A stretch of 64,000 bases of DNA. Origin: Nocardioides sp. JQ2195 (GTDB lineage: Bacteria > Actinomycetota > Actinomycetes > Propionibacteriales > Nocardioidaceae). Position 1 is the first letter of the stretch, and each line of letters begins with the position of its first letter. Shown piece by piece: positions 1-64,000 of this stretch. The notes below the pieces were generated by a model. The model was given only the letters and a program-made list of their open reading frames with translations. It made no database searches and was not told the origin of the DNA. Made by a program: the position numbers and the translations under genes. The DNA is taken from positions 1,674,001 through 1,738,000 of the forward strand of contig NZ_CP050902.1 of the NCBI RefSeq assembly GCF_012272695.1, given 5' to 3'.

Positions 1-911
1 TGGACCTCAGTGTCTGCCGCAACGAGATCGTGGGGCTGGTCGGTGAGTCCGGTTCGGGCAAGACCGTCACCTCACTCTCGGTGATGGGACTCCTGCCGAA
101 GAACGCCCGGGTGAAGCGGGGCAAGGTCGAGGTGATGGGCGAGACCATCTCCACGATGGACGAACGCCAGCTCAGCGACGTCCGAGGCGTGAAGGCCGCG
201 ATGATCTTCCAGGAGCCCAGGCGCTGTCTCAACCCCGCGTTCACGGTCGGGGACCAGGTGGCGGAGTCGCTGCGGCGGCATCGCGGTTGGTCCCGCAAAC
301 GGGCCAAGCAGCACACGATCGAGCTCTTCGAGCTCGTCGAGATCCCACAGGCGGCCCACCGCGTCACGCAGTACCCCCACGAGTTCAGCGGGGGCATGTG
401 CCAGCGGGTGATGCTGGCCATGGCGTTGGCATGTGACCCGATGCTGCTGATCGCCGACGAACCGACCACGGCGCTCGACGTCACGGTGCAGCGGCAGGTG
501 CTCGAGCTGATCCGGCGGCTCCAGGCCGAGCTGGGACTCGGCGTACTGCTGATCACCCACGACCTGGGTGTGGTTGCCGAGATGTGTGATCGGGTCTCGG
601 TCATGTACGCCGGTCAGGTCGTGGAGGAGGCCGACGTCGACAGCCTGTTCCACCAACCACGCAATCCCTACACCAGTGCGCTGCTCCAGTCGATGCTGGA
701 GCCGACTCGCCGTGGTGAGCCACTCGGCTTCATCCCGGGCATGGTGCCGGCCCCGCACCTCTTCCCAGCAACGTGCCGATTCCAGGAGCGTTGCGTCCAT
801 GCGGTGGATTCGGTGTGCACGAAGCCCATCGAGCTGCACCAGGTGTCACCCGTCCAGTCCAGTCGTTGCGCACGGATCGACGAGCTCGAGCTCCCGGGAG
901 TGACCACATGA
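1..911 (+). CDS. Oligopeptide/dipeptide ABC transporter ATP-binding protein (5' truncated)
   Basis: ATP-hydrolysing subunit of a peptide/nickel-type ABC importer, acting at the inner face of the membrane. The gene enters from the left edge; its frame is open from position 3, and the internal GTG at 30 is only the first possible start codon in view. Visible in order: Walker A GESGSGKT, Q-loop FQEP, signature FSGGMCQRV, Walker B LLIADEP with the D-loop, and the switch His in LLITHD. The C-terminus has the Cys-containing oligopeptide-transporter extension (RFQERC...C). It overlaps the next gene by ATGA, which is typical of DppD-DppF/OppD-OppF pairs. The permeases should lie to the left. Family is certain, substrate unknown. 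A peptide-binding lipoprotein lies at 29641, far from here. Confidence 0.93.
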   Translation, partial: DLSVCRNEIVGLVGESGSGKTVTSLSVMGLLPKNARVKRGKVEVMGETISTMDERQLSDVRGVKAAMIFQEPRRCLNPAFTVGDQVAESLRRHRGWSRKRAKQHTIELFELVEIPQAAHRVTQYPHEFSGGMCQRVMLAMALACDPMLLIADEPTTALDVTVQRQVLELIRRLQAELGLGVLLITHDLGVVAEMCDRVSVMYAGQVVEEADVDSLFHQPRNPYTSALLQSMLEPTRRGEPLGFIPGMVPAPHLFPATCRFQERCVHAVDSVCTKPIELHQVSPVQSSRCARIDELELPGVTT

Positions 912-1771
912 CCACCACACCGCCGCCCGCACCGACCCTCTCGGTCCGCGGACTGACCAAGATCTACGGCCGCCGTGCCACGATCCTGCGACGGCACCCG
1001 CACCAGTTGCGGGCCGTCGACAACGTCGATCTCGACATCGCCCCCGGCAAGACGCTCGGGCTCGTGGGGGAGAGCGGCGCCGGCAAGTCCACCGTCGGGC
1101 GACTGGTGCTCAGGTTGATCGAACCCGATGCCGGGGAGATCAACCTGCTGGGCACCGACATCGGGAAGCTGTCCGGTTCCGCGCTGCGGCGAATGCGCTC
1201 GCGGGCCACCATGATCTTCCAGGACCCGTACACCTCGTTGGACCCACGGATGCTGATCAAGGACTCGGTCGCCGAGCCGCTTCTCGTGCACACCAACGAC
1301 TCCCGTTCCGTCCGCCATGCCAAGGCCAAGGAGATGGTCCGTCGGGTGGGCTTGGACATCGCCCACATGGAGCGATTCCCGTACGAGATGTCCGGTGGGC
1401 AGCTGCAACGGGTCGCCATTGCTCGTGCGCTGATCACCGACCCGGCATTCATCGTGTGCGACGAGCCCGTCGCAGCCCTCGACGTCTCGACCCAGGCACA
1501 GGTGATCAACCTGCTCAACGATCTCCAGGCCGAGCGTGGCATCTCCTACCTGTTCATCTCCCACGACCTGCGGCTGGTCCGACTGATCGCGGACGAGGTC
1601 GCGGTGATGCGTCGCGGCCAGATCATGGAACGTGGCTCGGCAGTCCAGCTGTTCGAGGATCCCCGCCACGAGTACACCCAGGAGCTGCTCTCCGCGATCC
1701 CCGGGCGGAGCCCGCGCCAGCGCCGCTTCGACGGCGACACCACCTTGCGTTCCCCGGATCCGGTCGGCTGA
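908..1771 (+). CDS. Oligopeptide/dipeptide ABC transporter ATP-binding protein, DppF/OppF type
   Basis: Second ATPase of the importer, 287 aa. The ATG at 908 overlaps the stop of the upstream ATPase (ATGA), so I prefer it to the longer open frame beginning at 773. Walker A is GESGAGKS, signature is MSGGQLQRVAIARAL, Walker B is FIVCDEPVAALD, and the switch His is in LFISHD. The C-terminus carries the DPRHEYTQELL motif usual in this family. It ends in front of two strong hairpins and faces a convergent SDR gene, so it is probably the last gene of the transporter operon. Confidence 0.93.
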   Translation: MTTTPPPAPTLSVRGLTKIYGRRATILRRHPHQLRAVDNVDLDIAPGKTLGLVGESGAGKSTVGRLVLRLIEPDAGEINLLGTDIGKLSGSALRRMRSRATMIFQDPYTSLDPRMLIKDSVAEPLLVHTNDSRSVRHAKAKEMVRRVGLDIAHMERFPYEMSGGQLQRVAIARALITDPAFIVCDEPVAALDVSTQAQVINLLNDLQAERGISYLFISHDLRLVRLIADEVAVMRRGQIMERGSAVQLFEDPRHEYTQELLSAIPGRSPRQRRFDGDTTLRSPDPVG

Positions 1772-1780
1772 GGCAGCCTC

Positions 1781-1878
1781 GCGGTCCCGGGACCGCTGTG
1801 CGCCCCGTCCGCGGCGCTGTCCACGACAAACCTCGATCGTTCGGCCCGTGCCGACCTCCGCGACGCGGTCGGCACGGG
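1781..1878. terminator. Two hairpins between convergent genes
   Basis: Two inverted repeats lie in the 260-base gap between the transporter operon and the convergent SDR. The first is GCGGTC-CCGG-GACCGC at 1781-1796. The second is a perfect 12-bp stem, CCCGTGCCGACC (1845-1856) paired with GGTCGGCACGGG (1867-1878) around a 10-nt loop. Neither has a clear T-tract, which is common in actinobacterial terminators. The location suggests bidirectional termination. Confidence 0.6.
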
Positions 1879-2031
1879 TCGTGCACGGCTGCACGAATGG
1901 TGCGGGGCGACGGAGACGCGACTCCTGCGGGTGCCGGCCCCGCGCCCGGCCCCACGCCCGCGGCCATCGACCGGCCATCGACCGGAGTCATCGACCGGGG
2001 AGCAGCCACCGGCAGCTCTCCGCGGGGGGAG

Positions 2032-2781
2032 TCACCAGGTGCTGCGGGCTCCGCCGTCGAGCCGGATCTCGGTGCCGTTGAGATAGCTGGCGTCAGCCGA
2101 GGCCGCGTAGGCAATCGTAGCTGCGATCTCCTCGGGCTCTCCCACTTGCCCCCAGGGGGGTGCCAGACGTGGGTACCAGTTCGTGTCGAGGGCCTTGATC
2201 TCGCCCTGCAACATCGCCGTGTTGACGCCTCCGGGCGAGATCGTGACCACCCGGATCCGGCGTGGGGCCAGCTCGATGGCCAGGCTCCCGGAATAGGCCA
2301 GCAGAGCGGCCTTCGACGCGGAGTATGCCGTCATGCCGGGAGCTGCCTGGGTGGCGGCTGTCGAGCTGACGTTGACGATCACGCCCGTGCCGTCGGCCAG
2401 GTGCGGCAGGGCCTCCCGACACACCAGCATCGGTCCGAAGGTGTTGGTCGCGAAGACATGACGGAGATGGCCGAGGTCGAGCTGGTCAGCCGGCATCGGT
2501 TCGGTGATGCCGGCAACGTTGACGACCACGTCGAGGCCTCCCAGGAGCTCCGCAGCCCCGGCGACGGCATCGACCACGGCCGTCTCCTCGCAGAGGTCGG
2601 CGGGCAGCCACCGGAACCGGCCGGTGTCCGGCACCAGCGTCGCGGTCCCCGCGAGCGCCTCCTCGTTACGACCCAGCCCGACGACCGACGCGCCCTCCCG
2701 GACCAGTCGGACGGCGGTCGCCCGGCCGATGCCGGACCCGGCGCCGGTCAGCAGCACTCGTTTGCCTTCGAAGCGCTCCAT
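2032..2781 (-). CDS. SDR family oxidoreductase
   Basis: Classical short-chain dehydrogenase/reductase, 249 aa, cytosolic, NAD(P)-dependent. Cofactor motif TGAGSGIG is at residues 12-19, NVAG at about 88-91, catalytic Ser in NVSS at about 138-140, and Tyr153/Lys157 in YSASK. The C-terminal LNGTEIRLDGG is the usual SDR ending. The start has a good ribosome binding site (GAGGGAG, a few bases upstream). It lies behind the phosphotransferase-like gene on the same strand and may be cotranscribed with it. Substrate cannot be told from sequence. Confidence 0.88.
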   Translation of the reverse strand: MERFEGKRVLLTGAGSGIGRATAVRLVREGASVVGLGRNEEALAGTATLVPDTGRFRWLPADLCEETAVVDAVAGAAELLGGLDVVVNVAGITEPMPADQLDLGHLRHVFATNTFGPMLVCREALPHLADGTGVIVNVSSTAATQAAPGMTAYSASKAALLAYSGSLAIELAPRRIRVVTISPGGVNTAMLQGEIKALDTNWYPRLAPPWGQVGEPEEIAATIAYAASADASYLNGTEIRLDGGARSTW

Positions 2782-2890
2782 CGCATCTCCCTCTCGTCGA
2801 ACTTCCAGGACGACCCTCGTTCCTCAGGGCCTTCGTCCTCGCTGGAGTCCCGATGGTCGGGACGGGGGTGGGGCACGAAGCTCCTGAGGC

Positions 2891-3925
2891 TCAGGCGGTT
2901 CGCGTGGTCTCCCGCAGTGCCCTCGCGGCCAGGGAGCGTGCCTGGTCCCCGAAGGACTCCGGAGTACGGTCCGTGGCGCCCATCGCTCCGCGCAGCATTC
3001 GGGAGTGGACGTCCTCGACGATGCAAGCGGTCTTCCACCAGTTGAAGGTGACGAAGAAGTCGACGTCCGAGGCGCTGGCGCCCGTGGCGGCCAGGTAGCG
3101 CTCCTTCAGCTGGTCGCGGGTCGCATACCCCGCAACGACGGTCGGGGGACTGTGCAGAGCGGTGAAGTCGTCGTCCGGCTCGGCCCAGTAGACGAGGAGC
3201 TGGCCGAGATCGGCCAGGGGGTCTCCGATCGTGGTCAGCTCCCAGTCGAGGATGCCGATCACCCGTCCGTCGTCCCCGAGGATGCAGTTGTCCACCCGGA
3301 AGTCGCCGTGCACGATGCTCGATCCGCGCTGCTCGGGGGCATGCGCGACCAGCCAGGTGTGGGTGCGTTCGAGGTCGGGCAGCTCACGCGTCCGGGTGCG
3401 CCTCCAGTTCTCGTCCCAGCGGCGCAGCTGGCGGCTGGCGTAGTCTCGGCGCGTGGCCAGGTCGCCAAGGCCCAGGCGCGCCGGGTCGACTGCGTGGAGC
3501 GAGACCATCGCATCGATCAGTGCGGGACCGACCGCAGCCCGACTCGCCTCGGGGAACGACTCGGCCGACTCAGGGTCGCGGAGCACCGTGCCGTCGAGGA
3601 ACTCCACGACGATGAACGGTGCACCGGTCACGTCCGGGTCCGCACACTCCGCGAGTACCCGTGGCACGGGCACGCCGTCACCGACGGCCCGCAACAGGCG
3701 CCCCTCGCGGAGCACGTCGTGGGCGGTTCGGGGCAGGTTCCCGAGTGGGGGTCGACGCAGCACGATTCGACGCCCGGCGGCGTCGGTCACCAGGTAGGTG
3801 AGATTCGACCGGCCGCCGGCGAGGCGTTGCACGGACAAGGGGGTCACCAGGTCGAGACGCGGCGCCAGCCACTCGGTCACCCGGTCGAGGTCGATGCCGG
3901 GGACACCGGCGGGGTCGTGATCCAC
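2891..3925 (-). CDS. Aminoglycoside-phosphotransferase-fold kinase of the ACAD10/11 (FadE36/LvaA-like) type
   Basis: APH-fold kinase of 344 aa. The nucleotide-binding beginning contains GGRSNLTY (38-45), the catalytic loop is HGDFRVDN (206-213), and the metal-binding DWE is at 227-229. These features and the 'LGNLPRTAHDVLRE' region match the APH domain found in acyl-CoA dehydrogenase family members 10/11 and in LvaA, which phosphorylates the 4-hydroxyl of hydroxyacyl-CoA. It is divergent from ipdA and shares its upstream region, which contains a KstR2 box. An acyl-CoA dehydrogenase at 8687 could be the partner that removes the phosphate. Substrate is inferred, not shown. Confidence 0.8.
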   Translation of the reverse strand: MDHDPAGVPGIDLDRVTEWLAPRLDLVTPLSVQRLAGGRSNLTYLVTDAAGRRIVLRRPPLGNLPRTAHDVLREGRLLRAVGDGVPVPRVLAECADPDVTGAPFIVVEFLDGTVLRDPESAESFPEASRAAVGPALIDAMVSLHAVDPARLGLGDLATRRDYASRQLRRWDENWRRTRTRELPDLERTHTWLVAHAPEQRGSSIVHGDFRVDNCILGDDGRVIGILDWELTTIGDPLADLGQLLVYWAEPDDDFTALHSPPTVVAGYATRDQLKERYLAATGASASDVDFFVTFNWWKTACIVEDVHSRMLRGAMGATDRTPESFGDQARSLAARALRETTRTA

Positions 3926-3946
3926 GGGGACTCCTGGGATGGGGGT

Positions 3947-3974
3947 TTGACGAATGCGGGAACCACGCTACTGT
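3947..3974 (+). promoter_or_regulatory. Candidate promoter of the ipdA operon
   Basis: TTGACG (3947-3952) and TACTGT (3969-3974) are separated by 16 bases, fitting -35 and -10 hexamers of the housekeeping sigma factor (-10 consensus TAnnnT). The KstR2 box begins 8 bases downstream, where a bound repressor would cover the start of transcription. Confidence 0.55.
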
Positions 3975-3982
3975 ATCTCGGA

Positions 3983-3996
3983 ATCAAGCGCTTGCT
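3983..3996. promoter_or_regulatory. KstR2 operator upstream of ipdA
   Basis: ATCAAGCGCTTGCT matches the published KstR2 consensus AnCAAGnnCTTGnT at every fixed position. It lies between the candidate -10 element and the ribosome binding site of ipdA, and also faces the divergent kinase gene. KstR2 is known to release such sites when it binds HIP-CoA. Confidence 0.85.
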
Positions 3997-4010
3997 ACAT
4001 AGGAGAGATG

Positions 4011-4880
4011 ATGGCGGACAAACGGATGACAGAGGCCGAGGTCGTCGGCCGACTGAGGTCGGGCATGACGATCGGGATCGGCGGCTGGGCCTCGCGCCGC
4101 AAGCCGATGTCACTGGTGCGAGAGATCCTGCGCTCGGACCTGAAGGACCTCACGGTGGTGGCGTACGGCGGTCCCGAGGTCGGCCTGCTGTGTGCAGCCG
4201 GCAAGGTCCGCAAGGTCGTCTTCGGATTCGTCACCCTGGACTCGATCCCGCTCGACCCACACTTCCGGGCCGCGCGACAGAGTGGCTCGATCGAGGTCGC
4301 GGAGTACGACGAGGGCATGCTCCAGTGGGGCCTTCAGGCCGCCGCCACCCGGCTGCCCTTCCTGCCCACCCGAGGGGGTCTGGGCACCTTGGTGATGGAC
4401 ACCAACCCGTCCCTGCGGACGATCGCGGACCCCTACGGCAGTGGCGACGAACTGGTCGCGATGCCGGCGATCCCTCTGGATGCGGCCCTGATCCACATGA
4501 ACCGTGCCGATGCCGCGGGCAACGCCCAGTTCCTCGGACCTGACCCCTACTTCGACGAGCTGTTCGCGATGGCCGCCGAGCAGACGTTCGTCTCGTGCGA
4601 GAAGATCGTGCCGACCGAGCAGCTGACCGCCGAGCACCACCCCGTCACCGTCGCGATCCGGCGGCTCTACGTCGACGGGGTCGTGGAGGCGCCGAACGGG
4701 GCACACTTCACCTCGTGCGTTCCCGACTACGGGACCGACGAGTCGTTCCAACGTGAGTACGCGGCGGCCGCCAAGAGCCCCGAGGCCTGGACCAACTTCG
4801 TCGACACCTACCTGTCCGGCGACGAGGCCTCCTACCAGCAGGCCGTTGCGGCCCGTGAGACAGAGGAGAAGTCGGCATGA
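4011..4880 (+). CDS. ipdA: Steroid ring-degradation CoA transferase-fold hydrolase, alpha subunit (IpdA)
   Basis: Alpha subunit of the IpdAB heterodimer (289 aa). In Mycobacterium tuberculosis IpdAB has a class I CoA-transferase fold but hydrolyses the last carbocyclic ring of the steroid (COCHEA-CoA). The N-terminal GIGGWASRRKP and the EYDEGMLQWGLQAA segment (about 98-111), which holds the likely catalytic Glu, fit IpdA. AGGAG at 4001-4005 is too close to the ATG at 4008 and well placed for the ATG at 4011, so I chose the latter. A KstR2 box precedes it and ipdB overlaps it by ATGA. Confidence 0.9.
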   Translation: MADKRMTEAEVVGRLRSGMTIGIGGWASRRKPMSLVREILRSDLKDLTVVAYGGPEVGLLCAAGKVRKVVFGFVTLDSIPLDPHFRAARQSGSIEVAEYDEGMLQWGLQAAATRLPFLPTRGGLGTLVMDTNPSLRTIADPYGSGDELVAMPAIPLDAALIHMNRADAAGNAQFLGPDPYFDELFAMAAEQTFVSCEKIVPTEQLTAEHHPVTVAIRRLYVDGVVEAPNGAHFTSCVPDYGTDESFQREYAAAAKSPEAWTNFVDTYLSGDEASYQQAVAARETEEKSA

Positions 4881-5650
4881 GCCAGTCATCGAATTCCGCC
4901 ACCCGGGCTGAGGTCTGCGCGGTCGCGTGCGCCGAGGTGTTCCGCGACAACGGTGAGATCCTCGCCAGCGCGTTCGGCACGATCCCCAGCATCGGGCTGC
5001 GGCTGGCCCGGCACACCTTCTCGCCCGACCTGATGCTCACCGACGGCGAGTCGAGCTTCGTCAAGGGCACCTGGCCCGTGGGCAGCCCGGCCGACGGCGT
5101 TGTCGAGGCATGGTCGCCCTTCCGGAACGTCTTCGACGTGGTCTGGAGCGGCAAGAGGCACATCATCATGATCCCGGTCCAGATCGACCGCTTCGGCAAC
5201 GTCAACATCTCCGCACTGGGAGACCACGAGAAGCCTTCGGTGCAGCTCGTCGGTGTCCGAGGTGCCCCGGGCAACACGGTCTACCACCCGACCAGCTACT
5301 GGGCGGCCAGTCACAGCCCCCGGACGTTCGTCCCCAAGGTCGACATGGTCGCGGGAGCCGGCACCGACTCGGCGGCCAAGGCCGGCACCGGGGCGAGCCG
5401 CCACCACGACCTCCGCAAGGTGGTCACCAACCTGGCAGTGCTCGACTTCGCCCCGGACTCCGGAGCCATGCGGCTGGTCTCCGTGCACCCGGGCGTGAGC
5501 ATCGACGACGTGCGCGAGGCGACCGGCTTCGAGCTCGAGGTCGACGGCGACGTTCCCGAGACCAGGCTGCCCACCGATGAGGAGCTGGCCCTGATCCGCG
5601 ACGTCATCGACCCGCGGGGGCTTCGCAACAAGGAGGTGCCGAATGAGTGA
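4877..5650 (+). CDS. ipdB: Steroid ring-degradation CoA transferase-fold hydrolase, beta subunit (IpdB)
   Basis: Beta subunit partner of IpdA, 257 aa, near the family's usual length. The sequence shows the class I CoA-transferase beta fold with ILASAFGTIPS near the N-terminus, the TDGES segment, and the VVTNLAVLDF strand close to the C-terminus. Its start overlaps the ipdA stop (ATGA) and its end overlaps ipdC, so the three are tightly coupled, as in other KstR2 regulons. Together with IpdA it should open the last ring after EchA20-type chemistry. No echA20-like gene is evident next to it here. Confidence 0.9.
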   Translation: MSQSSNSATRAEVCAVACAEVFRDNGEILASAFGTIPSIGLRLARHTFSPDLMLTDGESSFVKGTWPVGSPADGVVEAWSPFRNVFDVVWSGKRHIIMIPVQIDRFGNVNISALGDHEKPSVQLVGVRGAPGNTVYHPTSYWAASHSPRTFVPKVDMVAGAGTDSAAKAGTGASRHHDLRKVVTNLAVLDFAPDSGAMRLVSVHPGVSIDDVREATGFELEVDGDVPETRLPTDEELALIRDVIDPRGLRNKEVPNE

Positions 5651-6725
5651 TCTCGGACTGAATGAGCAGGTTCACCCGGCGCTGAGCACCCGTGCCACCG
5701 AGCTCTTCGGCGTGAAGTACCCGATCGTCCAGACCGGGATGGGCAATGTGTCCGACGCCAGGCTCACCGCCGCGACCGCCAACGCCGGCGGACTCGGCAT
5801 CCTGGCTGCGGGACTGCTCTCCTACGACGAGATGGCGGCAGCCATCGACCAGATCCAGGCGAGCACCGACAAGCCGTTCGGGGTCAACGTCCGTGCCAAC
5901 CAGCCGGACGTGGAGAGGCGCATCGACCTCATGATCAGCGCCGGCGTCCGGGTGGCGTCGTTCGCGCTGGCGCCGAAGCAGGCTCTCATCGCCAAGTGCA
6001 AGGACGCCGGGCTGGTCGTGATGCCCTCGATCGGCGCACGCCGGCACGCCGAGAAGGTGGCCTCCTGGGGAGCTGACGCGGTCATCGTCCAGGGCGGCGA
6101 GGGTGGTGGGCACACCGGTGAGGTGCCGACGAGCCTGCTGCTGCCACAGGTCGCTGACGCCACCGACATGGTGGTCATCGGCGCGGGTGGCTACTTCGAC
6201 GGCCGTGGCCTCGTCTCCGCCCTGGCGTACGGGGCCGACGGGATCGCGATGGGAACCCGCTTCATGCTCACCGCGGAGTCACCGGTCGCCGAGTCCGTCA
6301 AGCAGGTCTACCTCACCAAGTCGGTCGACGACACCGTGCGGACCACCCAGGTCGACGGCGTGCCGCAACGGGTGGTGCGCACCGGCCCGGTCGCCGAGCT
6401 GGAGAAGAGTGGCAACGCGGGCCGTCTGCTGCGCGCCGGCCGCAACGCCCGGGAGTTCCGCAAGATCTCGGGTACCCGCTGGACCGCGATGGTCCGTGAA
6501 GGCGTGGCCATGCGCAAGCACGAGGATCTCACCTGGAGCCAGGTGGTGATGGCGGCAAACGCGCCGATGCTCTACCGGACCGCCTTGATTGACGGGAACG
6601 TCAACGCCGGAGTGATGGCGACCGGCCAGGTCGTGGGCATGATCCACGACATTCCCACCTGCGAGGAACTGGTCTCCCGCATCGTCGGTGAGGCCAACCA
6701 GGCGCTGGCGCGCCTCGGGGCCTGA
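5643..6725 (+). CDS. ipdC: Nitronate-monooxygenase-fold flavoprotein (IpdC)
   Basis: FMN-dependent TIM-barrel protein, 360 aa, of the 2-nitropropane dioxygenase/enoyl reductase fold. Early strand KYPIVQTGMGNVSDARL, the GVNVRANQ segment, and the phosphate-binding QGGEGGGHTG (about 150-160) are typical. In M. tuberculosis IpdC (Rv3553) lies directly after ipdAB and acts in the oxidation/reduction steps on hydroxylated HIP-CoA intermediates; the exact step is family knowledge, not visible here. The start ATGAGTGA overlaps ipdB by 8 bases. Confidence 0.87.
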   Translation: MSDLGLNEQVHPALSTRATELFGVKYPIVQTGMGNVSDARLTAATANAGGLGILAAGLLSYDEMAAAIDQIQASTDKPFGVNVRANQPDVERRIDLMISAGVRVASFALAPKQALIAKCKDAGLVVMPSIGARRHAEKVASWGADAVIVQGGEGGGHTGEVPTSLLLPQVADATDMVVIGAGGYFDGRGLVSALAYGADGIAMGTRFMLTAESPVAESVKQVYLTKSVDDTVRTTQVDGVPQRVVRTGPVAELEKSGNAGRLLRAGRNAREFRKISGTRWTAMVREGVAMRKHEDLTWSQVVMAANAPMLYRTALIDGNVNAGVMATGQVVGMIHDIPTCEELVSRIVGEANQALARLGA

Positions 6726-6766
6726 TTCCTGCACCTCCAATCCTTCAACGTACCTAGGAGTTCGTC

Positions 6767-7681
6767 ATGTCTTCACTGGAGAATCGCGTAGTCGTCGTCA
6801 CGGGAGCCGGCCGCGGCATCGGTCGCGAGCACGCCCTGCTGGCCGCAGCGGAGGGCGCCCGAGTCGTGGTCAACGACATCGGCGCCGGCCCCGACGGCCG
6901 GGGGAGCGACCCGTCGTTCGCGGCAGAGGTGGTCGAGCAGATCACCGCTGCCGGTGGCGCGGCCGTGGCGAGCACCGCCGACGTACGCACCATGTCCGGT
7001 GCCGAAGAGCTCCTCGCCCTTGCTCTGGACACGTATGGCCGCGTCGACGGCCTCGTCAACAATGCCGGCATCCTGCGCGACAAGATGTTCGCCAACATGA
7101 GCGAGGACGACTGGGACGCGGTGATCGAGGGCCAGCTCAAGGCGACCTTCGCGCCGAGTCGGGTCTTCGCCGCGCACTGGCGGGACGAGTCCAAGGCCGG
7201 TCGTCAGCCGAGCGCCTCGCTGGTCAACGTGCCGTCCACGTCCGGCCTGATCGGTGCGGTCGGGCAGAGCAACTACGGTGCCGCCAAGGCCGGCATCGCG
7301 GCACTGACAGGAATCCTCTCGCAGGAGCTGGTCCGCTACGGGGTCCGGGCGAACGCGGTCACTCCGGTGGCGCGGACCCGGATGACCGAGGACCTGCCGA
7401 AGATCGGTGAGATGGTCGCCGCTCCGAGTGACCCCGACGAGTTCGACGTCTACCACCCCGGCAACGTCTCGCCCCTGGTCGCGTGGCTGCTCACGGAGGA
7501 CTGCCCGGAGAACGGATCGGTCTGGTACGCCAAGGGTGGTGAGATCCGGCGGTTCGCCGGGTGGAGCTACGAGTGGCAGATGGACAAGGGCGAGCGCTGG
7601 ACGGTGGCCGAGCTGGACAAGGAGCTTCGCGCACGCGCCGAGGCCGCCGGGTCCGACTCCGACTCCAACCCGCACGGCTGA
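6767..7681 (+). CDS. SDR of the 17-beta-HSD type 4 / hydroxyacyl-CoA dehydrogenase type
   Basis: SDR of 304 aa resembling the dehydrogenase domain of multifunctional enzyme 2 (HSD17B4) and actinobacterial Hsd4A/Rv3549c-type proteins. Visible: TGAGRGIGREHAL near residue 13, a long insertion with NDIGAGPDGRGSDPSFAAEVV, NNAGILRDKMF, and the YGAAKAG active site. The C-terminus is extended with a RRFAGWSYEW stretch found in this group. It probably oxidises a 3-hydroxyacyl-CoA during side-chain or ring-fragment beta-oxidation. It sits 41 bases after ipdC in the same direction, so probably in the KstR2-controlled operon. Confidence 0.85.
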   Translation: MSSLENRVVVVTGAGRGIGREHALLAAAEGARVVVNDIGAGPDGRGSDPSFAAEVVEQITAAGGAAVASTADVRTMSGAEELLALALDTYGRVDGLVNNAGILRDKMFANMSEDDWDAVIEGQLKATFAPSRVFAAHWRDESKAGRQPSASLVNVPSTSGLIGAVGQSNYGAAKAGIAALTGILSQELVRYGVRANAVTPVARTRMTEDLPKIGEMVAAPSDPDEFDVYHPGNVSPLVAWLLTEDCPENGSVWYAKGGEIRRFAGWSYEWQMDKGERWTVAELDKELRARAEAAGSDSDSNPHG

Positions 7682-7691
7682 GCGGCACACG

Positions 7692-8690
7692 ATGCGCGCA
7701 CTGGTCTGCAACCAGCTGGGGACGCCCGATGTCCTCGAGCTGACCGAGCTGCCCGACCTGGAGCCGGGCCTCGGAGAGGTGGTCGTCGACGTCCGTGCTG
7801 CGGGGGTGAACTTCCCCGACGGGCTGATGGTCGCCGGCAACTATCAGACCAAGCCGGAGCTGCCGTTCGTGCCCGGCTCGGAGGTCGCCGGTGTGGTCCG
7901 TTCACTCGGTGCCGACGTGACTGCCCTGCACGTCGGTCAGCGGGTGACGGCGTTCTGCCGGATCGGGGGCTACGCCGAACAGGCCCGGGTGGCAGCAGCG
8001 CACGTCCACCCGATCCCGGACACCATGCCCTGGTCCGACGCAGCGGCCATGCCGGTCGCGTACGGCACGTCCTACCACGGGCTGGTCGACCGGGCCGGGC
8101 TCGCGGCAGGGGAGACCGTGCTCGTGCTCGGAGCCGCCGGAGGCGTCGGCCTCACCGCCGTCGAGATCGGGCGTGCGCTCGGTGCCCGGGTGATCGCGGC
8201 CGCCTCGAGCGCCGAGAAGCTTGCCCTGTGTGCCGCCCACGGCGCCGACGAGCTGATCGACTACCGCCGCGACGACCTCTCCGAGAGGATCAACGAGATC
8301 ACCGGGGGCTCCGGTGTGGACGTCGTCTACGACCCCGTCGGCGGAGCGGCCGCGGAAGCCGCCGTACGCCGTCTGACCTGGGGAGGGCGCTACCTCACCG
8401 TCGGTTACGCCTCGGGCGACATCCCCCGGGTGGGGATGAACCGGCTGTTGCTCAACGAGGGCAACCTGATGGGAGTCCTGTGGGGCGCGTGGGCGCGACG
8501 GAACCCGGAGCGCGACGCCGCCAACATGGCGCAACTCTTCGACTGGCACCAGGAAGGACTGCTGCGTCCGCACATTGGCGGCACCCATGACCTCGCGGAC
8601 GGGGTCAAGGCGCTCGACGTGGTGATGAACCGCGGAGCACTCGGCAAGCTCGTCCTGCTCACCTCGAACCAGAACGGAATCACGCAATGA
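7692..8690 (+). CDS. NADPH:quinone oxidoreductase-like zinc-free MDR protein
   Basis: Medium-chain reductase, 332 aa, of the quinone oxidoreductase group. It opens with the MRAL...GVNFPDGLMVAGNYQ pattern, carries PGSEVAGVV, and has the NADPH-binding LGAAGGVGLTAVEIG (about 145-160). Zinc-ligand cysteines of alcohol dehydrogenases are absent. The start at 7692 is 10 bases after the SDR stop and gives the canonical N-terminus. It overlaps the next acyl-CoA dehydrogenase by ATGA. Its likely role is reduction of an enone or enoyl intermediate in the operon's pathway. Confidence 0.86.
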   Translation: MRALVCNQLGTPDVLELTELPDLEPGLGEVVVDVRAAGVNFPDGLMVAGNYQTKPELPFVPGSEVAGVVRSLGADVTALHVGQRVTAFCRIGGYAEQARVAAAHVHPIPDTMPWSDAAAMPVAYGTSYHGLVDRAGLAAGETVLVLGAAGGVGLTAVEIGRALGARVIAAASSAEKLALCAAHGADELIDYRRDDLSERINEITGGSGVDVVYDPVGGAAAEAAVRRLTWGGRYLTVGYASGDIPRVGMNRLLLNEGNLMGVLWGAWARRNPERDAANMAQLFDWHQEGLLRPHIGGTHDLADGVKALDVVMNRGALGKLVLLTSNQNGITQ

Positions 8691-9916
8691 CCACCTCCAG
8701 CATGGATCTGGGACCCTCTCCGCGGGTCACCGAGCTCCTCGTGAAGCTGCAGCGTTTCATGGACGACTGCGTCTACCCGGCCGAGTCGGTGTACGCCGAG
8801 CAGCGCGCGGCCGCTGGCCCCGAAGGCCTGCACGTCTCGCCTCCGGTCGTCGAGGAGCTCAAGGAACAGGCGCGCGAGCGTGGTCTGTGGAACCTCTTCC
8901 TGCCTGACATCTCCGGCCTGTCGAACCTCGAGTACTCCTACATCGCAGAGCTGACCGGTCGCTCGCCCTACCTGGCGCCCGAGGCACTGAACTGTGCAGC
9001 GCCGGACACCGGCAACATGGAGCTGCTGCACCTGTTCGGCACCGACGAGCAGAAGAAGGAGTGGCTCGAGCCGCTCCTCGACGGCCGGATCAGGTCGGGG
9101 TTCTCGATGACGGAGCCCGAGGTCGCCTCCTCCGACGCCCGCAACATCAGTACCTCCATCACCCGCGACGGGGACGAGTACGTCATCAACGGTCGCAAGT
9201 GGTGGACCACCGGGGCGGCGGACCCGAACTGCAAGATCCTGATCCTGATGGGCAAGACCGACCCGGAGGCCGAGACCTATCGGCAGCAGTCGATGATCCT
9301 GGTCCCGCTGGACACCCCGGGTGTCACGGTCGTCAGGTCACTGCCGATCTACGGCTACCACGACCAGCACGGACACGGCGAGATCATCTTCGAGGACGTC
9401 CGCGTGCCGGTCGAGAACCTGCTCGGCGAGGAGGGCTCCGGCTTCGCGATCGCCCAGGCCAGGCTCGGTCCCGGCCGGATCCACCACGCGATGCGGTGCA
9501 TCGGCATGGCGGAGCGGGGCCTGGAGATGATGGTTCGCCGGACGCTGTCCCGGGACGCCTTCGGTGGCCCGATCTCCGACCAGGGTGTGGTGCGGACCTG
9601 GATCGCCGAGTCGCGCATGGAGATCGAGCAGGCGCGGCTGCTGGTCCTCAAGACCGCCTGGCTGATCGACAAGATCGGGGTCAAGGGTGCGGCCACCGAG
9701 GTCGCCGCGATCAAGGTGATCGCTCCCCGGATCGCACGGTCGGTTCTCGATCGGTCGATCCAGAGCCACGGTGGCGGTGGCGTCACCGATGACTTCCCGA
9801 TCGCGCGGATGTGGGCTACGGCGCGGATCCTCGGCATCGCCGACGGTCCGGACGAGGTGCACATTCGCAGCGTCGCCAGGGTGGAGATCAGGAAGCACCG
9901 CAGCCCGGTGGGTTGA
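8687..9916 (+). CDS. Acyl-CoA dehydrogenase, ACAD10/11-like
   Basis: FAD-dependent acyl-CoA dehydrogenase, 409 aa. FSMTEPEVASSDARN and the INGRKWWTTGA segment form the flavin/substrate site; PIYGYHDQHGHGEIIFEDVRVP and the C-terminal QSHGGGGVTDDFP are typical of the ACAD11 and LvaC group rather than of short-chain FadEs. In that group the enzyme can eliminate phosphate from a 4-phospho-acyl-CoA made by an APH-fold kinase, and such a kinase is encoded at 2891. It is the last gene of the ATGA-coupled ipdA operon. Ordinary alpha,beta-dehydrogenation remains possible. Confidence 0.85.
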   Translation: MTTSSMDLGPSPRVTELLVKLQRFMDDCVYPAESVYAEQRAAAGPEGLHVSPPVVEELKEQARERGLWNLFLPDISGLSNLEYSYIAELTGRSPYLAPEALNCAAPDTGNMELLHLFGTDEQKKEWLEPLLDGRIRSGFSMTEPEVASSDARNISTSITRDGDEYVINGRKWWTTGAADPNCKILILMGKTDPEAETYRQQSMILVPLDTPGVTVVRSLPIYGYHDQHGHGEIIFEDVRVPVENLLGEEGSGFAIAQARLGPGRIHHAMRCIGMAERGLEMMVRRTLSRDAFGGPISDQGVVRTWIAESRMEIEQARLLVLKTAWLIDKIGVKGAATEVAAIKVIAPRIARSVLDRSIQSHGGGGVTDDFPIARMWATARILGIADGPDEVHIRSVARVEIRKHRSPVG

Positions 9917-10063
9917 GGCCGGACCGTGCCGGATCTGCTCACACGGCCCGGGTGAGGTGACGGTCCCGCTGCACGGGACGAGCGACCGGAGTGGCCGGTG
10001 GCACCGCCAGCATGGGGGTCACCGGCGCTCAGACGGGCGCCGGCGACCCGATTCGAGGTATCC

Positions 10064-10840
10064 GTGTTCTCCGAACGTGCGTTCTTCTCCTTCGTGGACC
10101 TGGCCCCCGAGAGCAGCCACCGCGCCTACAACGAGTGGCACCAGCTGGACCATCGCCCCGAGAACCTCCTGCTCGACGGCGTCGCCTGGGGTGACCGGTG
10201 GGCACGCACCGACAGGTGCGCACAGGTCGGCAGCGCGTCCGGTGGCCCTGACCGGGCCACCGAGGAGTTCGCCGGGACCGACTACGTGGCGATGTACTGG
10301 TTCCGGCCGCCGTACGAGGAGAGCGTCGCCGAGTGGACGGCCCTGGGTGAGGCCTCGCACCAGTGGGGCCGTGGGCCACGGTTGTCCGGCGTCCGTCGCC
10401 CCCTGACCGCCTTCTTCACACCGGTCAAGGGCTACGTCGCGCCGCGGGTGCTGGTCTCGCCTGACGCTCTGCCGTTCCGACCCAACCGTGGGCTGCACCT
10501 GACGCTGACCCGGTTCGCGGACCACCATGGTGCGGCTGCTCACGACCACTTCGCCCGCCAGGACCGGGTGACGATCCCGGAGCTGCTCGAGCTGGACGGT
10601 GTCGCCGGCGCCTGGACGTTCAGCTTCCTCGGTTCCCAGCGGCATCCGACCCTGGGCCTCAACGACCCCAGCGACCATGCGCCGGGCGAGCTGCGGATCC
10701 GGTTGCTCTACCTCGACGGCGACCCCGTGGAGACCGGTACGGCGATCGACAGCCACCTCGGTGACGAGGGGGCCGACGGAGTCGCGGAGGTGCTGCTCTC
10801 CACGCCGCTGAGCACGATCATCCCCTGGCAGGACTGGTGA
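10064..10840 (+). CDS. Conserved protein with two EthD-like/dimeric alpha-beta-barrel repeats
   Basis: Function not recognised. I place the start at GTG 10064, preceded by GAGG at a 5-base distance, giving 258 aa; an ATG at 9998 in frame would add a composition-biased tail. The protein seems to hold two similar ferredoxin-like halves. The first has YNEWHQLDHRPENLLLDGVA (about 22-41), reminiscent of EthD/DABB proteins with a Tyr-x2-Trp and His-x2-Pro pattern. The second has HDHFARQDRVTIPELLELDG and a similar 'GVAGAWTF' strand. Such folds often bind small hydrophobic ligands. It stands alone between a catabolic operon and a PadR gene and is followed by a hairpin. Confidence 0.7.
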   Translation: MFSERAFFSFVDLAPESSHRAYNEWHQLDHRPENLLLDGVAWGDRWARTDRCAQVGSASGGPDRATEEFAGTDYVAMYWFRPPYEESVAEWTALGEASHQWGRGPRLSGVRRPLTAFFTPVKGYVAPRVLVSPDALPFRPNRGLHLTLTRFADHHGAAAHDHFARQDRVTIPELLELDGVAGAWTFSFLGSQRHPTLGLNDPSDHAPGELRIRLLYLDGDPVETGTAIDSHLGDEGADGVAEVLLSTPLSTIIPWQDW

Positions 10841-10860
10841 GCTCACTCGCCTGAGTGAGC
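10841..10860 (+). terminator. Hairpin directly after the EthD-like gene
   Basis: GCTCACTC-GCCT-GAGTGAGC is a perfect 8-bp stem with a 4-nt loop that starts directly after the stop codon. It probably terminates the gene before the convergent PadR gene. Confidence 0.6.
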
Positions 10861-10888
10861 GCAACCCGACCGGCGCAACCCGACCGGC
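10861..10888. repeat. Tandem 14-bp duplication
   Basis: GCAACCCGACCGGC occurs twice head to tail (10861-10874 and 10875-10888), immediately after the hairpin. It is intergenic and looks like a replication-slippage product; no function is evident. Confidence 0.75.
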
Positions 10889-10942
10889 GTACCCCGTGCC
10901 CGCGAGCGCGCTGGGTCCGTCCTCGCGCGACGCGAACACGGA

Positions 10943-11593
10943 TCAGTCGTCGTGCTGGCGCAGCTGGTCGGGGGAGAGGGGCGTCGGACTGGATTCGCGC
11001 CGACGCGAGCGTCGGGGACGCGCAAGGAGCGCATCGAGATCGGCCAGCATGGAGTCCGTGCGGTCGCGCTCAGAGGCGTAGTACTGCTCGGACCAGCGCA
11101 GCACCAGCTCCGGGAAGGCCCAACCGGGCTCGGCGGCTGCGCCCACGGCATCGGCTGCTGCCCGGACACGCATCTTCTCCGAGAGCTCCCGGTGCTCGGC
11201 GAGGGCTTCCCGCAGCGATGCCGGGTCACCGAGGTGCCCCAGCCACATCCGCAGCATCACGCCGTGCTTGAGCACCACTGGTTCGACGGGGGACTCAGCG
11301 ACCCACCGGGCCATCGTCCGGGTGCCGGTCGCGGTGATCGAGTAGAGCCGTTTGCCGCGCACGTCGTCCTTGCTGACCACACGCGAAGTGGCGTAGCCGA
11401 GCTCCTCGAGCTTGCGCAGCTCGCTGTAGATCTGGCTGAAGGACGGCGCCCAGTAGAAGAATCGCAGGCTCCAGTCCGCCCACTTCTTCAGGTCGTAGCC
11501 CGAGAGTTCGGAGCCGAAGGAGAGCAGTCCGAGCACCGCCCAGCTGGTGGTCCTGAGGTTGGGCAAGTCCTCGTCGTCATTCGTCACTGCCAT
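10943..11593 (-). CDS. PadR family transcriptional regulator
   Basis: 216 aa. The N-terminal winged-helix domain (about 15-95) shows SWAVLGLLSFG, SGYDLKKWADWSLRFF, SQIYSELRKLEELGYA and GKRLYSITATG, the standard PadR signature. The C-terminal half (PVEPVVLKHGVMLRMWLG onward) is the helical dimerisation domain of the PadR_C/Vir-like type. The last 30 residues are Arg/Ser-rich. It lies 17 bases downstream of the SDR at 11611 and in the same direction, so it may be cotranscribed. A plausible target is the perfect palindrome at 12533-12563 in the promoter of that SDR and the divergent esterase-BVMO operon. Confidence 0.9.
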   Translation of the reverse strand: MAVTNDDEDLPNLRTTSWAVLGLLSFGSELSGYDLKKWADWSLRFFYWAPSFSQIYSELRKLEELGYATSRVVSKDDVRGKRLYSITATGTRTMARWVAESPVEPVVLKHGVMLRMWLGHLGDPASLREALAEHRELSEKMRVRAAADAVGAAAEPGWAFPELVLRWSEQYYASERDRTDSMLADLDALLARPRRSRRRESSPTPLSPDQLRQHDD

Positions 11594-11610
11594 GGCGGCA
11601 CGCTATCGCG

Positions 11611-12480
11611 TCAGCGAGCCCGGGCCGGCGAGGCTTGGCCCACCCGGAGCACATAGGGCTGTGGAGGCGTCATCGAGGAGAGCATGTCGGCCCGACGTGC
11701 GGCGATCTGGGTGAACGCCTCGGGATGGGTCATGATCCAGAAGGTGCCGTCGGCCGCCCCTTGCAGGATGGTCCGGGCCGCATCGTCGGAGGACATCCCG
11801 TCGTGCCGCAGGTGGCCACGCATCGCCTCGAGCATCGCCCCGGTGGCTACGTCCTCGTCCGCATCCGTGACCGCGTCCTCGAAGATCCGGGTGCTCACTG
11901 CGGCCGGGCACACCACGGAGACGGTCATCGAGGGGAACGACTCGAGAGCCTCGAGGTAGAGGCACTCCGTCATCGCCAGGACCGAGTGCTTGGACGCGAA
12001 GTAGGCGGCATTCATCGTGCCGTTGCTGATCGCAGCAACGGACGCGGTGTTCACCACGTAGGTGGGTCGGGGGTTCGCGCCCATCCGCGGAACGAAGGAC
12101 CGGATGCCGTGGAAGACTCCGCCGGCGTTGATCCCCTGAACCCGGTGCCAGGTGTCCGGGTCCATCTCCCAGATCCGACCGATCGACTCGATCCCGGCGT
12201 TGTTGACCAGAAGCTCGACGCTGCCGAACTCCTGGTGGGCCCGCTCGGCGAGACGCTCGACCGCCTCGGGGTCCCGTACGTCGGTCGGCACGGCCAGGAC
12301 CCGCCGGCCATCACCTGCCAGGGCAGCGCGCACGCTCTCGAGCCGGTCCTCGTCGAGGTCGGCCAGCACCACGTTCATCCCGATGCTGGCCGCCAGTCGG
12401 GCCACCGCTTCGCCGATCCCACTCCCGGCACCTGTCACCACAGCCGTGCGCTCTCCGAAGCACTTCGCGAGGTCTGTCAT
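11611..12480 (-). CDS. SDR family oxidoreductase
   Basis: 289 aa. Start at 12480 follows AAAGGA. Cofactor motif TGAGSGIG is at about 16-23, NNAGIESIGRIWEMDPDTW follows, and the YFASKHSVLAMTECL active site carries the Tyr-x3-Lys pair. The distinctive GVFHGIRSFVPRMG and CPAAVSTRIFEDA segments recur almost unchanged in the SDR at 28475, so these two genes are recent paralogues or share a substrate class. It is divergent from the esterase-BVMO genes and shares the dyad-controlled promoter region. It likely oxidises the alcohol that gives the BVMO's ketone substrate. Confidence 0.88.
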   Translation of the reverse strand: MTDLAKCFGERTAVVTGAGSGIGEAVARLAASIGMNVVLADLDEDRLESVRAALAGDGRRVLAVPTDVRDPEAVERLAERAHQEFGSVELLVNNAGIESIGRIWEMDPDTWHRVQGINAGGVFHGIRSFVPRMGANPRPTYVVNTASVAAISNGTMNAAYFASKHSVLAMTECLYLEALESFPSMTVSVVCPAAVSTRIFEDAVTDADEDVATGAMLEAMRGHLRHDGMSSDDAARTILQGAADGTFWIMTHPEAFTQIAARRADMLSSMTPPQPYVLRVGQASPARAR

Positions 12481-12532
12481 GGCGTTCCTTTCATCTGTTC
12501 CGAGGCCGTCCCGACCATCAGGATCATTGTGA

Positions 12533-12563
12533 ACGCGACTATACCGAATAGGTATAGTCGCGT
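12533..12563. promoter_or_regulatory. 13-bp perfect palindrome carrying two divergent -10 elements
   Basis: ACGCGACTATACC (12533-12545) and GGTATAGTCGCGT (12551-12563) are perfect inverted repeats around GAATA. Each arm contains TATAGT reading away from the centre (minus strand 12543-12538, plus strand 12553-12558), matching actinobacterial -10 hexamers. A regulator bound here would control both the SDR to the left and the esterase operon to the right. The nearby PadR protein is the obvious candidate binder, by position only. Confidence 0.8.
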
Positions 12564-12591
12564 CAGATTGCGAGTGGAAGGAAGTGGGACG

Positions 12592-13548
12592 ATGTGGGAC
12601 ACCGAGGTGACTGACCTCCTCGACGCGCTGAACGCCGGCTTCCCCCGGGTGGAGGAGATGACGGGCGCCCAGGCACGCGAGTCCGTGGCAGCGCGCCGCG
12701 CACCGGTGACGAACCTCGACGACGTGGAGCGGGTGGAGGACGTGCAGATCCCGTCCGCCGCGGGTCCGGTCGGAGCGCGGATCTATCACCCGCACGGATC
12801 CGTGGACCACTCTCGACCGCTGGTTGTCTTCTTCCACGGCGGCGGGTTCGTCTTCTGCAGCGTCGAGACCCATGACGGGTTCGCTCGCGCGATGTCGCGT
12901 GCGACCGGCGCGGTGGTGATCTCCGTCGACTACCGCCTCGCTCCCGAGCACAAGGCCCCCGCTGCCGCGGAGGACGCCCTCGCGGCCACCGTCTGGGCGG
13001 CGGACAACGCGCTCGCTCTCGGTGCCGATCCCCGCCGCCTCGTGGTGATGGGGGACAGTGCCGGCGGCAACCTGGCTGCGGTGGTGCCGCTGATGGCGCG
13101 GGAGCGAGGAGGGCCCGCGATCGCGGCCCAGGTGCTGGCCTATCCGATGATCGATCCCGCATGTTCCTCGCCCAGCATGCAGCAGTACGCCACTGGGCAC
13201 TTCAACACACTCGCCGCGACGCGCTGGTACTGGGAGCAGTACCTCCCCGACGGGACCGGGACACCCACGCACCACGTCGCTCCACTGGAGTCGACGAGCC
13301 TGGCCGGGCTGCCCCCGGCGATCGTGGTGACCGCCCAACGAGACCCGCTCGCCGGCGACGGGCGCCGGTACGCAGAGGCGCTGCGCGCCTCCGGGGTGCC
13401 GGTCGTGCACCGCGAGTACGCCGGACTGTTCCACGGCTTCCTGACCATCCTGGGGTTGGGCGCGGCGAAGTCCGCCCGCGACCTGCTCTGGCACGACCTC
13501 GCGACGCTCGTCGCCGCAGGTGAGACACCGACACGAGGAGAACGATGA
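12592..13548 (+). CDS. Alpha/beta hydrolase, hormone-sensitive-lipase family
   Basis: Serine esterase of 318 aa. The oxyanion-hole motif HGGGF is at 82-86, nucleophile elbow GDSAGG at 154-159 with Ser156, the acid in AQRDPL, and the His in LFHGF near 295. SVDYRLAPEHKAP is the HSL-family hallmark. ATG 12592 is preceded by GGAAGGAAG at good spacing. The stop overlaps the BVMO start (ATGATG). Such pairs hydrolyse the ester or lactone produced by Baeyer-Villiger oxidation. Confidence 0.9.
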   Translation: MWDTEVTDLLDALNAGFPRVEEMTGAQARESVAARRAPVTNLDDVERVEDVQIPSAAGPVGARIYHPHGSVDHSRPLVVFFHGGGFVFCSVETHDGFARAMSRATGAVVISVDYRLAPEHKAPAAAEDALAATVWAADNALALGADPRRLVVMGDSAGGNLAAVVPLMARERGGPAIAAQVLAYPMIDPACSSPSMQQYATGHFNTLAATRWYWEQYLPDGTGTPTHHVAPLESTSLAGLPPAIVVTAQRDPLAGDGRRYAEALRASGVPVVHREYAGLFHGFLTILGLGAAKSARDLLWHDLATLVAAGETPTRGER

Positions 13549-15185
13549 TGACCACCCAGAACCCGCCCCGTCCCCAGCCCGAGCCGGGCGCGATCCGCGA
13601 CATCGTGGTGATCGGCGCCGGATTCGCCGGGCTCTATGCCGTGCACGCCTCTCGCCGCGCGGGCCGGGACGTGCTCTGCCTCGAGGCCGGCCAGGGGGTG
13701 GGAGGGACGTGGTACTTCAACCGTTACCCCGGCGCCCGTTGCGACGTGGAGAGCATCGACTACTCCTACTCGTTCGACGACGAGCTGCAGCAGGAGTGGA
13801 GGTGGACCGAACGCTACGCCACCCAGCCAGAGATCCTCGCCTACATCGAGCACGTCGCGGAGCGCTTCGACCTGCTTCGCGACGTCCGGCTGGGAACCCG
13901 GGTGGCCCAGGCGCACTTCGACGAGTCCGAGGTGCTCTGGCGACTCCGCACCGATGCCGGGGAAGACATCCTCGCCCGCCACCTGGTCCTCGCCACCGGG
14001 TCCCTGTCGATCCCGAACCTCCCTGACATCGCCGGGGTCTCGGACTTCGAGGGGGAGGTGCTGCACACCGCCCAGTGGCCGGAGGAGCCGCCGACGTTCG
14101 AGGGCAAGAGGGTGGGCGTGATCGGAACCGGTTCCTCGGGGATCCAGTCCGTGCCGGTGCTCGCGGAGCAGGCGGCACACCTCACCGTCTTCCAGCGCAC
14201 CGCGAACTACAGCGTCCCGGCCCTGAACCGACCGCTGACGGATGCGGACCAGCTCCGGATCCAGGCCGAGTATCCCGAGCGCCGTCGCAAGTCACGAGGG
14301 AGCGGCGGCGGCTCGCCCCATGTCGCCCATCCCCGCAAGGCCGCGGACTGCGAACCCGAGGAGCGCCGCGCTGCTCTCGAGAGGGGCTGGACGACCGGAG
14401 GCGTGCTGTTCGGAAAGACCTTCCCCGACCAGTACACCGACATCGGGTCCAACGACTTCGCCCGCGAGTTCGCCGAGGAGAAGATCCGAGCCCGGGTCAA
14501 GGACCCCGCCGTCGCTGATCGGCTGATTCCCACCGGGCAGCCTCTCGGTGCGAAACGGATCTGCACCGACTCCGGTTACTACGAGACCTTCAACCGTGAC
14601 AACGTCGAGCTCGTCGACCTGCGTACCGAGCCGATCACGACCTTCACGGGCTGGGGGATCAAGACGGCTGCGTCGTCCTACGAGCTCGACGTGGTGGTCT
14701 TCGCGACTGGTTTCGACGCGCTGACCGGTGCCCTGTCCCGGATCGACCTGCGCGGTACCGGTGGTGTGCGGATCCAGGACGCCTGGAAGGACGGACCCCA
14801 CACCTACCTCGGCATCCAGGTGCCGGGCTTCCCGAACATGTACCTGGTCAACGGCGCCGGGTCACCCGGAGTGCTGGCGAACATGGTGATGCACGCGGAA
14901 CTGCAGTTCGACTGGATCCTCGCGATGATCGAGGAGGCCACGGCCCGAGGTGCCGACCAGATCGAAGCGCGTGCGGATGCCGCGGACAAGTGGACCGCGC
15001 ACGTCGACGAAGCGGCAGCGGGCACAGTCTTCGTCCGCGCCGACTCGTGGTACCTCGGCTCGAACATCGAGGGCAAGCCGCGCAAGTTCATGCTCTACAC
15101 CGGCGGGATGGGTGCCTACCTGGGCATCTGTGCCGAGGTTGCCGAGAACGGCTACGAGGGGTTCGTGCTGACGAGCAGGTCATGA
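13545..15185 (+). CDS. Flavin-containing Baeyer-Villiger monooxygenase
   Basis: 546 aa, FAD- and NADPH-dependent. First Rossmann motif GAGFAG is at 24-29; GVGGTWYFNRYPGARCD (51-67) is the cyclohexanone-monooxygenase-type segment; the BVMO fingerprint FEGEVLHTAQWP is at 168-179; the second Rossmann GTGSSG is at 194-199. All fingerprint residues are intact. The enzyme inserts oxygen next to a ketone, giving an ester or lactone for the coupled hydrolase. Substrate could be a cyclic or steroidal ketone; sequence alone does not decide. Confidence 0.92.
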   Translation: MMTTQNPPRPQPEPGAIRDIVVIGAGFAGLYAVHASRRAGRDVLCLEAGQGVGGTWYFNRYPGARCDVESIDYSYSFDDELQQEWRWTERYATQPEILAYIEHVAERFDLLRDVRLGTRVAQAHFDESEVLWRLRTDAGEDILARHLVLATGSLSIPNLPDIAGVSDFEGEVLHTAQWPEEPPTFEGKRVGVIGTGSSGIQSVPVLAEQAAHLTVFQRTANYSVPALNRPLTDADQLRIQAEYPERRRKSRGSGGGSPHVAHPRKAADCEPEERRAALERGWTTGGVLFGKTFPDQYTDIGSNDFAREFAEEKIRARVKDPAVADRLIPTGQPLGAKRICTDSGYYETFNRDNVELVDLRTEPITTFTGWGIKTAASSYELDVVVFATGFDALTGALSRIDLRGTGGVRIQDAWKDGPHTYLGIQVPGFPNMYLVNGAGSPGVLANMVMHAELQFDWILAMIEEATARGADQIEARADAADKWTAHVDEAAAGTVFVRADSWYLGSNIEGKPRKFMLYTGGMGAYLGICAEVAENGYEGFVLTSRS

Positions 15186-15270
15186 GCGTCGCGGGGCCAG
15201 CCCTGACCGACCCCGTGACAGCGACCGGTCAATGGGACGGGCTGGGACCCCGGGAACGTGGGGTGGTCGA

Positions 15271-16755
15271 ATGGGGCGCATGGCAACGGCCCGGCCACCG
15301 GCGACCCTCGTCGACCTCTGCCTGCACCAGGCAGACCGTCACGGCCCTGCCGTCGCGATCGTCGACGACCACCGCGCGGTCTCCTACGCTCAGTTGGCTG
15401 CCGCAGCGCTCCGCGCGGCCCGGTCCCTGATCGCGCTCGGGGTCCGTCCCGGTGACCGGGTGCTGCTCAGCGCTCCGAACTCGGTGGACTGGGTGATCGC
15501 CTGCTTCAGCACGCTGCTCGCCGGCGCTGTGTGCGCCCCGGTCAACCACCGGGCCGGGCCGGACGAACGAGTGCGGGTGACCGGCACGCATGCACCAGCG
15601 GCGGTGATCGGTGACCCCACCGTCTGGTCGCACGCCGGGGTCCCGGTGATTGCGCCGGACCGGCTCGTCCCTGCCACCGAAGGCCCCGGGGTGAGCTTGC
15701 CGTCCGTCCTCCCGAGCGACACCGCGGTCGTGCTGCAGACCTCGGGAACCACCGGACAGGCGACGTCTGTGCCGATGCGACACGGCGCGCTGCTCGACCT
15801 CTACACCGCACTCACCCCCCGGCTCGGGCTCACCCCGGACGACGTCCTGCTCGGCGTGGCACCGCTGGCACACGGCTTCGGATTGTTCGGGGTGTTGCTC
15901 GATGCCTTGCTGGCCGGGGCATCGGTACGCCTCGTGGGCCGCTACGACCGGACCCTGATCGCACAGACCGTCCGGGACGAGGGCATCACCGCGCTGTTCG
16001 CGCCGCCGACGGTGTTCCACGACCTCCGGGTGGACGGCCGTCGGCTCGGACCGGTGTGCCGGATGGCGCTGACCGGTGGCGCCGAGGTCTCACTCGAGCG
16101 GTTCCACCAGACCTGCGACCTGCTCGGGGTGGAGCGTCGGTACGTCGGCTACGGAATGACGGAGGCCTACGGCACGATCGCGTTCGGCGACGTGACCGAC
16201 GTCGTCGGCGCGACCCCGTTGATGACCCCGATGCCCGGCCTGGACCTGCGCATCGTCGACCACGACGGGGCCGACGTGCCGCCCGGCGGCCACGGCGAGG
16301 TCCTGGTCCGGGGTGCCAGTGTGGTGCCCGGCCCGGACGGCTGGCTGCACACGGGCGACCTCGGTCGATTGTCCGCCTCCGGCGAGCTGTGCATCCTTTC
16401 CCGGTTGAGCGACACCCTCATGGTGAGCGGGTTCAACATCCGTCCGGGTGAGGTCGAGGACGTCCTGCGGGAGGGCCTCGACGTGGAGGACGCGATCGTC
16501 GTGGGGCTGCCCGACGCGCGCAGCGGTGAGCGCCTGGTGGGATGCGTCGTTCCGGCCGGCGGTCGGGTCATCGATCCGGCGGCGCTCCGGGAGCACTGCC
16601 GCGACCGCTTGGCCGACTACAAGGTCCCGACCGTCCTGATGGCGGTCGATGCGTTGCCGACCACGTCAACCGGCAAGCTCTCACGCGCGGCCGCCCGCGA
16701 GCTCGTGCTCGCGCACCTGGAGCCACAAGGAGATCGGGCTGATCAGCCGTCCTGA
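15271..16755 (+). CDS. AMP-forming acyl-CoA synthetase/ligase family protein
   Basis: ANL superfamily ligase, 494 aa from ATG 15271 (GGGGTGG upstream); ATG 15280 is an alternative. Visible: the P-loop TSGTTGQATSVPMRHG, the motif YGMTEAYG, LHTGDLGRLSASGEL, and the C-terminal STGKLSRAA with the conserved Lys. The P-loop lacks the usual Lys (TSGTTGxPKG reads TSGTTGQATSV), which may alter ATP handling. It probably activates the acid released by the esterase step to a CoA thioester. It starts 85 bases after the BVMO and its end overlaps the convergent SDR by 13 bases. Confidence 0.87.
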   Translation: MGRMATARPPATLVDLCLHQADRHGPAVAIVDDHRAVSYAQLAAAALRAARSLIALGVRPGDRVLLSAPNSVDWVIACFSTLLAGAVCAPVNHRAGPDERVRVTGTHAPAAVIGDPTVWSHAGVPVIAPDRLVPATEGPGVSLPSVLPSDTAVVLQTSGTTGQATSVPMRHGALLDLYTALTPRLGLTPDDVLLGVAPLAHGFGLFGVLLDALLAGASVRLVGRYDRTLIAQTVRDEGITALFAPPTVFHDLRVDGRRLGPVCRMALTGGAEVSLERFHQTCDLLGVERRYVGYGMTEAYGTIAFGDVTDVVGATPLMTPMPGLDLRIVDHDGADVPPGGHGEVLVRGASVVPGPDGWLHTGDLGRLSASGELCILSRLSDTLMVSGFNIRPGEVEDVLREGLDVEDAIVVGLPDARSGERLVGCVVPAGGRVIDPAALREHCRDRLADYKVPTVLMAVDALPTTSTGKLSRAAARELVLAHLEPQGDRADQPS

Positions 16756-17564
16756 TCGGGTCGGGGTCGAGCCCCGGACTGGGGGAGCATCCGCTTCGAC
16801 GCCTCGGCGGCGGCGATCAGCATCGGGGCGCGGTCGAGGTCATTGCGCTTGGCGAGGTTGCGGCCGTTGCCGTCGGCGAGACGGATCGGACCGTCCGCGA
16901 GATGGTCCAGGCCCTCCCGAGCGACGACCTCCGGATCGGAGACGTGCAGGCCGGGGATGTCGAAGTTGAGCCCTGCCCGTGCCATCGCCGGCGTACGGGT
17001 CGCGCCGAGGACCAGCTCGAGGACGTCCACGCCGTGCTCGCGCATCTCCAGCCACAGGCCTTCGGCGAAGATCCGGCCGAATGCCTTGGCGGCCGCGTAG
17101 ATCCCGATCTGGGGAGCGCCCATGTAGCCCGACATCGATCCGACCAGCAGGATCCCGCCGCGGCCGCGGTCCTTCATGGCCGCGCCGAAGTGCTGCACCA
17201 GCACCAGCTGGGCGGTGATGTTCAGGTCGATCACCGCACCGAACGCCGCCAGGTCGCCGCTGACGAACTCGTGGCCGTAGGTGTTCGAGCCGGCGTTGTA
17301 GATCAGGAGGCCGACCTCGAGATCGTCGGTGATCGTCCGAATCCGTGCCAAGGCGTCCGGACTGATGAGGTCGACCGACAGGGTGCGGACCTCGACCCCC
17401 TTCGCGCGCGCGGCAGCCGCGGTCTCCTCCAAGGGCCCGGGCTTGCGAGCGAGCAGAACCAGGTTGATGCCGGCCTCGGCGAGCTGGGTCGCGAACGATG
17501 CGCCCACTCCCTCGGACCCGCCGGCGATGACGGCCCAGGGGCCGTAGGTGGTCAGGTCGGTCAC
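16743..17564 (-). CDS. SDR family oxidoreductase
   Basis: 273 aa from a GTG start at 17564 that overlaps the upstream gene's stop (GTGA). Motifs: GGSEGVGASFA at about 15-25 (a TGxxxGxG variant), IYNAGSN, SMSGYMGAPQIGIYAAAKAFG with Tyr-x3-Lys. It resembles estradiol-17-beta-dehydrogenase-12-like and DltE-like SDRs with the ATRTPAMARAG stretch. Translational coupling to the small cysteine protein suggests they act together. Substrate unknown. Confidence 0.84.
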   Translation of the reverse strand: MTDLTTYGPWAVIAGGSEGVGASFATQLAEAGINLVLLARKPGPLEETAAAARAKGVEVRTLSVDLISPDALARIRTITDDLEVGLLIYNAGSNTYGHEFVSGDLAAFGAVIDLNITAQLVLVQHFGAAMKDRGRGGILLVGSMSGYMGAPQIGIYAAAKAFGRIFAEGLWLEMREHGVDVLELVLGATRTPAMARAGLNFDIPGLHVSDPEVVAREGLDHLADGPIRLADGNGRNLAKRNDLDRAPMLIAAAEASKRMLPQSGARPRPDQDG

Positions 17565-17872
17565 GGGTGAGCTGCTTCGTCGTTGACGGGCAGGGGGTCG
17601 CCGGACTGGACCGGGAGGCTGCCGCTCACGGCTGCCTCCCGGATCGACTCTGCGAGGCTGGAGCAGCCTGCGAACCCGACGCCGTCCGAGGCCCCGGGGT
17701 TCTCCCGTCGCTCCTGGCAGGCGGTGATCGCCGCGGCACTCCACTGGATGGTGGTCTGCTCCCAGCTGCTCTTGCGGGCCTCGACCCTGGCGCTGCACCT
17801 CGTGCACGTCACCGGCTGCATCGGACTGTCGTCCAGTCGGACGTCCGGTCGGACCGCCACGGGCTCGCTCAT
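17561..17872 (-). CDS. Small cysteine-containing protein coupled to an SDR
   Basis: 103 aa, function not recognised. A good ribosome binding site (AGGAG, six bases before the ATG) supports the start. Four cysteines are visible: CTRC (about 23-26), ITAC (about 52) and FAGC (about 70), with ARVEARKSSWEQT after the first pair. That spacing could bind zinc or an iron-sulfur cluster, but it matches no family I can name. The stop overlaps the GTG start of the downstream SDR, so the two proteins are made together; an electron-transfer or chaperone role for that SDR would fit. Confidence 0.72.
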   Translation of the reverse strand: MSEPVAVRPDVRLDDSPMQPVTCTRCSARVEARKSSWEQTTIQWSAAAITACQERRENPGASDGVGFAGCSSLAESIREAAVSGSLPVQSGDPLPVNDEAAHP

Positions 17873-17940
17873 GAGGACTCCTGGTGTCTTCGGGGGTGTC
17901 GGGGGCAGTCTTTCGCCAACGACCAGTCCTGTCCGTGTGA

Positions 17941-18034
17941 CTCCCGCTGGCTGAGAGGCTCGAGTGCCGTGCGGGCCCGGCTTCCGGTCCGGCCGCCGGG
18001 GTCGGGCTGTCAGGCTCCCGCTGACTGGGATGCT
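17941..18034. repeat. Imperfect 20-bp direct repeats in a divergent intergenic region
   Basis: CTCCCGCTGGCTGAGAGGCT (17941-17960) and CTCCCGCTGACTGGGATGCT (18015-18034) agree at 17 of 20 positions and are 74 bases apart start to start, about seven helical turns. They lie in the 291-base gap between the cysteine-protein/SDR pair and the sulfatase operon. A pair of operator sites is possible; no other feature is seen in this gap. Confidence 0.45.
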
Positions 18035-18163
18035 TCAGGGTCGGACGGGTCCGCTCCCTAGGGTCGAACCGACCGTTCCCGCACTCGCGTGCGGCTGCTG
18101 AGAAGAGGTTCCCGTGCCCTCCCTGCCCGTAGATTCTCGGACCGCTCATGAAGGGCTCGACCG

Positions 18164-18934
18164 ATGACCACCACGACGCCCGTGCTCGTCACCGGCGCCG
18201 CTTCTGGGATCGGTGAGGCCTGTGCGTCGGCACTGGCCGAGTCGGGCCGGCCGGTGGTCCTGTGGGACCTCGACCACGAGGCAGTCACCGCGGCTGCGGA
18301 GGCCTTGGGTGAGAAGTACGGCGTGACCACGTGCGGACAGGCGGTCGACGTCCGTCGGGTCGAGGGTTTCGACCAAGCACTGGCACAGGCCCGCTCCGTG
18401 GTCGGACCTCTCGGCGGCCTGGTGAACTGTGCCGGGGTCGTCGACTCGACGCCGATGACGGACCTGACCATCGAGGGTTGGCAGCGGGTGATCGACGTCA
18501 ACCTGACGGCGTACGGATTCCTGGTGGCGGCCCTCGCCGACGACTTCCGGGCGCAGCCGGGGTCGGCAGTGGTGGCCATCGGCTCGATCAACGCCACGAT
18601 CGGGCAGGGCGCGATCCCGGCGTACACGGCCTCCAAGGGCGGCGTGCTGAGCCTGACCAGATCGCTGGCGGCCCAGTTGGGCCCGGACGGGGTGCGTGTC
18701 AACACCGTCTGCCCCGGCTACATCGCCACCCCCATGCTCAAGCGCAGCCTCGCCGACGAACGTCGAGCCGCGAACATGTCCGCCCTGACCATGCTCAAGC
18801 AGGTGGGGCAGCCGCACGAGGTCGCCGCCGTGGTGCGCTTCCTCCTCAGCGACGAGGCGAGCTTCGTCACCGGCGCGACGATCAACGTCGACGGTGGCGT
18901 GCTGGCCAACGATGCGATGGCGGCGCTGGCATGA
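18164..18934 (+). CDS. SDR family oxidoreductase at the head of the sulfatase operon
   Basis: 256 aa. TGAASGIGEAC (about 9-19), NCAGVVDSTPM, SINATIGQGAIPAYTASKGG with Tyr-x3-Lys, and the C-terminal FVTGATINVDGG are all present. AAGGG precedes the ATG. It overlaps the sulfatase start by ATGA, so it belongs to the same transcript, and probably oxidises the alcohol exposed when the sulfate ester is removed or a related hydroxyl. Confidence 0.88.
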   Translation: MTTTTPVLVTGAASGIGEACASALAESGRPVVLWDLDHEAVTAAAEALGEKYGVTTCGQAVDVRRVEGFDQALAQARSVVGPLGGLVNCAGVVDSTPMTDLTIEGWQRVIDVNLTAYGFLVAALADDFRAQPGSAVVAIGSINATIGQGAIPAYTASKGGVLSLTRSLAAQLGPDGVRVNTVCPGYIATPMLKRSLADERRAANMSALTMLKQVGQPHEVAAVVRFLLSDEASFVTGATINVDGGVLANDAMAALA

Positions 18935-21135
18935 CGCGTCCCAACGTGGTGATGATCGTCCTCGACGACACCGGCTTCGCCCAGCTGGGGTGCTTCGGCT
19001 CGGACATCAGCACCCCGAACATCGACCGCCTGGCCGGGGACGGCCTGCGCTACAACAGGTTCCACGTGACGGCCCTGTGCTCGCCGACCCGCGCGTCCCT
19101 GCTGACCGGTCGCAATCACCACCGGGTCGGCATGGGCTACCTGACGGACATCCCCACACCTGATCCGGGATACACCTGCGCCATCCCGCCTGCCGCGGGA
19201 ACCCTGCCGGCGGTGCTCAAGCAGGCCGGCTACAGCACGTTCGCCGCGGGCAAGTGGCATCTCGCCCCGCGCTGGGAGGTCAATCCGGCCGGCCCCTACG
19301 ACCGGTGGCCACTCGGCCTCGGCTTCGAGCGCTACTACGGGTTCCTCAGCGCCGAGACCAGCCAGCGCACCCCCACGCTCGTGCGGGACAACTCCTACGT
19401 CCCCCAGCCGCGGACCCCTGATGAGGGCTACCACCTCATGGAGGACCTCACCGATGAGGCGATCGGGTTCATCCGGGACCAGCAGCAGAACACCCCTGAG
19501 CGCCCCTTCTTCCTCTACTACGCCGCGAGTGCCATGCACGCGCCGATCCAGGCGCCCGAGGAGTGGGTACGCCGTTACGAGGGCGCCTTCGACCAGGGCT
19601 GGGACGAGTGGCGCGACGCGATCGTGACGCGCCAGAAGGAGCTCGGGGTCGTTCCCGAGGACGCCGATGCGACACCGCGACCTCCGTGGGTCCGTCCGTG
19701 GGAGGAGCTGAGTGAGGGGGAGCGTCGGGTCACGGCACGAAGCATGGAGATCTTCGCGGCGTACCTGAGCTACACGGACGCCCAGATCGGCCGGCTCATC
19801 GACCATCTCCGCGAGACCGACACGCTGGACAACACCATCGTGATGCTGATCTCGGACAACGGCACGAGTGCTGAAGGGGGCCCCGACGGCTCCTTCAACT
19901 ACCACGGCCTGCACCGCGACCGGGCGGCCAACCGCGAGCTCACCTTCGCCAACCTCGACGAGATGGCCGGCGACCACTCCTACATGCAGTACGCCTGGCC
20001 CTGGGCCTGGGCGGGCAACACCCCGTTCTGGCTCTGGAAGCGATTCACAGCGCTGGGCGGCGTACGCACCCCGCTGATCGTGCACTGGCCCGACGGCGTG
20101 GGCACGCCGGGGGAGGTGCGCGACCAGTTCTGTCACGTCTCCGACCTGATGCCGACCGTGCTGGAGGCGGCAGGTGTGCCGGTGCCGGAGCGGCTCAACG
20201 GTGTCGAGCAGATGTCGCTCGACGGCGCCAGCATCCTCGACTCGTTCCTCGCTCCGGAGGTGGCCGCACCGCGCGAGACGCAGTACTTCGAGTGCGCCGG
20301 CTCACGGTCGCTCTATCACCGCGGTTGGAAGATCCGTACGGACCACGTCGGCCCGACGCCCCTTCTCGAGCGGGAGCTGATCCCGGGAAGCCATGAGTAC
20401 GACGAGGACCACTGGGCGTTGTTCCACCTCGACACGGACTACGCGGAGACCACGGACCTGTCCGCGAGCCACCCCGAGCTGGTCCGCGAGATGGTCCAGA
20501 TGTGGTGGACCGAGGCGGGTCGCAACCAGGTGCTGCCACTCAACGACGGCTACACCGGCCGACCCCAGATGGAGCGACCGGCCGGGCACCGTCAGCCGGC
20601 GCGGATGTCCTACCGCCCCGGCCCTGGTGCGGTGTCGGAGTTCATGCACCCCGTGCTCACCGAGGGGTTCACGATGACCGCGCACCTCGAGGTGCCCGAC
20701 GAGCCGTCGAACGGCATCATTGCCGCCATCGGCGACTGGACCCAGGGCTTGGCGTGGTACCTGCGGGACGGGCACATGCTGGTCTCCGCCAACTACGCCG
20801 GAGTCGGCCACCGCACCCGGTCCGCCGTGCCGCTCGCCCCGGGGCGACAGGAGGTCCGGCTCACCTACCGGCTCCGTGAGGGTGGCGGCACGTTCGCACT
20901 CCACCAGCCGGGCGAGGACGCGGTCGAGCTGGACGTCGACGGACCCCTGCCCGTGCGTTGGCAGATCGGCGGTCCGGGCCTGCGCATCGGCTTCGACGCG
21001 GGGTTCCCGGTCGACGACGGCTACGCACCGCCGTACGCCATGGAGCCGGGGGTGCTGCAACGGGTGGACGTCGAGAGTGGTGCTGCCGGCCTCCTCGAGC
21101 CCGACGACTCCGACCTGGCACGAGTCCACGAATGA
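18931..21135 (+). CDS. Type I (formylglycine-dependent) sulfatase with C-terminal beta domain
   Basis: 734 aa. MIVLDDTGF near the N-terminus provides the metal-binding Asp pair, and CSPTRAS (Cys50) is the exact C-x-P-x-R formylglycine signature. GRNHHRVGMGYL, AAGKWHLAPR (Lys/His) and VMLISDNGTSAEGG (Asp/Asn metal ligands) complete the active site. Residues beyond about 560 form a beta-rich extra domain, making this larger than a simple arylsulfatase. No signal peptide is seen, so it should act in the cytosol, unlike many secreted arylsulfatases. Cys50 must be oxidised by a formylglycine-generating enzyme; one is encoded at 41385. Confidence 0.92.
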   Translation: MTRPNVVMIVLDDTGFAQLGCFGSDISTPNIDRLAGDGLRYNRFHVTALCSPTRASLLTGRNHHRVGMGYLTDIPTPDPGYTCAIPPAAGTLPAVLKQAGYSTFAAGKWHLAPRWEVNPAGPYDRWPLGLGFERYYGFLSAETSQRTPTLVRDNSYVPQPRTPDEGYHLMEDLTDEAIGFIRDQQQNTPERPFFLYYAASAMHAPIQAPEEWVRRYEGAFDQGWDEWRDAIVTRQKELGVVPEDADATPRPPWVRPWEELSEGERRVTARSMEIFAAYLSYTDAQIGRLIDHLRETDTLDNTIVMLISDNGTSAEGGPDGSFNYHGLHRDRAANRELTFANLDEMAGDHSYMQYAWPWAWAGNTPFWLWKRFTALGGVRTPLIVHWPDGVGTPGEVRDQFCHVSDLMPTVLEAAGVPVPERLNGVEQMSLDGASILDSFLAPEVAAPRETQYFECAGSRSLYHRGWKIRTDHVGPTPLLERELIPGSHEYDEDHWALFHLDTDYAETTDLSASHPELVREMVQMWWTEAGRNQVLPLNDGYTGRPQMERPAGHRQPARMSYRPGPGAVSEFMHPVLTEGFTMTAHLEVPDEPSNGIIAAIGDWTQGLAWYLRDGHMLVSANYAGVGHRTRSAVPLAPGRQEVRLTYRLREGGGTFALHQPGEDAVELDVDGPLPVRWQIGGPGLRIGFDAGFPVDDGYAPPYAMEPGVLQRVDVESGAAGLLEPDDSDLARVHE

Positions 21136-21172
21136 CGAAGAACCTCACAGCTCAACCACGAAGGCAGGAACG

Positions 21173-22843
21173 ATGAAACTGGGTGCGGCGATCGCCGAGA
21201 TCCTCAGGGCCGAAGGCATCGAGATGGTGTGCGGCTACCCGCTGAACTACGTGTTCGAGTACGCCGCCGACGCCGACATCCGACCCGTCATTGCGCGGGC
21301 CGAGCGCACGGGTGGGCACATGGCCGACGCGATCTCGCGTGTGACCAGTGGCAAGCAGATCGGGGTGTACGCAACCCAGCACGGACCGGGCATCGAGAAC
21401 GGCATGGGTGCCGTCGCACAGGCCTACGGGGAGTCGGTGCCGATCCTGGTGCTGCCGATGGGCTATCGCCGCGACGAGGCGCACATCGCGCCGAACTTCA
21501 ACTCCACGATCAGCCTGCGCTCGATCGCCAAGTCGGTCGAGCCGCTCAACGACGCCAACCAGGTCGCCGCCGTCTTCCGGCGTGCGTTCAGCCGGCTGCG
21601 CAACGGCCGTGGGGGACCGGTGGTCGTCGAGATTCCGCGCGACATGTGGTTCGAGGACGTGACGGTGCCGCTGGACTACCGACCGGTGATCACCACCCGT
21701 TCGGGCCCCGATCCTGAGGCCGTACGACGCGCGGCGGAGCTGATCGTGGCTGCCGAGCGGCCCGTCATCTACGCCGGCCAGGGCGTGCACTACGCCGAGG
21801 CGTGGCCGCAGCTGAAGCAGCTGGCGGAGAAGCTTGCGATCCCGGTGACCACCAGCCTCCAGGGCAAGAGCGCGTTCCCCGAGGACCACCCGCTGTCGCT
21901 AGGATCGTGTGGCCGGGCCGTGCCGCGCACGGTGCACCACTTCCTCACGGAGTCGGACCTGATCCTCGGTGTCGGCTGCAGCTTCACGCCGTCCGACTTC
22001 GCCACCGCGATGCCCACCGGCAAGACCGTCATCCACGCCACCCTCGACCCGTCGCACCTCGACACCGTGGTGCAGGCTGACGTCGGGTTGATCGGCGACG
22101 CGGCACTCACGCTGGATGCGCTGCTGGCCGCCGTCGACGCGCTGGTCGAAGGTGAGAGGGACGCGACGTCCGTCGTGGCCGAGATCAAGGACGTGTACGA
22201 CGACTGGATCGCCGAGTGGATGCCGATCCTGACCTCGGACGAGAACCCGATGACGGCGTACCGGGTGATCTGGGAGCTGATCGCGGCGACGGATCCGGCG
22301 AACACGATCATCACGCACGATGCCGGCTCGCCGCGGGACCAGCTCTCCCCGTTCTGGAAGAGCACCACGCCGCTGAGCTACCTCGGCTGGGGCAAGACCA
22401 CCCAGCTCGGCTACGGACTCGGCCTGGTGATGGGTGCGAAGCTCGTGCACCCCGAGAAGTTGTGCGTGAACCTGTGGGGCGACGCGGCCATCGGATTCAC
22501 CGGCCTCGAGCTCGAGACCTGTGTCCGCGAGCGGCTTCCGGTGCTCTCGATCCTGTTCAACAACTCCTACATGGCGATGGAGACCAACGCGATGGGGTTG
22601 TCGCAGTCGAAGTACCAGACCATGGAGATCTCGGGCGACTACACGGCGATGGCCAAGTCCCTGGGCCTGTACGCCGAGAAGGTCACCGACCCCGCCGACA
22701 TCGCCGATGCGATCAAGCGGGGCATCGAGCAGACCGAGGCCGGTCGTCCCGTGCTCCTGGAGTTCATCACCTCCCGGGAGCTGCGGGTCTCCACCCACGG
22801 CGGCGACTCCTACATGTCGCCCGTGCCGGACAACTTCCGATGA
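21173..22843 (+). CDS. ThDP-dependent acetolactate-synthase-like enzyme
   Basis: 556 aa. The ATG at 21173 follows AAGGCAGGA. The N-terminal domain begins KLGAAIAEILRAEGIEMVCGYP, with the ThDP-activating Glu likely in ARAERTGGHMADA. The C-terminal ThDP-Mg motif is present as GDAAIGFTGLELE...LPVLSILFNNSYM, a GDA variant of the common GDG. The family covers acetolactate synthase, decarboxylases and C-C lyases, so the reaction is open; a 2-oxo-acid or acyloin substrate is likely. It follows the sulfatase by 37 bases in the same operon. Confidence 0.87.
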   Translation: MKLGAAIAEILRAEGIEMVCGYPLNYVFEYAADADIRPVIARAERTGGHMADAISRVTSGKQIGVYATQHGPGIENGMGAVAQAYGESVPILVLPMGYRRDEAHIAPNFNSTISLRSIAKSVEPLNDANQVAAVFRRAFSRLRNGRGGPVVVEIPRDMWFEDVTVPLDYRPVITTRSGPDPEAVRRAAELIVAAERPVIYAGQGVHYAEAWPQLKQLAEKLAIPVTTSLQGKSAFPEDHPLSLGSCGRAVPRTVHHFLTESDLILGVGCSFTPSDFATAMPTGKTVIHATLDPSHLDTVVQADVGLIGDAALTLDALLAAVDALVEGERDATSVVAEIKDVYDDWIAEWMPILTSDENPMTAYRVIWELIAATDPANTIITHDAGSPRDQLSPFWKSTTPLSYLGWGKTTQLGYGLGLVMGAKLVHPEKLCVNLWGDAAIGFTGLELETCVRERLPVLSILFNNSYMAMETNAMGLSQSKYQTMEISGDYTAMAKSLGLYAEKVTDPADIADAIKRGIEQTEAGRPVLLEFITSRELRVSTHGGDSYMSPVPDNFR

Positions 22844-22860
22844 GACAAGGACTCGACCAC

Positions 22861-23754
22861 ATGACGACCGCACCCATGGCAGGCCCCACCACAAGGCTGG
22901 ACAGGGCCCGACCCACCTCCGTGCAGGATCTCCGGGTCCGCGCCGACTGGCTGCGGATCGAGGTGATCAACATGATCGACAAGGCCGGCCTGGGCCACTA
23001 CTCCAGCACGTTCTCGTGCGCGGAGATCCTCTCCGTCCTCTACTACCGGTCGATGCGCCTGGACCCCTCTGCTCCTGACTGGGCGGACCGCGACCGCTTC
23101 CTGCTGGGCAAGGGGCATGCGGCAGTCGGCCTGTGGCCGATCCTGAGTGACCTCGGCTACTTCCCTCGTGAGGACCTGGACACCTTCGGCTACATCGGAA
23201 GCAACCTGGGTGATCACCCGGACATGCGCAAGGCGGCCGGCGTGGACTTCAGCTCCGGCTCTCTGGGTCACAACCTCTCCGTCGGCCTCGGCATGGCGAT
23301 GGCGGCCCGGCTGCGCGGTTCCGACCACCGCACGTTCGTGCTGACCGGTGACGGCGAGATCAACGAGGGTCAGGTCTGGGAGGCGGCCATGGCCGCAAGT
23401 CACTACCAGCTGGGCAATCTGGTCGCGATCGTCGACGCCAACGGCTTCATCGGCAGCGGTCCGACCGCGGAGCTGATGAGCATCGAGCCACTGGCCGACC
23501 GGTTCGCCGCGTTCGGCTGGCACGTCATCGAGCTCGACGGCCACGACGTCGAGACGCTGGTGGCCACCTTCGACGACCTGCCAGCACCGGAGTCCGGGCG
23601 TCCGGTGTGCGTCGTGGCCCGCACGCAGAAGGGCAAGGGGGTCTCACTGATGGAAGAGGCTCCACGGGCATGGCACGTCGGTTGCCTGACCCCCGAACAG
23701 CGAGATGAAGCGATCGCCGAGATCAGCGCGAGGATGCAGGAGGTGTCCGCATGA
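22861..23754 (+). CDS. Transketolase-like protein, N-terminal half
   Basis: 297 aa, equal to the ThDP pyrophosphate-binding half of transketolase. I chose ATG 22861, which has AAGGA nine bases upstream; an ATG at 22840 overlapping the previous stop would add seven residues. Visible: GHYSSTFSCAEIL, LGKGHAAVGLWPIL, SLGHNLSVGLGMA, and the GDGEINEGQVWEAAMAASHYQLGNLVAIVDAN ThDP motif (read as GDG at about 165 and N about 28 residues later). The second half is the next gene, overlapping by ATGA, so the pair forms a split transketolase. Confidence 0.9.
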   Translation: MTTAPMAGPTTRLDRARPTSVQDLRVRADWLRIEVINMIDKAGLGHYSSTFSCAEILSVLYYRSMRLDPSAPDWADRDRFLLGKGHAAVGLWPILSDLGYFPREDLDTFGYIGSNLGDHPDMRKAAGVDFSSGSLGHNLSVGLGMAMAARLRGSDHRTFVLTGDGEINEGQVWEAAMAASHYQLGNLVAIVDANGFIGSGPTAELMSIEPLADRFAAFGWHVIELDGHDVETLVATFDDLPAPESGRPVCVVARTQKGKGVSLMEEAPRAWHVGCLTPEQRDEAIAEISARMQEVSA

Positions 23755-24737
23755 CCAGCACCACCACGGACCGGTCGGCCGCCATGGAGGACGTGTTCTC
23801 CGACGAGGGCCAGGCGTCATCACTGAACCTGCTCGGTCGGGCCATGGCCGAGCTCGCCGACCGCCACGACGACGTCGTGGTGATCTCCGCAGACCTGGGC
23901 TCCGCGCTGTCCGAGCTGCGCGAGCGCCACCCCAGCCGGTACGTCGAGCTGGGCATCGCCGAGACGAACACGATCTCGGTTGCGGCCGGCCTGGCCGCCT
24001 CCGGGTTCCGACCGTACGTCGTGGCCTTCGCGCCCTTCGGGATGATCAAGTGCGCCGAGCAGATCCGCACCGACCTGGCTGCCACGATGATGCCCGTCAC
24101 GCTGGTGACCCGCCTGTCGGGGCTGGCCATGGGCTACTTCGGGGCCAGCCACCACGCCGTGGAAGATCTTGCCATTGCCCGCTCCATCACCAACCTGACG
24201 GTGATGACGCCGGCCGACAACCACGCCACGCTGGGTTTGCTCGAGGCCAGTCACGAGTCAGCGGGACCGGTGCTGCTCAGGGTGAGCGAGGCCACTGCGC
24301 CGGTCTACTCGTCGGTGCCGGACCTGACCCGTGGCAGGTTCGTGCAGGTGCGTGAGGGCACGGACCTGACCATCATCGGAACCGGTGCCGGCGTCGGGTG
24401 CGCACTGGGAGCCGCTGAGGCACTCCAGGAGCAGGGGATCAGTGTCGCAGTCCTCGACGCGGCGTACATCAAGCCGTTCGACGCGGCGGCCGTCCTGGAA
24501 GCGGCCGCATCGACCCGGGCGATCCTCACCGTCGAGGAGCACAGTGAGGTCGGCGGGCTCGGTGCCGCCGTCGCCGAGGTGCTCGGACGCAACGGCGTCG
24601 CGACTCGACTGGGCAGCATCGCACTGCCGGACGCCGATCTCGAGGTGGGGGTTCCGGCCGAGCTGCTGGACCACTACGGGATCACGGTCGAGGGCGTGAC
24701 CCGGAAGGCGCAGGCGCTGCTCACGACGGGCGGGTAG
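23751..24737 (+). CDS. Transketolase-like protein, C-terminal half
   Basis: 328 aa covering the pyrimidine-binding and C-terminal domains. DLGSALSELRERHPSRYVELGIAE includes the catalytic Glu (GIAE) that activates ThDP, and FAPFGMIKCAEQIRTDLA follows. The last domain carries GTGAGVGCALGAAEAL and VEEHSEVGGLG. ATGA overlap with the N-half gene indicates a heteromeric enzyme. Split transketolases often work on unusual ketoses, including in apiose and sulfosugar pathways; the substrate here is unknown. Its 3' end overlaps the convergent TetR gene by 17 bases. Confidence 0.9.
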   Translation: MTSTTTDRSAAMEDVFSDEGQASSLNLLGRAMAELADRHDDVVVISADLGSALSELRERHPSRYVELGIAETNTISVAAGLAASGFRPYVVAFAPFGMIKCAEQIRTDLAATMMPVTLVTRLSGLAMGYFGASHHAVEDLAIARSITNLTVMTPADNHATLGLLEASHESAGPVLLRVSEATAPVYSSVPDLTRGRFVQVREGTDLTIIGTGAGVGCALGAAEALQEQGISVAVLDAAYIKPFDAAAVLEAAASTRAILTVEEHSEVGGLGAAVAEVLGRNGVATRLGSIALPDADLEVGVPAELLDHYGITVEGVTRKAQALLTTGG

Positions 24738-25377
24738 TCGTTCCTTCGGAGGCGGATGGTTCGGGGGCGTCCTCGCTCGACGGAGCGAGGACACCCCGGC
24801 GTACGAGGGAGTAGACGGCCAGCGTCAGCTCCTCGTCGGACTGGTCGTCGAGGCCCGTGATGTCCTTGACGAATGATCCGAACAGGCCCCAGCCCAGTGC
24901 CGCGCTGGTCAGCGCCGCCACCTGCACCCGGGAGTCGACGTGTTCGTCCCCCGGGGCCACGACGTCGTCCGCGATCCGGCGGCTGAGCTCGGCCATGGCG
25001 GGGGAGCGGCCCAGGATCGCCGCCGGGTCACGGCCCTCGAGGATGCTGCGGGCCACCATTCGCACGTACTCCGAGCTCTTGGGGCGCATGAGGAGACCGA
25101 TCGCGTCGTCGGTGCTCTCGGCCCGGCTGAACCGCTCGGCATAGTCCTCGGAGGACCTCTGGAGGACGAGCTTGAGGAGGTCGTCCTTCGTGCCGACGTA
25201 CTGATAGATCAGGCCGTAGTTGACGTCGGCGGCCCGGGCCACCTCCCGCAGCGACACCGCGGCCGGGCCGCGACTGGCGAAGAGCGGTCGAGCTGCCTCG
25301 ACGAGGCGCTGGACCACGCGTGCGCGCGCCTGCGACTCCTCGCCGGACGCAGCCTTGCCGGAGGGGGATTCAGCCAT
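24721..25377 (-). CDS. TetR family transcriptional regulator
   Basis: 218 aa. The helix-turn-helix lies at about 35-65: VSLREVARAADVNYGLIYQYVGTKDDLL, with the recognition helix around NYGLIYQYVG, clearly unlike the KstR2-type helix in this window. The C-terminal ligand-binding domain contains SPAMAELSRRIADD. It is convergent with the sulfatase-transketolase operon and lies just ahead of the dioxygenase-amidohydrolase genes on the other side, so it may control either group. Ligand unknown. Confidence 0.88.
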   Translation of the reverse strand: MAESPSGKAASGEESQARARVVQRLVEAARPLFASRGPAAVSLREVARAADVNYGLIYQYVGTKDDLLKLVLQRSSEDYAERFSRAESTDDAIGLLMRPKSSEYVRMVARSILEGRDPAAILGRSPAMAELSRRIADDVVAPGDEHVDSRVQVAALTSAALGWGLFGSFVKDITGLDDQSDEELTLAVYSLVRRGVLAPSSEDAPEPSASEGTTTRPS

Positions 25378-25404
25378 CCCACGAGCCTAGTGGAGGTGCC
25401 TGCC

Positions 25405-26493
25405 TCACACGGTGGCCCGTTGCTGCTTCGCGGTGACCTCTGCCATGTACTTCTCCGGCATCTCCATGAACGGCGTGCGGAACCTGGCCCACTGGGGCAG
25501 GTCGTCCATCGAGTAGACGTCCTGCTGGTTGGCCGGACGACGCGGCCACGACGGGATGTTCACCCACAACCGCATCAGGTGGCGACGCCGGTTGACGTCG
25601 CGGTGGTCCTCGTACGGCGTACGGCCGTGGACGATCAGTCGATTGTTGAGGAACTGGATGTCGCCCGGAGCGATGTCCATGTCGAGGTAGAACTCGGGAG
25701 AGGCCGAGAGCTCGCAGAACAGGTCCAGTGCGGCTTCCTGTTCGGGGGTGATGTCGAAGTGTCCGGCCCGGGCGGCGTCGCGGGTCTGGGCGACGTGGAC
25801 GCACGAGCTGAACACGCCATCGGTCCTGGTGAACAGGGCGACGTTGTCCGACGTGACGATCTTGCCGTCGCCGCGCTCGGCGTCCATCTGCCCGCGCATC
25901 ACCGGCATGCCGGTGTACAGCACCCGGGCCAGCTCGGGATGGGTCTCGACCATGCGGTCGTGGACCGCGGCGGCACTGGCGATCCGGCTGGCCCCGCCGG
26001 CCTTCGCCGCGCGCAGGCACAGCAGTGAGACGACGTCATGGCCGTCGCAGTGCATGTTCATCGACTGTGCCGACCGGTAGCCGCGGACCTGCTCGTCGAA
26101 CAGGTCGGCCACGTTCAGCACGTGCCCGAGGATCTCGCCGTTGCCCGACTGGGGAATGACCTCACCCAGGTGGGCCCCGAGGCCGCAGTAGATCCTGGCC
26201 AGGTCGTCATCGCTGTACGCCTCGCGAGAGAGCCCGCGAATCAGGACGAAGCCGCGACCGGCCCGGAGCTCGTCGCGGAGGCGGGAGAGGAAGTCGCCGA
26301 CCCGGGGCAACGGGAACCTGTCCGGGGTGATCTCGGTCAGGTCCAGCTCGCCGTGGCCCTTGAGGATCGTGAGGGCCGCGTCGATCTCGGCCAGCTCGTC
26401 CGTGGACAGTTGCCAGAGGCCGTCCGTGCGGTAGTCCAGCGTGCTGCCGAGCCAAGCAGAACGGCCGCCGACGGCCTTGAGCGTGTCAGTCAT
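25405..26493 (-). CDS. TauD/TfdA-family Fe(II)/2-oxoglutarate dioxygenase
   Basis: 362 aa. The iron-binding HxD is His148-Cys149-Asp150 in MHCDGHD, the distal His is in LIVHGRTPYED at about 280, and an Arg-rich RRRHLMRLW follows, fitting the 2-oxoglutarate site. RGLSREAYSDDDL and GAHLGEVIPQS are typical of the fold. Known relatives hydroxylate taurine, sulfate esters, betaines and other small acids; nothing here singles out taurine. It follows the amidohydrolase by 24 bases on the same strand, so the two form an operon. Confidence 0.88.
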   Translation of the reverse strand: MTDTLKAVGGRSAWLGSTLDYRTDGLWQLSTDELAEIDAALTILKGHGELDLTEITPDRFPLPRVGDFLSRLRDELRAGRGFVLIRGLSREAYSDDDLARIYCGLGAHLGEVIPQSGNGEILGHVLNVADLFDEQVRGYRSAQSMNMHCDGHDVVSLLCLRAAKAGGASRIASAAAVHDRMVETHPELARVLYTGMPVMRGQMDAERGDGKIVTSDNVALFTRTDGVFSSCVHVAQTRDAARAGHFDITPEQEAALDLFCELSASPEFYLDMDIAPGDIQFLNNRLIVHGRTPYEDHRDVNRRRHLMRLWVNIPSWPRRPANQQDVYSMDDLPQWARFRTPFMEMPEKYMAEVTAKQQRATV

Positions 26494-26517
26494 GGGTCTC
26501 TCCAGTCGTAGGTGGGT

Positions 26518-28257
26518 TCAGACGGGGACGTGGGAGGGCGCGGGTTGGGAACCTCGGACGAGGCGGCCCGGCAGGGCGCCGGTGTGCTGCCCGTTCCGCG
26601 TCACGACGGTCCCGCGGACGACAGTGGCGGTGTAGCCGCTCGCGTCCTGCATCAGGCGCCGGCCGCCGGCGGGCAGGTCGCGGACCACCCGTGGTCGTCC
26701 CAGGCCGACCCCGTCGTGGTCGATGACATTGAGGTCGGCCCGGTAGCCGGGCGCAATCACGCCTCGGTCGTGCAGCCCGAGCATCTCGGCGGAGCGCTTG
26801 GTCATCAGGTGGATCAGGTAGGGCAGCTCGAGCCGCTCGCCCTGGTGGCGGTCGCGGCCCCAGTGGGCGAGCAGGTGGGTGTAGATGCTGCCGTCGCAGA
26901 TGACGCCGAGGTGGGCACCACCGTCGCCCAGGCCGGGGACGGCATGATCGTTGAGCAACATCTCCCGGCAGGGTTCGAGGGTGAAGTCAGCGAAGTTCGA
27001 GAAGGCCAGGTAGAGGATGTTGCTCCCGTCCTGGTCGAGCAGCTTGTCGTAGGCGAGACTCTCGCTGGAGACGCCGAGGCGCCGGGCCTGCGCGCCGATG
27101 CTGCTGTCCTTGGCCGGCTCGTAGTCGAAGTCCGCGCCCATCTCGTAGAGCTGGTCGAAGTCGCGCACGCGCATCCCGATCTCCATGTCGGGGTCGGGGT
27201 CGTTCACCTCGCCCAGGATGCGCTCCTTGATCTCGGGGCGACGGAGCTCGCGGACCCGCTCGGCCAACGGCAGGTCGGCAAGTCCGAGATAGGTGGGCGT
27301 CGAGTAGAAGGGGCTCAGGGTCAGCTCGAGGCCCAGCAGCACTCCCAACGGCCGCGGCAGGATCTGCATCGTGCCGGTGCCGCCGGAGGCGTTGTGCGCG
27401 TCGAACTTGTCCAGGATGGTGCGCCAGATCCGTGGGTTGCCGTGGCTCTGGACCAGCGACATGCTGAAGGGCCGGTTGTTCTCCTTGGCCTGGCGCAGGC
27501 CCATGTCGAGCACTTGTTCCCAGTCGTCGTCGTACTCGATGACGAACTGGATGAGGCCCGTGCCGGCTCGATCGAGCGCGGCGGCCAGCCCTGCGTACTC
27601 TTCCTCGGTCGCGGCCAGGGTCGGGGTGAGCTGGCCATCGCTGGAGCGGTGGAACATGGTCTGCGACGTGCCGAACCCGAAGGCGCCAGCGCGGATCGAC
27701 TCCTCGAGGAGGTCGCCCATCTGCTGGATCTCATCGGCAGTGGCAGGAGCGCGGGAATAGGCTCGCTCGCCCATGACGTAGGTCCGCAGGGCAGCGTGCG
27801 GGACGTAGCTGCACACGTCGGCGTCGAACTCGCGCGTGTCGAGGAAGTCGAGATATTCGGGGTAGGTGGTCCACTGCCAGTCGACGCCCTCCTTGAGCAC
27901 GACGTTGGGGATGTCCTCGACGCCCTCCATGAGCCTGATGAGGATGTCGCGGTCCTCGGGCCTGCACGGCGCGAACCCCACCCCGCAGTTGCCCATGACG
28001 ACAGTGGTCACTCCATGGTTGGTCGACGGCACCAAGCGGTTCTCCCACGTCGTCTGACCGTCGTAGTGGGTGTGCACATCGACGAAGCCCGGCGTGACCA
28101 GCTGGCCGCGGGCGTCGATCTCCTCGCGGGCGGCGCCCACGACGGTGCCGACCTCGACGATGACGCCGTCGCGCACGGCGACATCCGCCGGTCGAGGGGG
28201 GTTGCCGGAGCCGTCGATGACGGTGCCGTTGCGGACCACCAGATCCCAGTCGGTCAT
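26518..28257 (-). CDS. D-aminoacylase-like amidohydrolase
   Basis: 579 aa metal-dependent hydrolase of the N-acyl-D-amino-acid deacylase group. [11 protein letters not shown] near the start, [12 protein letters not shown] (HTH at 62-64, metal ligands), [13 protein letters not shown], and the late [15 protein letters not shown] (metal Asp region) are all visible. C-terminal [15 protein letters not shown] is the family's closing beta-sandwich. It should cleave an amide bond, perhaps of a conjugate, and is cotranscribed with the TauD-type dioxygenase. A weak KstR2-like site lies 73 bases upstream of its start. Confidence 0.88.
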
Positions 28258-28329
28258 GTCTGCCTCTCCTTCGACGATCCTGCGGTCGCAAGACCCGTCG
28301 AGCTGACTTTAGCCACTTGGCTAGAAAAC

Positions 28330-28343
28330 GGCAAGCGTTTGCA
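28330..28343. promoter_or_regulatory. Degenerate KstR2-like site upstream of the amidohydrolase
   Basis: GGCAAGCGTTTGCA keeps CAAG and TTG of AnCAAGnnCTTGnT but misses three fixed positions (both ends and one in the second half). It lies in the 217-base gap upstream of the amidohydrolase, which otherwise shows only scattered short repeats. Weak evidence. Confidence 0.25.
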
Positions 28344-28474
28344 ACCCAGCATTTGCTCAATCAACGAAGGAGTATCGGCACATGTGCGATCAGCACCCAA
28401 GCGATCGCTACGCGACCTCGACCTCACCCCTCGTCCACGCCTGCACCCGCGCGGACGCGACGGCCGACCGGCGG

Positions 28475-29353
28475 TCACCCGGTGGGTGCGGGGGAGTTGC
28501 CGCGTTGCTGGATCTCCTTGGCCACGTTCGCCGTCGGTGGCGTGAGCTGGTTCAACATCGTCGCTCTCCTGGACGTGAGCTCCGCGAACCGCTCGGGGTG
28601 GGTGGGGATCCAGAACTGGCGGTCCGCGACACCCTGAAGGATCCGCTCGGCCGCAACCTCCGCGGTGATGCCGTCCTCGCGGAGGTGTCCGCGCATGGTG
28701 TCGAGGACCTCGTCGGTGGACGACGGGTCGGCCGTGTCGGTCAGTGCGTCCTCGAAGATGCGGGTCCGAACCGCCGCCGGGCACACTGCCGAGACGGTCA
28801 TCCGTGGGAACTGTTCACCGGCCTCCAGGTAGAGGCACTCGGTCATCGCCAGGACGGCGTGCTTGGAGGCGTAGTAGGCCGCATTCATGGTTCCGCTGGT
28901 CACGGCGGCGACCGAGGCCACGTTCGCGACGTACGTCGGGTGCGGACTGGCGCCCATCCGGGGCACGAATGATCGGATGCCGTTGAAGACGCCGTCGGCG
29001 TTGACCCGCTGCATCCGCTGCCAGGTCTCGGGGGAGGTCTCCCAGATGCGGCCGACGGACTCGATGCCGGCGTTGTTGACCAGGAGCTCCACGGAGCCGA
29101 ACGCGGCGTGTGCCGCCCCCGCCAGTGCGTCCACCGCATCGGCGTCGCGCACGTCGGTGGGCACGGCCAGCACGGTCGCACCGACGTCGGACAGCTCGCG
29201 GCGCACCTCCTCCAGTCGCGCGGCGTCCAGGTCTGCGATGACCACGCGCATGCCGAGGTCGGCCGCATGGAGGGAGAGGGCACGACCGATGCCTCCTCCG
29301 GCTCCGGTGATGACAGCGGTCCGGCCACCGAAGGCCTGCCGGGGGTCAGTCAT
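28475..29353 (-). CDS. SDR family oxidoreductase, paralogue of the gene at 11611
   Basis: 292 aa from ATG 29353, the start matching its paralogue (MTD...FGGRTAVITGAGGGIG against MTD...FGERTAVVTGAGSGIG); ATG 29380 in frame is an alternative. NNAGIESVGRIWE, GVFNGIRSFVPRMG, NAAYYASKHAVLAMTE with Tyr-x3-Lys and CPAAVRTRIFEDA are shared almost word for word with the SDR at 11611. It is divergent from the peptide-binding lipoprotein. A perfect 8-bp inverted repeat overlaps the region just before the chosen start. Confidence 0.87.
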   Translation of the reverse strand: MTDPRQAFGGRTAVITGAGGGIGRALSLHAADLGMRVVIADLDAARLEEVRRELSDVGATVLAVPTDVRDADAVDALAGAAHAAFGSVELLVNNAGIESVGRIWETSPETWQRMQRVNADGVFNGIRSFVPRMGASPHPTYVANVASVAAVTSGTMNAAYYASKHAVLAMTECLYLEAGEQFPRMTVSAVCPAAVRTRIFEDALTDTADPSSTDEVLDTMRGHLREDGITAEVAAERILQGVADRQFWIPTHPERFAELTSRRATMLNQLTPPTANVAKEIQQRGNSPAPTG

Positions 29354-29358
29354 CGCTG

Positions 29359-29376
29359 CTTCGCAGGACTGCGAAG
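29359..29376. promoter_or_regulatory. Perfect 8-bp inverted repeat at the SDR translation start
   Basis: CTTCGCAG-GA-CTGCGAAG lies 5 bases upstream of the ATG at 29353 on the minus strand, where the ribosome binding site should be. It could be an operator or an mRNA hairpin restricting translation. If translation starts at 29380 instead, the repeat is coding. Confidence 0.4.
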
Positions 29377-29640
29377 TCATCGGAGGCAGCCTCGCTCCCG
29401 CAGTCCGGGGCGGTGGCGTGCTGTGGTTCGGCCGGGATGTCCGTTGATGGCGTCATGCAACGGTTCTAGTTCACCGATTGCACGGCGCCCCGAACGATCC
29501 CGCTCAACGGATGGGTCCGCGGGGCCGGGCCTGCTCGTCGTCCGTTCCCGGTCACTGGGACGCGTCGTCCTGACCGGCCACCGGAACCTACCTTCCTCTT
29601 ACCCACATTCGGTGGCTCGGGGAACAGAGAGAGGACAGTC

Positions 29641-31209
29641 ATGAGAGTCGGGAAGAAAACAACTCGCAGGGTGAAGGGAGCCCTTGTCGCGGTCGTGGCC
29701 GGAGCCATGCTCCTGGCCGGGTGCGGTGGGGTTGACAACGCAGCCGCCTCCGGCGAGGCCGACCCCGACGCCACGCTGCGAATCATGTACGGCATGGCCG
29801 CCTCCTTGGACCCGGTCGATGCGGCGGAGCCCGGGCAGTTGACCTTCTCGACCTGGCCGGTCTACGACACCTTGCTGACCGTCGGCGCGGAATCCACCTA
29901 CGAGCCGATGCTGGCCACGAAGTGGGAGTTCTCCGCGGGCGGGAAGTCATTGGATCTCACCCTGCGTGACGGGGTGACCTTCAGCGACGGCACTCCCTTT
30001 GACGCGGAGGCCGTGAAGGCCAATCTCGACCGCTACCTGGCTGCTGACAAGTCAGGGGTGCAACTGGCGCTGGAGTCGGTGGCGGGCGTCGAGGTCACCG
30101 GGGACCTCGCGGTGAGGGTGAACCTGAAACGGCCAACGACCGCGATCCTCGCAGCACTCGCGAGCAACCTCGGCGGCATCATGATCTCACCGAAGGCGCT
30201 CTCCTCCGGCGATCTTGCCAGCAAGCCGGTGGGGACGGGCGCGTACAAGATCGAGTCCTTCAAGCCCGGTGAGCAGGCCGTCTACGTCCGGCGCACGGAC
30301 GAGGGCGCGAAGTGGGACCCGAAGACCGGGAACGTGGCGAAGGTGGTCATCAACCGGATCGCCGGTGACGATGCCAAGATCAACGCGCTCAAGAGTGGTC
30401 AGATCGACCTCACCACGTTGACCGGTGACCCGACGGTCGTCAGCGAAGGACAGGCCCAGACCGTCGTCCTGGACACCGCGCTGAACCTGGTCGGCATGTA
30501 CTTCAACCCGAAGGTCAAGCCGCTCGACGACGTGAAGGTGCGACAGGCGATCAACATGGCCATCGACCGTGAGGGAATCGTCGCGGCCTTCGGGCCGAAC
30601 AACGCGACCCGCGTCCAGCCGTGGCCCAAGGGCCTGCCCGGCTTCGAGGAATCGCGTGAGGGCCAGTACGAGTTCGACCCGGAGGCTGCGAAGGACCTGC
30701 TGGCCTCGGCCGGCTATCCGGACGGGTTCACGATTCCCGGTGAGTTCCTGACCAACAACAGCGCCAACATCGACAAGATCGGTGAGGTCGTGCAGGCCAA
30801 CCTGGCTGACATCGGGATCAAGATCGAGTTGCGCTCGATGGACATCCTGTCCCAGGTCACCGGGTACGCCCAGGGTGACTACGCCGGCCAGTTCATGTAC
30901 ATGTCGCTGCCGTCCATCGACAGCTCCTCATGGCTGCAGCGCCTGTTCGCCAACCCCATCTGGAGCCCGGCCGGAACCCCGCCGGAGCTGACGAAGCTGA
31001 TGCAGGGTGTCGAGGACCCGAATCTCAGCGACGATGAGCGTGCAGCCAAGGTCTCCGAGGCCGTGCAGTATGCGACGGACAACGCGCTCTACGCACCGCT
31101 GTTGCAGGGCGTCGGTGGATTGGCTGCCTCGCACAAGGTCAAGGGGCTCGACGATCTCCCGGCTGCAGGTGGTGTGGCCAACCTGCGCTACCTCAGCATG
31201 ACCAAGTAG
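29641..31209 (+). CDS. ABC transporter substrate-binding lipoprotein, peptide/nickel (family 5) type
   Basis: 522 aa. The N-terminus is a lipoprotein signal: basic KKTTRRVK, hydrophobic stretch, and lipobox LLAGC with Cys28. The mature part has the SBP family 5 order: SLDPVDAAEPGQL, LTLRDGVTFSDGTPFDAEAVKANLDR, VGTGAYKIESFKPGEQ, VRQAINMAIDREGI, YDP-like FDPEAAKDLLASAGYPDGF. It should bind a peptide or other small ligand outside the cell. No permease or ATPase genes adjoin it; the nearest ATPases are those at 1-1771. A very strong terminator follows, so it is probably monocistronic. Confidence 0.9.
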   Translation: MRVGKKTTRRVKGALVAVVAGAMLLAGCGGVDNAAASGEADPDATLRIMYGMAASLDPVDAAEPGQLTFSTWPVYDTLLTVGAESTYEPMLATKWEFSAGGKSLDLTLRDGVTFSDGTPFDAEAVKANLDRYLAADKSGVQLALESVAGVEVTGDLAVRVNLKRPTTAILAALASNLGGIMISPKALSSGDLASKPVGTGAYKIESFKPGEQAVYVRRTDEGAKWDPKTGNVAKVVINRIAGDDAKINALKSGQIDLTTLTGDPTVVSEGQAQTVVLDTALNLVGMYFNPKVKPLDDVKVRQAINMAIDREGIVAAFGPNNATRVQPWPKGLPGFEESREGQYEFDPEAAKDLLASAGYPDGFTIPGEFLTNNSANIDKIGEVVQANLADIGIKIELRSMDILSQVTGYAQGDYAGQFMYMSLPSIDSSSWLQRLFANPIWSPAGTPPELTKLMQGVEDPNLSDDERAAKVSEAVQYATDNALYAPLLQGVGGLAASHKVKGLDDLPAAGGVANLRYLSMTK

Positions 31210-31223
31210 CCGCAGATGAAGCA

Positions 31224-31257
31224 CTGGCCGGTCCACCTGCGAAGGTGGACCGGCCAG
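31224..31257. terminator. Strong terminator between the lipoprotein and UspA genes
   Basis: A perfect 15-bp stem, CTGGCCGGTCCACCT (31224-31238) with AGGTGGACCGGCCAG (31243-31257), closes on a GCGA tetraloop. It starts 14 bases after the lipoprotein stop and lies between convergent genes, so it should terminate both transcripts. Confidence 0.85.
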
Positions 31258-31284
31258 CGGCACGTCAGGGGCTTCCTCGCGAGA

Positions 31285-31710
31285 TCAGATGGTCTTCACG
31301 ATGTAGACGTCACAGGGCGCATGGTGTGCCACCGCCGCCGCGACGCTGCCAAGGACCCGGGAAATTCCCTGGACGCGCCTGTTGCCGACCACGATCAGCG
31401 TCGCCCCGAGCCGTTCGGCCTCGTTGACCAGCGCTTCGCCGGGCTTGCCTGCAGCGGAGGTGCTGGTCACCTCCAGCCCTTCCACGGCCAGGGACTGGAC
31501 CACGTCTCGCGCCGTGGTCGCGGCCTGGTCCGCCGTCGAGAGCAGCCAGTGGTCGGTTCCGTCGCCGACGACCTCGGCCACGCGGTCACGGTCGAATGCG
31601 CACACCACGTGCAGCCGGGAACCGGTGCTCGCGGCCAGGTCGGCCGCGGTCTGGGCCGCCTTGGTGGCGGTGGGACTGCCGTCGACTCCGACGACGATGA
31701 GACCTGACAT
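31285..31710 (-). CDS. Universal stress protein (UspA family)
   Basis: 141 aa from ATG 31710, which follows GAGGAG. It begins SGLIVVGVDGSPTATKAA, the ATP-binding beta1 strand with the conserved Asp, and ends with the nucleotide loop GNRRVQGISRVLGSVAAAVAHHAPCDVYIV, of which G-x2-G-x9-G is the ATP-binding pattern. A single Usp domain, cytosolic, stress related. It has no evident functional link to its catabolic neighbours. Confidence 0.9.
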   Translation of the reverse strand: MSGLIVVGVDGSPTATKAAQTAADLAASTGSRLHVVCAFDRDRVAEVVGDGTDHWLLSTADQAATTARDVVQSLAVEGLEVTSTSAAGKPGEALVNEAERLGATLIVVGNRRVQGISRVLGSVAAAVAHHAPCDVYIVKTI

Positions 31711-31888
31711 GTGCTGCTCCTCGGATAGGTCGCTCGGAGCGGGGACGCTAGTCCTGCGGACCCTCCTCCGGCGGCGAAGTCCCATCCTGCAGGACTGGGC
31801 GATCACCCCGACGCCGGCCAGGATCACGCCTGCCGTGCTTGGTCCGGGGCAAGTTCCAGAAGTGCCGGCGCGTGGTCTGCGGCCGGCG

Positions 31889-32689
31889 TCAGGCGTTGTC
31901 CAGCTGACGCCTCAACCAGTCCAGTGCGCGAACCTGTGCCTGCACGACGCCCTCGGCGTCGATGCGCGGGCCGAGGATCTCGATCTCGTGGACGCCGGTG
32001 TAGCCGGCCTCCACCACGTCGCGGAGGAGTCGCTCGAGCGGGAGGTCCCCGTCACCGGGCACCCAGCGATTCGGCTGGTCGAGCGTGCCGTGCACGAAGT
32101 CGCCGTACTGGACGATCCTGATCACGTCGAGTGCGTCGGCCACGGTGGCAGCAAGGTGCGGCTCGGCCCAGCAGCAGTAGAGGTCGGCGCAGACACCCAC
32201 CCCGAGATGGCGTGCGGCTTCCACGGCGTCGCGCAGGCTGTGCAGGAACGACACGTCACTGCGCAGCGAGTGGGTGTTCTCGACCGTCAGGGTGACGCCG
32301 GCGTCGACCGCCCGGGCGACCAGGGGAGCCAGTCGTGCGCCGACCGCGGCGAGCGCGTCCTCCCAGCTCAGCTGGCCCGCCGGCCCGGTGGTGAGGGTGA
32401 CCACGGGAATGCCCATGCGGCACGCGAAGTCGATCGACTGCTCAGCCAGTTCCAACTGCGCCGTACCGGTGGCCGACTCAACGGAGGCCGGGGTGGTCAG
32501 GCCGCTCCCGATGGACCCCACCCGCAGCCCGGACGTGGCGAGGGCAACCTCGGCCTCGGACCAGCCGAATGCGGCGAGCTGCCTGGACCCGATCGACACC
32601 CGGTCCACCGGGAGGCGGGCCGAGCCGGCGAGCAGGTCGGGCAGGTCCCAGGTGCTCATCGCAATCGTGCTGATGCTGGTGAGGGCCAT
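31889..32689 (-). CDS. Sugar phosphate isomerase/epimerase-like TIM barrel protein
   Basis: 266 aa of the xylose isomerase-like/AP endonuclease 2 superfamily. Metal-site segments are visible: LTVENTHS (Glu at the end of a strand), VCADLYCCWAEP (Asp), IRIVQYGDFVHG, and the C-terminal VHEIEILGPRID (Glu). The family isomerises or epimerises hydroxy-ketones, and some members cleave polyketide or inositol intermediates. It is divergent from the SDR at 32759, and the KstR2 box between them overlaps both upstream regions, so steroid-regulon control is likely. Confidence 0.82.
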   Translation of the reverse strand: MALTSISTIAMSTWDLPDLLAGSARLPVDRVSIGSRQLAAFGWSEAEVALATSGLRVGSIGSGLTTPASVESATGTAQLELAEQSIDFACRMGIPVVTLTTGPAGQLSWEDALAAVGARLAPLVARAVDAGVTLTVENTHSLRSDVSFLHSLRDAVEAARHLGVGVCADLYCCWAEPHLAATVADALDVIRIVQYGDFVHGTLDQPNRWVPGDGDLPLERLLRDVVEAGYTGVHEIEILGPRIDAEGVVQAQVRALDWLRRQLDNA

Positions 32690-32700
32690 GGGATGAGAGT

Positions 32701-32714
32701 AGCAAGCGCTTGGT
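32701..32714. promoter_or_regulatory. KstR2 operator between divergent TIM-barrel and SDR genes
   Basis: AGCAAGCGCTTGGT matches AnCAAGnnCTTGnT at every fixed position. A -10-like TACGGT follows at 32723-32728, so the box covers the -35 region of the rightward SDR operon and lies 12 bases from the start of the leftward TIM-barrel gene. Confidence 0.82.
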
Positions 32715-32758
32715 TGAGTTGCTACGGTGTACCCACCACGTCGACAGGAGTCATAGGG

Positions 32759-33538
32759 ATGTCACAGGATTTCGCAACAGGGTCGGGGCGAGGCCTGCTC
32801 GCCGGCCGGTCGGTGCTCGTCACCGGTGCGGCTGGAACGGGTATCGGCTTCGCGACCGCACTGCGCTGCGCCGAGGAAGGCGCACGGCTCGCGATCAGTG
32901 CCCGCAACGCCGAGAAGTTGGAGTCTGCTGCTGATCAGCTGGAGAAGCTCGTCGGGGCCCGGCCGGTCACCGTCGGCTGTGACATCACGATCGAGGCCGA
33001 GGTCCAGGCCATGATCGCGGCGGCCGACGACCAGCTCGACGGACTCGATGTGCTCGTCAACAACGCGGCCGTCGGCGGCGTGGCACCCGTCGCGGAGATG
33101 ACCGACGAGCAGTGGGACACGGTGCTGGACACGACACTCAAGGGCACCTTCCGCTGCACCCGCGCGGCGCTGCGACTCATGCTGCCGCGCAAGGGTGGCG
33201 TCATCGTCAACAATGCGTCGGTGGTGGGCTGGAAGGCCTCACCCGGCATGGCACACTATGCCGCCGCGAAGGCCGGCGTGATGGCGCTGACCCGTGCGTC
33301 GGCCTTGGAGGCCGCCAGTGCGGGTATCCGCATCAACGCCGTGGCACCGACCTTGGTTGCCCACGACGACCTCGCCGCGAAGATGCCCCCCGGTGTGATG
33401 GACCAGCTCGCTGCCCAGCAGCCGCTCGGCCGCGCCGGTGAACCTTCCGAGATCGCCAACGTGATCGTGTTCCTCGCCAGCGACTACTCGTCGTACCTGA
33501 CCGGCGAGGTCATCTCCGTGAGCGCCCAGCACGCCTGA
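32759..33538 (+). CDS. SDR family oxidoreductase, IpdF-like paralogue
   Basis: 259 aa from ATG 32759, with AGGAG eight bases upstream. TGAAGTGIG (about 21-29), NNAAVGGVAPVAEMTDEQWD, GWKASPGMAHYAAAKAGVMALTRA with Tyr-x3-Lys. FLASDYSSYLTGEV at the end recurs in the SDR at 50174 (FLASDYSSYMTGEV), which is the ipdF-like gene, so the two are paralogues. It heads a likely operon (SDR, two hotdogs, hexapeptide protein, ThDP enzyme, MFS) behind an exact KstR2 box. Confidence 0.87.
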   Translation: MSQDFATGSGRGLLAGRSVLVTGAAGTGIGFATALRCAEEGARLAISARNAEKLESAADQLEKLVGARPVTVGCDITIEAEVQAMIAAADDQLDGLDVLVNNAAVGGVAPVAEMTDEQWDTVLDTTLKGTFRCTRAALRLMLPRKGGVIVNNASVVGWKASPGMAHYAAAKAGVMALTRASALEAASAGIRINAVAPTLVAHDDLAAKMPPGVMDQLAAQQPLGRAGEPSEIANVIVFLASDYSSYLTGEVISVSAQHA

Positions 33539-33591
33539 CCTGTCGGACGTCGCTCGCGACGCCCGGCGATCGAAACCTTCCAGGAGAAACC

Positions 33592-34041
33592 ATGGCCAAC
33601 CCAGATGCAGTGGGGCGCTCCGGCTCCCCGTTCACCCTCGATGTCGAGCGCGGCAAGATCCGCGAGTTCGCCCGGGCCACCGGATCATCCGACCCGGCCT
33701 ATCTCGAGGGCGACAAGCCGGTGTCGCCGCCGACCTTCCTGACCACGCAGTTCTTCTGGCAGGACGGAGACGCGAACGCCTGGCAGCTCGTCGAGCTGAA
33801 CCAGCAGCGCGGTCTGCACGCCGAGCAGGAGTACACCTTCTTCGGGCCGCCGCCGAGCGCAGGCACCCGGCTCACCGCGCAGTCCACGATCACGAACATG
33901 TTCGAGAAGCAGGGCCGGCGTGGCGGGCCGATGACGTTCGTCGAGATGGTGACCGAGTTCCGTGACGAGTCCGGCGCGCTGGTCGCCGAGGCCAAGATGA
34001 CCGGGGTCGAGACCGGTCGCGCACCCGAGGAGGACAAGTGA
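33592..34041 (+). CDS. MaoC-like hotdog dehydratase subunit (N-terminal type)
   Basis: 149 aa hotdog protein of the FAS1/HadA-like N-terminal MaoC type: VERGKIREFARATGSSDPAYLEGDKPVSPPTFLTT, then the hot-dog strands LHAEQEYTFFGPP and MTFVEMVTEF. This half normally lacks the catalytic Asp/His and pairs with a second hotdog. That partner is the next gene, whose GTG start overlaps this stop (GTGA). The pair should hydrate an enoyl-CoA to a 3-hydroxyacyl-CoA. It begins 53 bases after the SDR. Confidence 0.87.
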   Translation: MANPDAVGRSGSPFTLDVERGKIREFARATGSSDPAYLEGDKPVSPPTFLTTQFFWQDGDANAWQLVELNQQRGLHAEQEYTFFGPPPSAGTRLTAQSTITNMFEKQGRRGGPMTFVEMVTEFRDESGALVAEAKMTGVETGRAPEEDK

Positions 34042-34460
34042 GTACGTCGATCGAGAGCTCCACGCTGGTGGCACCGGAACCACTGGTCTTCGGCCCGGTG
34101 ACCCGCACCGACTTCGTGCGCTACCAGGGCGCCTCCGGTGACATGAACCCGATCCACCACGACGAGGAGTTCGCCACGGCCGCTGGTTTCCCGACTCCCT
34201 TCGCGGTCGGCATGTTCCAGGCCGGCCTGCTTGCCTCGTGGGCCACCGGATGGCTCGGCGCGGAGAACGTGCGCTCCTACCGGGTGCGATTCAAGGAGCA
34301 GGTCTGGCCGGGCGACGTGCTCACCTGCACCGGCGCCGTCACCAAGGAGTATGTCGAGGGTGACGAGCGCCGGGTCGACCTCGAGCTGACCTGCACCAGG
34401 CAGACCGGTGGTGTTGCGATCACCGCGTGGGCCACGTTCGTCGTACCGGTCTCGTCATGA
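34038..34460 (+). CDS. MaoC-like hotdog enoyl-CoA hydratase, catalytic subunit
   Basis: 140 aa. The (R)-hydratase motif is present as GDMNPIHHDEEFATAAGF, with the catalytic Asp and His (D-x4-H), followed by VGMFQAGLLASWATGW. GTG start at 34038 overlaps the upstream hotdog gene, and its stop overlaps the next gene's ATG (ATGA), so all three are translationally linked. It should form a heterodimer with the upstream protein, as HadAB and ChsH1-ChsH2 do. Confidence 0.88.
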   Translation: MSTSIESSTLVAPEPLVFGPVTRTDFVRYQGASGDMNPIHHDEEFATAAGFPTPFAVGMFQAGLLASWATGWLGAENVRSYRVRFKEQVWPGDVLTCTGAVTKEYVEGDERRVDLELTCTRQTGGVAITAWATFVVPVSS

Positions 34461-35071
34461 CGGCCTGGTCCATCGACGGGGTCAGCCCCGTCGTGCACGA
34501 GACCGCGTTCGTGCACCCGCAGGCCTGCCTGATCGGCGATGTCGTCATCGGGCCGGAGTGCTACATCGGCCCGTTCGCCAGCCTGCGGGGCGACTACGGC
34601 CGGATCGAGGTGCGCACCGGCTCCAACGTGCAGGACAGCTGCACCGTCCACGTCTTCCCCGGCCAGGACACGATCCTGGACGAGGGCAGTCACATCGGCC
34701 ACGGCGCCGTGCTGCACGGCTGCCACCTCGAGCCGGGGGTTCTGGTCGGGATGAACTCGGTGGTCATGGACGGCACCCGCATCGGCGCCCGGTCGCTCGT
34801 CGCGGCGCACAGCTTCGTCCGCGCCGGCGGTGACTACGCGGAGGAGTCGCTGATCGCAGGGAGCCCGGCCAAGCTCATCCGTCGCCTCGACGAGGTGACC
34901 CTGGCGTGGAAGGCGAACGGTTCCCACGTCTACCGCGAGCTGGCCGCGCGCAGCCTTGCCACTCTCCACGAGGTCACTCCACTTCGCGAGGAGGAGCCTG
35001 ACCGCAAACGGGTCAGCACGGGCCGGGACACGTCCACCCCGCTGCACGAGCTCCGGGCCGAGGGCGCCTAG
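34457..35071 (+). CDS. Gamma-carbonic-anhydrase/PaaY-like hexapeptide-repeat protein
   Basis: 204 aa from the ATG overlapping the previous stop. The left-handed beta-helix repeats are visible from HPQACLIGDVVIGPECYIGPFASLRGD to SHIGHGAVLHGCHLEPGVLVGMNSVVMDG, with three His positions (VHVF, HIGHGAVLHGCH) placed as in zinc-binding gamma-carbonic anhydrases. PaaY-type members are acyl-CoA thioesterases in phenylacetate breakdown, and the neighbouring acyl-CoA genes make a similar rescue role plausible. The C-terminal 45 residues lie outside the repeat domain. Confidence 0.86.
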   Translation: MTAWSIDGVSPVVHETAFVHPQACLIGDVVIGPECYIGPFASLRGDYGRIEVRTGSNVQDSCTVHVFPGQDTILDEGSHIGHGAVLHGCHLEPGVLVGMNSVVMDGTRIGARSLVAAHSFVRAGGDYAEESLIAGSPAKLIRRLDEVTLAWKANGSHVYRELAARSLATLHEVTPLREEEPDRKRVSTGRDTSTPLHELRAEGA

Positions 35072-35184
35072 TCAGCCAGGCGCTGGCGTCCTGCTGTCCG
35101 GGATCAGCCTCCGCTCCGTTCCGGGGTCGCGACAGGGTGGGCAGGACGGAAGCACGAACACCTCCCGAGAGACCCGGTGGACCG

Positions 35185-36840
35185 ATGACCTGCAACGGAA
35201 GTGACGCGATCGCGGCCGCACTCGAAGCCGTGGGTGTGGACACGGTCTTCAGCGTGCCGAGTGCGCACAACCTGCCGATCCTCGACGCCATCGAACGCCG
35301 GGGCGGCATCCGGGTGATCGGCTGCCGCCACGAGCAGGGCGTCGCCCATGCAGCCGACGCCCACGCCCGCACGACGGGCGCCCTCGCCGTGGGCGTGGTC
35401 AGTGGAGGGCCCGGCACGGCCAACACCATGGGCGGTCTCTACGAAGCGCACTTCGCGTCCTCGCCCGTCCTCCTGATCACCAGTCAGGTCGAGAGCTCCC
35501 ACCTCGGCAGGGGACGTGGTTACGTCCACGAGGCGGAGAGCCAGGCGGCGATGCTCTCCACGGTCTGCCGCGAGGTGGTCACCGCGACGTCCGCCGACGA
35601 TCTCGCCGAGACGGTGCTGCGACTGCGTCGGGTGGCGTGCACCGGGCGACCCCGCCCGGTCGCGCTGGAGGTGCCGCTCGACCTCCAGACCGCGATCGTC
35701 CCTCCGCCCGACGCTGCCGCCCTGGTGGCGAGCGCACGCGTCCCGCTGCGACGTGGTGCGCCCGATGCCGGCCGGCTCGATGACGCGGCCCGGCTCCTCG
35801 CCTCCGCCGAGCGTCCGGTGATCTGGGCCGGCGGTGGTGTGATCCGCTCTGGCGCGGCCGATGAGCTGCTCGAACTCGCCCGGCGCTGGCACGCACCCGT
35901 GCTGACCAGTCGGGAGGGGCGTGGCGCGATCAACGAGCTCGACGGCCTGAGCATCGGCTCCTACGCCACGTTGCGGTCGATGCGCGACTTCCTCGCCACG
36001 TGTGACGTGATGCTCGCGGTCGGCACCCGGTTCCAGATGTACCCGACCGCGCAGTGGCAGCTGCCCATTCCCGAGGCACTCGTCCACCTCGACACCGATC
36101 CGACAGTCATCGGCCGGAGCTATCCCGCCGCCGTCAGCCTGTGTGCGGACGCGCGGCTCGGGCTGGCCGGCCTCACGGACCTGCTCAGCGAGCCCCCGCC
36201 GGAGGTCGCCACCAGTCGCAGTGGCCACCTCAAGGCCGGCCAGGAGACGGCGGGTGTCGCTCGCGACCTGGTCGCCCAGCAGGCTGGCCCGGACCACCTG
36301 CGCATCAGCGCAACGATCGCGCGACACCGACCCGCCGACGGCGTGCTCGTCTGCGACGCGACCGTGCCGGCGTACGTCTGGGGGGATCGGCTGGTGCCGA
36401 TCGTCGAGCCGCGTACGTCGATCCGCTCCGCCGCCGCGGGCATAGGGCCGGGCATGGCGATGGCGCTCGGCGCGGCGACTGCGTCGTCCTCCCACACCGT
36501 GCTCCTCCAGGGCGACGGCGGGTTCATGCTCGGGATCGCGGAGCTGGCCAGCGCTGTGCAGTCGAACGCCCGGATCGTGGTGTGCCTCTTCGACGACGGC
36601 GGCTACGGCATGCTGCGCGACATCGACGCCCTGAACGGCGGTGGCTCGAACGGTGGGTTCGACCTGTCCACCCCTGACTTCTTCGCGGTCGCCACGGCCT
36701 TCGGGGCGCGCACCGCCCGCGTGGCAGGCCCTGACGAGTTCGAGTCGGAGTTCGTGGCCGCCCTCGCCCACGACGGCCCGACGCTGCTCCACGTCGACAT
36801 GGGTGCGCTGGCCCCGCTTCGGCGGACGTGGGGGACATGA
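35185..36840 (+). CDS. ThDP-dependent decarboxylase/synthase-like enzyme
   Basis: 551 aa from ATG 35185 (GGTGG upstream). It has the ThDP-activating Glu in IGCRHEQGVAHAAD, SGGPGTANTMGGL, and the Mg-ThDP motif as LQGDGGFMLGIAEL...VCLFDDGGYGML. The last Asn of the usual motif is replaced by Asp (DDGGYG). The family includes acetolactate synthase and benzoylformate decarboxylase. With a flavin alpha-hydroxyacid dehydrogenase at 38962, a decarboxylase acting on a 2-oxo-acid is plausible. It is coupled to the MFS gene by ATGA. Confidence 0.84.
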   Translation: MTCNGSDAIAAALEAVGVDTVFSVPSAHNLPILDAIERRGGIRVIGCRHEQGVAHAADAHARTTGALAVGVVSGGPGTANTMGGLYEAHFASSPVLLITSQVESSHLGRGRGYVHEAESQAAMLSTVCREVVTATSADDLAETVLRLRRVACTGRPRPVALEVPLDLQTAIVPPPDAAALVASARVPLRRGAPDAGRLDDAARLLASAERPVIWAGGGVIRSGAADELLELARRWHAPVLTSREGRGAINELDGLSIGSYATLRSMRDFLATCDVMLAVGTRFQMYPTAQWQLPIPEALVHLDTDPTVIGRSYPAAVSLCADARLGLAGLTDLLSEPPPEVATSRSGHLKAGQETAGVARDLVAQQAGPDHLRISATIARHRPADGVLVCDATVPAYVWGDRLVPIVEPRTSIRSAAAGIGPGMAMALGAATASSSHTVLLQGDGGFMLGIAELASAVQSNARIVVCLFDDGGYGMLRDIDALNGGGSNGGFDLSTPDFFAVATAFGARTARVAGPDEFESEFVAALAHDGPTLLHVDMGALAPLRRTWGT

Positions 36841-38240
36841 CGCTCGCGACGGCGCCGGCCCTGCGCCAACGAGCGCTGTTGCCGACCCTCGTGCTGCTTG
36901 CCTCCTCGACCGCGGTGGTGGCCAGTCTCGGCGCGCCTCTGGTGCCGCGTATCGCGCAGGAGGAGGGCGTCTCGTTGTCGAGCGCACAGTGGGTCCTGAC
37001 GGTCACCTTCCTCACCGCAGCCGTGATCTCGCCCCTGATCGGGCGACTCGGAGGGGGGCGCTACCGGCGGCCCGTCATCCTGTGCGGGCTTGCGGCCGTG
37101 TGCCTCGGTGCGGTGCTTGCCGCTCTACCACTCGGCTTCGGGGCTGTGGTGGTGGGCCGCGTGCTGCAAGGCGTCGGGCTGAGCCTCACCCCGTTGGCCA
37201 TCGCGGTTGCCCGCGAGGTCATGGCCGAGGACAGGAGGCCCGCGGCCATCTCCACGTTGTCGGTCACGACCGTGGCCGGAGCGGGCATGGGGTATCCGCT
37301 GGCCTCCTTCATCGTCGAGCACCACGGGGTCTCGGCGGCGTACTGGGCAGGCGCCGGGCTCGCCGGACTGACCCTCATCGCGGCCGTGCTCGTGATCCCC
37401 GGCAACCCCACCACCGAGCGTCGGCCCACCGATCTCGTGGGGGCGGTGCTCCTGGGCGGTGGTGCCGGAGGTCTGCTGCTGAGCGTCAGCCAGGCCCACA
37501 ACTGGACCGGCGCCGTTGCGCTCGGTGTCGGGCTCGCCTCACTGGTCTCCTGGGTCGCCTGGATCCGCTGGACCCTCTCGCGCACGGATCCTCTCGTGGA
37601 CCTCCGCCTGGCGACCAGGCACGGCGTGCTCGGGGCCAACGTCACCGCGCTGCTGGCTGGCTGCGGAATGTACATGCTCATCACCATGGTGGTGCTGCTG
37701 GTGCAGGCCCCGGCTGCCACGGGCTACGGTCTCGGCCACTCGGTCACCGTTGCCGGACTGATGCTCGTGCCGTTCTCCCTCGCCAGTGTGCTCGGCAACA
37801 GGACCACCCGGGGGCTCGACCGACTCGTAGCCCCCGACATGTTGCTGCCCATCGGCTGCTCGCTGTTCCTCGTGGCCACCCTGGTCCTGGCCGGCTGGCG
37901 GGGGAGCCTGTGGGGATGCGTCCTGGCGATGGTGATCGGTGGCCTCGGCAGCGGCTGCGCGTTCGCTGCGATGCCGAGGTTGATCGTGCGGTTCACGCCG
38001 GCGGCCGAGACAGGCAGCGCCATGGCGTTCAACATGATCCTTCGCTACCTCGGGTTCTCGGCCGGCAGCGCCCTGGTGCTCGCGATCCTGGAGTTCCACG
38101 CGGACCCGGACGGCGCCCTGACGCCCACTGGCTTCACGGTTGCAGCGTTGGCGTCGTCTGCGGTGTCCGGCGTGGCTGCCGTGCTGGGGCTGGTGCTTGC
38201 GCGATCGGTGATTGCGCTCGAGCTCGCGGAGGCCGCGTGA
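36837..38240 (+). CDS. MFS transporter, DHA2-like
   Basis: 467 aa integral membrane protein with about 14 hydrophobic segments, the usual count for DHA2 drug/H+ antiporters. Visible: LVPRIAQEEGVSLSSAQWVLTVTFLTAAV, the loop GRLGGGRYRRP in place of motif A, and VGRVLQGVGLSLTPLAIAVARE. ATG 36837 overlaps the ThDP gene stop. It probably moves a substrate or product of the operon's pathway; direction and ligand are unknown. Confidence 0.88.
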   Translation: MTLATAPALRQRALLPTLVLLASSTAVVASLGAPLVPRIAQEEGVSLSSAQWVLTVTFLTAAVISPLIGRLGGGRYRRPVILCGLAAVCLGAVLAALPLGFGAVVVGRVLQGVGLSLTPLAIAVAREVMAEDRRPAAISTLSVTTVAGAGMGYPLASFIVEHHGVSAAYWAGAGLAGLTLIAAVLVIPGNPTTERRPTDLVGAVLLGGGAGGLLLSVSQAHNWTGAVALGVGLASLVSWVAWIRWTLSRTDPLVDLRLATRHGVLGANVTALLAGCGMYMLITMVVLLVQAPAATGYGLGHSVTVAGLMLVPFSLASVLGNRTTRGLDRLVAPDMLLPIGCSLFLVATLVLAGWRGSLWGCVLAMVIGGLGSGCAFAAMPRLIVRFTPAAETGSAMAFNMILRYLGFSAGSALVLAILEFHADPDGALTPTGFTVAALASSAVSGVAAVLGLVLARSVIALELAEAA

Positions 38241-38372
38241 GCAGCCCCGAGCTGGCCCTGAGCGCCGCAACCCGGCGTCACGCGCCCGCCACGTCGTCGG
38301 TTCCCAAGGATTTGCCCATCGCTCGGTACGCTACGTCGCAGCCGGAATCAACCCCCAGAGAAGGTCACACAC

Positions 38373-38969
38373 GTGCCGCCCACTGATCGCAGATCCAGGA
38401 TCCTGGAATCGGCCGCCACGCTGTTCGCGGAGAAGGGCATCAACGCCAGCACGGTCCGTGACATCGCCGACGGGGTCGGCATCCTGTCCGGCAGCCTCTA
38501 CCACCACTTCGACTCGAAGGACGCGATGGTCGAGGCGATCGTCGTCGAGTACCTGGAAGCGCTGACGAAGCGCTACACCGCGGCGGTCCTGCCGCACTCC
38601 GACCCGAGGGCGCAGCTCCACGAGCTGGTGCTGGCCTCGCTCCAGGTGGTGCAGGAGCACGAGCACGCCAGTGAGATCTACCAGGCCAACCGCAAGTACT
38701 TCGAGGGCAGCGACCGGTTCAACTCGGTGCGCGACCTGGCCGCCGCCGTGCAAGTGGCGTGGGCCGAAGTGATCGACACGGGGGTCCGGAGTGGCGTGTT
38801 CCGGGCTGACGTCAACCCGCGCGTCTTCCACCGCTTCCTGCGCGACGCGGTGTTCCTGGCCTCGCGGTGGTACCACCCCAGCGAGGTCTACAGCATCGAG
38901 GACCTCGCCGAGGACACCGCCCGAATCTTCCTCGACGGCTTCACCGTGGCGGGATCCCGACTCAGCTGA
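38373..38969 (+). CDS. TetR regulator, KstR2 paralogue
   Basis: 198 aa, GTG start. The HTH reads TVRDIADGVGILSGSLYHHFDSK (about 25-47, given here in two parts: TVRDIADG then GILSGSLYHHFDSK). The recognition-helix part GILSGSLYHHFDSK is identical to that of the KstR2 protein at 44069, so both may read the same CAAG-nn-CTTG sites. The ligand-binding domain differs (EIYQANRKYFEGSDRF; FLRDAVFLASRWYHP). A weak half-conserved site lies at 38303-38316, upstream. It overlaps the convergent flavin dehydrogenase by 8 bases. Confidence 0.88.
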   Translation: MPPTDRRSRILESAATLFAEKGINASTVRDIADGVGILSGSLYHHFDSKDAMVEAIVVEYLEALTKRYTAAVLPHSDPRAQLHELVLASLQVVQEHEHASEIYQANRKYFEGSDRFNSVRDLAAAVQVAWAEVIDTGVRSGVFRADVNPRVFHRFLRDAVFLASRWYHPSEVYSIEDLAEDTARIFLDGFTVAGSRLS

Positions 38970-40152
38970 GGGCCCGCTGCACGTGCGTGTGGTCGAGGTT
39001 CGCCACGTCGGCCACGCCCATCAGGGTGAGGGTCCGCACGATCTCCTCGCGGAAGATCTCCAGCACGTGCTCGACCCCTTCCTGCCCGCGGGCGGCGAGG
39101 CCGTAGACGTAGGGCCGGCCGATGCCGACCGCGGTGGCTCCGAGCGCGAGGGCCTTCACGACGTCCGTGCCACGACGTACGCCGCCGTCGAGGTAGACCG
39201 GAACCCGGCCGCCGACCCGCTCCACCACGGCAGGCAGGGCGTCGAGAGCCGCGGGGGCGCCGTCGAGCTGGCGGCCGCCGTGGTTGGAGACGAGCACGCC
39301 GTCGGCGCCGAGCTCGACGGCCCGCTGGGCGTCATCCGCCTCCAGGACTCCCTTGAGATAGACGGGCCCGTCCCACAGGTCGCGGATGCGGGCGAAGTCC
39401 TCCCACGCCAGGTCGGGTCGGAGCAAGGTCTGCTGGGCACGGGCAGATGCGACGGCAGCCTTCGTGCCGCGCTCGTCGACCAGCATGCGTGAGGTGATGC
39501 GCTGGTGCCGGAGGAAGCCGTAGGCCCAGCGTGGGCGGACGGCGGCACTGAGGGCACGAGCCGGCGTCAGAGTGGGGGGAATTCCCATGCCACGCTTGCG
39601 TTCGGCCCACCGGTTGCCCGCGACGGGGACATCGACGGTGACAAAGAGGGCGGCACAGTCGGCGTGCCGAGCCCGGTCGATGAAGGCCTTCGAGAGGGGC
39701 TGCCCGGTCTTCTGGCTGGTCCACGGGTAGAGCTGGAAGAAGTGGTTCTCCGAGGTGGCCTCGGCCACCTCCTCGAGTGTCCAGCTCGAGGCGGTGCTGA
39801 TCACCGCACGGGTTCCCGCTGCCTCGGCGGCGCGTGCGGCGGCGCGTTCGCCCTGCCAGTGCACGAGGCCGGTCATCCCGGTGGGGGAGAGGAACACGGG
39901 CAGGGAGAGGTCGACGTTGCCGACCTTCGTGCTGAGACTCGTTCCGGTGTGGCCCGTCAGCACGCGCGAGCGCAGGCTCCATGCGTCGAAGGCGCTCTGG
40001 TTGGCCCGCTGTGTGAGACCCGACTCGGCGCCGCCGTCGACGAAGGCCCACACCATGCCCGGGAGGGCGCGACGGGCACGTTGGCGGTAGTCCTCGATCG
40101 TGATGGGCCCACCGCTGCGCGAGGAGAGCGCGTAGCGCAGTCCGCCACTCAC
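38962..40152 (-). CDS. FMN-dependent alpha-hydroxy-acid dehydrogenase/oxidase
   Basis: 396 aa from a GTG start (40152) that overlaps the alcohol dehydrogenase stop (GTGA). It shows ITIEDYRQRARRALPGMVWAFVDGGAES at the start, FLSPTGMTGLVHWQGERAAARAAE, FFQLYPWTS, the catalytic SNHGGRQLDGAPAALDALP with His and Arg, and YLDGGVRRGTDVVKALALGA. Relatives are lactate, mandelate and glycolate dehydrogenases. It oxidises a 2-hydroxy acid to a 2-oxo-acid, which could feed a ThDP decarboxylase such as that at 35185. Confidence 0.9.
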   Translation of the reverse strand: MSGGLRYALSSRSGGPITIEDYRQRARRALPGMVWAFVDGGAESGLTQRANQSAFDAWSLRSRVLTGHTGTSLSTKVGNVDLSLPVFLSPTGMTGLVHWQGERAAARAAEAAGTRAVISTASSWTLEEVAEATSENHFFQLYPWTSQKTGQPLSKAFIDRARHADCAALFVTVDVPVAGNRWAERKRGMGIPPTLTPARALSAAVRPRWAYGFLRHQRITSRMLVDERGTKAAVASARAQQTLLRPDLAWEDFARIRDLWDGPVYLKGVLEADDAQRAVELGADGVLVSNHGGRQLDGAPAALDALPAVVERVGGRVPVYLDGGVRRGTDVVKALALGATAVGIGRPYVYGLAARGQEGVEHVLEIFREEIVRTLTLMGVADVANLDHTHVQRALS

Positions 40153-41129
40153 GACGCCACCTTCAAGGTGATCTTCGCGGTCTGCGGGGTCGGCGCGGTG
40201 GCGAGCTCGAAGCCCTGCTGGGCCTGGTCGACGTCGAAGGTGTGGGTGACGAACGCTTCCACGAGGTCCGGGTGTGCAGCCAGGTAGCGGGATGCCTTCT
40301 CGAGCATGACGCGTCGCTGCAGCGTGACACCGGACATCAGCGAGAGGTTCTTGCGCAGCAGTCGCTGCATGTTGACGGGATAGTAGGCGTCGTCCGGGAT
40401 GCCGAAGTAGAAGATCCGACCACCGCGTTCTGCCGCCTCCAGTGCATGGTCGAGCGTGGACACGTTGTGCCCGATCGCCTCGACCACGACCTCGGGCCGA
40501 TCCGCGTCGGACAGCTGACCGACCCACCGACTCGTGTGGAGGTGCGCGACGTCGTCGGCGCCCATCCGGGCACCGAGATCGCGACGGTCCAGTCGGTCCA
40601 CGCCGATCACCGATCGGGCGCCCGCCGAACGCAGCGCGTGGTTGAACAGCAACCCCATCGGTCCCTGGCCGAGCACGGCGGCCCGTGCGCCCGCCACGCC
40701 CGGGATCTGCTCGACGGCGTGGAGCACACAGGCCAGAGGCTGCAGCATCACGGCCCTCTCGGGGCTCAGCCGCGGGTCGAACGAGTTGAGGGCGTCACCG
40801 AGGCTGATCGTGAGCTCCGAGAGGGCGTTGAGGCGTGAGCCCCACCCGACGACCTGGTCCCCGACCGCGTGACGGGGGTCGCGCGTGGCGATGACTTCGC
40901 CGACCACCTCGTGCATGGGGGAGCCGGGTGGGTTCTCGACACCGGGTTCGTCGCGTTGCTTGAGGGTGAGCAGACCGTTGAAGACGGGCAGGTCGCTACC
41001 GCAGATTGCTCCGGCGCGCAGCCGGAGGAGGACTTCGCCATCGACCAGGTCGTCGGCGTCCGGCCGTGTCGTCGCCACCTCGACGAACTCCCTCGGACGG
41101 ACCAGCTGCTGGGCCCACATGGTCGCCAT
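40149..41129 (-). CDS. Zinc-binding alcohol dehydrogenase family protein (MDR)
   Basis: 326 aa. Catalytic-zinc region GAICGSDLPVF (Cys about 43) and SPMHEVVGEV, NAD-binding LGQGPMGLLFNHALRSAGA (about 155-172). The structural-zinc cysteine lobe of classical alcohol dehydrogenases is missing, as in shorter MDR members. The stop overlaps the start of the flavin dehydrogenase, and the ATG overlaps the stop of a short upstream reading frame (TGATG). It likely oxidises an alcohol whose product is acted on by the coupled flavoprotein. Confidence 0.87.
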   Translation of the reverse strand: MATMWAQQLVRPREFVEVATTRPDADDLVDGEVLLRLRAGAICGSDLPVFNGLLTLKQRDEPGVENPPGSPMHEVVGEVIATRDPRHAVGDQVVGWGSRLNALSELTISLGDALNSFDPRLSPERAVMLQPLACVLHAVEQIPGVAGARAAVLGQGPMGLLFNHALRSAGARSVIGVDRLDRRDLGARMGADDVAHLHTSRWVGQLSDADRPEVVVEAIGHNVSTLDHALEAAERGGRIFYFGIPDDAYYPVNMQRLLRKNLSLMSGVTLQRRVMLEKASRYLAAHPDLVEAFVTHTFDVDQAQQGFELATAPTPQTAKITLKVAS

Positions 41130-41212
41130 CAGCGCCCCAGGTGATCGGGGAGCGTCACCGGCCAGTTCGGTTCGGCTGCTCGGACGTCGGGACGGTTCAT
41201 CTGCGCGCTCAT
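41129..41212 (-). CDS. Possible 27-codon coupled small ORF
   Basis: A short minus-strand frame with start ATG at 41212 and stop TGA at 41129-41131 overlapping the alcohol dehydrogenase ATG (TGATG). The ribosome binding site AGGAGAC lies about four bases upstream of the ATG, better placed than any site for the dehydrogenase itself. The peptide begins MSAQMNRPDVRAAEP and ends WPVTLPDHLGR. It could be a leader coupling translation, or a small real protein. It has no cysteines and no recognisable maturation motif. Confidence 0.42.
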   Translation of the reverse strand: MSAQMNRPDVRAAEPNWPVTLPDHLGR

Positions 41213-41384
41213 CGGGTCTCCTGTCGTGGAGGATCTGCCCGGTCAGTCTCTCCGCGGATCACCCCAGCGCGGGAGACCTTCCCGCTCACCGGTACCGCGA
41301 GATCCCCACGTCCTGCCCGGCGTGATGTCCCACTGGTTGAACCCGCGTCCTGGACAGGGGAGGGACAGGGCCAGACTCGTCACC

Positions 41385-42335
41385 GTGAATGAACCCTCGC
41401 CCTGCTGTGCGCCGTCCCGGCCCGCCGACGCCCCGGCCGGCGGCCGGGCCCCGTCGTCCGACCTGACTCGTCCGCGGAGCACGCGCGGCCAGGTGCGGAT
41501 CCCCGCCGGCGACTTCGCGATGGGCGACCCGTTCGACGAGGGGTACGCCGCCGACGGCGAGGTCCCGGTGCACCGGGTGCGCCTCAAGTCCTTCTGGATG
41601 GATGCCACCGCGGTCACCAACGCCGCCTTCGCGGCCTTCTGCAAGGCCACCGGCCATGTCACCGAGGCCGAAGAGCTCGGCGTCTCCGCGGTCTTCCACC
41701 TGGCCTTCCGTGGCGAGCGCTCCGACGTGCTCCAGGAGGTGGCCGAGGCACCGTGGTGGTGGGCGGTCAAGGGTGCGTCGTGGCGGCACCCGGGTGGACC
41801 CGGCTCGAGCATCCAGGACCGGCAGAACCACCCCGTGGTGCACGTGACGTGGAACGATGCGTCCGCGTACGCCGCCTGGGCCGGCAAGCGCCTGCCCACC
41901 GAGGCCGAGTGGGAGTACGCCGCCCGAGGCGGCCAGGAGGGCGCCCGTTTCGCGTGGGGCGACCAGCTCACTCCGCGAGGACGCTGGCAGTGCAACATCT
42001 GGCAGGGCGACTTCCCCCGCGCCAACACGGAGGACGACGGCCACCTCGCCACTGCGCCGGTCAAGACCTACCGGCCCAACGGTCACGGACTGTGGCAGAT
42101 GGCCGGCAACGTCTGGGAGTGGTGTGCCGACTGGTTCGATCCCGGCTACTACGCGGTCAGCCCCGCAGCCGACCCGCAGGGCCCCGAGGCCGGCGCGGCC
42201 CGGGTGATGCGGGGTGGCTCCTACCTGTGCCACGACTCCTACTGCAACCGCTACCGGGTGTCGGCGCGCTCCAGCAACACCCCCGACTCCGCCAGCGGCA
42301 ACATGGGATTCCGCTGCGCCAACGACGCGGACTGA
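41385..42335 (+). CDS. Formylglycine-generating enzyme (SUMF1 family)
   Basis: 316 aa from GTG 41385; the exact start is uncertain. It contains RIPAGDFAMGD, the VTWNDASAYAAWAGKRLPTEAEWEYAARGG segment, GNVWEWCADWFDPGYY, and RGGSYLCHDSYCNRYRVSAR with the two catalytic cysteines Cys282 and Cys287, ending GFRCAND. These cysteine positions and spacing match Streptomyces and human formylglycine-generating enzymes, which bind copper and oxidise the Cys of the sulfatase motif C-x-P-x-R. Only one sulfatase (18931) is in the window and its motif is intact. The gene is flanked by fadD3 (convergent) and the alcohol dehydrogenase (divergent). Confidence 0.93.
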   Translation: MNEPSPCCAPSRPADAPAGGRAPSSDLTRPRSTRGQVRIPAGDFAMGDPFDEGYAADGEVPVHRVRLKSFWMDATAVTNAAFAAFCKATGHVTEAEELGVSAVFHLAFRGERSDVLQEVAEAPWWWAVKGASWRHPGGPGSSIQDRQNHPVVHVTWNDASAYAAWAGKRLPTEAEWEYAARGGQEGARFAWGDQLTPRGRWQCNIWQGDFPRANTEDDGHLATAPVKTYRPNGHGLWQMAGNVWEWCADWFDPGYYAVSPAADPQGPEAGAARVMRGGSYLCHDSYCNRYRVSARSSNTPDSASGNMGFRCANDAD

Positions 42336-42359
42336 CCCGCAGGTCGCGCTGGGCGCGGG

Positions 42360-43952
42360 TCAGGCCAAGTCGCGCAGGTCCCGCTTGAGGACCTTGCCGC
42401 TGGCGTTGCGCGGGAATTCCGTGATCGCGACGATCTCGCGGGGGACCTTGAAGTTGGCCAGGCGCGTCCTGCAGTACGCCGTCAGCTCCGCCTCGTCGAT
42501 CGCGGCACCGGTTCGGAGCACGACGTACGCCCGGCCGACGGCACCCATGCGCTCGTCGGGGATGCCGATCACCGCGCACTCCACGACGTCGGCGTGGCTG
42601 GTGAGGACGCCCTCGATCTCGGCGGGATAGACGTTGAAGCCGCCGACCGTGAACATGTCCTTGATGCGGTCGGTGATCTTGAGGCAGCCGTGCTCGTCGA
42701 GTCGGCCCACGTCGCCGGTGTGCAACCAGCCGTCCGGATCGATGGCCTCCGCCGTTGCGGCCTCGTCCTCGAAGTAGCCGAGCATGACGTTGTCGCCGCG
42801 CAGCAGGATCTCGCCGTCCGCCCCGACCGGCACGTCGTTGCCCTCGGCGTCGACGGTGCGCACCTCAATGCCAGGGCACGCAGGACCGGTGGTCTCAGCG
42901 ACGTGAAGCGGGTCCTCGCCGCGACGCGACTGGGTCGCGACCACGCACTCGGTCAACCCGTACGCCTGGGCCACCTGGTCGAAGCCGAGCACGTCGAGCA
43001 TCTCCTGGAAGAGGGTCTCGGGCACCGAGGCCGCGCCGGCGATGGAGAACCGCAACGACGAGAGGTCGAACTCGCCCAGCCGCGGGTGGTTGATCAGGGT
43101 GAGGAAGATCGTGGGGGCCCCGGGCAGCACGGTGATCCGCTCGTGCTCGATGAAGGCCATCAGCTCCGGAGGGTCGAAGGTGCGCACCGGATAGATCGTG
43201 GTGCCTGCGACGAGACACGCCATGATGCCGGCCTTGTAGCCGAAGCTGTGGAAGAACGGATTGACGATCGCGTAGCGATCGGCGTCCGTCAGGGAGGCAC
43301 CGGAGGCCCAGACCTCGGCCACGCCGATGGTCTGGCGGTGGGCGCTCATGACGCCCTTCGGCAGGCCGGTGGTGCCGGAGGTGAAGAGGATGTCGGCGAC
43401 GGTCTCGGACGTGATCGTGGCTTCCGCCTCGGCCAGGGTCTCCGCGCTGACGGACTCGGCGCCGGCGAGGAACTCGTCCCAGCCGACGACGCCTTCGTGC
43501 TCCGCCGTGCCGAGGTCGACCACCGTGTGCAGGTGGGGGAGACCCGCAAGGGGCCCGTCACCGGGGCGGGCGTCGTCCGCACCCGACTCGGTCAGCATCG
43601 CGTAGTAGTCGGCCCCGAGGAACCCGTTGACCAGGACCAGGGCGCTGGCCCGGGCGCGCTCGAGCACCACACGTGCCTCACGGCCGCGGTAGCGGGTGTT
43701 GAGCGGAACCACGGAGGCCCCCATCACCTGGGCACCCAGCAGGGCGAGGACGTATTCGATCCGGTTGGGTGCCCAGATCGCCACTCGCTCGCCCGGCCGT
43801 ACGCCGGCCGCCAGGTAGGCGCGCGCCACCCGCCGCGACTCGGTCGCCAGATCGGCGTAGCTGAGTGTGTGCTCGCCGTCGACGACCGCCGGGGAGTCGC
43901 CGAAACGCTGGGCGCTGCCGTCGATCAGTGCGGGCACGGTCAGGTGAGACAT
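42360..43952 (-). CDS. fadD3: HIP-CoA synthetase FadD3 (steroid CD-ring acyl-CoA ligase)
   Basis: 530 aa ANL ligase. P-loop TSGTTGLPKGVMSAH is canonical, AYGLTECV, LHTGDVGRLDEHGCLKITDR, and the catalytic Lys in NASGKVLKRDL complete the enzyme. FadD3 activates 3aalpha-H-4alpha(3'-propanoate)-7abeta-methylhexahydro-1,5-indanedione (HIP) to HIP-CoA, the KstR2 inducer. The assignment rests on sequence character plus its position divergent from kstR2, with an exact KstR2 box 16 bases before its start. AAGGAG precedes the ATG. Confidence 0.9.
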   Translation of the reverse strand: MSHLTVPALIDGSAQRFGDSPAVVDGEHTLSYADLATESRRVARAYLAAGVRPGERVAIWAPNRIEYVLALLGAQVMGASVVPLNTRYRGREARVVLERARASALVLVNGFLGADYYAMLTESGADDARPGDGPLAGLPHLHTVVDLGTAEHEGVVGWDEFLAGAESVSAETLAEAEATITSETVADILFTSGTTGLPKGVMSAHRQTIGVAEVWASGASLTDADRYAIVNPFFHSFGYKAGIMACLVAGTTIYPVRTFDPPELMAFIEHERITVLPGAPTIFLTLINHPRLGEFDLSSLRFSIAGAASVPETLFQEMLDVLGFDQVAQAYGLTECVVATQSRRGEDPLHVAETTGPACPGIEVRTVDAEGNDVPVGADGEILLRGDNVMLGYFEDEAATAEAIDPDGWLHTGDVGRLDEHGCLKITDRIKDMFTVGGFNVYPAEIEGVLTSHADVVECAVIGIPDERMGAVGRAYVVLRTGAAIDEAELTAYCRTRLANFKVPREIVAITEFPRNASGKVLKRDLRDLA

Positions 43953-43967
43953 GCCAACTCCTTACTG

Positions 43968-43981
43968 AACAAGTGCTTGTT
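43968..43981. promoter_or_regulatory. KstR2 operator between fadD3 and kstR2
   Basis: AACAAGTGCTTGTT matches AnCAAGnnCTTGnT exactly. It adjoins the sequence TAGGTATCCTA (43981-43991), which offers TAnnnT -10 elements on both strands (TATCCT to the right, TAGGAT to the left). KstR2 can therefore repress fadD3 and itself from one site. Confidence 0.9.
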
Positions 43982-44068
43982 AGGTATCCTAGCCAGGTAA
44001 CGCGGCCTCGAGGGCCGCGGGCACGGGGGCCGGTCCCGCACCGCCTCCCCATGAGAAGGGATCTGTCG

Positions 44069-44695
44069 ATGGCGACACGAAGCAACGAGAAGGCCAGCCG
44101 CCCGGTCGGCAACGGCCGGGGCTCGGCGCGCCGTACCGAGCTGCTTGCCCTGGCGGCCGAGCTGTTCGCCAGGCGCGGGTTCTCCCAGACGACCGTGCGC
44201 GACATCGCCGACGCCGCCGGCATCCTGTCCGGGAGTCTCTATCACCACTTCGACTCCAAGGAGGCAATGCTCAACGAAGTCCTCGGGGAGTTCCTGAGTG
44301 GCCTGCACGACACGTTCCGCACCATCGTCGACGAGTCCGGCACGGCACGCGAGACCCTCGACGAACTGGTGCGGGCGAGCTTCGTGGCGATCGACTCGCG
44401 GCCTCACGCCGTCGCGCTCTACCAGAACGAGTCGAACCTCCTGATGTCCCAGCCGGAGTTCGAGGTCGTGGCCGGGACCAGTCGCAAGATCGAACGCATC
44501 TGGTTGCAGGTCCTCGTCACGGGCCGCGAGTCCGGCGACTTCCGGAGCGACCTCGAGAGCGGCATCATCTATCGGTTCATCCGCGACGGGGTGTGGTCGT
44601 CGGTGCGGTGGTACAACCCACGCGGCAAGCTGCGCCACGACAAGGTCGCCGAGCAGTACCTCGCGATGCTGCACGACGGGCTGCTGGCCGACTGA
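44069..44695 (+). CDS. kstR2: TetR-family repressor KstR2
   Basis: 208 aa from ATG 44069, with GAAGGGAT eight bases upstream. HTH: TTVRDIADAAGILSGSLYHHF (about 36-56). The ligand-binding part carries YQNESNLLMSQPEF and the diagnostic YRFIRDGVWSSVRWYNPRGKL near the C-terminus, shared with mycobacterial KstR2. KstR2 represses HIP catabolism until it binds HIP-CoA. Position next to fadD3 and the exact boxes in this window support the call. Confidence 0.93.
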   Translation: MATRSNEKASRPVGNGRGSARRTELLALAAELFARRGFSQTTVRDIADAAGILSGSLYHHFDSKEAMLNEVLGEFLSGLHDTFRTIVDESGTARETLDELVRASFVAIDSRPHAVALYQNESNLLMSQPEFEVVAGTSRKIERIWLQVLVTGRESGDFRSDLESGIIYRFIRDGVWSSVRWYNPRGKLRHDKVAEQYLAMLHDGLLAD

Positions 44696-44712
44696 GCCCC
44701 GGATGACGGGGC
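44696..44712. terminator. Hairpin between convergent kstR2 and fadE33
   Basis: GCCCCG (44696-44701) pairs with CGGGGC (44707-44712) around a 5-base loop, directly after the kstR2 stop. A second GC-rich inverted pair, GCCCCGCCCGGGGC, lies at about 44727-44740. Confidence 0.55.
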
Positions 44713-44748
44713 TTGCGTCGAGTGGCAGCCCCGCCCGGGGCGGCACCG

Positions 44749-45843
44749 TCATGCCGTGAGCAGGCGGCGGTGTTCGCGCGCGGAGCCGAAGAGCTCACCG
44801 GTGGCGTGCGCACGCTTGAAGTAGAGGTGGGCGTCGTGCTCCCAGGTGATGGCGATGCCACCGTGCAGCTGCACCATCTCGGCGGCGACCGTCGAGAACG
44901 ACTCGGAGCACCAGGCCTTGGCGAGAGCGGCCCGGCGGACGACGTCGACGTCTCCCTGCGCGGAGGCCCAGGCGGCTGACCACGAGATCGATCGGGAGGT
45001 CTCGACGGCGACCAGCAGGTCGGCCACGCGGTGCTTGAGTGCCTGGAACGAACCCAGGGGCCGGCCGAACTGCTCACGCTCCTTCAGGTGCGCGACGGTG
45101 CGGTCGAGGGCACCTTGGGCACCACCCACCTGCAACGCGGTGACGGCCACGGCTGCTTCCGCGTGCAGGGTCGCCAGCTGCTCGCCCAGGACATCGCCGA
45201 CCGGTGCCGCCGGGGCGCTGCGGAAGGTGACCCTGTCGAGCTGCAGGGTCAGGTCGAGCGCCGGGGTGGCCGAACGCTCGACCCCCGACGACAGGTCGGC
45301 CCGGAAGAGTCGCGCGCCCTCGTCCGTGCTCGCCACGACGAGCAGCAGGTCGGCTGCTCGTGCGTCGTGCACCAACGTCGCCACGCCGTCGAGGCGCCAG
45401 CTGTTGCCATCCCTGGTGGCGCGCACGTCCGAACCGTCGAGGCGCCAGTGACCCGAGGTGTCGGCCCAGGCCAGCGCGGCCACCTGGGTGCCCTCGGCCA
45501 GAGGAGGCAGCAATCGTGCGCAGTCGTCGGGGGTGCCGGCCAGCAGCACGGCCCGGGTCGCCAGGACGCCCGACCCGAGCAGGGGAGTGGGGGTCAGCGA
45601 GTGGCCCAGCGTCTCGAGCACGACGTGCGTCTCGAAGCTGGAGAACCCGGCGCCGCCGTACTCCTCGGGAACGGCCAGCGCGGCGACGCCGATCTGGCCG
45701 CACAGCGTCTGCCAGAGGGCTTCGTCGTAGCCCCGTTCAGCCTGGGTGGCGCTGCGCAGGTCGACCTGCCCGGCGCGACGCTCCACGAGGGTGCGCACGG
45801 CACCGGCCAACTCCTGCTGCTCCTCGCTCAGTCCGAAGTGCAC
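44749..45843 (-). CDS. fadE33: Acyl-CoA dehydrogenase subunit FadE33
   Basis: 364 aa from GTG 45843, with GAGGAG seven bases upstream; overlaps the end of fadE32 by 16 bases. The sequence starts HFGLSEEQQELAGAVRTLVE, has ALAVPEEYGGAGFSSFE, EREQFGRPLGSFQALKHRVADLLV, and ends with QLHGGIAITWEHDAHLYFKRA, the flavin-contacting C-terminal motif. By order (third after fadE31 and fadE32) it fits M. tuberculosis FadE33, one of the dehydrogenases on HIP-derived CoA esters. Such FadEs form alpha2beta2 heterotetramers. Confidence 0.85.
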   Translation of the reverse strand: MHFGLSEEQQELAGAVRTLVERRAGQVDLRSATQAERGYDEALWQTLCGQIGVAALAVPEEYGGAGFSSFETHVVLETLGHSLTPTPLLGSGVLATRAVLLAGTPDDCARLLPPLAEGTQVAALAWADTSGHWRLDGSDVRATRDGNSWRLDGVATLVHDARAADLLLVVASTDEGARLFRADLSSGVERSATPALDLTLQLDRVTFRSAPAAPVGDVLGEQLATLHAEAAVAVTALQVGGAQGALDRTVAHLKEREQFGRPLGSFQALKHRVADLLVAVETSRSISWSAAWASAQGDVDVVRRAALAKAWCSESFSTVAAEMVQLHGGIAITWEHDAHLYFKRAHATGELFGSAREHRRLLTA

Positions 45844-46826
45844 GCTGCGCTCCTCATCAGGTGGTCGAGCACCCGACCGCGGTGGTGGGACGTGGTGCCC
45901 CACGCGCCCGCCAGCGCGCGAACGCGCAGGATCCAGATGCTCAGGTCGTGTTCCATGGTGTAGCCGATCGCGCCGTGCACCTGCAAGGCCGTGCGGGCGG
46001 CGAGGGTGGCCGCGTCCGTGGCGGCCACCTTCGCGGCGGACACGTCACGCGTTGCGTCGTCGCCGCCGCTCTCGAGCCCGCGAGCCGCGCCGTGCACGAG
46101 TGGGCGTGCGAAGTCGAGGGCGACGCGCACGTCGGCGAGCGCGTGCTTGAGTGCCTGGTACTCACCGATCACCCGGCCGAACTGGCGCCGCTGGCCCACG
46201 TAGGTGACCGAGTCGCGCAGCAGCCTCTCGCCGGCGCCGACCAGGCTGGCCGAGCAGGCCAGGGCGGCCAGGTCGAGGCCGCGTGCGACAGCAGTGTCGG
46301 CCAGGATCTCGCTCGGGCCGTCGGCCTCGACGACGTGGAGACGACGTGAGCGGTCCACTGAGGTCAGCTCGCTCGTCGCCCGTGCCGCTGAGAGTGCGTC
46401 ACCGTCGAGGACGAAGGCGTGGGTGGCCGACCCGGCATCGAGGGCGTACGGCGTCAGCGGTGCAGCGGCGATCGTGACCCGTGCCGTCCCGTCCGCGAGA
46501 TCGGCCAGGAGCTCGTGGTGCTTGGTGCCGGCCAGCAGGGACGGGGCGAGTGCCACGGACTCGATCCACGGACCGGGGACCCCGTGGTGGCCGAGGCACT
46601 CGAAGGCGACCGCCAGGTCGAGCGGGGTGCCGTCGATGCCGCCGGACTCCTCGGGCACGACGAGGGCGGTGACGCCGAGCTCGGCGAGCTGGCCCCACAG
46701 GCGCAGGCCGGGGGCGTCGTCGCCGGCTGCCCAGGCCCGGGTGGCCGCGGGGACGTCGGCGGCAGTGAGCAGGCCGGTCAGGGCCTGGCCGAAGGAGCGT
46801 TGCTCGGCGGAGATTGCGAACCTCAT
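45828..46826 (-). CDS. fadE32: Acyl-CoA dehydrogenase subunit FadE32
   Basis: 332 aa from ATG 46826. It starts RFAISAEQRSFGQALTGLL, has ALVVPEESGGIDGTPLDLAVAFE, QRRQFGRVIGEYQALKHALADVRVALD, and ends with QVHGAIGYTMEHDLSIWILR. It is shorter than FadE31, and like other partner subunits of heteromeric actinobacterial dehydrogenases it has a degenerate middle domain. The fadE31 stop is 3 bases upstream (TGACCATG). Confidence 0.85.
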   Translation of the reverse strand: MRFAISAEQRSFGQALTGLLTAADVPAATRAWAAGDDAPGLRLWGQLAELGVTALVVPEESGGIDGTPLDLAVAFECLGHHGVPGPWIESVALAPSLLAGTKHHELLADLADGTARVTIAAAPLTPYALDAGSATHAFVLDGDALSAARATSELTSVDRSRRLHVVEADGPSEILADTAVARGLDLAALACSASLVGAGERLLRDSVTYVGQRRQFGRVIGEYQALKHALADVRVALDFARPLVHGAARGLESGGDDATRDVSAAKVAATDAATLAARTALQVHGAIGYTMEHDLSIWILRVRALAGAWGTTSHHRGRVLDHLMRSAACTSD

Positions 46827-46828
46827 GG

Positions 46829-47995
46829 TCAGGACCTCTTCTCGCCTCGGGGGAGCCCGAGGATGCGCTCGGCAACGATGTTGCGCTGGATCTCGTTGGT
46901 GCCTGCGTAGATCGGGCCGGCAAGGGAGAACAGGTAGTCGTCCATCCAGCGGCCGCCGTGAGGTGCGTCCTCGCCACGCAGTTCCTGCTCTGCCCCGAGC
47001 AGGGCGAGGCCGGTCTCGTGGAGGCCGACGTCGAGGTCGGACCAGAACAGCTTGTTCACGCTTCCGGCCGCACCCATGTCGCCGCCGTCCTGGAGGCGGT
47101 CGACGGTGCCCCACGTGTAGAACTGGTAGGCGCGAGCACCGATCCAGGCGTCGACGACGGCGTCGCGCATCGTGGGAGCCTCATCGCCCCTCTCCCGCCA
47201 GAGGTCGACCAGTTGGTCGGCGGCGGCCATGAAGCGGCCGGGCGCGCGCAGGGACAGTCCGCGCTCGTTGCCGGCGGTGCTCATCGCCACCCGCCAGCCG
47301 TCACCCGCACCGCCCAGCACGTCGGCGTCGGGCACGAAGACGTCGTCGAAGAAGATCTCCGCGAAGCCCGGGTCGCCGTCCAGCTGGGGGATCGGCCGCA
47401 CCGTGATGCCGTCGGCGGTGAGTGGGAAGAGGAAGTAGGTCAGGCCGCGGTGCCGCTCGGCGGTCGGGTCGCTGCGGAACAGGCCGAAGCCCCGGTCTGC
47501 GAACGGTGCGCGCGAGCTCCAGGTCTTCTGGCCGTTGAGCACCCAGCCGCCGCGGGAGTCGTCGCGCGTCGCAGTGCTGCGGATGCCGGCGAGGTCGCTG
47601 CCGGCCTCGGGCTCGGACCAGGCCTGCGCCCACACGTCGGTGCCATCGGCCATGGTGGGCAGGTAGCGCTGCTGCTGTTCGGGGGTGCCGTGCTCGAAGA
47701 TGATCGGCGCCAGCAGCGAGATGCCGTTCTGCGTGATGCGGGTGGGGGCTCCGGAGAGGTAGTACTCCTCCTCGAAGATCACCCACTCGGTCAGCGTCGC
47801 CTCGCGGCCGCCGAACTCCTGCGGCCAGGCGACGACCGACCAGCGGCCCGAGGCGAGCTGCTGCTCCCAGACACGGTGGGCCGCGGCACCTTCGGTGGTG
47901 TCCATGGAGGGCAGACGGCCGGGGGAGTTCTCCGCCAGCCAGGTGCGCGCCTCGGCGCGGAAGGCCTCTTCGTGCTCGGTGAAGTCGAGGCTCAT
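46829..47995 (-). CDS. fadE31: Acyl-CoA dehydrogenase subunit FadE31
   Basis: 388 aa. Full set of dehydrogenase motifs: WPQEFGGREATLTEWVIFEEEY, QAWSEPEAGSDLAGIRSTA, WVLNGQKTWSSRA, the VAMSTAGNERGLSLR helix, and C-terminal IYAGTNEIQRNIVAERILGLPRG. It is the complete alpha-type partner for FadE32. ATG at 47995 overlaps the stop of the hydratase gene (ATGA), so the hydratase, fadE31, fadE32 and fadE33 form one operon governed by the KstR2 box at 48924. Confidence 0.87.
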   Translation of the reverse strand: MSLDFTEHEEAFRAEARTWLAENSPGRLPSMDTTEGAAAHRVWEQQLASGRWSVVAWPQEFGGREATLTEWVIFEEEYYLSGAPTRITQNGISLLAPIIFEHGTPEQQQRYLPTMADGTDVWAQAWSEPEAGSDLAGIRSTATRDDSRGGWVLNGQKTWSSRAPFADRGFGLFRSDPTAERHRGLTYFLFPLTADGITVRPIPQLDGDPGFAEIFFDDVFVPDADVLGGAGDGWRVAMSTAGNERGLSLRAPGRFMAAADQLVDLWRERGDEAPTMRDAVVDAWIGARAYQFYTWGTVDRLQDGGDMGAAGSVNKLFWSDLDVGLHETGLALLGAEQELRGEDAPHGGRWMDDYLFSLAGPIYAGTNEIQRNIVAERILGLPRGEKRS

Positions 47996-48873
47996 TCGGT
48001 GACTGCTCCGTTCTTGTTCGCGGCCGCCATCGCTCGGCCGTCGAGGTCGGCCAGCGAGTCGCGGCCCACCTCGACGTTGTGCGCGTGGGCGGCGTGGTGG
48101 AGGCCGAAGACGGAGTCCATGCCGGCTCGCAGCCCCATCAGGTCTTCGGCCTGGTTCACGGCCTTCTTGGTCAGGGCGAGTCCCAGGCGGGGCATCGTTG
48201 CGATCCTTTCGGCCAGGTCGAGAACGGTGCGTTCGAGGTCGGCGCGGGCCACCACGCGATTGACCATGCCGAGCTCATGAGCGCGCTGTGCGGAGAAGCG
48301 ATCACCGGTGAACAGGAGCTCCTTGGCGGCGCGCGGGTTCGTCACCCAGGGGTGCGCGAAGTACTCGACACCGGGAATGCCCATGCGCACCACGGGATCG
48401 GCGAAGTAGGCGTCCTCGGAGGCGACGATGAAGTCGCACGACCACGCCAGCATCAGGCCACCGGCGATGCAGGCACCGTGGACCATCGCGATGACCGGCT
48501 TCGGAATCTCGCGCCAACGGCGGCACATCCCCAGATACACCTCGGACTCGCGCGCGAAGCGGGACTCGACGCCCTGCTTGTCGACGTGGTCCCAGTGTAT
48601 GACCGCCTCGCGGGGGAAGCTCTGGTCGATGTCGCGGTCGGGGGTGCCGATGTCGTGACCGCCACAGAAGTGCTTGCCGTTGCCAGCCAGCACGATCACC
48701 TTGACGGCATCGTCATCGACCGCGCGCACGAACGCCGCGTCGAGGGCATAGGTCATCGCGGAGTTCTGCGCGTTCGCGTAGTCGGGGCGGTTCAGCGTCA
48801 CCACGGCCACGGGCCCGCGCCGCTCATAGGTGACCACCGCGCCGTTGGCGGCGGGCGACTCGTCGTGGGGCAT
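47992..48873 (-). CDS. Enoyl-CoA hydratase/isomerase (crotonase) family protein
   Basis: 293 aa from ATG 48873, preceded by GAGGAGAG. Oxyanion-hole segments GNGKHFCGGHDIG (about 66-78) and GACIAGGLMLAWSCD, and a Glu in GIPGVEYFAHP. It has an insertion (SFPREAVIHWDHVDKQGV) and about 45 residues more than typical EchA20, and I see no close match to EchA20, so I do not use that name. Control by a KstR2 box and coupling to fadE31 indicate a steroid CD-ring role, perhaps hydration of a dehydrogenated HIP-CoA derivative. Confidence 0.85.
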   Translation of the reverse strand: MPHDESPAANGAVVTYERRGPVAVVTLNRPDYANAQNSAMTYALDAAFVRAVDDDAVKVIVLAGNGKHFCGGHDIGTPDRDIDQSFPREAVIHWDHVDKQGVESRFARESEVYLGMCRRWREIPKPVIAMVHGACIAGGLMLAWSCDFIVASEDAYFADPVVRMGIPGVEYFAHPWVTNPRAAKELLFTGDRFSAQRAHELGMVNRVVARADLERTVLDLAERIATMPRLGLALTKKAVNQAEDLMGLRAGMDSVFGLHHAAHAHNVEVGRDSLADLDGRAMAAANKNGAVTE

Positions 48874-48923
48874 GTCTCTCCTCAGCTTCACCTCTGCGGT
48901 GGGGAACTGGGACGACGATACCA

Positions 48924-48937
48924 AACAAGTGCTTGGT
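48924..48937. promoter_or_regulatory. KstR2 operator between the hydratase and fadE30 operons
   Basis: AACAAGTGCTTGGT matches AnCAAGnnCTTGnT exactly. It lies between divergent -10 candidates: TATCGT on the minus strand (48917-48912) and TATGGT on the plus strand (48942-48947). One site can thus govern both operons. Confidence 0.9.
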
Positions 48938-48995
48938 CAGGTATGGTGAGTCCCAGTGGCACCGCCCGCCATCCCGCACCGGAAGGAGACCTGAC

Positions 48996-50177
48996 GTGGA
49001 CCTGACCTACTCCGCCGCGGACGAAGAGTTCCGCGACGAGGTTCGCCAGTGGCTCGCCGACAACCTCGTCGGTGACTTCGCCGCGATCAGGGGCCGTGGT
49101 GGCTCCGGCCGTGAGCACGAGTCGTACGACGAGCGCGTCGCGTGGAACCAGCACATGGCCAAGGCGGGATGGACCTGCCTCGGTTGGCCTGTCGAGCACG
49201 GCGGCCGGGGCCTGAGCCTCTTCCAGCAGGTGATCTTCCACGAGGAGTACGCGCGTGCCGATGCACCGGCCGGTGTGAACCACCTCGGCGAGGAGCTCCT
49301 CGGGCCCACCCTCATCGCACTCGGCACCGACGAGCAGCGCGCCCGCTTCCTGCCCGGCATCGTCGCCGCCACTGAGCTGTGGTGCCAGGGCTACTCCGAG
49401 CCCGGCGCCGGCTCGGACCTCGCCGGCGTACGCACCCGGGCCCGCCTCGAGGGTGACGAGTGGGTGATCGACGGACAGAAGATCTGGACCTCCCTGGCCC
49501 ACAACTCCGACTGGTGCTTCGTGGTCGCCCGGACCGAGCCCGGCTCCCAGCGCCACGCGGGGCTCAGCTACCTGCTCGTACCGCTCGACCAACCCGGGGT
49601 GCGCGTCGAGCCCATCCTCCAGTTGACCGGCACCTCGGAGTTCAACGAGGTCTTCTTCGACGGCGCCCGCACCTCCGCCGACCTGGTCGTCGGTGCCCCC
49701 GGTGACGGGTGGCGGGTGGCCATGGCCACGCTCGGCTTCGAGCGCGGTGTCTCCACGATCGCGCAGCAGATCGGCTTCGCCCGCGAGCTCGAGGGCGTCG
49801 AGGAGATCGCGCGCGCCAACGGCACGTGGGACGATCCGGTGATCGCGGACCGGATCGCCCGGGCCCGCATGGGGCTCGAGGTGATGCGCACCCACGCGCT
49901 GCGCACGCTCAGCTCCTACGACTCCGGGTCGCAGGGCCCGGAGGCCTCGGTCTCCAAGCTGATGTGGGCCAGGTGGCACCGCGACCTGGGTGACCTCGCG
50001 ATGGAGGTACGCGGTGCCAGCGGCCTGACCGTCGCCGAAGGTCCCTACGAACTCGACCAAGAACAGAGCCTCTACCTCTTCAGTCGGGCCGACACCATCT
50101 ACGGCGGCTCCGACGAGATCCAACGCAACATCATCGCCGAGCGTGTGCTCGGCCTACCCAAGGAGCCCCGAGGATGA
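48996..50177 (+). CDS. fadE30: Acyl-CoA dehydrogenase FadE30
   Basis: 393 aa from GTG 48996, with GGAAGGAG seven bases upstream. LTYSAADEEFRDEVRQWLADNL, LGWPVEHGGRGLSLFQQVIFHEEYARADAP, QGYSEPGAGSDLAGVR, KIWTSLAHNSDWCFVVARTE and C-terminal IYGGSDEIQRNIIAERVLGLP match FadE30 (Rv3560c) throughout. FadE30 introduces the first double bond into 5-hydroxylated HIP-CoA-type intermediates. An exact KstR2 box precedes it, and the ipdF-like gene overlaps its stop by ATGA, as in mycobacteria. Confidence 0.92.
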   Translation: MDLTYSAADEEFRDEVRQWLADNLVGDFAAIRGRGGSGREHESYDERVAWNQHMAKAGWTCLGWPVEHGGRGLSLFQQVIFHEEYARADAPAGVNHLGEELLGPTLIALGTDEQRARFLPGIVAATELWCQGYSEPGAGSDLAGVRTRARLEGDEWVIDGQKIWTSLAHNSDWCFVVARTEPGSQRHAGLSYLLVPLDQPGVRVEPILQLTGTSEFNEVFFDGARTSADLVVGAPGDGWRVAMATLGFERGVSTIAQQIGFARELEGVEEIARANGTWDDPVIADRIARARMGLEVMRTHALRTLSSYDSGSQGPEASVSKLMWARWHRDLGDLAMEVRGASGLTVAEGPYELDQEQSLYLFSRADTIYGGSDEIQRNIIAERVLGLPKEPRG

Positions 50178-50971
50178 CTCGTCCCGAACAGCCAGCCCCC
50201 ACCTACGTCCCGGGCCACGGCCTGCTCGTCGACCGCACGGTGATCGTGACCGCCGCCGCGGGAGCGGGCATCGGCGCGGCCGTCGTCCGCAAGTGCCTCG
50301 AGGAGGGTGCCAAGGCCGTGGTGCTCGGTGACACCCACGAGCGTCGGCTCAAGGAGGCCGTGGACGCGTTGGGCGAGGAGTTCGGCGCCGACCGCGTCAC
50401 CTCGGTGGTCTGCGACGTCACCGTTGAGGACGACGTCACGGCACTGCTCGACGCCGCGGAGCCCTTCGGCGGCGTCGACGTGATGATCAACAACGCCGGT
50501 CTCGGCGGCACGGCGTCGATCCTCGAGATGACCGACGACCAGTGGGGCAAGGTCCTCGACGTCACGCTGACCGGCACGTTCCGCTGCGTTCGCGCAGCAT
50601 CGAACCGCATGGTCGAGGCCGGCAGGCGTGGCGTGATCATCAACAACGCGTCGGTCATCGGATGGCGTGCCCAGGACGGCCAGGCCCACTACGCAGCCGC
50701 CAAGGCCGGCGTGATGGCACTGACCCGTTGCGCGGCGATCGACGTCGCAGAGCACGGCATCCGCATCAACGCCGTCTCTCCGAGCCTCGCCATGCACCCG
50801 TTCCTGGCCAAGGTGACCACCGACGAGCTGCTGGCCGAGCTGAAGGGCAAGGAGGCCTTCGGCCGCGCCGCCGAGCCATGGGAGATCGCCAACGTCATGG
50901 TCTTCCTGGCCAGCGACTACTCGTCGTACATGACCGGCGAGGTCGTCTCCGTCAGCAGCCAGCACGCCTGA
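50174..50971 (+). CDS. ipdF: SDR, IpdF-like (steroid CD-ring hydroxyl dehydrogenase)
   Basis: 265 aa. Cofactor motif TAAAGAGIGAAV (about 26-37) is a TGxxxGIG variant with Ala; NNAGLGGTASILEMTDDQWG and HYAAAKAGVMALTRC (Tyr-x3-Lys) follow; the end is FLASDYSSYMTGEVVSVSSQHA. Its place between fadE30 and fadA6 fits Rv3559c (IpdF), which oxidises the 5-hydroxyl formed on HIP-CoA-derived intermediates. The gene at 32759 is a paralogue. Confidence 0.84.
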   Translation: MTRPEQPAPTYVPGHGLLVDRTVIVTAAAGAGIGAAVVRKCLEEGAKAVVLGDTHERRLKEAVDALGEEFGADRVTSVVCDVTVEDDVTALLDAAEPFGGVDVMINNAGLGGTASILEMTDDQWGKVLDVTLTGTFRCVRAASNRMVEAGRRGVIINNASVIGWRAQDGQAHYAAAKAGVMALTRCAAIDVAEHGIRINAVSPSLAMHPFLAKVTTDELLAELKGKEAFGRAAEPWEIANVMVFLASDYSSYMTGEVVSVSSQHA

Positions 50972-51010
50972 TCCGCGTCACCCACATCGATTCGACCACC
51001 GGAGGAAACC

Positions 51011-52174
51011 GTGACCGAGGCCTACATCATCGACGCAGTCCGCACACCGGTCGGCAAGCGCGGTGGCGCGCTGACCGACATGCACTCGGCGGATCTCGGC
51101 GCGCACTCGATTGCCGCACTCATGCGTCGTACCGGTGTCGATCCCGGCGCGGTCGACGACGTGATCATGGGGTGCTGCGACACGATCGGCTCGCAGGCCG
51201 GCGACGTGGCCCGCACGGCCTGGTTGGTCGCCGGACTGCCCGATCACGTCCCGGGTGTCACGATCGACCGCCAGTGCGGCTCGTCGCAGCAGGCGGTGCA
51301 CTTCGCTGCCCAGGGCGTCATGTCGGGGACCCAGGACCTCGTGGTGGCTGGCGGCCTGCAGAACATGAGCGCGATCCCGATCTCAGCAGCCATGCTCGTG
51401 GCCGACCAGTACGGCTTCACCACGCCCTTCGCCCAGTCGCCCGGCTGGGTGGCGCGGTACGGCGACGTCGAGGTCTCGCAGTTCAACTCGGCCGAGATGA
51501 TCGCGGAGAAGTGGGACATCAGTCGCGAGGAGATGGAGCAGTTCGCGCTCTCCTCCCACGAGAAGGCGAAGGCCGCCATTGCCGAGGGTCGGTTCCACAA
51601 CGAGATCGCACCGGTCACCCTGGCCGACGGTTCCGTGTTCGCCGATGACCAGTGCCCGCGAGACACGTCGCTGGAGAAGATGGCCGGTCTCCAGCCGCTG
51701 CAGCCCGGCGGTCGCATCACTGCCGGTGTGTCCTCTCAGATCTGCGACGCGTCTGCGGCGATGTTGATCGCCTCGGAGCAGGCGGTCAAGGATCACGACC
51801 TGACCCCGCGGGCCCGCATCCACCACCTGTCGGTGCGTGGCGACGACCCCATCTGGATGCTGACGGGCCCGATCACCGCGACCGAGCACGCGCTGGCCAA
51901 GGCCGGCATGTCCATCGATGACATCGACCTCTTCGAGTGCAACGAGGCGTTCGCGTCCGTCGTTCTGGCCTGGTCCAAGGAGACCGGTGCGCCGCTGGAG
52001 AAGGTGAACGTCAACGGCGGGGGCATCGCGCTGGGTCACCCGATCGGTGCCACCGGTACCCGTCTGATGAGCACCCTGCTCAACGAGCTGGAGCGCACCG
52101 GCGGCCGCTACGGCCTGCAGACGATGTGTGAGGGCGGCGGCCAGGCCAACGTCACCATCATCGAACGCCTGTGA
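51011..52174 (+). CDS. fadA6: Acetyl-CoA acetyltransferase FadA6 (steroid ring thiolase)
   Basis: 387 aa from GTG 51011, with GGAGG just upstream. Thiolase nucleophile is Cys89 in TIDRQCGSSQQAVH; the second catalytic pair is in NGGGIALGHPIGATG (His) and LQTMCEGGGQAN (Cys). NEAF is also present. In M. tuberculosis FadA6 (Rv3556c) cleaves the product of IpdAB hydrolysis in the final steps of ring degradation. Context, behind fadE30 and ipdF, supports this. Confidence 0.9.
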   Translation: MTEAYIIDAVRTPVGKRGGALTDMHSADLGAHSIAALMRRTGVDPGAVDDVIMGCCDTIGSQAGDVARTAWLVAGLPDHVPGVTIDRQCGSSQQAVHFAAQGVMSGTQDLVVAGGLQNMSAIPISAAMLVADQYGFTTPFAQSPGWVARYGDVEVSQFNSAEMIAEKWDISREEMEQFALSSHEKAKAAIAEGRFHNEIAPVTLADGSVFADDQCPRDTSLEKMAGLQPLQPGGRITAGVSSQICDASAAMLIASEQAVKDHDLTPRARIHHLSVRGDDPIWMLTGPITATEHALAKAGMSIDDIDLFECNEAFASVVLAWSKETGAPLEKVNVNGGGIALGHPIGATGTRLMSTLLNELERTGGRYGLQTMCEGGGQANVTIIERL

Positions 52175-52276
52175 CCCCAGCGGGCACTGGCGATTCCCGG
52201 AGCCGGCGGACCTGCGGATCCGCACGGATGGATTCATGGGCGGGGTCCGGCTTCGGCTTTGACTTGATGTCATGTA

Positions 52277-52290
52277 TCTTGATGTCGAGA
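52277..52290. promoter_or_regulatory. Imperfect palindrome upstream of aconitase
   Basis: TCTTGA-TG-TCGAGA has five of six arm positions complementary, and is followed at 52291-52296 by GATAAT, a good -10 hexamer. CTTGATGTC also occurs 15 bases earlier (52263-52271). The site is the most notable feature of the 228-base gap before acnA. I cannot name the regulator. Confidence 0.5.
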
Positions 52291-52402
52291 GATAATCGCA
52301 AGCGCGTGCCCCGGCGTACTTAGGCAACCCTTTCTTTCCAGGCATCGACGTACGACGGCAAGATGGGCACCGAGCGACCCGAGACTTGAGGAGATGCGAC
52401 TG

Positions 52403-55234
<2,832 letters not shown>

Positions 55235-55259
55235 TCGCACGGCTCCCAACCATGGGCTG

Positions 55260-55294
55260 GAGCGGCCCGTCACCCTCGGGGTGGCGGGCCGCTC
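55260..55294 (+). terminator. Terminator after aconitase
   Basis: GAGCGGCCCGTCACCC (55260-55275) pairs with GGGTGGCGGGCCGCTC (55279-55294) around TCG, with one G-U pair in 16. A short T-containing stretch follows. Confidence 0.8.
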
Positions 55295-55393
55295 GCCATT
55301 TCCTGTCCTGCCCGTCGACGGCAGGTCGTCCGGGCTCGTCCCGCGGGCCGAGCCCGGGGGAGAGCGGGCGGCGTCGAGGGCCGCAGGCGACGG

Positions 55394-56353
55394 TCAGTGC
55401 GCGGCCAGGGCCTTGCCGGCAGCCTTGACGTGGGCCGCGTCGAGGACCTGCGGGAGTCGGTCAACGAGGTCGTCGAGCGACAGCTCGCGCGCCACCTCGA
55501 TCATCCTCGGCAGCATGCCGTCGGCCAACGTGGCGTCACTGTTCGCGACGGACGCCAATACCTCGGCATCGAGGTTCGCCAAGGCCGGCAGCGCAGCGTG
55601 CCACGCGTCGAAGCGATGGATGGACTCGGCGAAGGCGTCGACGCCGGACGCGTCGAGGGCGGCGATCAGGGGGACGAGCCGCTCACGGCTGTCGGGGGAG
55701 ACCGAGACGACCAAGGTCACCGCGTCGTCGTAGAGGGCCTCCTCCTGGGCTGCCCGGATGGCATCGACCAGTCGCTCGTCGTCGATGCGCTTCACGAGTG
55801 CGTCGAGGGCCTCGAGGTCATCGGCGAAGAGGGCAACCTGCAGCAGGTCGCGCCCGGACGCGTCGCGGACCACCTCGAGGGCAGCGTCGGGCTCGATGAC
55901 CGAGACGAAACGACCCAGGGCGAAGTACTCCCGGCGTTCCACCAGCAGTGCGCCGACCTCCTGGATCATCCGGTCGGGGATCCTGGCGATGATCGCCTCT
56001 GCGCGCACCGGGTCGAGGGCGACACTGAGGTCGGCCAGGTAGTCCGTGGCCAGGCTGCCGGCCAGCTTCACGGCGATGGAGGGCTCCATCACTGCGGCCA
56101 CGCGCGCGCCGAGCAGCGGAGACAGGGCCATCTGGGCGATCTTGGCGCTCAACGGCGCCGGGACGCTGCCCGCCAGCTTGGCGATGCGACGGAACCGGGT
56201 CTCGTGCTGGGCAAAGATCTGCTCGCCGACAGCAGTGCGCACGGTCCTGATGTCGTCGGCCGGAACCGGGGCAAGCGACGAGAGCTCGTCCTCATCGACC
56301 CCGAGCACCTCGGCCAGCTTGAGGATCTCGACGCGATTGGCCACCGTGGTCAT
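55394..56353 (-). CDS. Conserved protein of unknown function
   Basis: 319 aa, almost wholly helical by composition, rich in Ala, Leu, Asp and Glu and with no cysteine. It begins VANRVEILKLAEVLGVDEDELSSL and contains repeating helix pairs such as LVKRIDDERLVDAIRAAQEEALYDDAVTLV, perhaps an alpha-solenoid. No enzymatic motif is recognised. The upstream 78-aa gene overlaps its start by ATGA, so they form a two-gene operon convergent with aconitase. Confidence 0.75.
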   Translation of the reverse strand: MTTVANRVEILKLAEVLGVDEDELSSLAPVPADDIRTVRTAVGEQIFAQHETRFRRIAKLAGSVPAPLSAKIAQMALSPLLGARVAAVMEPSIAVKLAGSLATDYLADLSVALDPVRAEAIIARIPDRMIQEVGALLVERREYFALGRFVSVIEPDAALEVVRDASGRDLLQVALFADDLEALDALVKRIDDERLVDAIRAAQEEALYDDAVTLVVSVSPDSRERLVPLIAALDASGVDAFAESIHRFDAWHAALPALANLDAEVLASVANSDATLADGMLPRMIEVARELSLDDLVDRLPQVLDAAHVKAAGKALAAH

Positions 56354-56586
56354 GCGTCACCGCCGGGAAAGAGCAGGGACTTGGCCCGTCCGCGCAACGG
56401 GCGCGGGACGGCCTGCAGGGTGGCCTTCAGCCCTGCCTCGACGGCTTCCTGCTCCCTGACGAAGGCAGCCTCCACGAGGGAGTCGAGGTGGGTCAGCTCC
56501 TCCGCGCTGCAGGCCTCGAGGCCTGCAACCGAGCCGACTGGGACGTCCAGGCGTTCGGCGAGTGCGGACACAGGGGTCGATGCCAT
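56350..56586 (-). CDS. Small conserved protein coupled to an unknown helical protein
   Basis: 78 aa. It begins MASTPVSALAERLDVPVGSV and contains an acidic helix AEELTHLDSLVEAAFVREQEAVEAG. Both genes share a 'VLGVD/LDVP' opening pattern, hinting that the two proteins bind each other or a common partner. Function unknown. Stop overlaps the next gene's ATG. Confidence 0.68.
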   Translation of the reverse strand: MASTPVSALAERLDVPVGSVAGLEACSAEELTHLDSLVEAAFVREQEAVEAGLKATLQAVPRPLRGRAKSLLFPGGDA

Positions 56587-56705
56587 CGGGTTCCTCTCGT
56601 CGGTGAGCAGGGCCCGCTCACGTTAGCCGTTCAACGACCTGGGCCGCGGGATGTCACTGTCGGTGTCACACCGCTGCTGGGCGCAGGCCGACGCCACCCA
56701 GCCGT

Positions 56706-56723
56706 GACCCACAGGTGTGGGTC
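56706..56723. promoter_or_regulatory. Perfect 8-bp inverted repeat before the thiamine-binding-family gene
   Basis: GACCCACA-GG-TGTGGGTC lies 26 bases before the ATG at 56750, between divergent genes. TAGGTT at 56737-56742 would be a -10 giving a leaderless transcript, so the repeat would overlap the -35 region. Confidence 0.45.
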
Positions 56724-56749
56724 CGCGCGAAGTGGGTAGGTTGACGGCC

Positions 56750-57055
56750 ATGATCGTGGCCTTCAGCATCTCTCCCACCGCCAGTGACGAGACCGGTTCC
56801 GTGTCGGCGGCTGTTGCCGCCGCCGTACGCGTCGTGCGCGACTCCGGCCTGCCGCACGAGACCAACTCCATGTTCACCACCATCGAGGGCGACTGGGACG
56901 AAGTCATGGGGGTAGTCAAGGCTGCGGTCGAGGTGGTGAGCGAGGTCTCGCCCCGCGTGGGGCTGGTCCTCAAGGCCGACATCCGGCCCGGGTTCGACGG
57001 ACAGATCACGGCCAAGGTCGAGCGACTCGAGCAGGCCCTGGAAGGGCTTCGATGA
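56750..57055 (+). CDS. MTH1187/YkoF-family thiamine-binding protein
   Basis: 101 aa, the usual size for the MTH1187-type thiamine-binding domain (DUF77). It reads MIVAFSISPTASDETGSVSAAV, then SGLPHETNSMFTTIEGDWDEVM, and ends RPGFDGQITAKVERLEQAL. The fold is ferredoxin-like and binds thiamine or related ligands. It may be translated from a leaderless transcript and is coupled by ATGA to the DUF3105 gene. Confidence 0.82.
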   Translation: MIVAFSISPTASDETGSVSAAVAAAVRVVRDSGLPHETNSMFTTIEGDWDEVMGVVKAAVEVVSEVSPRVGLVLKADIRPGFDGQITAKVERLEQALEGLR

Positions 57056-57675
57056 ATGCGGTCCGGCTGCTGATCGCCCTCATCGTCGCCACGGTCGTGG
57101 TGGGTGGCGCCCTCCTGGTGCCGCTGGCGGTCAGCGACGACGGTGCCGAGAGGCCGGAGGACATCACCGCGGTGATGGGAGCAGCGAACGGCGTCGACGA
57201 CCCCGAGTTCGACCGGGACTCAGCGAACCTCTCCGGGGTCAAGACGTACGAGACGTCCGCACTCGTCCATGTCGCCGAGGAGGTCGACTACCAGCAGTCG
57301 CCGCCGGTGGGTGGCAAGCACGACCCGGTCTGGGCCGAGTGTGGCGTCTACGACCGCCCGGTCCGTGAGGAGAACGCGGTGCACGCCCTCGAGCACGGCA
57401 CCGTCTGGATCACCTACCGGTCCGACCTCAGCGGCGACGACGTCGACACCCTCACGGAGGCGCTGCCCGACGAGGGCATCCTGTCGCCGTACGACGACCA
57501 GGAGGCGCCGGTGGTGGTGACGGTGTGGAACACCCAGCTGGCCCTCGACGGCGCCGACGATCCGCGCCTGGCGCTGTTCATCGACACCTACGGCCACGGC
57601 GAGACCGCTCCGGAACCGATGGCCAGCTGCCACGGTGGCGTGACGAAGTACGAGGACTCGGGGACCAGCGCCTGA
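57052..57675 (+). CDS. DUF3105 family membrane-anchored protein
   Basis: 207 aa. One N-terminal hydrophobic helix (LLIALIVATVVVGGALLVPLAV) anchors it, with the rest outside. The DUF3105 core is clear: YQQSPPVGGKHDPVWAECGVYD, ENAVHALEHGTVWITYRSD, and a conserved Cys in ASCHGGVTKYE. Function of the family is unknown. ATGA overlap with the preceding gene. Confidence 0.87.
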   Translation: MNAVRLLIALIVATVVVGGALLVPLAVSDDGAERPEDITAVMGAANGVDDPEFDRDSANLSGVKTYETSALVHVAEEVDYQQSPPVGGKHDPVWAECGVYDRPVREENAVHALEHGTVWITYRSDLSGDDVDTLTEALPDEGILSPYDDQEAPVVVTVWNTQLALDGADDPRLALFIDTYGHGETAPEPMASCHGGVTKYEDSGTSA

Positions 57676-57678
57676 GAG

Positions 57679-57694
57679 TCGAACAACTGTTCGA
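57679..57694. promoter_or_regulatory. LexA/SOS box
   Basis: TCGAACAACTGTTCGA matches the actinobacterial LexA operator TCGAAC-N4-GTTCGA at every fixed position. It is three bases after the DUF3105 stop, followed by TACCAT (57702-57707) as a -10 and by the ATG at 57714. Confidence 0.78.
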
Positions 57695-57713
57695 TGAGGC
57701 GTACCATGGTGGG

Positions 57714-58085
57714 ATGTCCGTCGTCTTCGCCCCGCCGGGCTGGCCCGAAGGGGTCCGTCCGCCTGATGCTCCCGACTGGGAGTCGACTGCGGAGAAGTGG
57801 CTGCTCGACGTCTGTCCGCCCGAGTACCGCTCCTACCCGACCCTGCGTCGCCATGTGGTGGTGCTGGCTCGCTTCGCCGTGCTCCACGTCGCGGGCGCCC
57901 AGCTCGCCTGCGACCGCGGACTGAGCGAGGCGCGTGCCGAGCTGCGCGAGGTGGCCGACCCGGATGTCGTGGAGGAGGCGGTGCAGACGTGGCACCGCGA
58001 GCAGTCGCGGCTGCTGCGGGTGCGTCGCGAGGTGGTGCTGGTCGAGGAGGCGTTGCGCGGTCGTCGCCACGTGGCCCGGCTGTAG
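57714..58085 (+). CDS. Small protein behind a LexA box
   Basis: 123 aa, function not recognised. The sequence SVVFAPPGWPEGVRPPDAPDWE is followed by LLDVCPPEYRSYPTLRRHVVVLARFAV and a charged helical C-terminus (WHREQSRLLRVRREVVLVEEALRGRR). The start is the only in-frame ATG near the LexA box. If the operator works, this gene is induced by DNA damage. Arg-rich helices would allow nucleic acid or protein binding. Confidence 0.75.
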   Translation: MSVVFAPPGWPEGVRPPDAPDWESTAEKWLLDVCPPEYRSYPTLRRHVVVLARFAVLHVAGAQLACDRGLSEARAELREVADPDVVEEAVQTWHREQSRLLRVRREVVLVEEALRGRRHVARL

Positions 58086-58100
58086 CGCACCCTTGGGTGA

Positions 58101-58184
58101 CCGACCGACATGCAGGTGACCCTGTTGTCCCCGGCTGCCACGCCTGCGCTGGGCTGTCTGTGTGTCGAACTGCATGTCGGTCGG
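58101..58184. repeat. 15-bp inverted repeat with a 54-bp spacer
   Basis: CCGACCGACATGCAG (58101-58115) and CTGCATGTCGGTCGG (58170-58184) are exact reverse complements. They flank 54 bases between the SOS-box gene and the Nudix gene. A cruciform, RNA stem or remnant of a small mobile element are all possible. Confidence 0.7.
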
Positions 58185-58244
58185 GCTTCACGACCGGGTC
58201 AGCCCTGCGGGGACACAACCCACCCGACCAGTAGCCTCGCCTGC

Positions 58245-58691
58245 ATGCACCAGTTCTCGAGTGTCCTGCTCGTCGATCGTCGCGGATGGATCCTGATGCA
58301 GGAGCGCGACGAGCATCCCGTCATCGACCCCGAGTGCTGGGGCTACCCCGGTGGCCACCTCGAGGAGGGCGAGACCCCGTTGGAGGGCGCCCACCGTGAG
58401 TTCGCCGAGGAGACCGGGGTCGAGCTGGCCGAGGGCTCGGTGGAGCTGTGGAGGAAGGTCGGCGTGCACCACACGGCATACGACAGCGACGACGTGATGC
58501 ACCTGTTCGTGGGCGCCACGGCGTTGTCGGATGCTGACGTCGAGTGCCACGAGGGCCGACAGATCGTCTTCGTGGACCCTGCTGTCGCCGCCGGGCTTCC
58601 GCTGACCGCGGCGACGGGGTTGTCGCTCCCCGCGTTCCTCGGTTCCAGCGACTGTGTCCGTCTCATCGAGGAAGCGAAGGAGCTGTCATGA
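58245..58691 (+). CDS. Nudix hydrolase
   Basis: 148 aa from ATG 58245. The Nudix box is complete: GGHLEEGETPLEGAHREFAEE followed by TGV (G-x5-E-x7-REUxEExGU). It hydrolyses a nucleoside diphosphate linked to some moiety; substrate is unknown. TAGCCT at 58232-58237 could be a -10 seven bases from the ATG, so the mRNA may be leaderless. The stop overlaps the SMP-30-like gene by ATGA. Confidence 0.9.
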   Translation: MHQFSSVLLVDRRGWILMQERDEHPVIDPECWGYPGGHLEEGETPLEGAHREFAEETGVELAEGSVELWRKVGVHHTAYDSDDVMHLFVGATALSDADVECHEGRQIVFVDPAVAAGLPLTAATGLSLPAFLGSSDCVRLIEEAKELS

Positions 58692-59611
58692 GCGTCACCG
58701 TCATCGGAGTCCCCGGGCCGGGGGCGGAGGACGTGGTCGTCGCCACGGGTGGACCTGACGAGGGAGCGGTGTTCACCGGCACCGAGGACGGAATGATCTT
58801 CCGTGTCTCCCACGACGGTCGCCGCATCACGCGGGTGGCCGAGACAGGGGGGCGTCCGCTCGGGATCGAGCTGCTCCACGACGGGCGGTTGCTGGTCTGC
58901 GACGCCCATGCCGGGCTGCTCGCGATCGACCCGCGCAGCGGTTCGTTGGAGACCCTGGCCGACTCGGTCGACGGGGTCCCGTTCGCGTTCTGCAACAACG
59001 CCGCCGTCGCCACCAACGGCGACATCTGGTTCTCCGACAGCTCGTTGCACTTCGGCGTGGAGCGTTGGAAGGACGACTTCGTGCAGAACACCCGCACGGG
59101 ACGACTGCTCCACCTGGACACGGACGGATCGTTGCGGGTCGTCCTCGACGACCTTGCCTTCGCCAACGGTGTTGCCCTGGCCTCCGACGAGTCGTTCGTC
59201 GCGGTCGCCGAGACCGGCGCGCGCACCGTCGTACGCCAGTGGTTGAGCGGCGAGCGGGCCGGCCAGCGTGACTTCCTGGCACGCGACCTCCCCGGCTATC
59301 CCGACAACGTCGCCCGCGGCAGTGACGGCCTGATCTGGGTCACCATCGCCTCGCCGAGGGATGCGTTCGTGGAGAGGATCCAGTCCGCGCCGATGTGGCT
59401 GCGGCGAGCGGCGACGAAGGTCCCCGAGCCGTTGCAGCCGCAGGTCAAGCGCACCGTCCGGGTGCAGGCGTACGACGACTCCGGTGCGTTGGTGCACGAC
59501 CTGGACCTGGACGCGCCCGACTTCCACATGGTGACCGGGGTGCGTGAGCACGAGGGACGGGTCTGGCTCGGCAGCCTGCACGAGCCCGCGATCGCCCACG
59601 TGGATCTCTGA
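58688..59611 (+). CDS. SMP-30/gluconolactonase/strictosidine-synthase-like beta-propeller protein
   Basis: 307 aa six-bladed propeller. Visible blades include DEGAVFTGTEDGMIFRVSHDG, RPLGIELLHDGRLLVCDAHAGL, NNAAVATNGDIWFSDSS and LPGYPDNVARGSDGLIWVT. The DNV/Asn metal-type residues fit the SMP-30 and strictosidine-synthase-like groups. Likely a lactonase or esterase. It is coupled to the Nudix gene by ATGA. Confidence 0.82.
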   Translation: MSVTVIGVPGPGAEDVVVATGGPDEGAVFTGTEDGMIFRVSHDGRRITRVAETGGRPLGIELLHDGRLLVCDAHAGLLAIDPRSGSLETLADSVDGVPFAFCNNAAVATNGDIWFSDSSLHFGVERWKDDFVQNTRTGRLLHLDTDGSLRVVLDDLAFANGVALASDESFVAVAETGARTVVRQWLSGERAGQRDFLARDLPGYPDNVARGSDGLIWVTIASPRDAFVERIQSAPMWLRRAATKVPEPLQPQVKRTVRVQAYDDSGALVHDLDLDAPDFHMVTGVREHEGRVWLGSLHEPAIAHVDL

Positions 59612-59734
59612 GGCGCGGCCGGCAGCCACAGCGACCGGCTCACACCTCGACACCATGACGTCTAGACTCGTCTGGTGGCTCCCGGGCAACGGGGTGCCGC
59701 CTACCGATTCGCCGACAGACGGAGGACCCCCCGC

Positions 59735-61639
59735 ATGGGCTACCTGGAGTCGATCTCGACCCCGCGTGACCTGCGTGACCTCAGCGCCGACCAGCTCACC
59801 GAGCTGGCTGCGGAGATCCGTGACCTGCTGATCCGGACCGTGGCCACCAACACCGGCCACCTCGGTCCGAACCTCGGCGTGGTGGAGCTGACCCTGGCCA
59901 TCCACCGGGTCTTCGACAGTCCCCACGACAAGGTGGTCTTCGACACCGGCCACCAGTCCTACGTGCACAAGCTCGTCACCGGCCGCGCACCGGCTTTCGG
60001 CACGCTTCGCAAGGAGGGTGGCCTCAGCGGCTACCCGAGCCAGGCGGAGTCGGAGCACGACCTGGTCGAGAACTCCCACGCCTCCACCTCGCTCTCCTAT
60101 GCCGACGGCTTGGCGAAGGCCTACCGGATCAGGGGCGAGGACCGCCACGTGGTCGCCGTCATCGGTGACGGGGCGCTCACCGGTGGGATGGCGTGGGAGG
60201 CGCTCAACAACATCGCGATCGCCCACGACAGCCGCCTCGTCATCGTGGTCAACGACAACGAGCGGTCCTACACGCCCACCATCGGTGGGCTGGCGACGGC
60301 GCTCACGTCCCTGCGCACGAACCCGCGCTACGAAGCGATCCTCGAGCAGGTCAAGCGACGCCTCAACGCGGTCCCCGGGGTCGGCCCCGCGGCGTACGAC
60401 GCCCTGCACGCGATGAAGAAGGGGATGAAGGACGCCCTCGCGCCCCAGGGGCTCTTCGAGGACCTCGGCCTGAAGTACGTCGGCCCGGTCGACGGCCACG
60501 ACCGAGCTGCCGTCGAGCAGGCACTCGCGCACGCCAAGCGGTTCAACGGTCCCGTGATCGTGCACGCGATCACCCGCAAGGGCCACGGCTACGACCCTGC
60601 GGTGCGGCACGAGGCCGACCAGTTCCACGCGCCCGGCCCCTTCGACGTGCAGACCGGCATCGAGAAGCCGAAGGCGCCCATCTGGACCGACCACTTCGCC
60701 GACGAGATCGTCGAGATCGGTCGACGCCGCGACGATGTCGTGGCGATCACCGCAGCGATGATGCACCCGGTCGGGCTGCACCGGTTCGCCGAGGAGTTCC
60801 CGGAGCGCACCTTCGACGTCGGGATCGCCGAGCAGCACGCAGCCACGTCGGCAGCTGGCCTCGCCATGGGTGGGATGCACCCCGTGGTGGCACTCTATGC
60901 CACGTTCCTCAACCGCGCCTTCGACCAGGTGCTGATGGACGTCGCCCTGCACAAGTGCGGGGTCACGTTCGTGCTCGACCGTTCCGGGGTGACCGGCGAC
61001 GACGGTGCCAGCCACAACGGCATGTGGGACATGTCGATCCTGCAGGTCGTCCCGGGCCTGCGGCTGGCGGCCCCGCGCGACCGGACCCGTCTGGTCGAGC
61101 TGCTCAACGAGGCCATCGAGGTCGACGACGCACCCACGGTGGTGCGGTTCCCCAAGGGCCCGCCCCCCGAGGACGTGCCGGCGCTCGGCAAGGCCGGTGG
61201 GGCCGACGTCCTCACCCGCACGGGCAAGGCCGACGTGCTCATCGTGGCGGTCGGCTCGATGTGCACGACCGCGGTCGACGTGGCCGAACGCCTCGATGCC
61301 CAAGGAATCGGAGCGACGGTCGTCGACCCCCGCTGGGTCAAGCCCGTCGACCCCGCGATCGTCGAGCTCGCCCGCCAGCACCGCCTCGTGGTGAGCGTGG
61401 AGGACAACGGCGTGGTCGGTGGCTGCGGATCCGTGCTGTCGCAGACCCTCGGTGAGGCCGGTGTCGACACCCCGTGCCGGGTTCGAGGGATTCCCCAGGA
61501 GTTCCTCGAGCACGCCAAGCGCACGGCGATCCTCGAGCGGATCGGACTCACCCCGCAGGCGCTCGCCCTCAGCATCGTCGAGGACATCACCGCGGTCACC
61601 GATGGCAGGGCGTTGATCGATGCGGACCGGGGCCAGTAG
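59735..61639 (+). CDS. dxs: 1-deoxy-D-xylulose-5-phosphate synthase
   Basis: 634 aa. It condenses pyruvate and glyceraldehyde 3-phosphate in the first step of the MEP isoprenoid pathway. N-terminal [37 protein letters not shown], ThDP motif [18 protein letters not shown], catalytic Glu in [12 protein letters not shown] and [12 protein letters not shown] are all present. ATG 59735 has GGAGGA eight bases upstream. The next gene overlaps its 3' end by 20 bases. Confidence 0.95.
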
Positions 61640-62888
61640 CGCAGTTCGGGAGGGAGCTGCGCAGCTGCTCATCCTGGTCGTCCTGCTGGCAGGGCTGACC
61701 GGGTGCTCACTCGGGGGAGACAACCATCCGCAGGGTCCGGTGGACCGGGCCGGCGACGTCGTCACGAAGGTCGAGGACCTGCTCGCGCGGCGTGCCGCAG
61801 CTGTTCAGGACGGGAACCGTACGGCGTTCCTGGCCGACGTGGCCCGTCGTGACAAGGCCTTCGTCCGCTGGCAGGAGCAGTACTTCCAGAACCTGCGCGA
61901 GCTGCCGCTGGCAACCTTCCGGTACGACGTCCCCGACGGCGGTGTCGAGGCCCGGGGCCGGGGACGCGTCGAGGCCCGGGTCTACGTGAGCCTGCAGCTC
62001 GACGGGTTCGACAAGGTTCCGGTGGAGTCCGAGGCACGCTACGCGTTCCGACAGTCCGGGAACGGGCAGCTGCGCCTGGTGTCGGTCCGTGATCCCGCCT
62101 TCGAGGAGAAGCACGACATCGACCCGGCACCGTGGGACCTCGGGCCGATCGAGGTGGAGTCCAGCGAGCACGTGCTGGGCATCTTCGACCCGCAGAGCAT
62201 CGATGCTGCCTACCAGATCATCCCGGCGGTCGAGGATGGCATCGCGGACGTCAGCCATGAGGTCCCGATGAAGTGGTCGGGCACGGTCGTGGTCTACGCC
62301 CTGACCGACCTGACCGTGCTCTCGGAGCTCGACAATCTCCCCGGTGGTGACCCGAACCACCTCGACGGGGTGGCCTTCCCGGTGCGGGCCGGCCCCGGAT
62401 CCGGTGCGGTGGCCTCGACCCGGTTCCTGCTGCACCCACGGATGATCTATCGCAACGACGCCACCCGGGACCGGTTGATCCGCCACGAGCTCACCCATGT
62501 CGCGCTCGGCTCCCGTGATGACACGGTGCCGACCTGGTTCTCGGAGGGGCTGGCTGAGTACGTCTCGGTGCAGCCCATCCCGGCCCACGAGCGGATGATC
62601 TCCCGGGACGCGGTCGAGGCAGCCCGTGCGGGTCTCGACGGGCTGCCCGCGGACGCGACCTTCAACGGCAGCGCGTCGGCGGCGAACTACGGCATCTCCT
62701 GGTACGCCTGTGAGTACGTGGCCTCGACCTTCGGTGAGACGGCCCTGTGGCGGCTCTTCGATGCACTGCGCAAGGGTGAGGGGACGGGATCGGACGACCA
62801 GGACGACGTCCTCGTCGCAACGCTGGGGATCGACTCGGCACAGCTGGCCAGGGGTGCAGGGGAGAAGATGCTCGGCACCTTCGGCTGA
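61620..62888 (+). CDS. Lipoprotein with gluzincin-type metallopeptidase motif
   Basis: 422 aa. The signal ends in lipobox LTGC (Cys29), so the protein is a surface lipoprotein. The middle shows HELTHVALG (HExxH, zinc His pair) with a Glu farther on in [11 protein letters not shown], the arrangement of gluzincin peptidases. The remaining domain (about 35-220) is a beta-rich region of unknown role. The start lies inside the end of dxs, overlapping by 20 bases. Confidence 0.83.
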
Positions 62889-62891
62889 TCG

Positions 62892-62929
62892 GCGGGGCGC
62901 CGACCGGCCGGCGGGGCGCCGACCGGCCG
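62892..62929. repeat. Tandem 19-bp GC-rich repeat
   Basis: GCGGGGCGCCGACCGGCCG occurs twice in direct succession (62892-62910, 62911-62929), three bases after the lipoprotein stop. Each copy holds GGCGCC and CGGCCG palindromes, so the region can fold and may act as a terminator between convergent genes. Confidence 0.7.
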
Positions 62930-63024
62930 GAGCTGTCCGCAGGCTGGGGTGGTTCTCGCGCCACGGGACCACGCAACCGCGCAGGGACCCGGGCTCGGTG
63001 ACGGCGGGCCCTGGTCAGGTCGTC

Positions 63025-63768
63025 TCAGACGACGCGCACCGTGGTGCGTGCTGACGCGGTGAAGTCCCAGAGCCTGAGTGACATCGCCCGGCTGAGCCGG
63101 ATGCAGCCGTGTGACTGGGCGAAGTTGGTGCCCAGGAACCAGTTGGGGTGGATCTGGTTGCCGGTGGCCATCGAACGGGGGACCTGGTGGAAGCCGAAGC
63201 CACAGGGCGCGAACCGGATGAAGTTGTCCAACCAGACAGATCCGCTGCGGTTCAGCCTGACCCGGGCAGCGCGGCCGCAGTAGGAACCGGTGGCGTAGCT
63301 GCCGCGACTCAGCTCTCCGGGATTGTCGACCATGCCGCCCTGGGCCACGGTCCGGCCTCGGGCGTCGACCAACCACACCCAGTTCTGTGCCTGGCTGATC
63401 ACGATGCGCCGTCCGGCACCGGACCGGGCGGGCACGGGACGGGAGTCGCAGCGTCGGGCGCTGTCGGCGTACAGCCGCCGCTTGGTGACCCGGCCCGCGG
63501 TCCCGGTCTGGGCCAGGCCGTGGCGTGACTGGAACCGGATCACCGCTGACTTGGTCCAGCTGCCGGCGACTCCGTCGACGGGGCCGGCGTTGCAACCCAA
63601 GGAGTTGAGCTGCTTCTGCAGGCGAGCGGTGCCGGTGCCGGCCACGACGCGGGAAGCGTTCGTGGCACGAGCGCTGGACGGTTGCGTCGAGGCGGTCGCC
63701 GGTGACGGCACGAGCGCGACCAGTCCGAGGACGACGGCGAGCGTGAAGAACGGGGCGAGGAACTTCAT
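63025..63768 (-). CDS. L,D-transpeptidase with peptidoglycan-binding domain
   Basis: 247 aa from ATG 63768 (GGGAGA upstream). A signal peptide (FLAPFFTLAVVLGLVALVPS) exports it. A peptidoglycan-binding domain follows (LQKQLNSLGCNAGPVDGVAG, IRFQSRHGLAQTG), then the YkuD domain with catalytic Cys in SHGCIRLSRA. It forms 3-3 cross-links or anchors proteins to peptidoglycan in the cell wall. Confidence 0.92.
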   Translation of the reverse strand: MKFLAPFFTLAVVLGLVALVPSPATASTQPSSARATNASRVVAGTGTARLQKQLNSLGCNAGPVDGVAGSWTKSAVIRFQSRHGLAQTGTAGRVTKRRLYADSARRCDSRPVPARSGAGRRIVISQAQNWVWLVDARGRTVAQGGMVDNPGELSRGSYATGSYCGRAARVRLNRSGSVWLDNFIRFAPCGFGFHQVPRSMATGNQIHPNWFLGTNFAQSHGCIRLSRAMSLRLWDFTASARTTVRVV

Positions 63769-63969
63769 CGTGGTCTCCCGGAACGCGTGAGGGGTGGCAG
63801 GCGATCCACCTGACACCCTTGAGACGCACGCCCGAGCCAGAAGGTTGCGATCCCACGCGGATCACTCGGGAATGTCGCGCCCCCCGAGTCCGTTGCAGCA
63901 CCAGGACGCCCTCCGGTGCTGCTTCTCGCACTAGGCTCATGGGCAGTCACCTGTGTGGGAAGGAAATCC

Positions 63970-64000
63970 GTGAAGTACGTACACGTCGTCGACGAGGTGC
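63970..64000 (+). CDS. Start of a truncated gene
   Basis: A GTG start at 63970 preceded by GGAAGGA opens a frame reading MKYVHVVDEV to the edge of the window. Only ten codons are visible, too few for a family call. Confidence 0.5.
   Translation, partial: MKYVHVVDEV

Follow-up and report, generated by a model that had tools for sequence, protein, structure and literature searches.

A sulfatase and split-transketolase gene block in a steroid-catabolic island of Nocardioides sp. JQ2195 and its tentative role in corticoid desulfation and side-chain cleavage

We analyzed a block of five genes in a 64,000-nt stretch of the Nocardioides sp. JQ2195 genome (hereafter, the window). The block sits in an island of ~140 kb that carries KshA, KstD-like, HsaC-like, and IpdA homologues, five type I sulfatases, and a dedicated formylglycine-generating enzyme (FGE). 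As a tentative best explanation, to which we give slightly less than even chances, the block would serve to desulfate C21 steroids of the corticoid type and then to strip them of their two-carbon side chain (C20-C21). The substrates named below and the order of the steps are proposed from gene content, protein families, synteny, and conserved residues. A preliminary description had suggested that a compound is desulfated and oxidized and that two-carbon units are then moved or cleaved, which is still the best reading, but it had missed the steroid-catabolic surroundings. It had also stated that no pathway with this gene set was described; a precedent does exist in DesAB, a split transketolase proposed, in the accessible parts of two reports, to cut the two-carbon side chain from a steroid (PMC3735941, PMC5408610).

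Gene content of the block and sulfatase maturation

All five genes lie on the forward strand between positions 18164 and 24737, and domain profile matches confirmed the families assigned to them earlier. They encode an SDR oxidoreductase (18164..18934; PF13561, 204 bits), a cytosolic type I (formylglycine) sulfatase similar to PAS (18931..21135; PF00884, 209 bits), a ThDP-dependent acetolactate-synthase-like enzyme (21173..22843), and the N- and C-terminal chains of a split transketolase, TK-N (22861..23754; PF00456, 147 bits) and TK-C (23751..24737; PF02779/PF02780). The ATGA overlaps reported for every junction were found at two of the four (SDR/sulfatase and TK-N/TK-C, 4 nt each), whereas gaps of 37 and 17 nt separate the sulfatase from the ThDP gene and the ThDP gene from TK-N, respectively. 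The start of the ThDP gene is uncertain, as its identical database version (P0241) has 587 aa and would overlap the end of the sulfatase. The flanking TetR-family regulator gene (24721..25377, reverse strand; PF00440) is present as described and converges on TK-C, tail-to-tail. Next on its strand come genes for a TauD-family dioxygenase (25405..26493; PF02668, 112 bits) and an amidohydrolase (26518..28257; PF07969). The dioxygenase has a 91% identical counterpart beside the block in another genome of the genus, G333, and one of 85% identity that neighbors the ThDP gene of Rhodococcus IEGM 1379, and the amidohydrolase belongs to the same conserved neighborhood.

The assignment of the sulfatase as a cytosolic type I enzyme was upheld by its CSPTR motif with Cys50 and by a domain that begins at residue 4, leaving no room for a signal peptide. 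Its residues 3-526 align with the Pseudomonas aeruginosa arylsulfatase PAS, which provides the best PDB matches (4cxk/1hdh, 271 bits), compared to 79 bits for human steryl-sulfatase. The distant FGE mentioned earlier was located at 41493..42335 on the forward strand (PF03781, 291 bits) and is the one strong FGE match in the genome, the sole other frame scoring 87 and 29 bits. The PF00884 domain, the CxPxR motif, and a genomic FGE that together define a type I sulfatase are thus all present. Genome-wide, eight full-length matches to the sulfatase family were obtained, five of which fall within the island.

Steroid-catabolic context

The island contains a 9,10-seco steroid catabolism set consisting of homologues of KshA (562 bits to 4qdf), KstD (658 bits), HsaC (345 bits), and IpdA, with the KstD and HsaC models scoring below their curated cut-offs. 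The IpdA-like CoA-transferase subunit for steroid rings C/D (4011..4880, forward strand; 6co6, 343 bits) is a second, diverged copy, 61% identical to the one at C1:2013106. Its IpdB-like partner (4877..5650, forward strand), recognized by position and by eye, also adjoins the IpdA homologue in two other genomes (L018 and L025). Located 3 kb upstream of the block, a predicted esterase of the alpha/beta-hydrolase family (12592..13548, forward strand; Abhydrolase_3, PF07859, 243 bits) overlaps by 4 nt the start of a steroid-monooxygenase-like Baeyer-Villiger monooxygenase (BVMO; 13545..15185, forward strand). The best solved relative of the BVMO is the steroid monooxygenase 4aos (672 bits), followed by phenylacetone monooxygenase as the next enzyme (572 bits). 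According to the accessible text of PMC12239570, a BVMO of this kind converts progesterone to testosterone acetate in C. tardaugens and has weak activity on 21-hydroxyprogesterone.

An oligopeptide-type ABC solute-binding protein (29671..31209, forward strand, with a start at 29641 in the search that gave SBP_bac_5, 254 bits) is accompanied in the island by three more, recognized by eye, and may import hydrophilic steroid conjugates. A search for P450 genes gave no match in the island and one in a second steroid locus near 2.0 Mb; the absence of an island match argues against a sterol side chain as the substrate.

Active site and relatives of the split transketolase

The best solved relative of the window transketolase is the split enzyme of Carboxydothermus hydrogenoformans (N chain, 6yak, 258 bits; C chain, 6yaj, 180 bits). 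Residue alignment identified equivalents of yeast H30, H69, H103, H263, E418, and H481, including the four active-site His residues in TK-N. In contrast, R359 is changed to L, the S386 loop is shortened, H469 is changed to R, D477 to F, and R528 to E. In yeast numbering, R359, S386, H469, and R528 are the phosphate-binding positions; the Leu, shortened loop, Arg, and Glu found there depart from a sugar-phosphate transketolase. An ordinary transketolase is encoded separately at C1:1965546; like the C. hydrogenoformans enzyme, it retains His at 469 and Arg at both 359 and 528. Judged from these alignments, the window enzyme keeps the hydroxyacetyl-holding residues and has lost those for binding sugar phosphates.

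The phosphate-site losses are not specific to steroids, since they are common to relatives of 50-62% identity in clusters without such steroid genes. Around six of these relatives (L019-L024; 8-21 kb each), no match to KshA, HsaC, KstD-like, or IpdA proteins was detected. We consider it unlikely, though the least so among the alternatives, that the transketolase moves two-carbon units between nonphosphorylated sugars or sugar acids, such as a sugar from a steroid glycoside, and that its location in a steroid island is incidental. This reading accords with the shared losses in these nearest nonsteroid relatives and with the four neighborhoods among them that were read gene by gene (L019-L022), where the transketolase lies beside alcohol-dehydrogenase-like and SDR genes, with an IlvD/Edd-like dehydratase, recognized by eye, as a further neighbor in L020 and L022. 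However, no such dehydratase was seen next to the close transketolase clade, and all five close orthologues whose surroundings were read (G000, G333, L017, L018, and L025) have a KshA or IpdA homologue on the same contig.

ThDP-dependent enzymes of the island

The ThDP enzyme of the block scores above the curated cut-off of NF004807 (PRK06154; 820 vs. 607 bits), a model without a stated reaction. It has an invariant E44 in a 26-row alignment, and its AlphaFold2 model has a pLDDT of 89.7. Matches to cyclohexane-1,2-dione hydrolase were obtained, close in score to many others. A second ThDP enzyme of the acetolactate-synthase superfamily (35185..36840, forward strand; TPP_enzyme_N/M/C) scores 458 bits with NF005470, below the cut-off of 495, and has a 63% relative beside the transketolase in Rhodococcus IEGM 1379. 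An FMN-dependent 2-hydroxyacid dehydrogenase/oxidase-like protein (38962..40152, reverse strand; NF008398, 309 bits, below the cut-off of 376) has a 74% relative whose gene immediately follows that for the ThDP enzyme in P. defluvii.

An attack of the transketolase and/or ThDP enzymes on the ring system, in place of the side chain, is improbable in our estimate. In 11-oxygenated steroids, the C9-ketone arising from ring B opening adjoins the C11 oxygen, and a ThDP enzyme would split the resulting alpha-ketol or 1,2-diketone in the manner of cyclohexane-1,2-dione hydrolase. A broader speculation, to which we give similarly low odds, combines both sites: steroid-degrading actinobacteria would have evolved a steroid-17,20-desmolase of the transketolase type, separately from the gut enzyme DesAB, in an island for sulfated 11-oxygenated corticoids. 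There the transketolase would cut the ketol side chain, the two acetolactate-synthase-like ThDP enzymes would cleave ring C at its 9,11-ketol or diketone, and the second IpdAB set would handle the altered ring C/D intermediate.

Conservation across genomes

The preliminary description had called for a synteny search and named lack of conservation as a refutation, which applies by half. The full block is found, in the same order, in one further genome only, G333 (80/91/94/89/91% protein identity), and in Prescottella and Rhodococcus the transketolase and/or ThDP genes again lie close to steroid genes, with no sulfatase orthologue. Among 391 genomes of the order, two have a close transketolase orthologue, namely the window's own and G333. 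The gene run in G333 is headed by a BVMO relative (69% identical to that of the window), and its IpdA gene is about 66 kb from the block, compared to about 13 kb in the window, indicating rearranged surroundings.

Conservation of the block in G333 is more than chance, and we give little credence to five enzymes of unrelated reactions as chance neighbors in a gene-rich catabolic island: the adjacency of sulfatase and transketolase in only two genomes and the many duplicated catabolic genes of the island favor that explanation, but the two 4-nt overlaps, the small gaps, and the order kept in G333 despite its rearranged surroundings speak against it. The sulfatase orthologue was found only in G333 among five other genomes tested, so the sulfatase and the transketolase need not share a substrate.

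Each of the five genomes examined that have a close transketolase orthologue encodes an IpdA 72-100% identical to that of the window plus one at 56-61%, a dual pattern seen in none of three IpdA-bearing genomes without such an orthologue. Several genomes depart from the full arrangement. P. subtropica has the transketolase and is missing the ThDP enzyme, both transketolase genes are broken in Rhodococcus IEGM 1379, and Amycolatopsis GM8 encodes homologues of KshA and IpdA together with a 56% sulfatase, yet only a 53% transketolase relative. We counted these three cases against the corticoid reading, along with the distance from DesAB, an SDR not close to the desE-like one, and the rare sulfatase/transketolase linkage. 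The lack of growth of N. simplex on cortisone acetate, given in the accessible part of PMC7807495, would also count against it if that strain carries the block.

Proposed pathway and its significance

In the proposed corticoid pathway, an ABC transporter would import a steroid sulfate, and the ester would be hydrolyzed by the cytosolic sulfatase after its maturation by the FGE. The SDR could then oxidize a steroid hydroxyl (20-OH or other), setting a keto group such as that at C20. The transketolase with its ThDP would attack the 20-ketone of a 17,21-dihydroxy-20-keto side chain and break the C17-C20 bond, releasing a 17-ketosteroid, with the hydroxyacetyl unit passed on or released. By analogy, the split transketolase is likely an aerobic counterpart of DesAB acting on 17,21-dihydroxy-20-keto steroids after desulfation, a reading limited by its place outside the DesAB clade and by the occurrence of its nearest relatives beyond the steroid clade in nonsteroid clusters. 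Degradation of the 17-ketosteroid would proceed by the KstD/KshA/Hsa route and subsequently by IpdAB, all with homologues in the island, and the predicted esterase and BVMO would handle 20-ketosteroids without a 17-hydroxyl. For the ThDP enzyme, we can only guess at substrates such as the two-carbon unit set free or another ketol group of that steroid.

Among hormone and drug pollutants are cortisol-type steroids and steroid sulfates, and the block offers a small, expressible candidate set. In the literature searched, as far as its text was accessible, most descriptions of side-chain cleavage by transketolase concern gut and urinary-tract bacteria, and we found no enzyme assigned to corticoid side-chain removal in aerobic actinobacteria. 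If the proposal holds, a transketolase was recruited twice for the same carbon-carbon bond, giving the reaction a second, independent origin, and sulfate removal is linked to steroid degradation.

Comparison with known systems

DesAB is carried by Clostridium scindens, Agathobaculum/Butyricicoccus desmolans, and Propionimicrobium lymphophilum. The window transketolase resembles it in the adjacent genes for the N and C chains, a nearby oxidoreductase gene, and the proposed removal of a hydroxyacetyl unit from a steroid. The tree placed the window enzyme on a separate branch from the DesA/DesB clade, with 36-38% identity. TK-N and TK-C are 36.3% and 35.9% identical, respectively, to a pair (L142) taken as desEAB by matching its SDR(281 aa)-TKN-TKC-LysR order to the accessible part of PMC5408610 rather than by a named sequence, and TK-C is 37.6% identical to the A. 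desmolans C chain (P0133), in a comparison that did not include a C. scindens sequence. The two DesA-like rows were the least similar of 12 N chains compared (36-37% vs. 39-82%), and the DesA/B-like C chains were no closer than other split transketolases; mean pairwise identity among desA is 78% in the accessible text of PMC12876203. The block SDR is 30.8% identical to the desE-like SDR of L142, for which other island SDRs give comparable values (27-36%). The positions of H469, R359, and R528 are occupied by His, Lys, and Arg in P0133 and by Arg, Leu, and Glu in the window enzyme, whereas the D477 equivalent is absent from both. DesAB also belongs to a short anaerobic biotransformation operon, in contrast to the degradative island of the window with its nearby sulfatase, ThDP enzyme, and BVMO.

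The C. hydrogenoformans transketolase has the same two-chain split but retains the phosphate-binding Arg residues that, by alignment, the window enzyme lacks. SqwGH of the sulfo-TK pathway, which acts on a sulfonate sugar, likewise combines a split transketolase with an unusual substrate. The sulfatase shares with PAS-type arylsulfatases (1hdh) the type I family, the CxPxR motif, and 524 aligned residues, and differs in about 200 extra C-terminal residues and in its steroid rather than aryl context. Finally, the BVMO resembles the Rhodococcus rhodochrous steroid monooxygenase and that of the Caenibius tardaugens pdc cluster for progesterone side-chain removal in being a steroid-monooxygenase-like enzyme encoded among steroid genes, in the window beside a predicted esterase. 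A term search of the accessible text on the pdc cluster (PMC12239570) found no transketolase or thiamine enzyme named, whereas the window BVMO gene lies near the transketolase block and a 69% relative stands at the head of the gene run in G333.

Five-gene block and flanking genes

The block occupies positions 18164-24737 of the window on the forward strand. It opens with an SDR of 256 aa, followed by a type I sulfatase of 734 aa whose CSPTR motif contains Cys50 and by a 556-aa ThDP enzyme from the acetolactate-synthase superfamily; the last two genes encode a split transketolase (TK), with an N-terminal chain of 297 aa and a C-terminal chain of 328 aa. The preliminary description had all five genes linked by ATGA overlaps; because the intergenic gaps are -4, +37, +17, and -4 nt, such overlaps hold for two of the four junctions and not for the middle two. 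With the junctions so corrected, the five-gene block is real as observed. The flanking TetR gene was found where it had been placed, tail-to-tail with the block end and followed by TauD-family and amidohydrolase genes on the reverse strand. The far-off FGE gene also stood, lying 17 kb downstream of the block inside the window; it is the only strong FGE match of the genome (295 bits), the sole other frame having matches of 87 and 29 bits. ARAGORN called a tRNA-Ala (cgc) within the sulfatase gene (window:19895-19969, reverse strand), which is probably a chance match.

Steroid catabolic setting

The window corresponds to G000:C1:1674001-1738000 of a 4.08-Mb genome, and gene calling over 222 kb delineated a catabolic island of ~140 kb around the block. 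The island contains two KshA genes, one scoring 562 bits to 4qdf and the other 75% identical to the first, and an IpdA-like gene that matches 6co6 at 343 bits. The KstD-like flavoprotein (658 bits) and the HsaC-like dioxygenase (345 bits) scored under their cut-offs of 788 and 450 bits, respectively. Additional KstD-, HsaA-, and FadE-like genes were recognized by eye, as were three of the four oligopeptide-type solute-binding proteins, the fourth being detected by profile search. No P450 gene was found in the island; one is located at 2.006 Mb. Judged from sequence, the steroid setting of the block is well supported. A second steroid locus at ~1.99-2.02 Mb comprises IpdA (61%), KshA (54%), and HsaC-like (46%) genes, and a third set at ~0.567 Mb comprises KshA (68%) and HsaC-like (77%) genes. 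Two Mce-type transport operons were seen by eye downstream of the window (G000:C1:1746873-1770168; L015, L016).

All five genomes with a close TK encode an IpdA 72-100% identical to that of the window together with another at 56-61%. Among the genomes without a close TK, G394, G287, and G289 each have one IpdA (61-64%), and none was found in G314. In Prescottella defluvii, the 73% IpdA and the TK are on different contigs. The two types in TK genomes point to a second, specialized ring C/D pathway. In the genome of the window, the pair consists of the type at window:4011-6725 and the copy at G000:C1:2013106.

The genome has 10 sulfatase-family matches; of the eight that are full-length, five fall in the interval 1.597-1.695 Mb. 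The island contains five type I sulfatases (one in the window), a TauD protein, and two candidate SdsA1-like metallo-beta-lactamase-type proteins with the PF14863 alkyl-sulfatase dimerisation domain (L011:4619-5950 and 18120-19412, reverse strand), and thus perhaps all three sulfatase classes. It also encodes four Sulfotransfer_3 proteins and a Pfam PAPS_reduct and GTP_EFTU pair that we read as CysD/CysN. Sulfotransferases, the CysD/CysN-like pair, and sulfatases occur together outside the window at G000:C1:1595129-1652749 (L011-L013).

Probable side-chain chemistry and proposed transketolase substrate

At 3 kb upstream of the block, the genes for an alpha/beta-hydrolase and a BVMO overlap. 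Among solved structures, the BVMO matches steroid monooxygenase best (672 bits), followed by phenylacetone monooxygenase (572 bits). For the BVMO of Caenibius tardaugens, an organism that removes the progesterone side chain, lower activity on 21-hydroxyprogesterone is reported (8.7 vs 70.4 U/mg; PMC12239570). Given the steroid-monooxygenase-like BVMO and this precedent, the probable substrates of the island are steroids that carry a two-carbon side chain.

Among solved structures, the TK is closest to the split enzyme from C. hydrogenoformans (258 bits for the N chain and 180 bits for the C chain). Compared with the ordinary transketolase of the genome, the pair retains the equivalents of yeast H30, H69, H103, H263, E418, and H481, whereas R359 is replaced by Leu, H469 by Arg, D477 by Phe, and R528 by Glu, and the S386 loop is shortened. 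Judged by the roles of these residues in yeast numbering (H30 to R528), the TK should have lost the use of sugar phosphates while still accepting a donor of the CH2OH-CO- type. A 17,21-dihydroxy-20-keto side chain would provide such a donor in the steroids of the island. This reading is weakened by distant TK relatives (L019-L024, 50-62%), which show the same residue losses in stretches lacking the steroid genes of the island. Of the single readings of the TK, an aerobic desmolase acting on the side chain is the likeliest, tentatively held at slightly less than an even chance. In L103 (G289) and L104 (G287), split TK pairs of 43-47% relatedness have neighbors recognized by eye as an ABC transporter of the oligopeptide type and a gene resembling class III aminotransferases; the aminotransferase-transketolase neighborhood recurs in L099 and L144.

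Conservation of the block

TK-C orthologues, defined by BLASTP identity of at least 73%, form a small set (P0001-P0021, within the best 120 of 987 database matches); the closest named relative among these 120 is from Nocardioides sp. Root151 (90%). Within the order, a close orthologue is present in two of 391 genomes, that of the window and G333 of the same genus, where BVMO, SDR, sulfatase, ThDP, TKN, and TKC genes form a single run (69, 80, 91, 94, 89, and 91% identity). Named genomes with a close TK among the matches listed are P. defluvii, P. subtropica, and Rhodococcus sp. IEGM 1379. In P. defluvii (L017), the TK pair shares a stretch of 16 kb with the ThDP gene (81%), a sulfatase gene (46% to an island paralogue), a gene resembling 2-hydroxyacid oxidases (74%), and KshA-, HsaA-, and HsaC-like genes. 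The TK of P. subtropica (L018) lies 2.7 kb from IpdA. The Rhodococcus locus (L025) comprises amidohydrolase, TauD, ThDP, BVMO (55%), second ThDP (63%), and IpdA genes and a broken TK pair (L025:9107-10645), with a frame change in the N chain and an internal loss in the C chain; its ThDP, TauD, and amidohydrolase genes remain full-length matches.

The ThDP gene was detected in four of six genomes tested, being absent from P. subtropica and Amycolatopsis GM8. Among five other genomes tested, only G333 has a sulfatase orthologue (91%), the next best being 56% in Amycolatopsis GM8, whose TK-C relative is 53% identical and whose KshA and IpdA homologues lie elsewhere in the genome. The proposal of one shared substrate for sulfatase and TK rests on two genomes.

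Comparison with DesAB

Earlier reports describe C. scindens desAB as encoding split transketolase chains, with removal of this side chain proposed to proceed by transketolation (PMC3735941; PMC5408610), and P. lymphophilum DesA as 75% identical to C. scindens DesA (PMC5408610). In place of the C. scindens sequence, we used a stand-in chosen by gene order, L142:530-4269 (G314, C14), which encodes an SDR (281 aa), TKN, TKC, and LysR. This candidate desEAB cluster, from a genome belonging to the same order as the window, agrees with the layout described for desEAB, which has a 282-aa SDR, and its TKC groups with the Vaginimicrobium and Agathobaculum desmolans chains (100/100). In Vaginimicrobium propionicum (L100:5711-8864, G194), a split TK pair of this clade is followed by an MFS-type transporter gene, as seen by eye. 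The window TK was not assigned to DesAB because the pair is 36% identical to L142. Of the 12 rows compared with the window N chain, L142 has the lowest identity; for the C chain, the value for L142 falls inside the 32-45% range of the other split transketolases beyond its own and sister clades. By analogy, the window TK may nevertheless work like DesAB.
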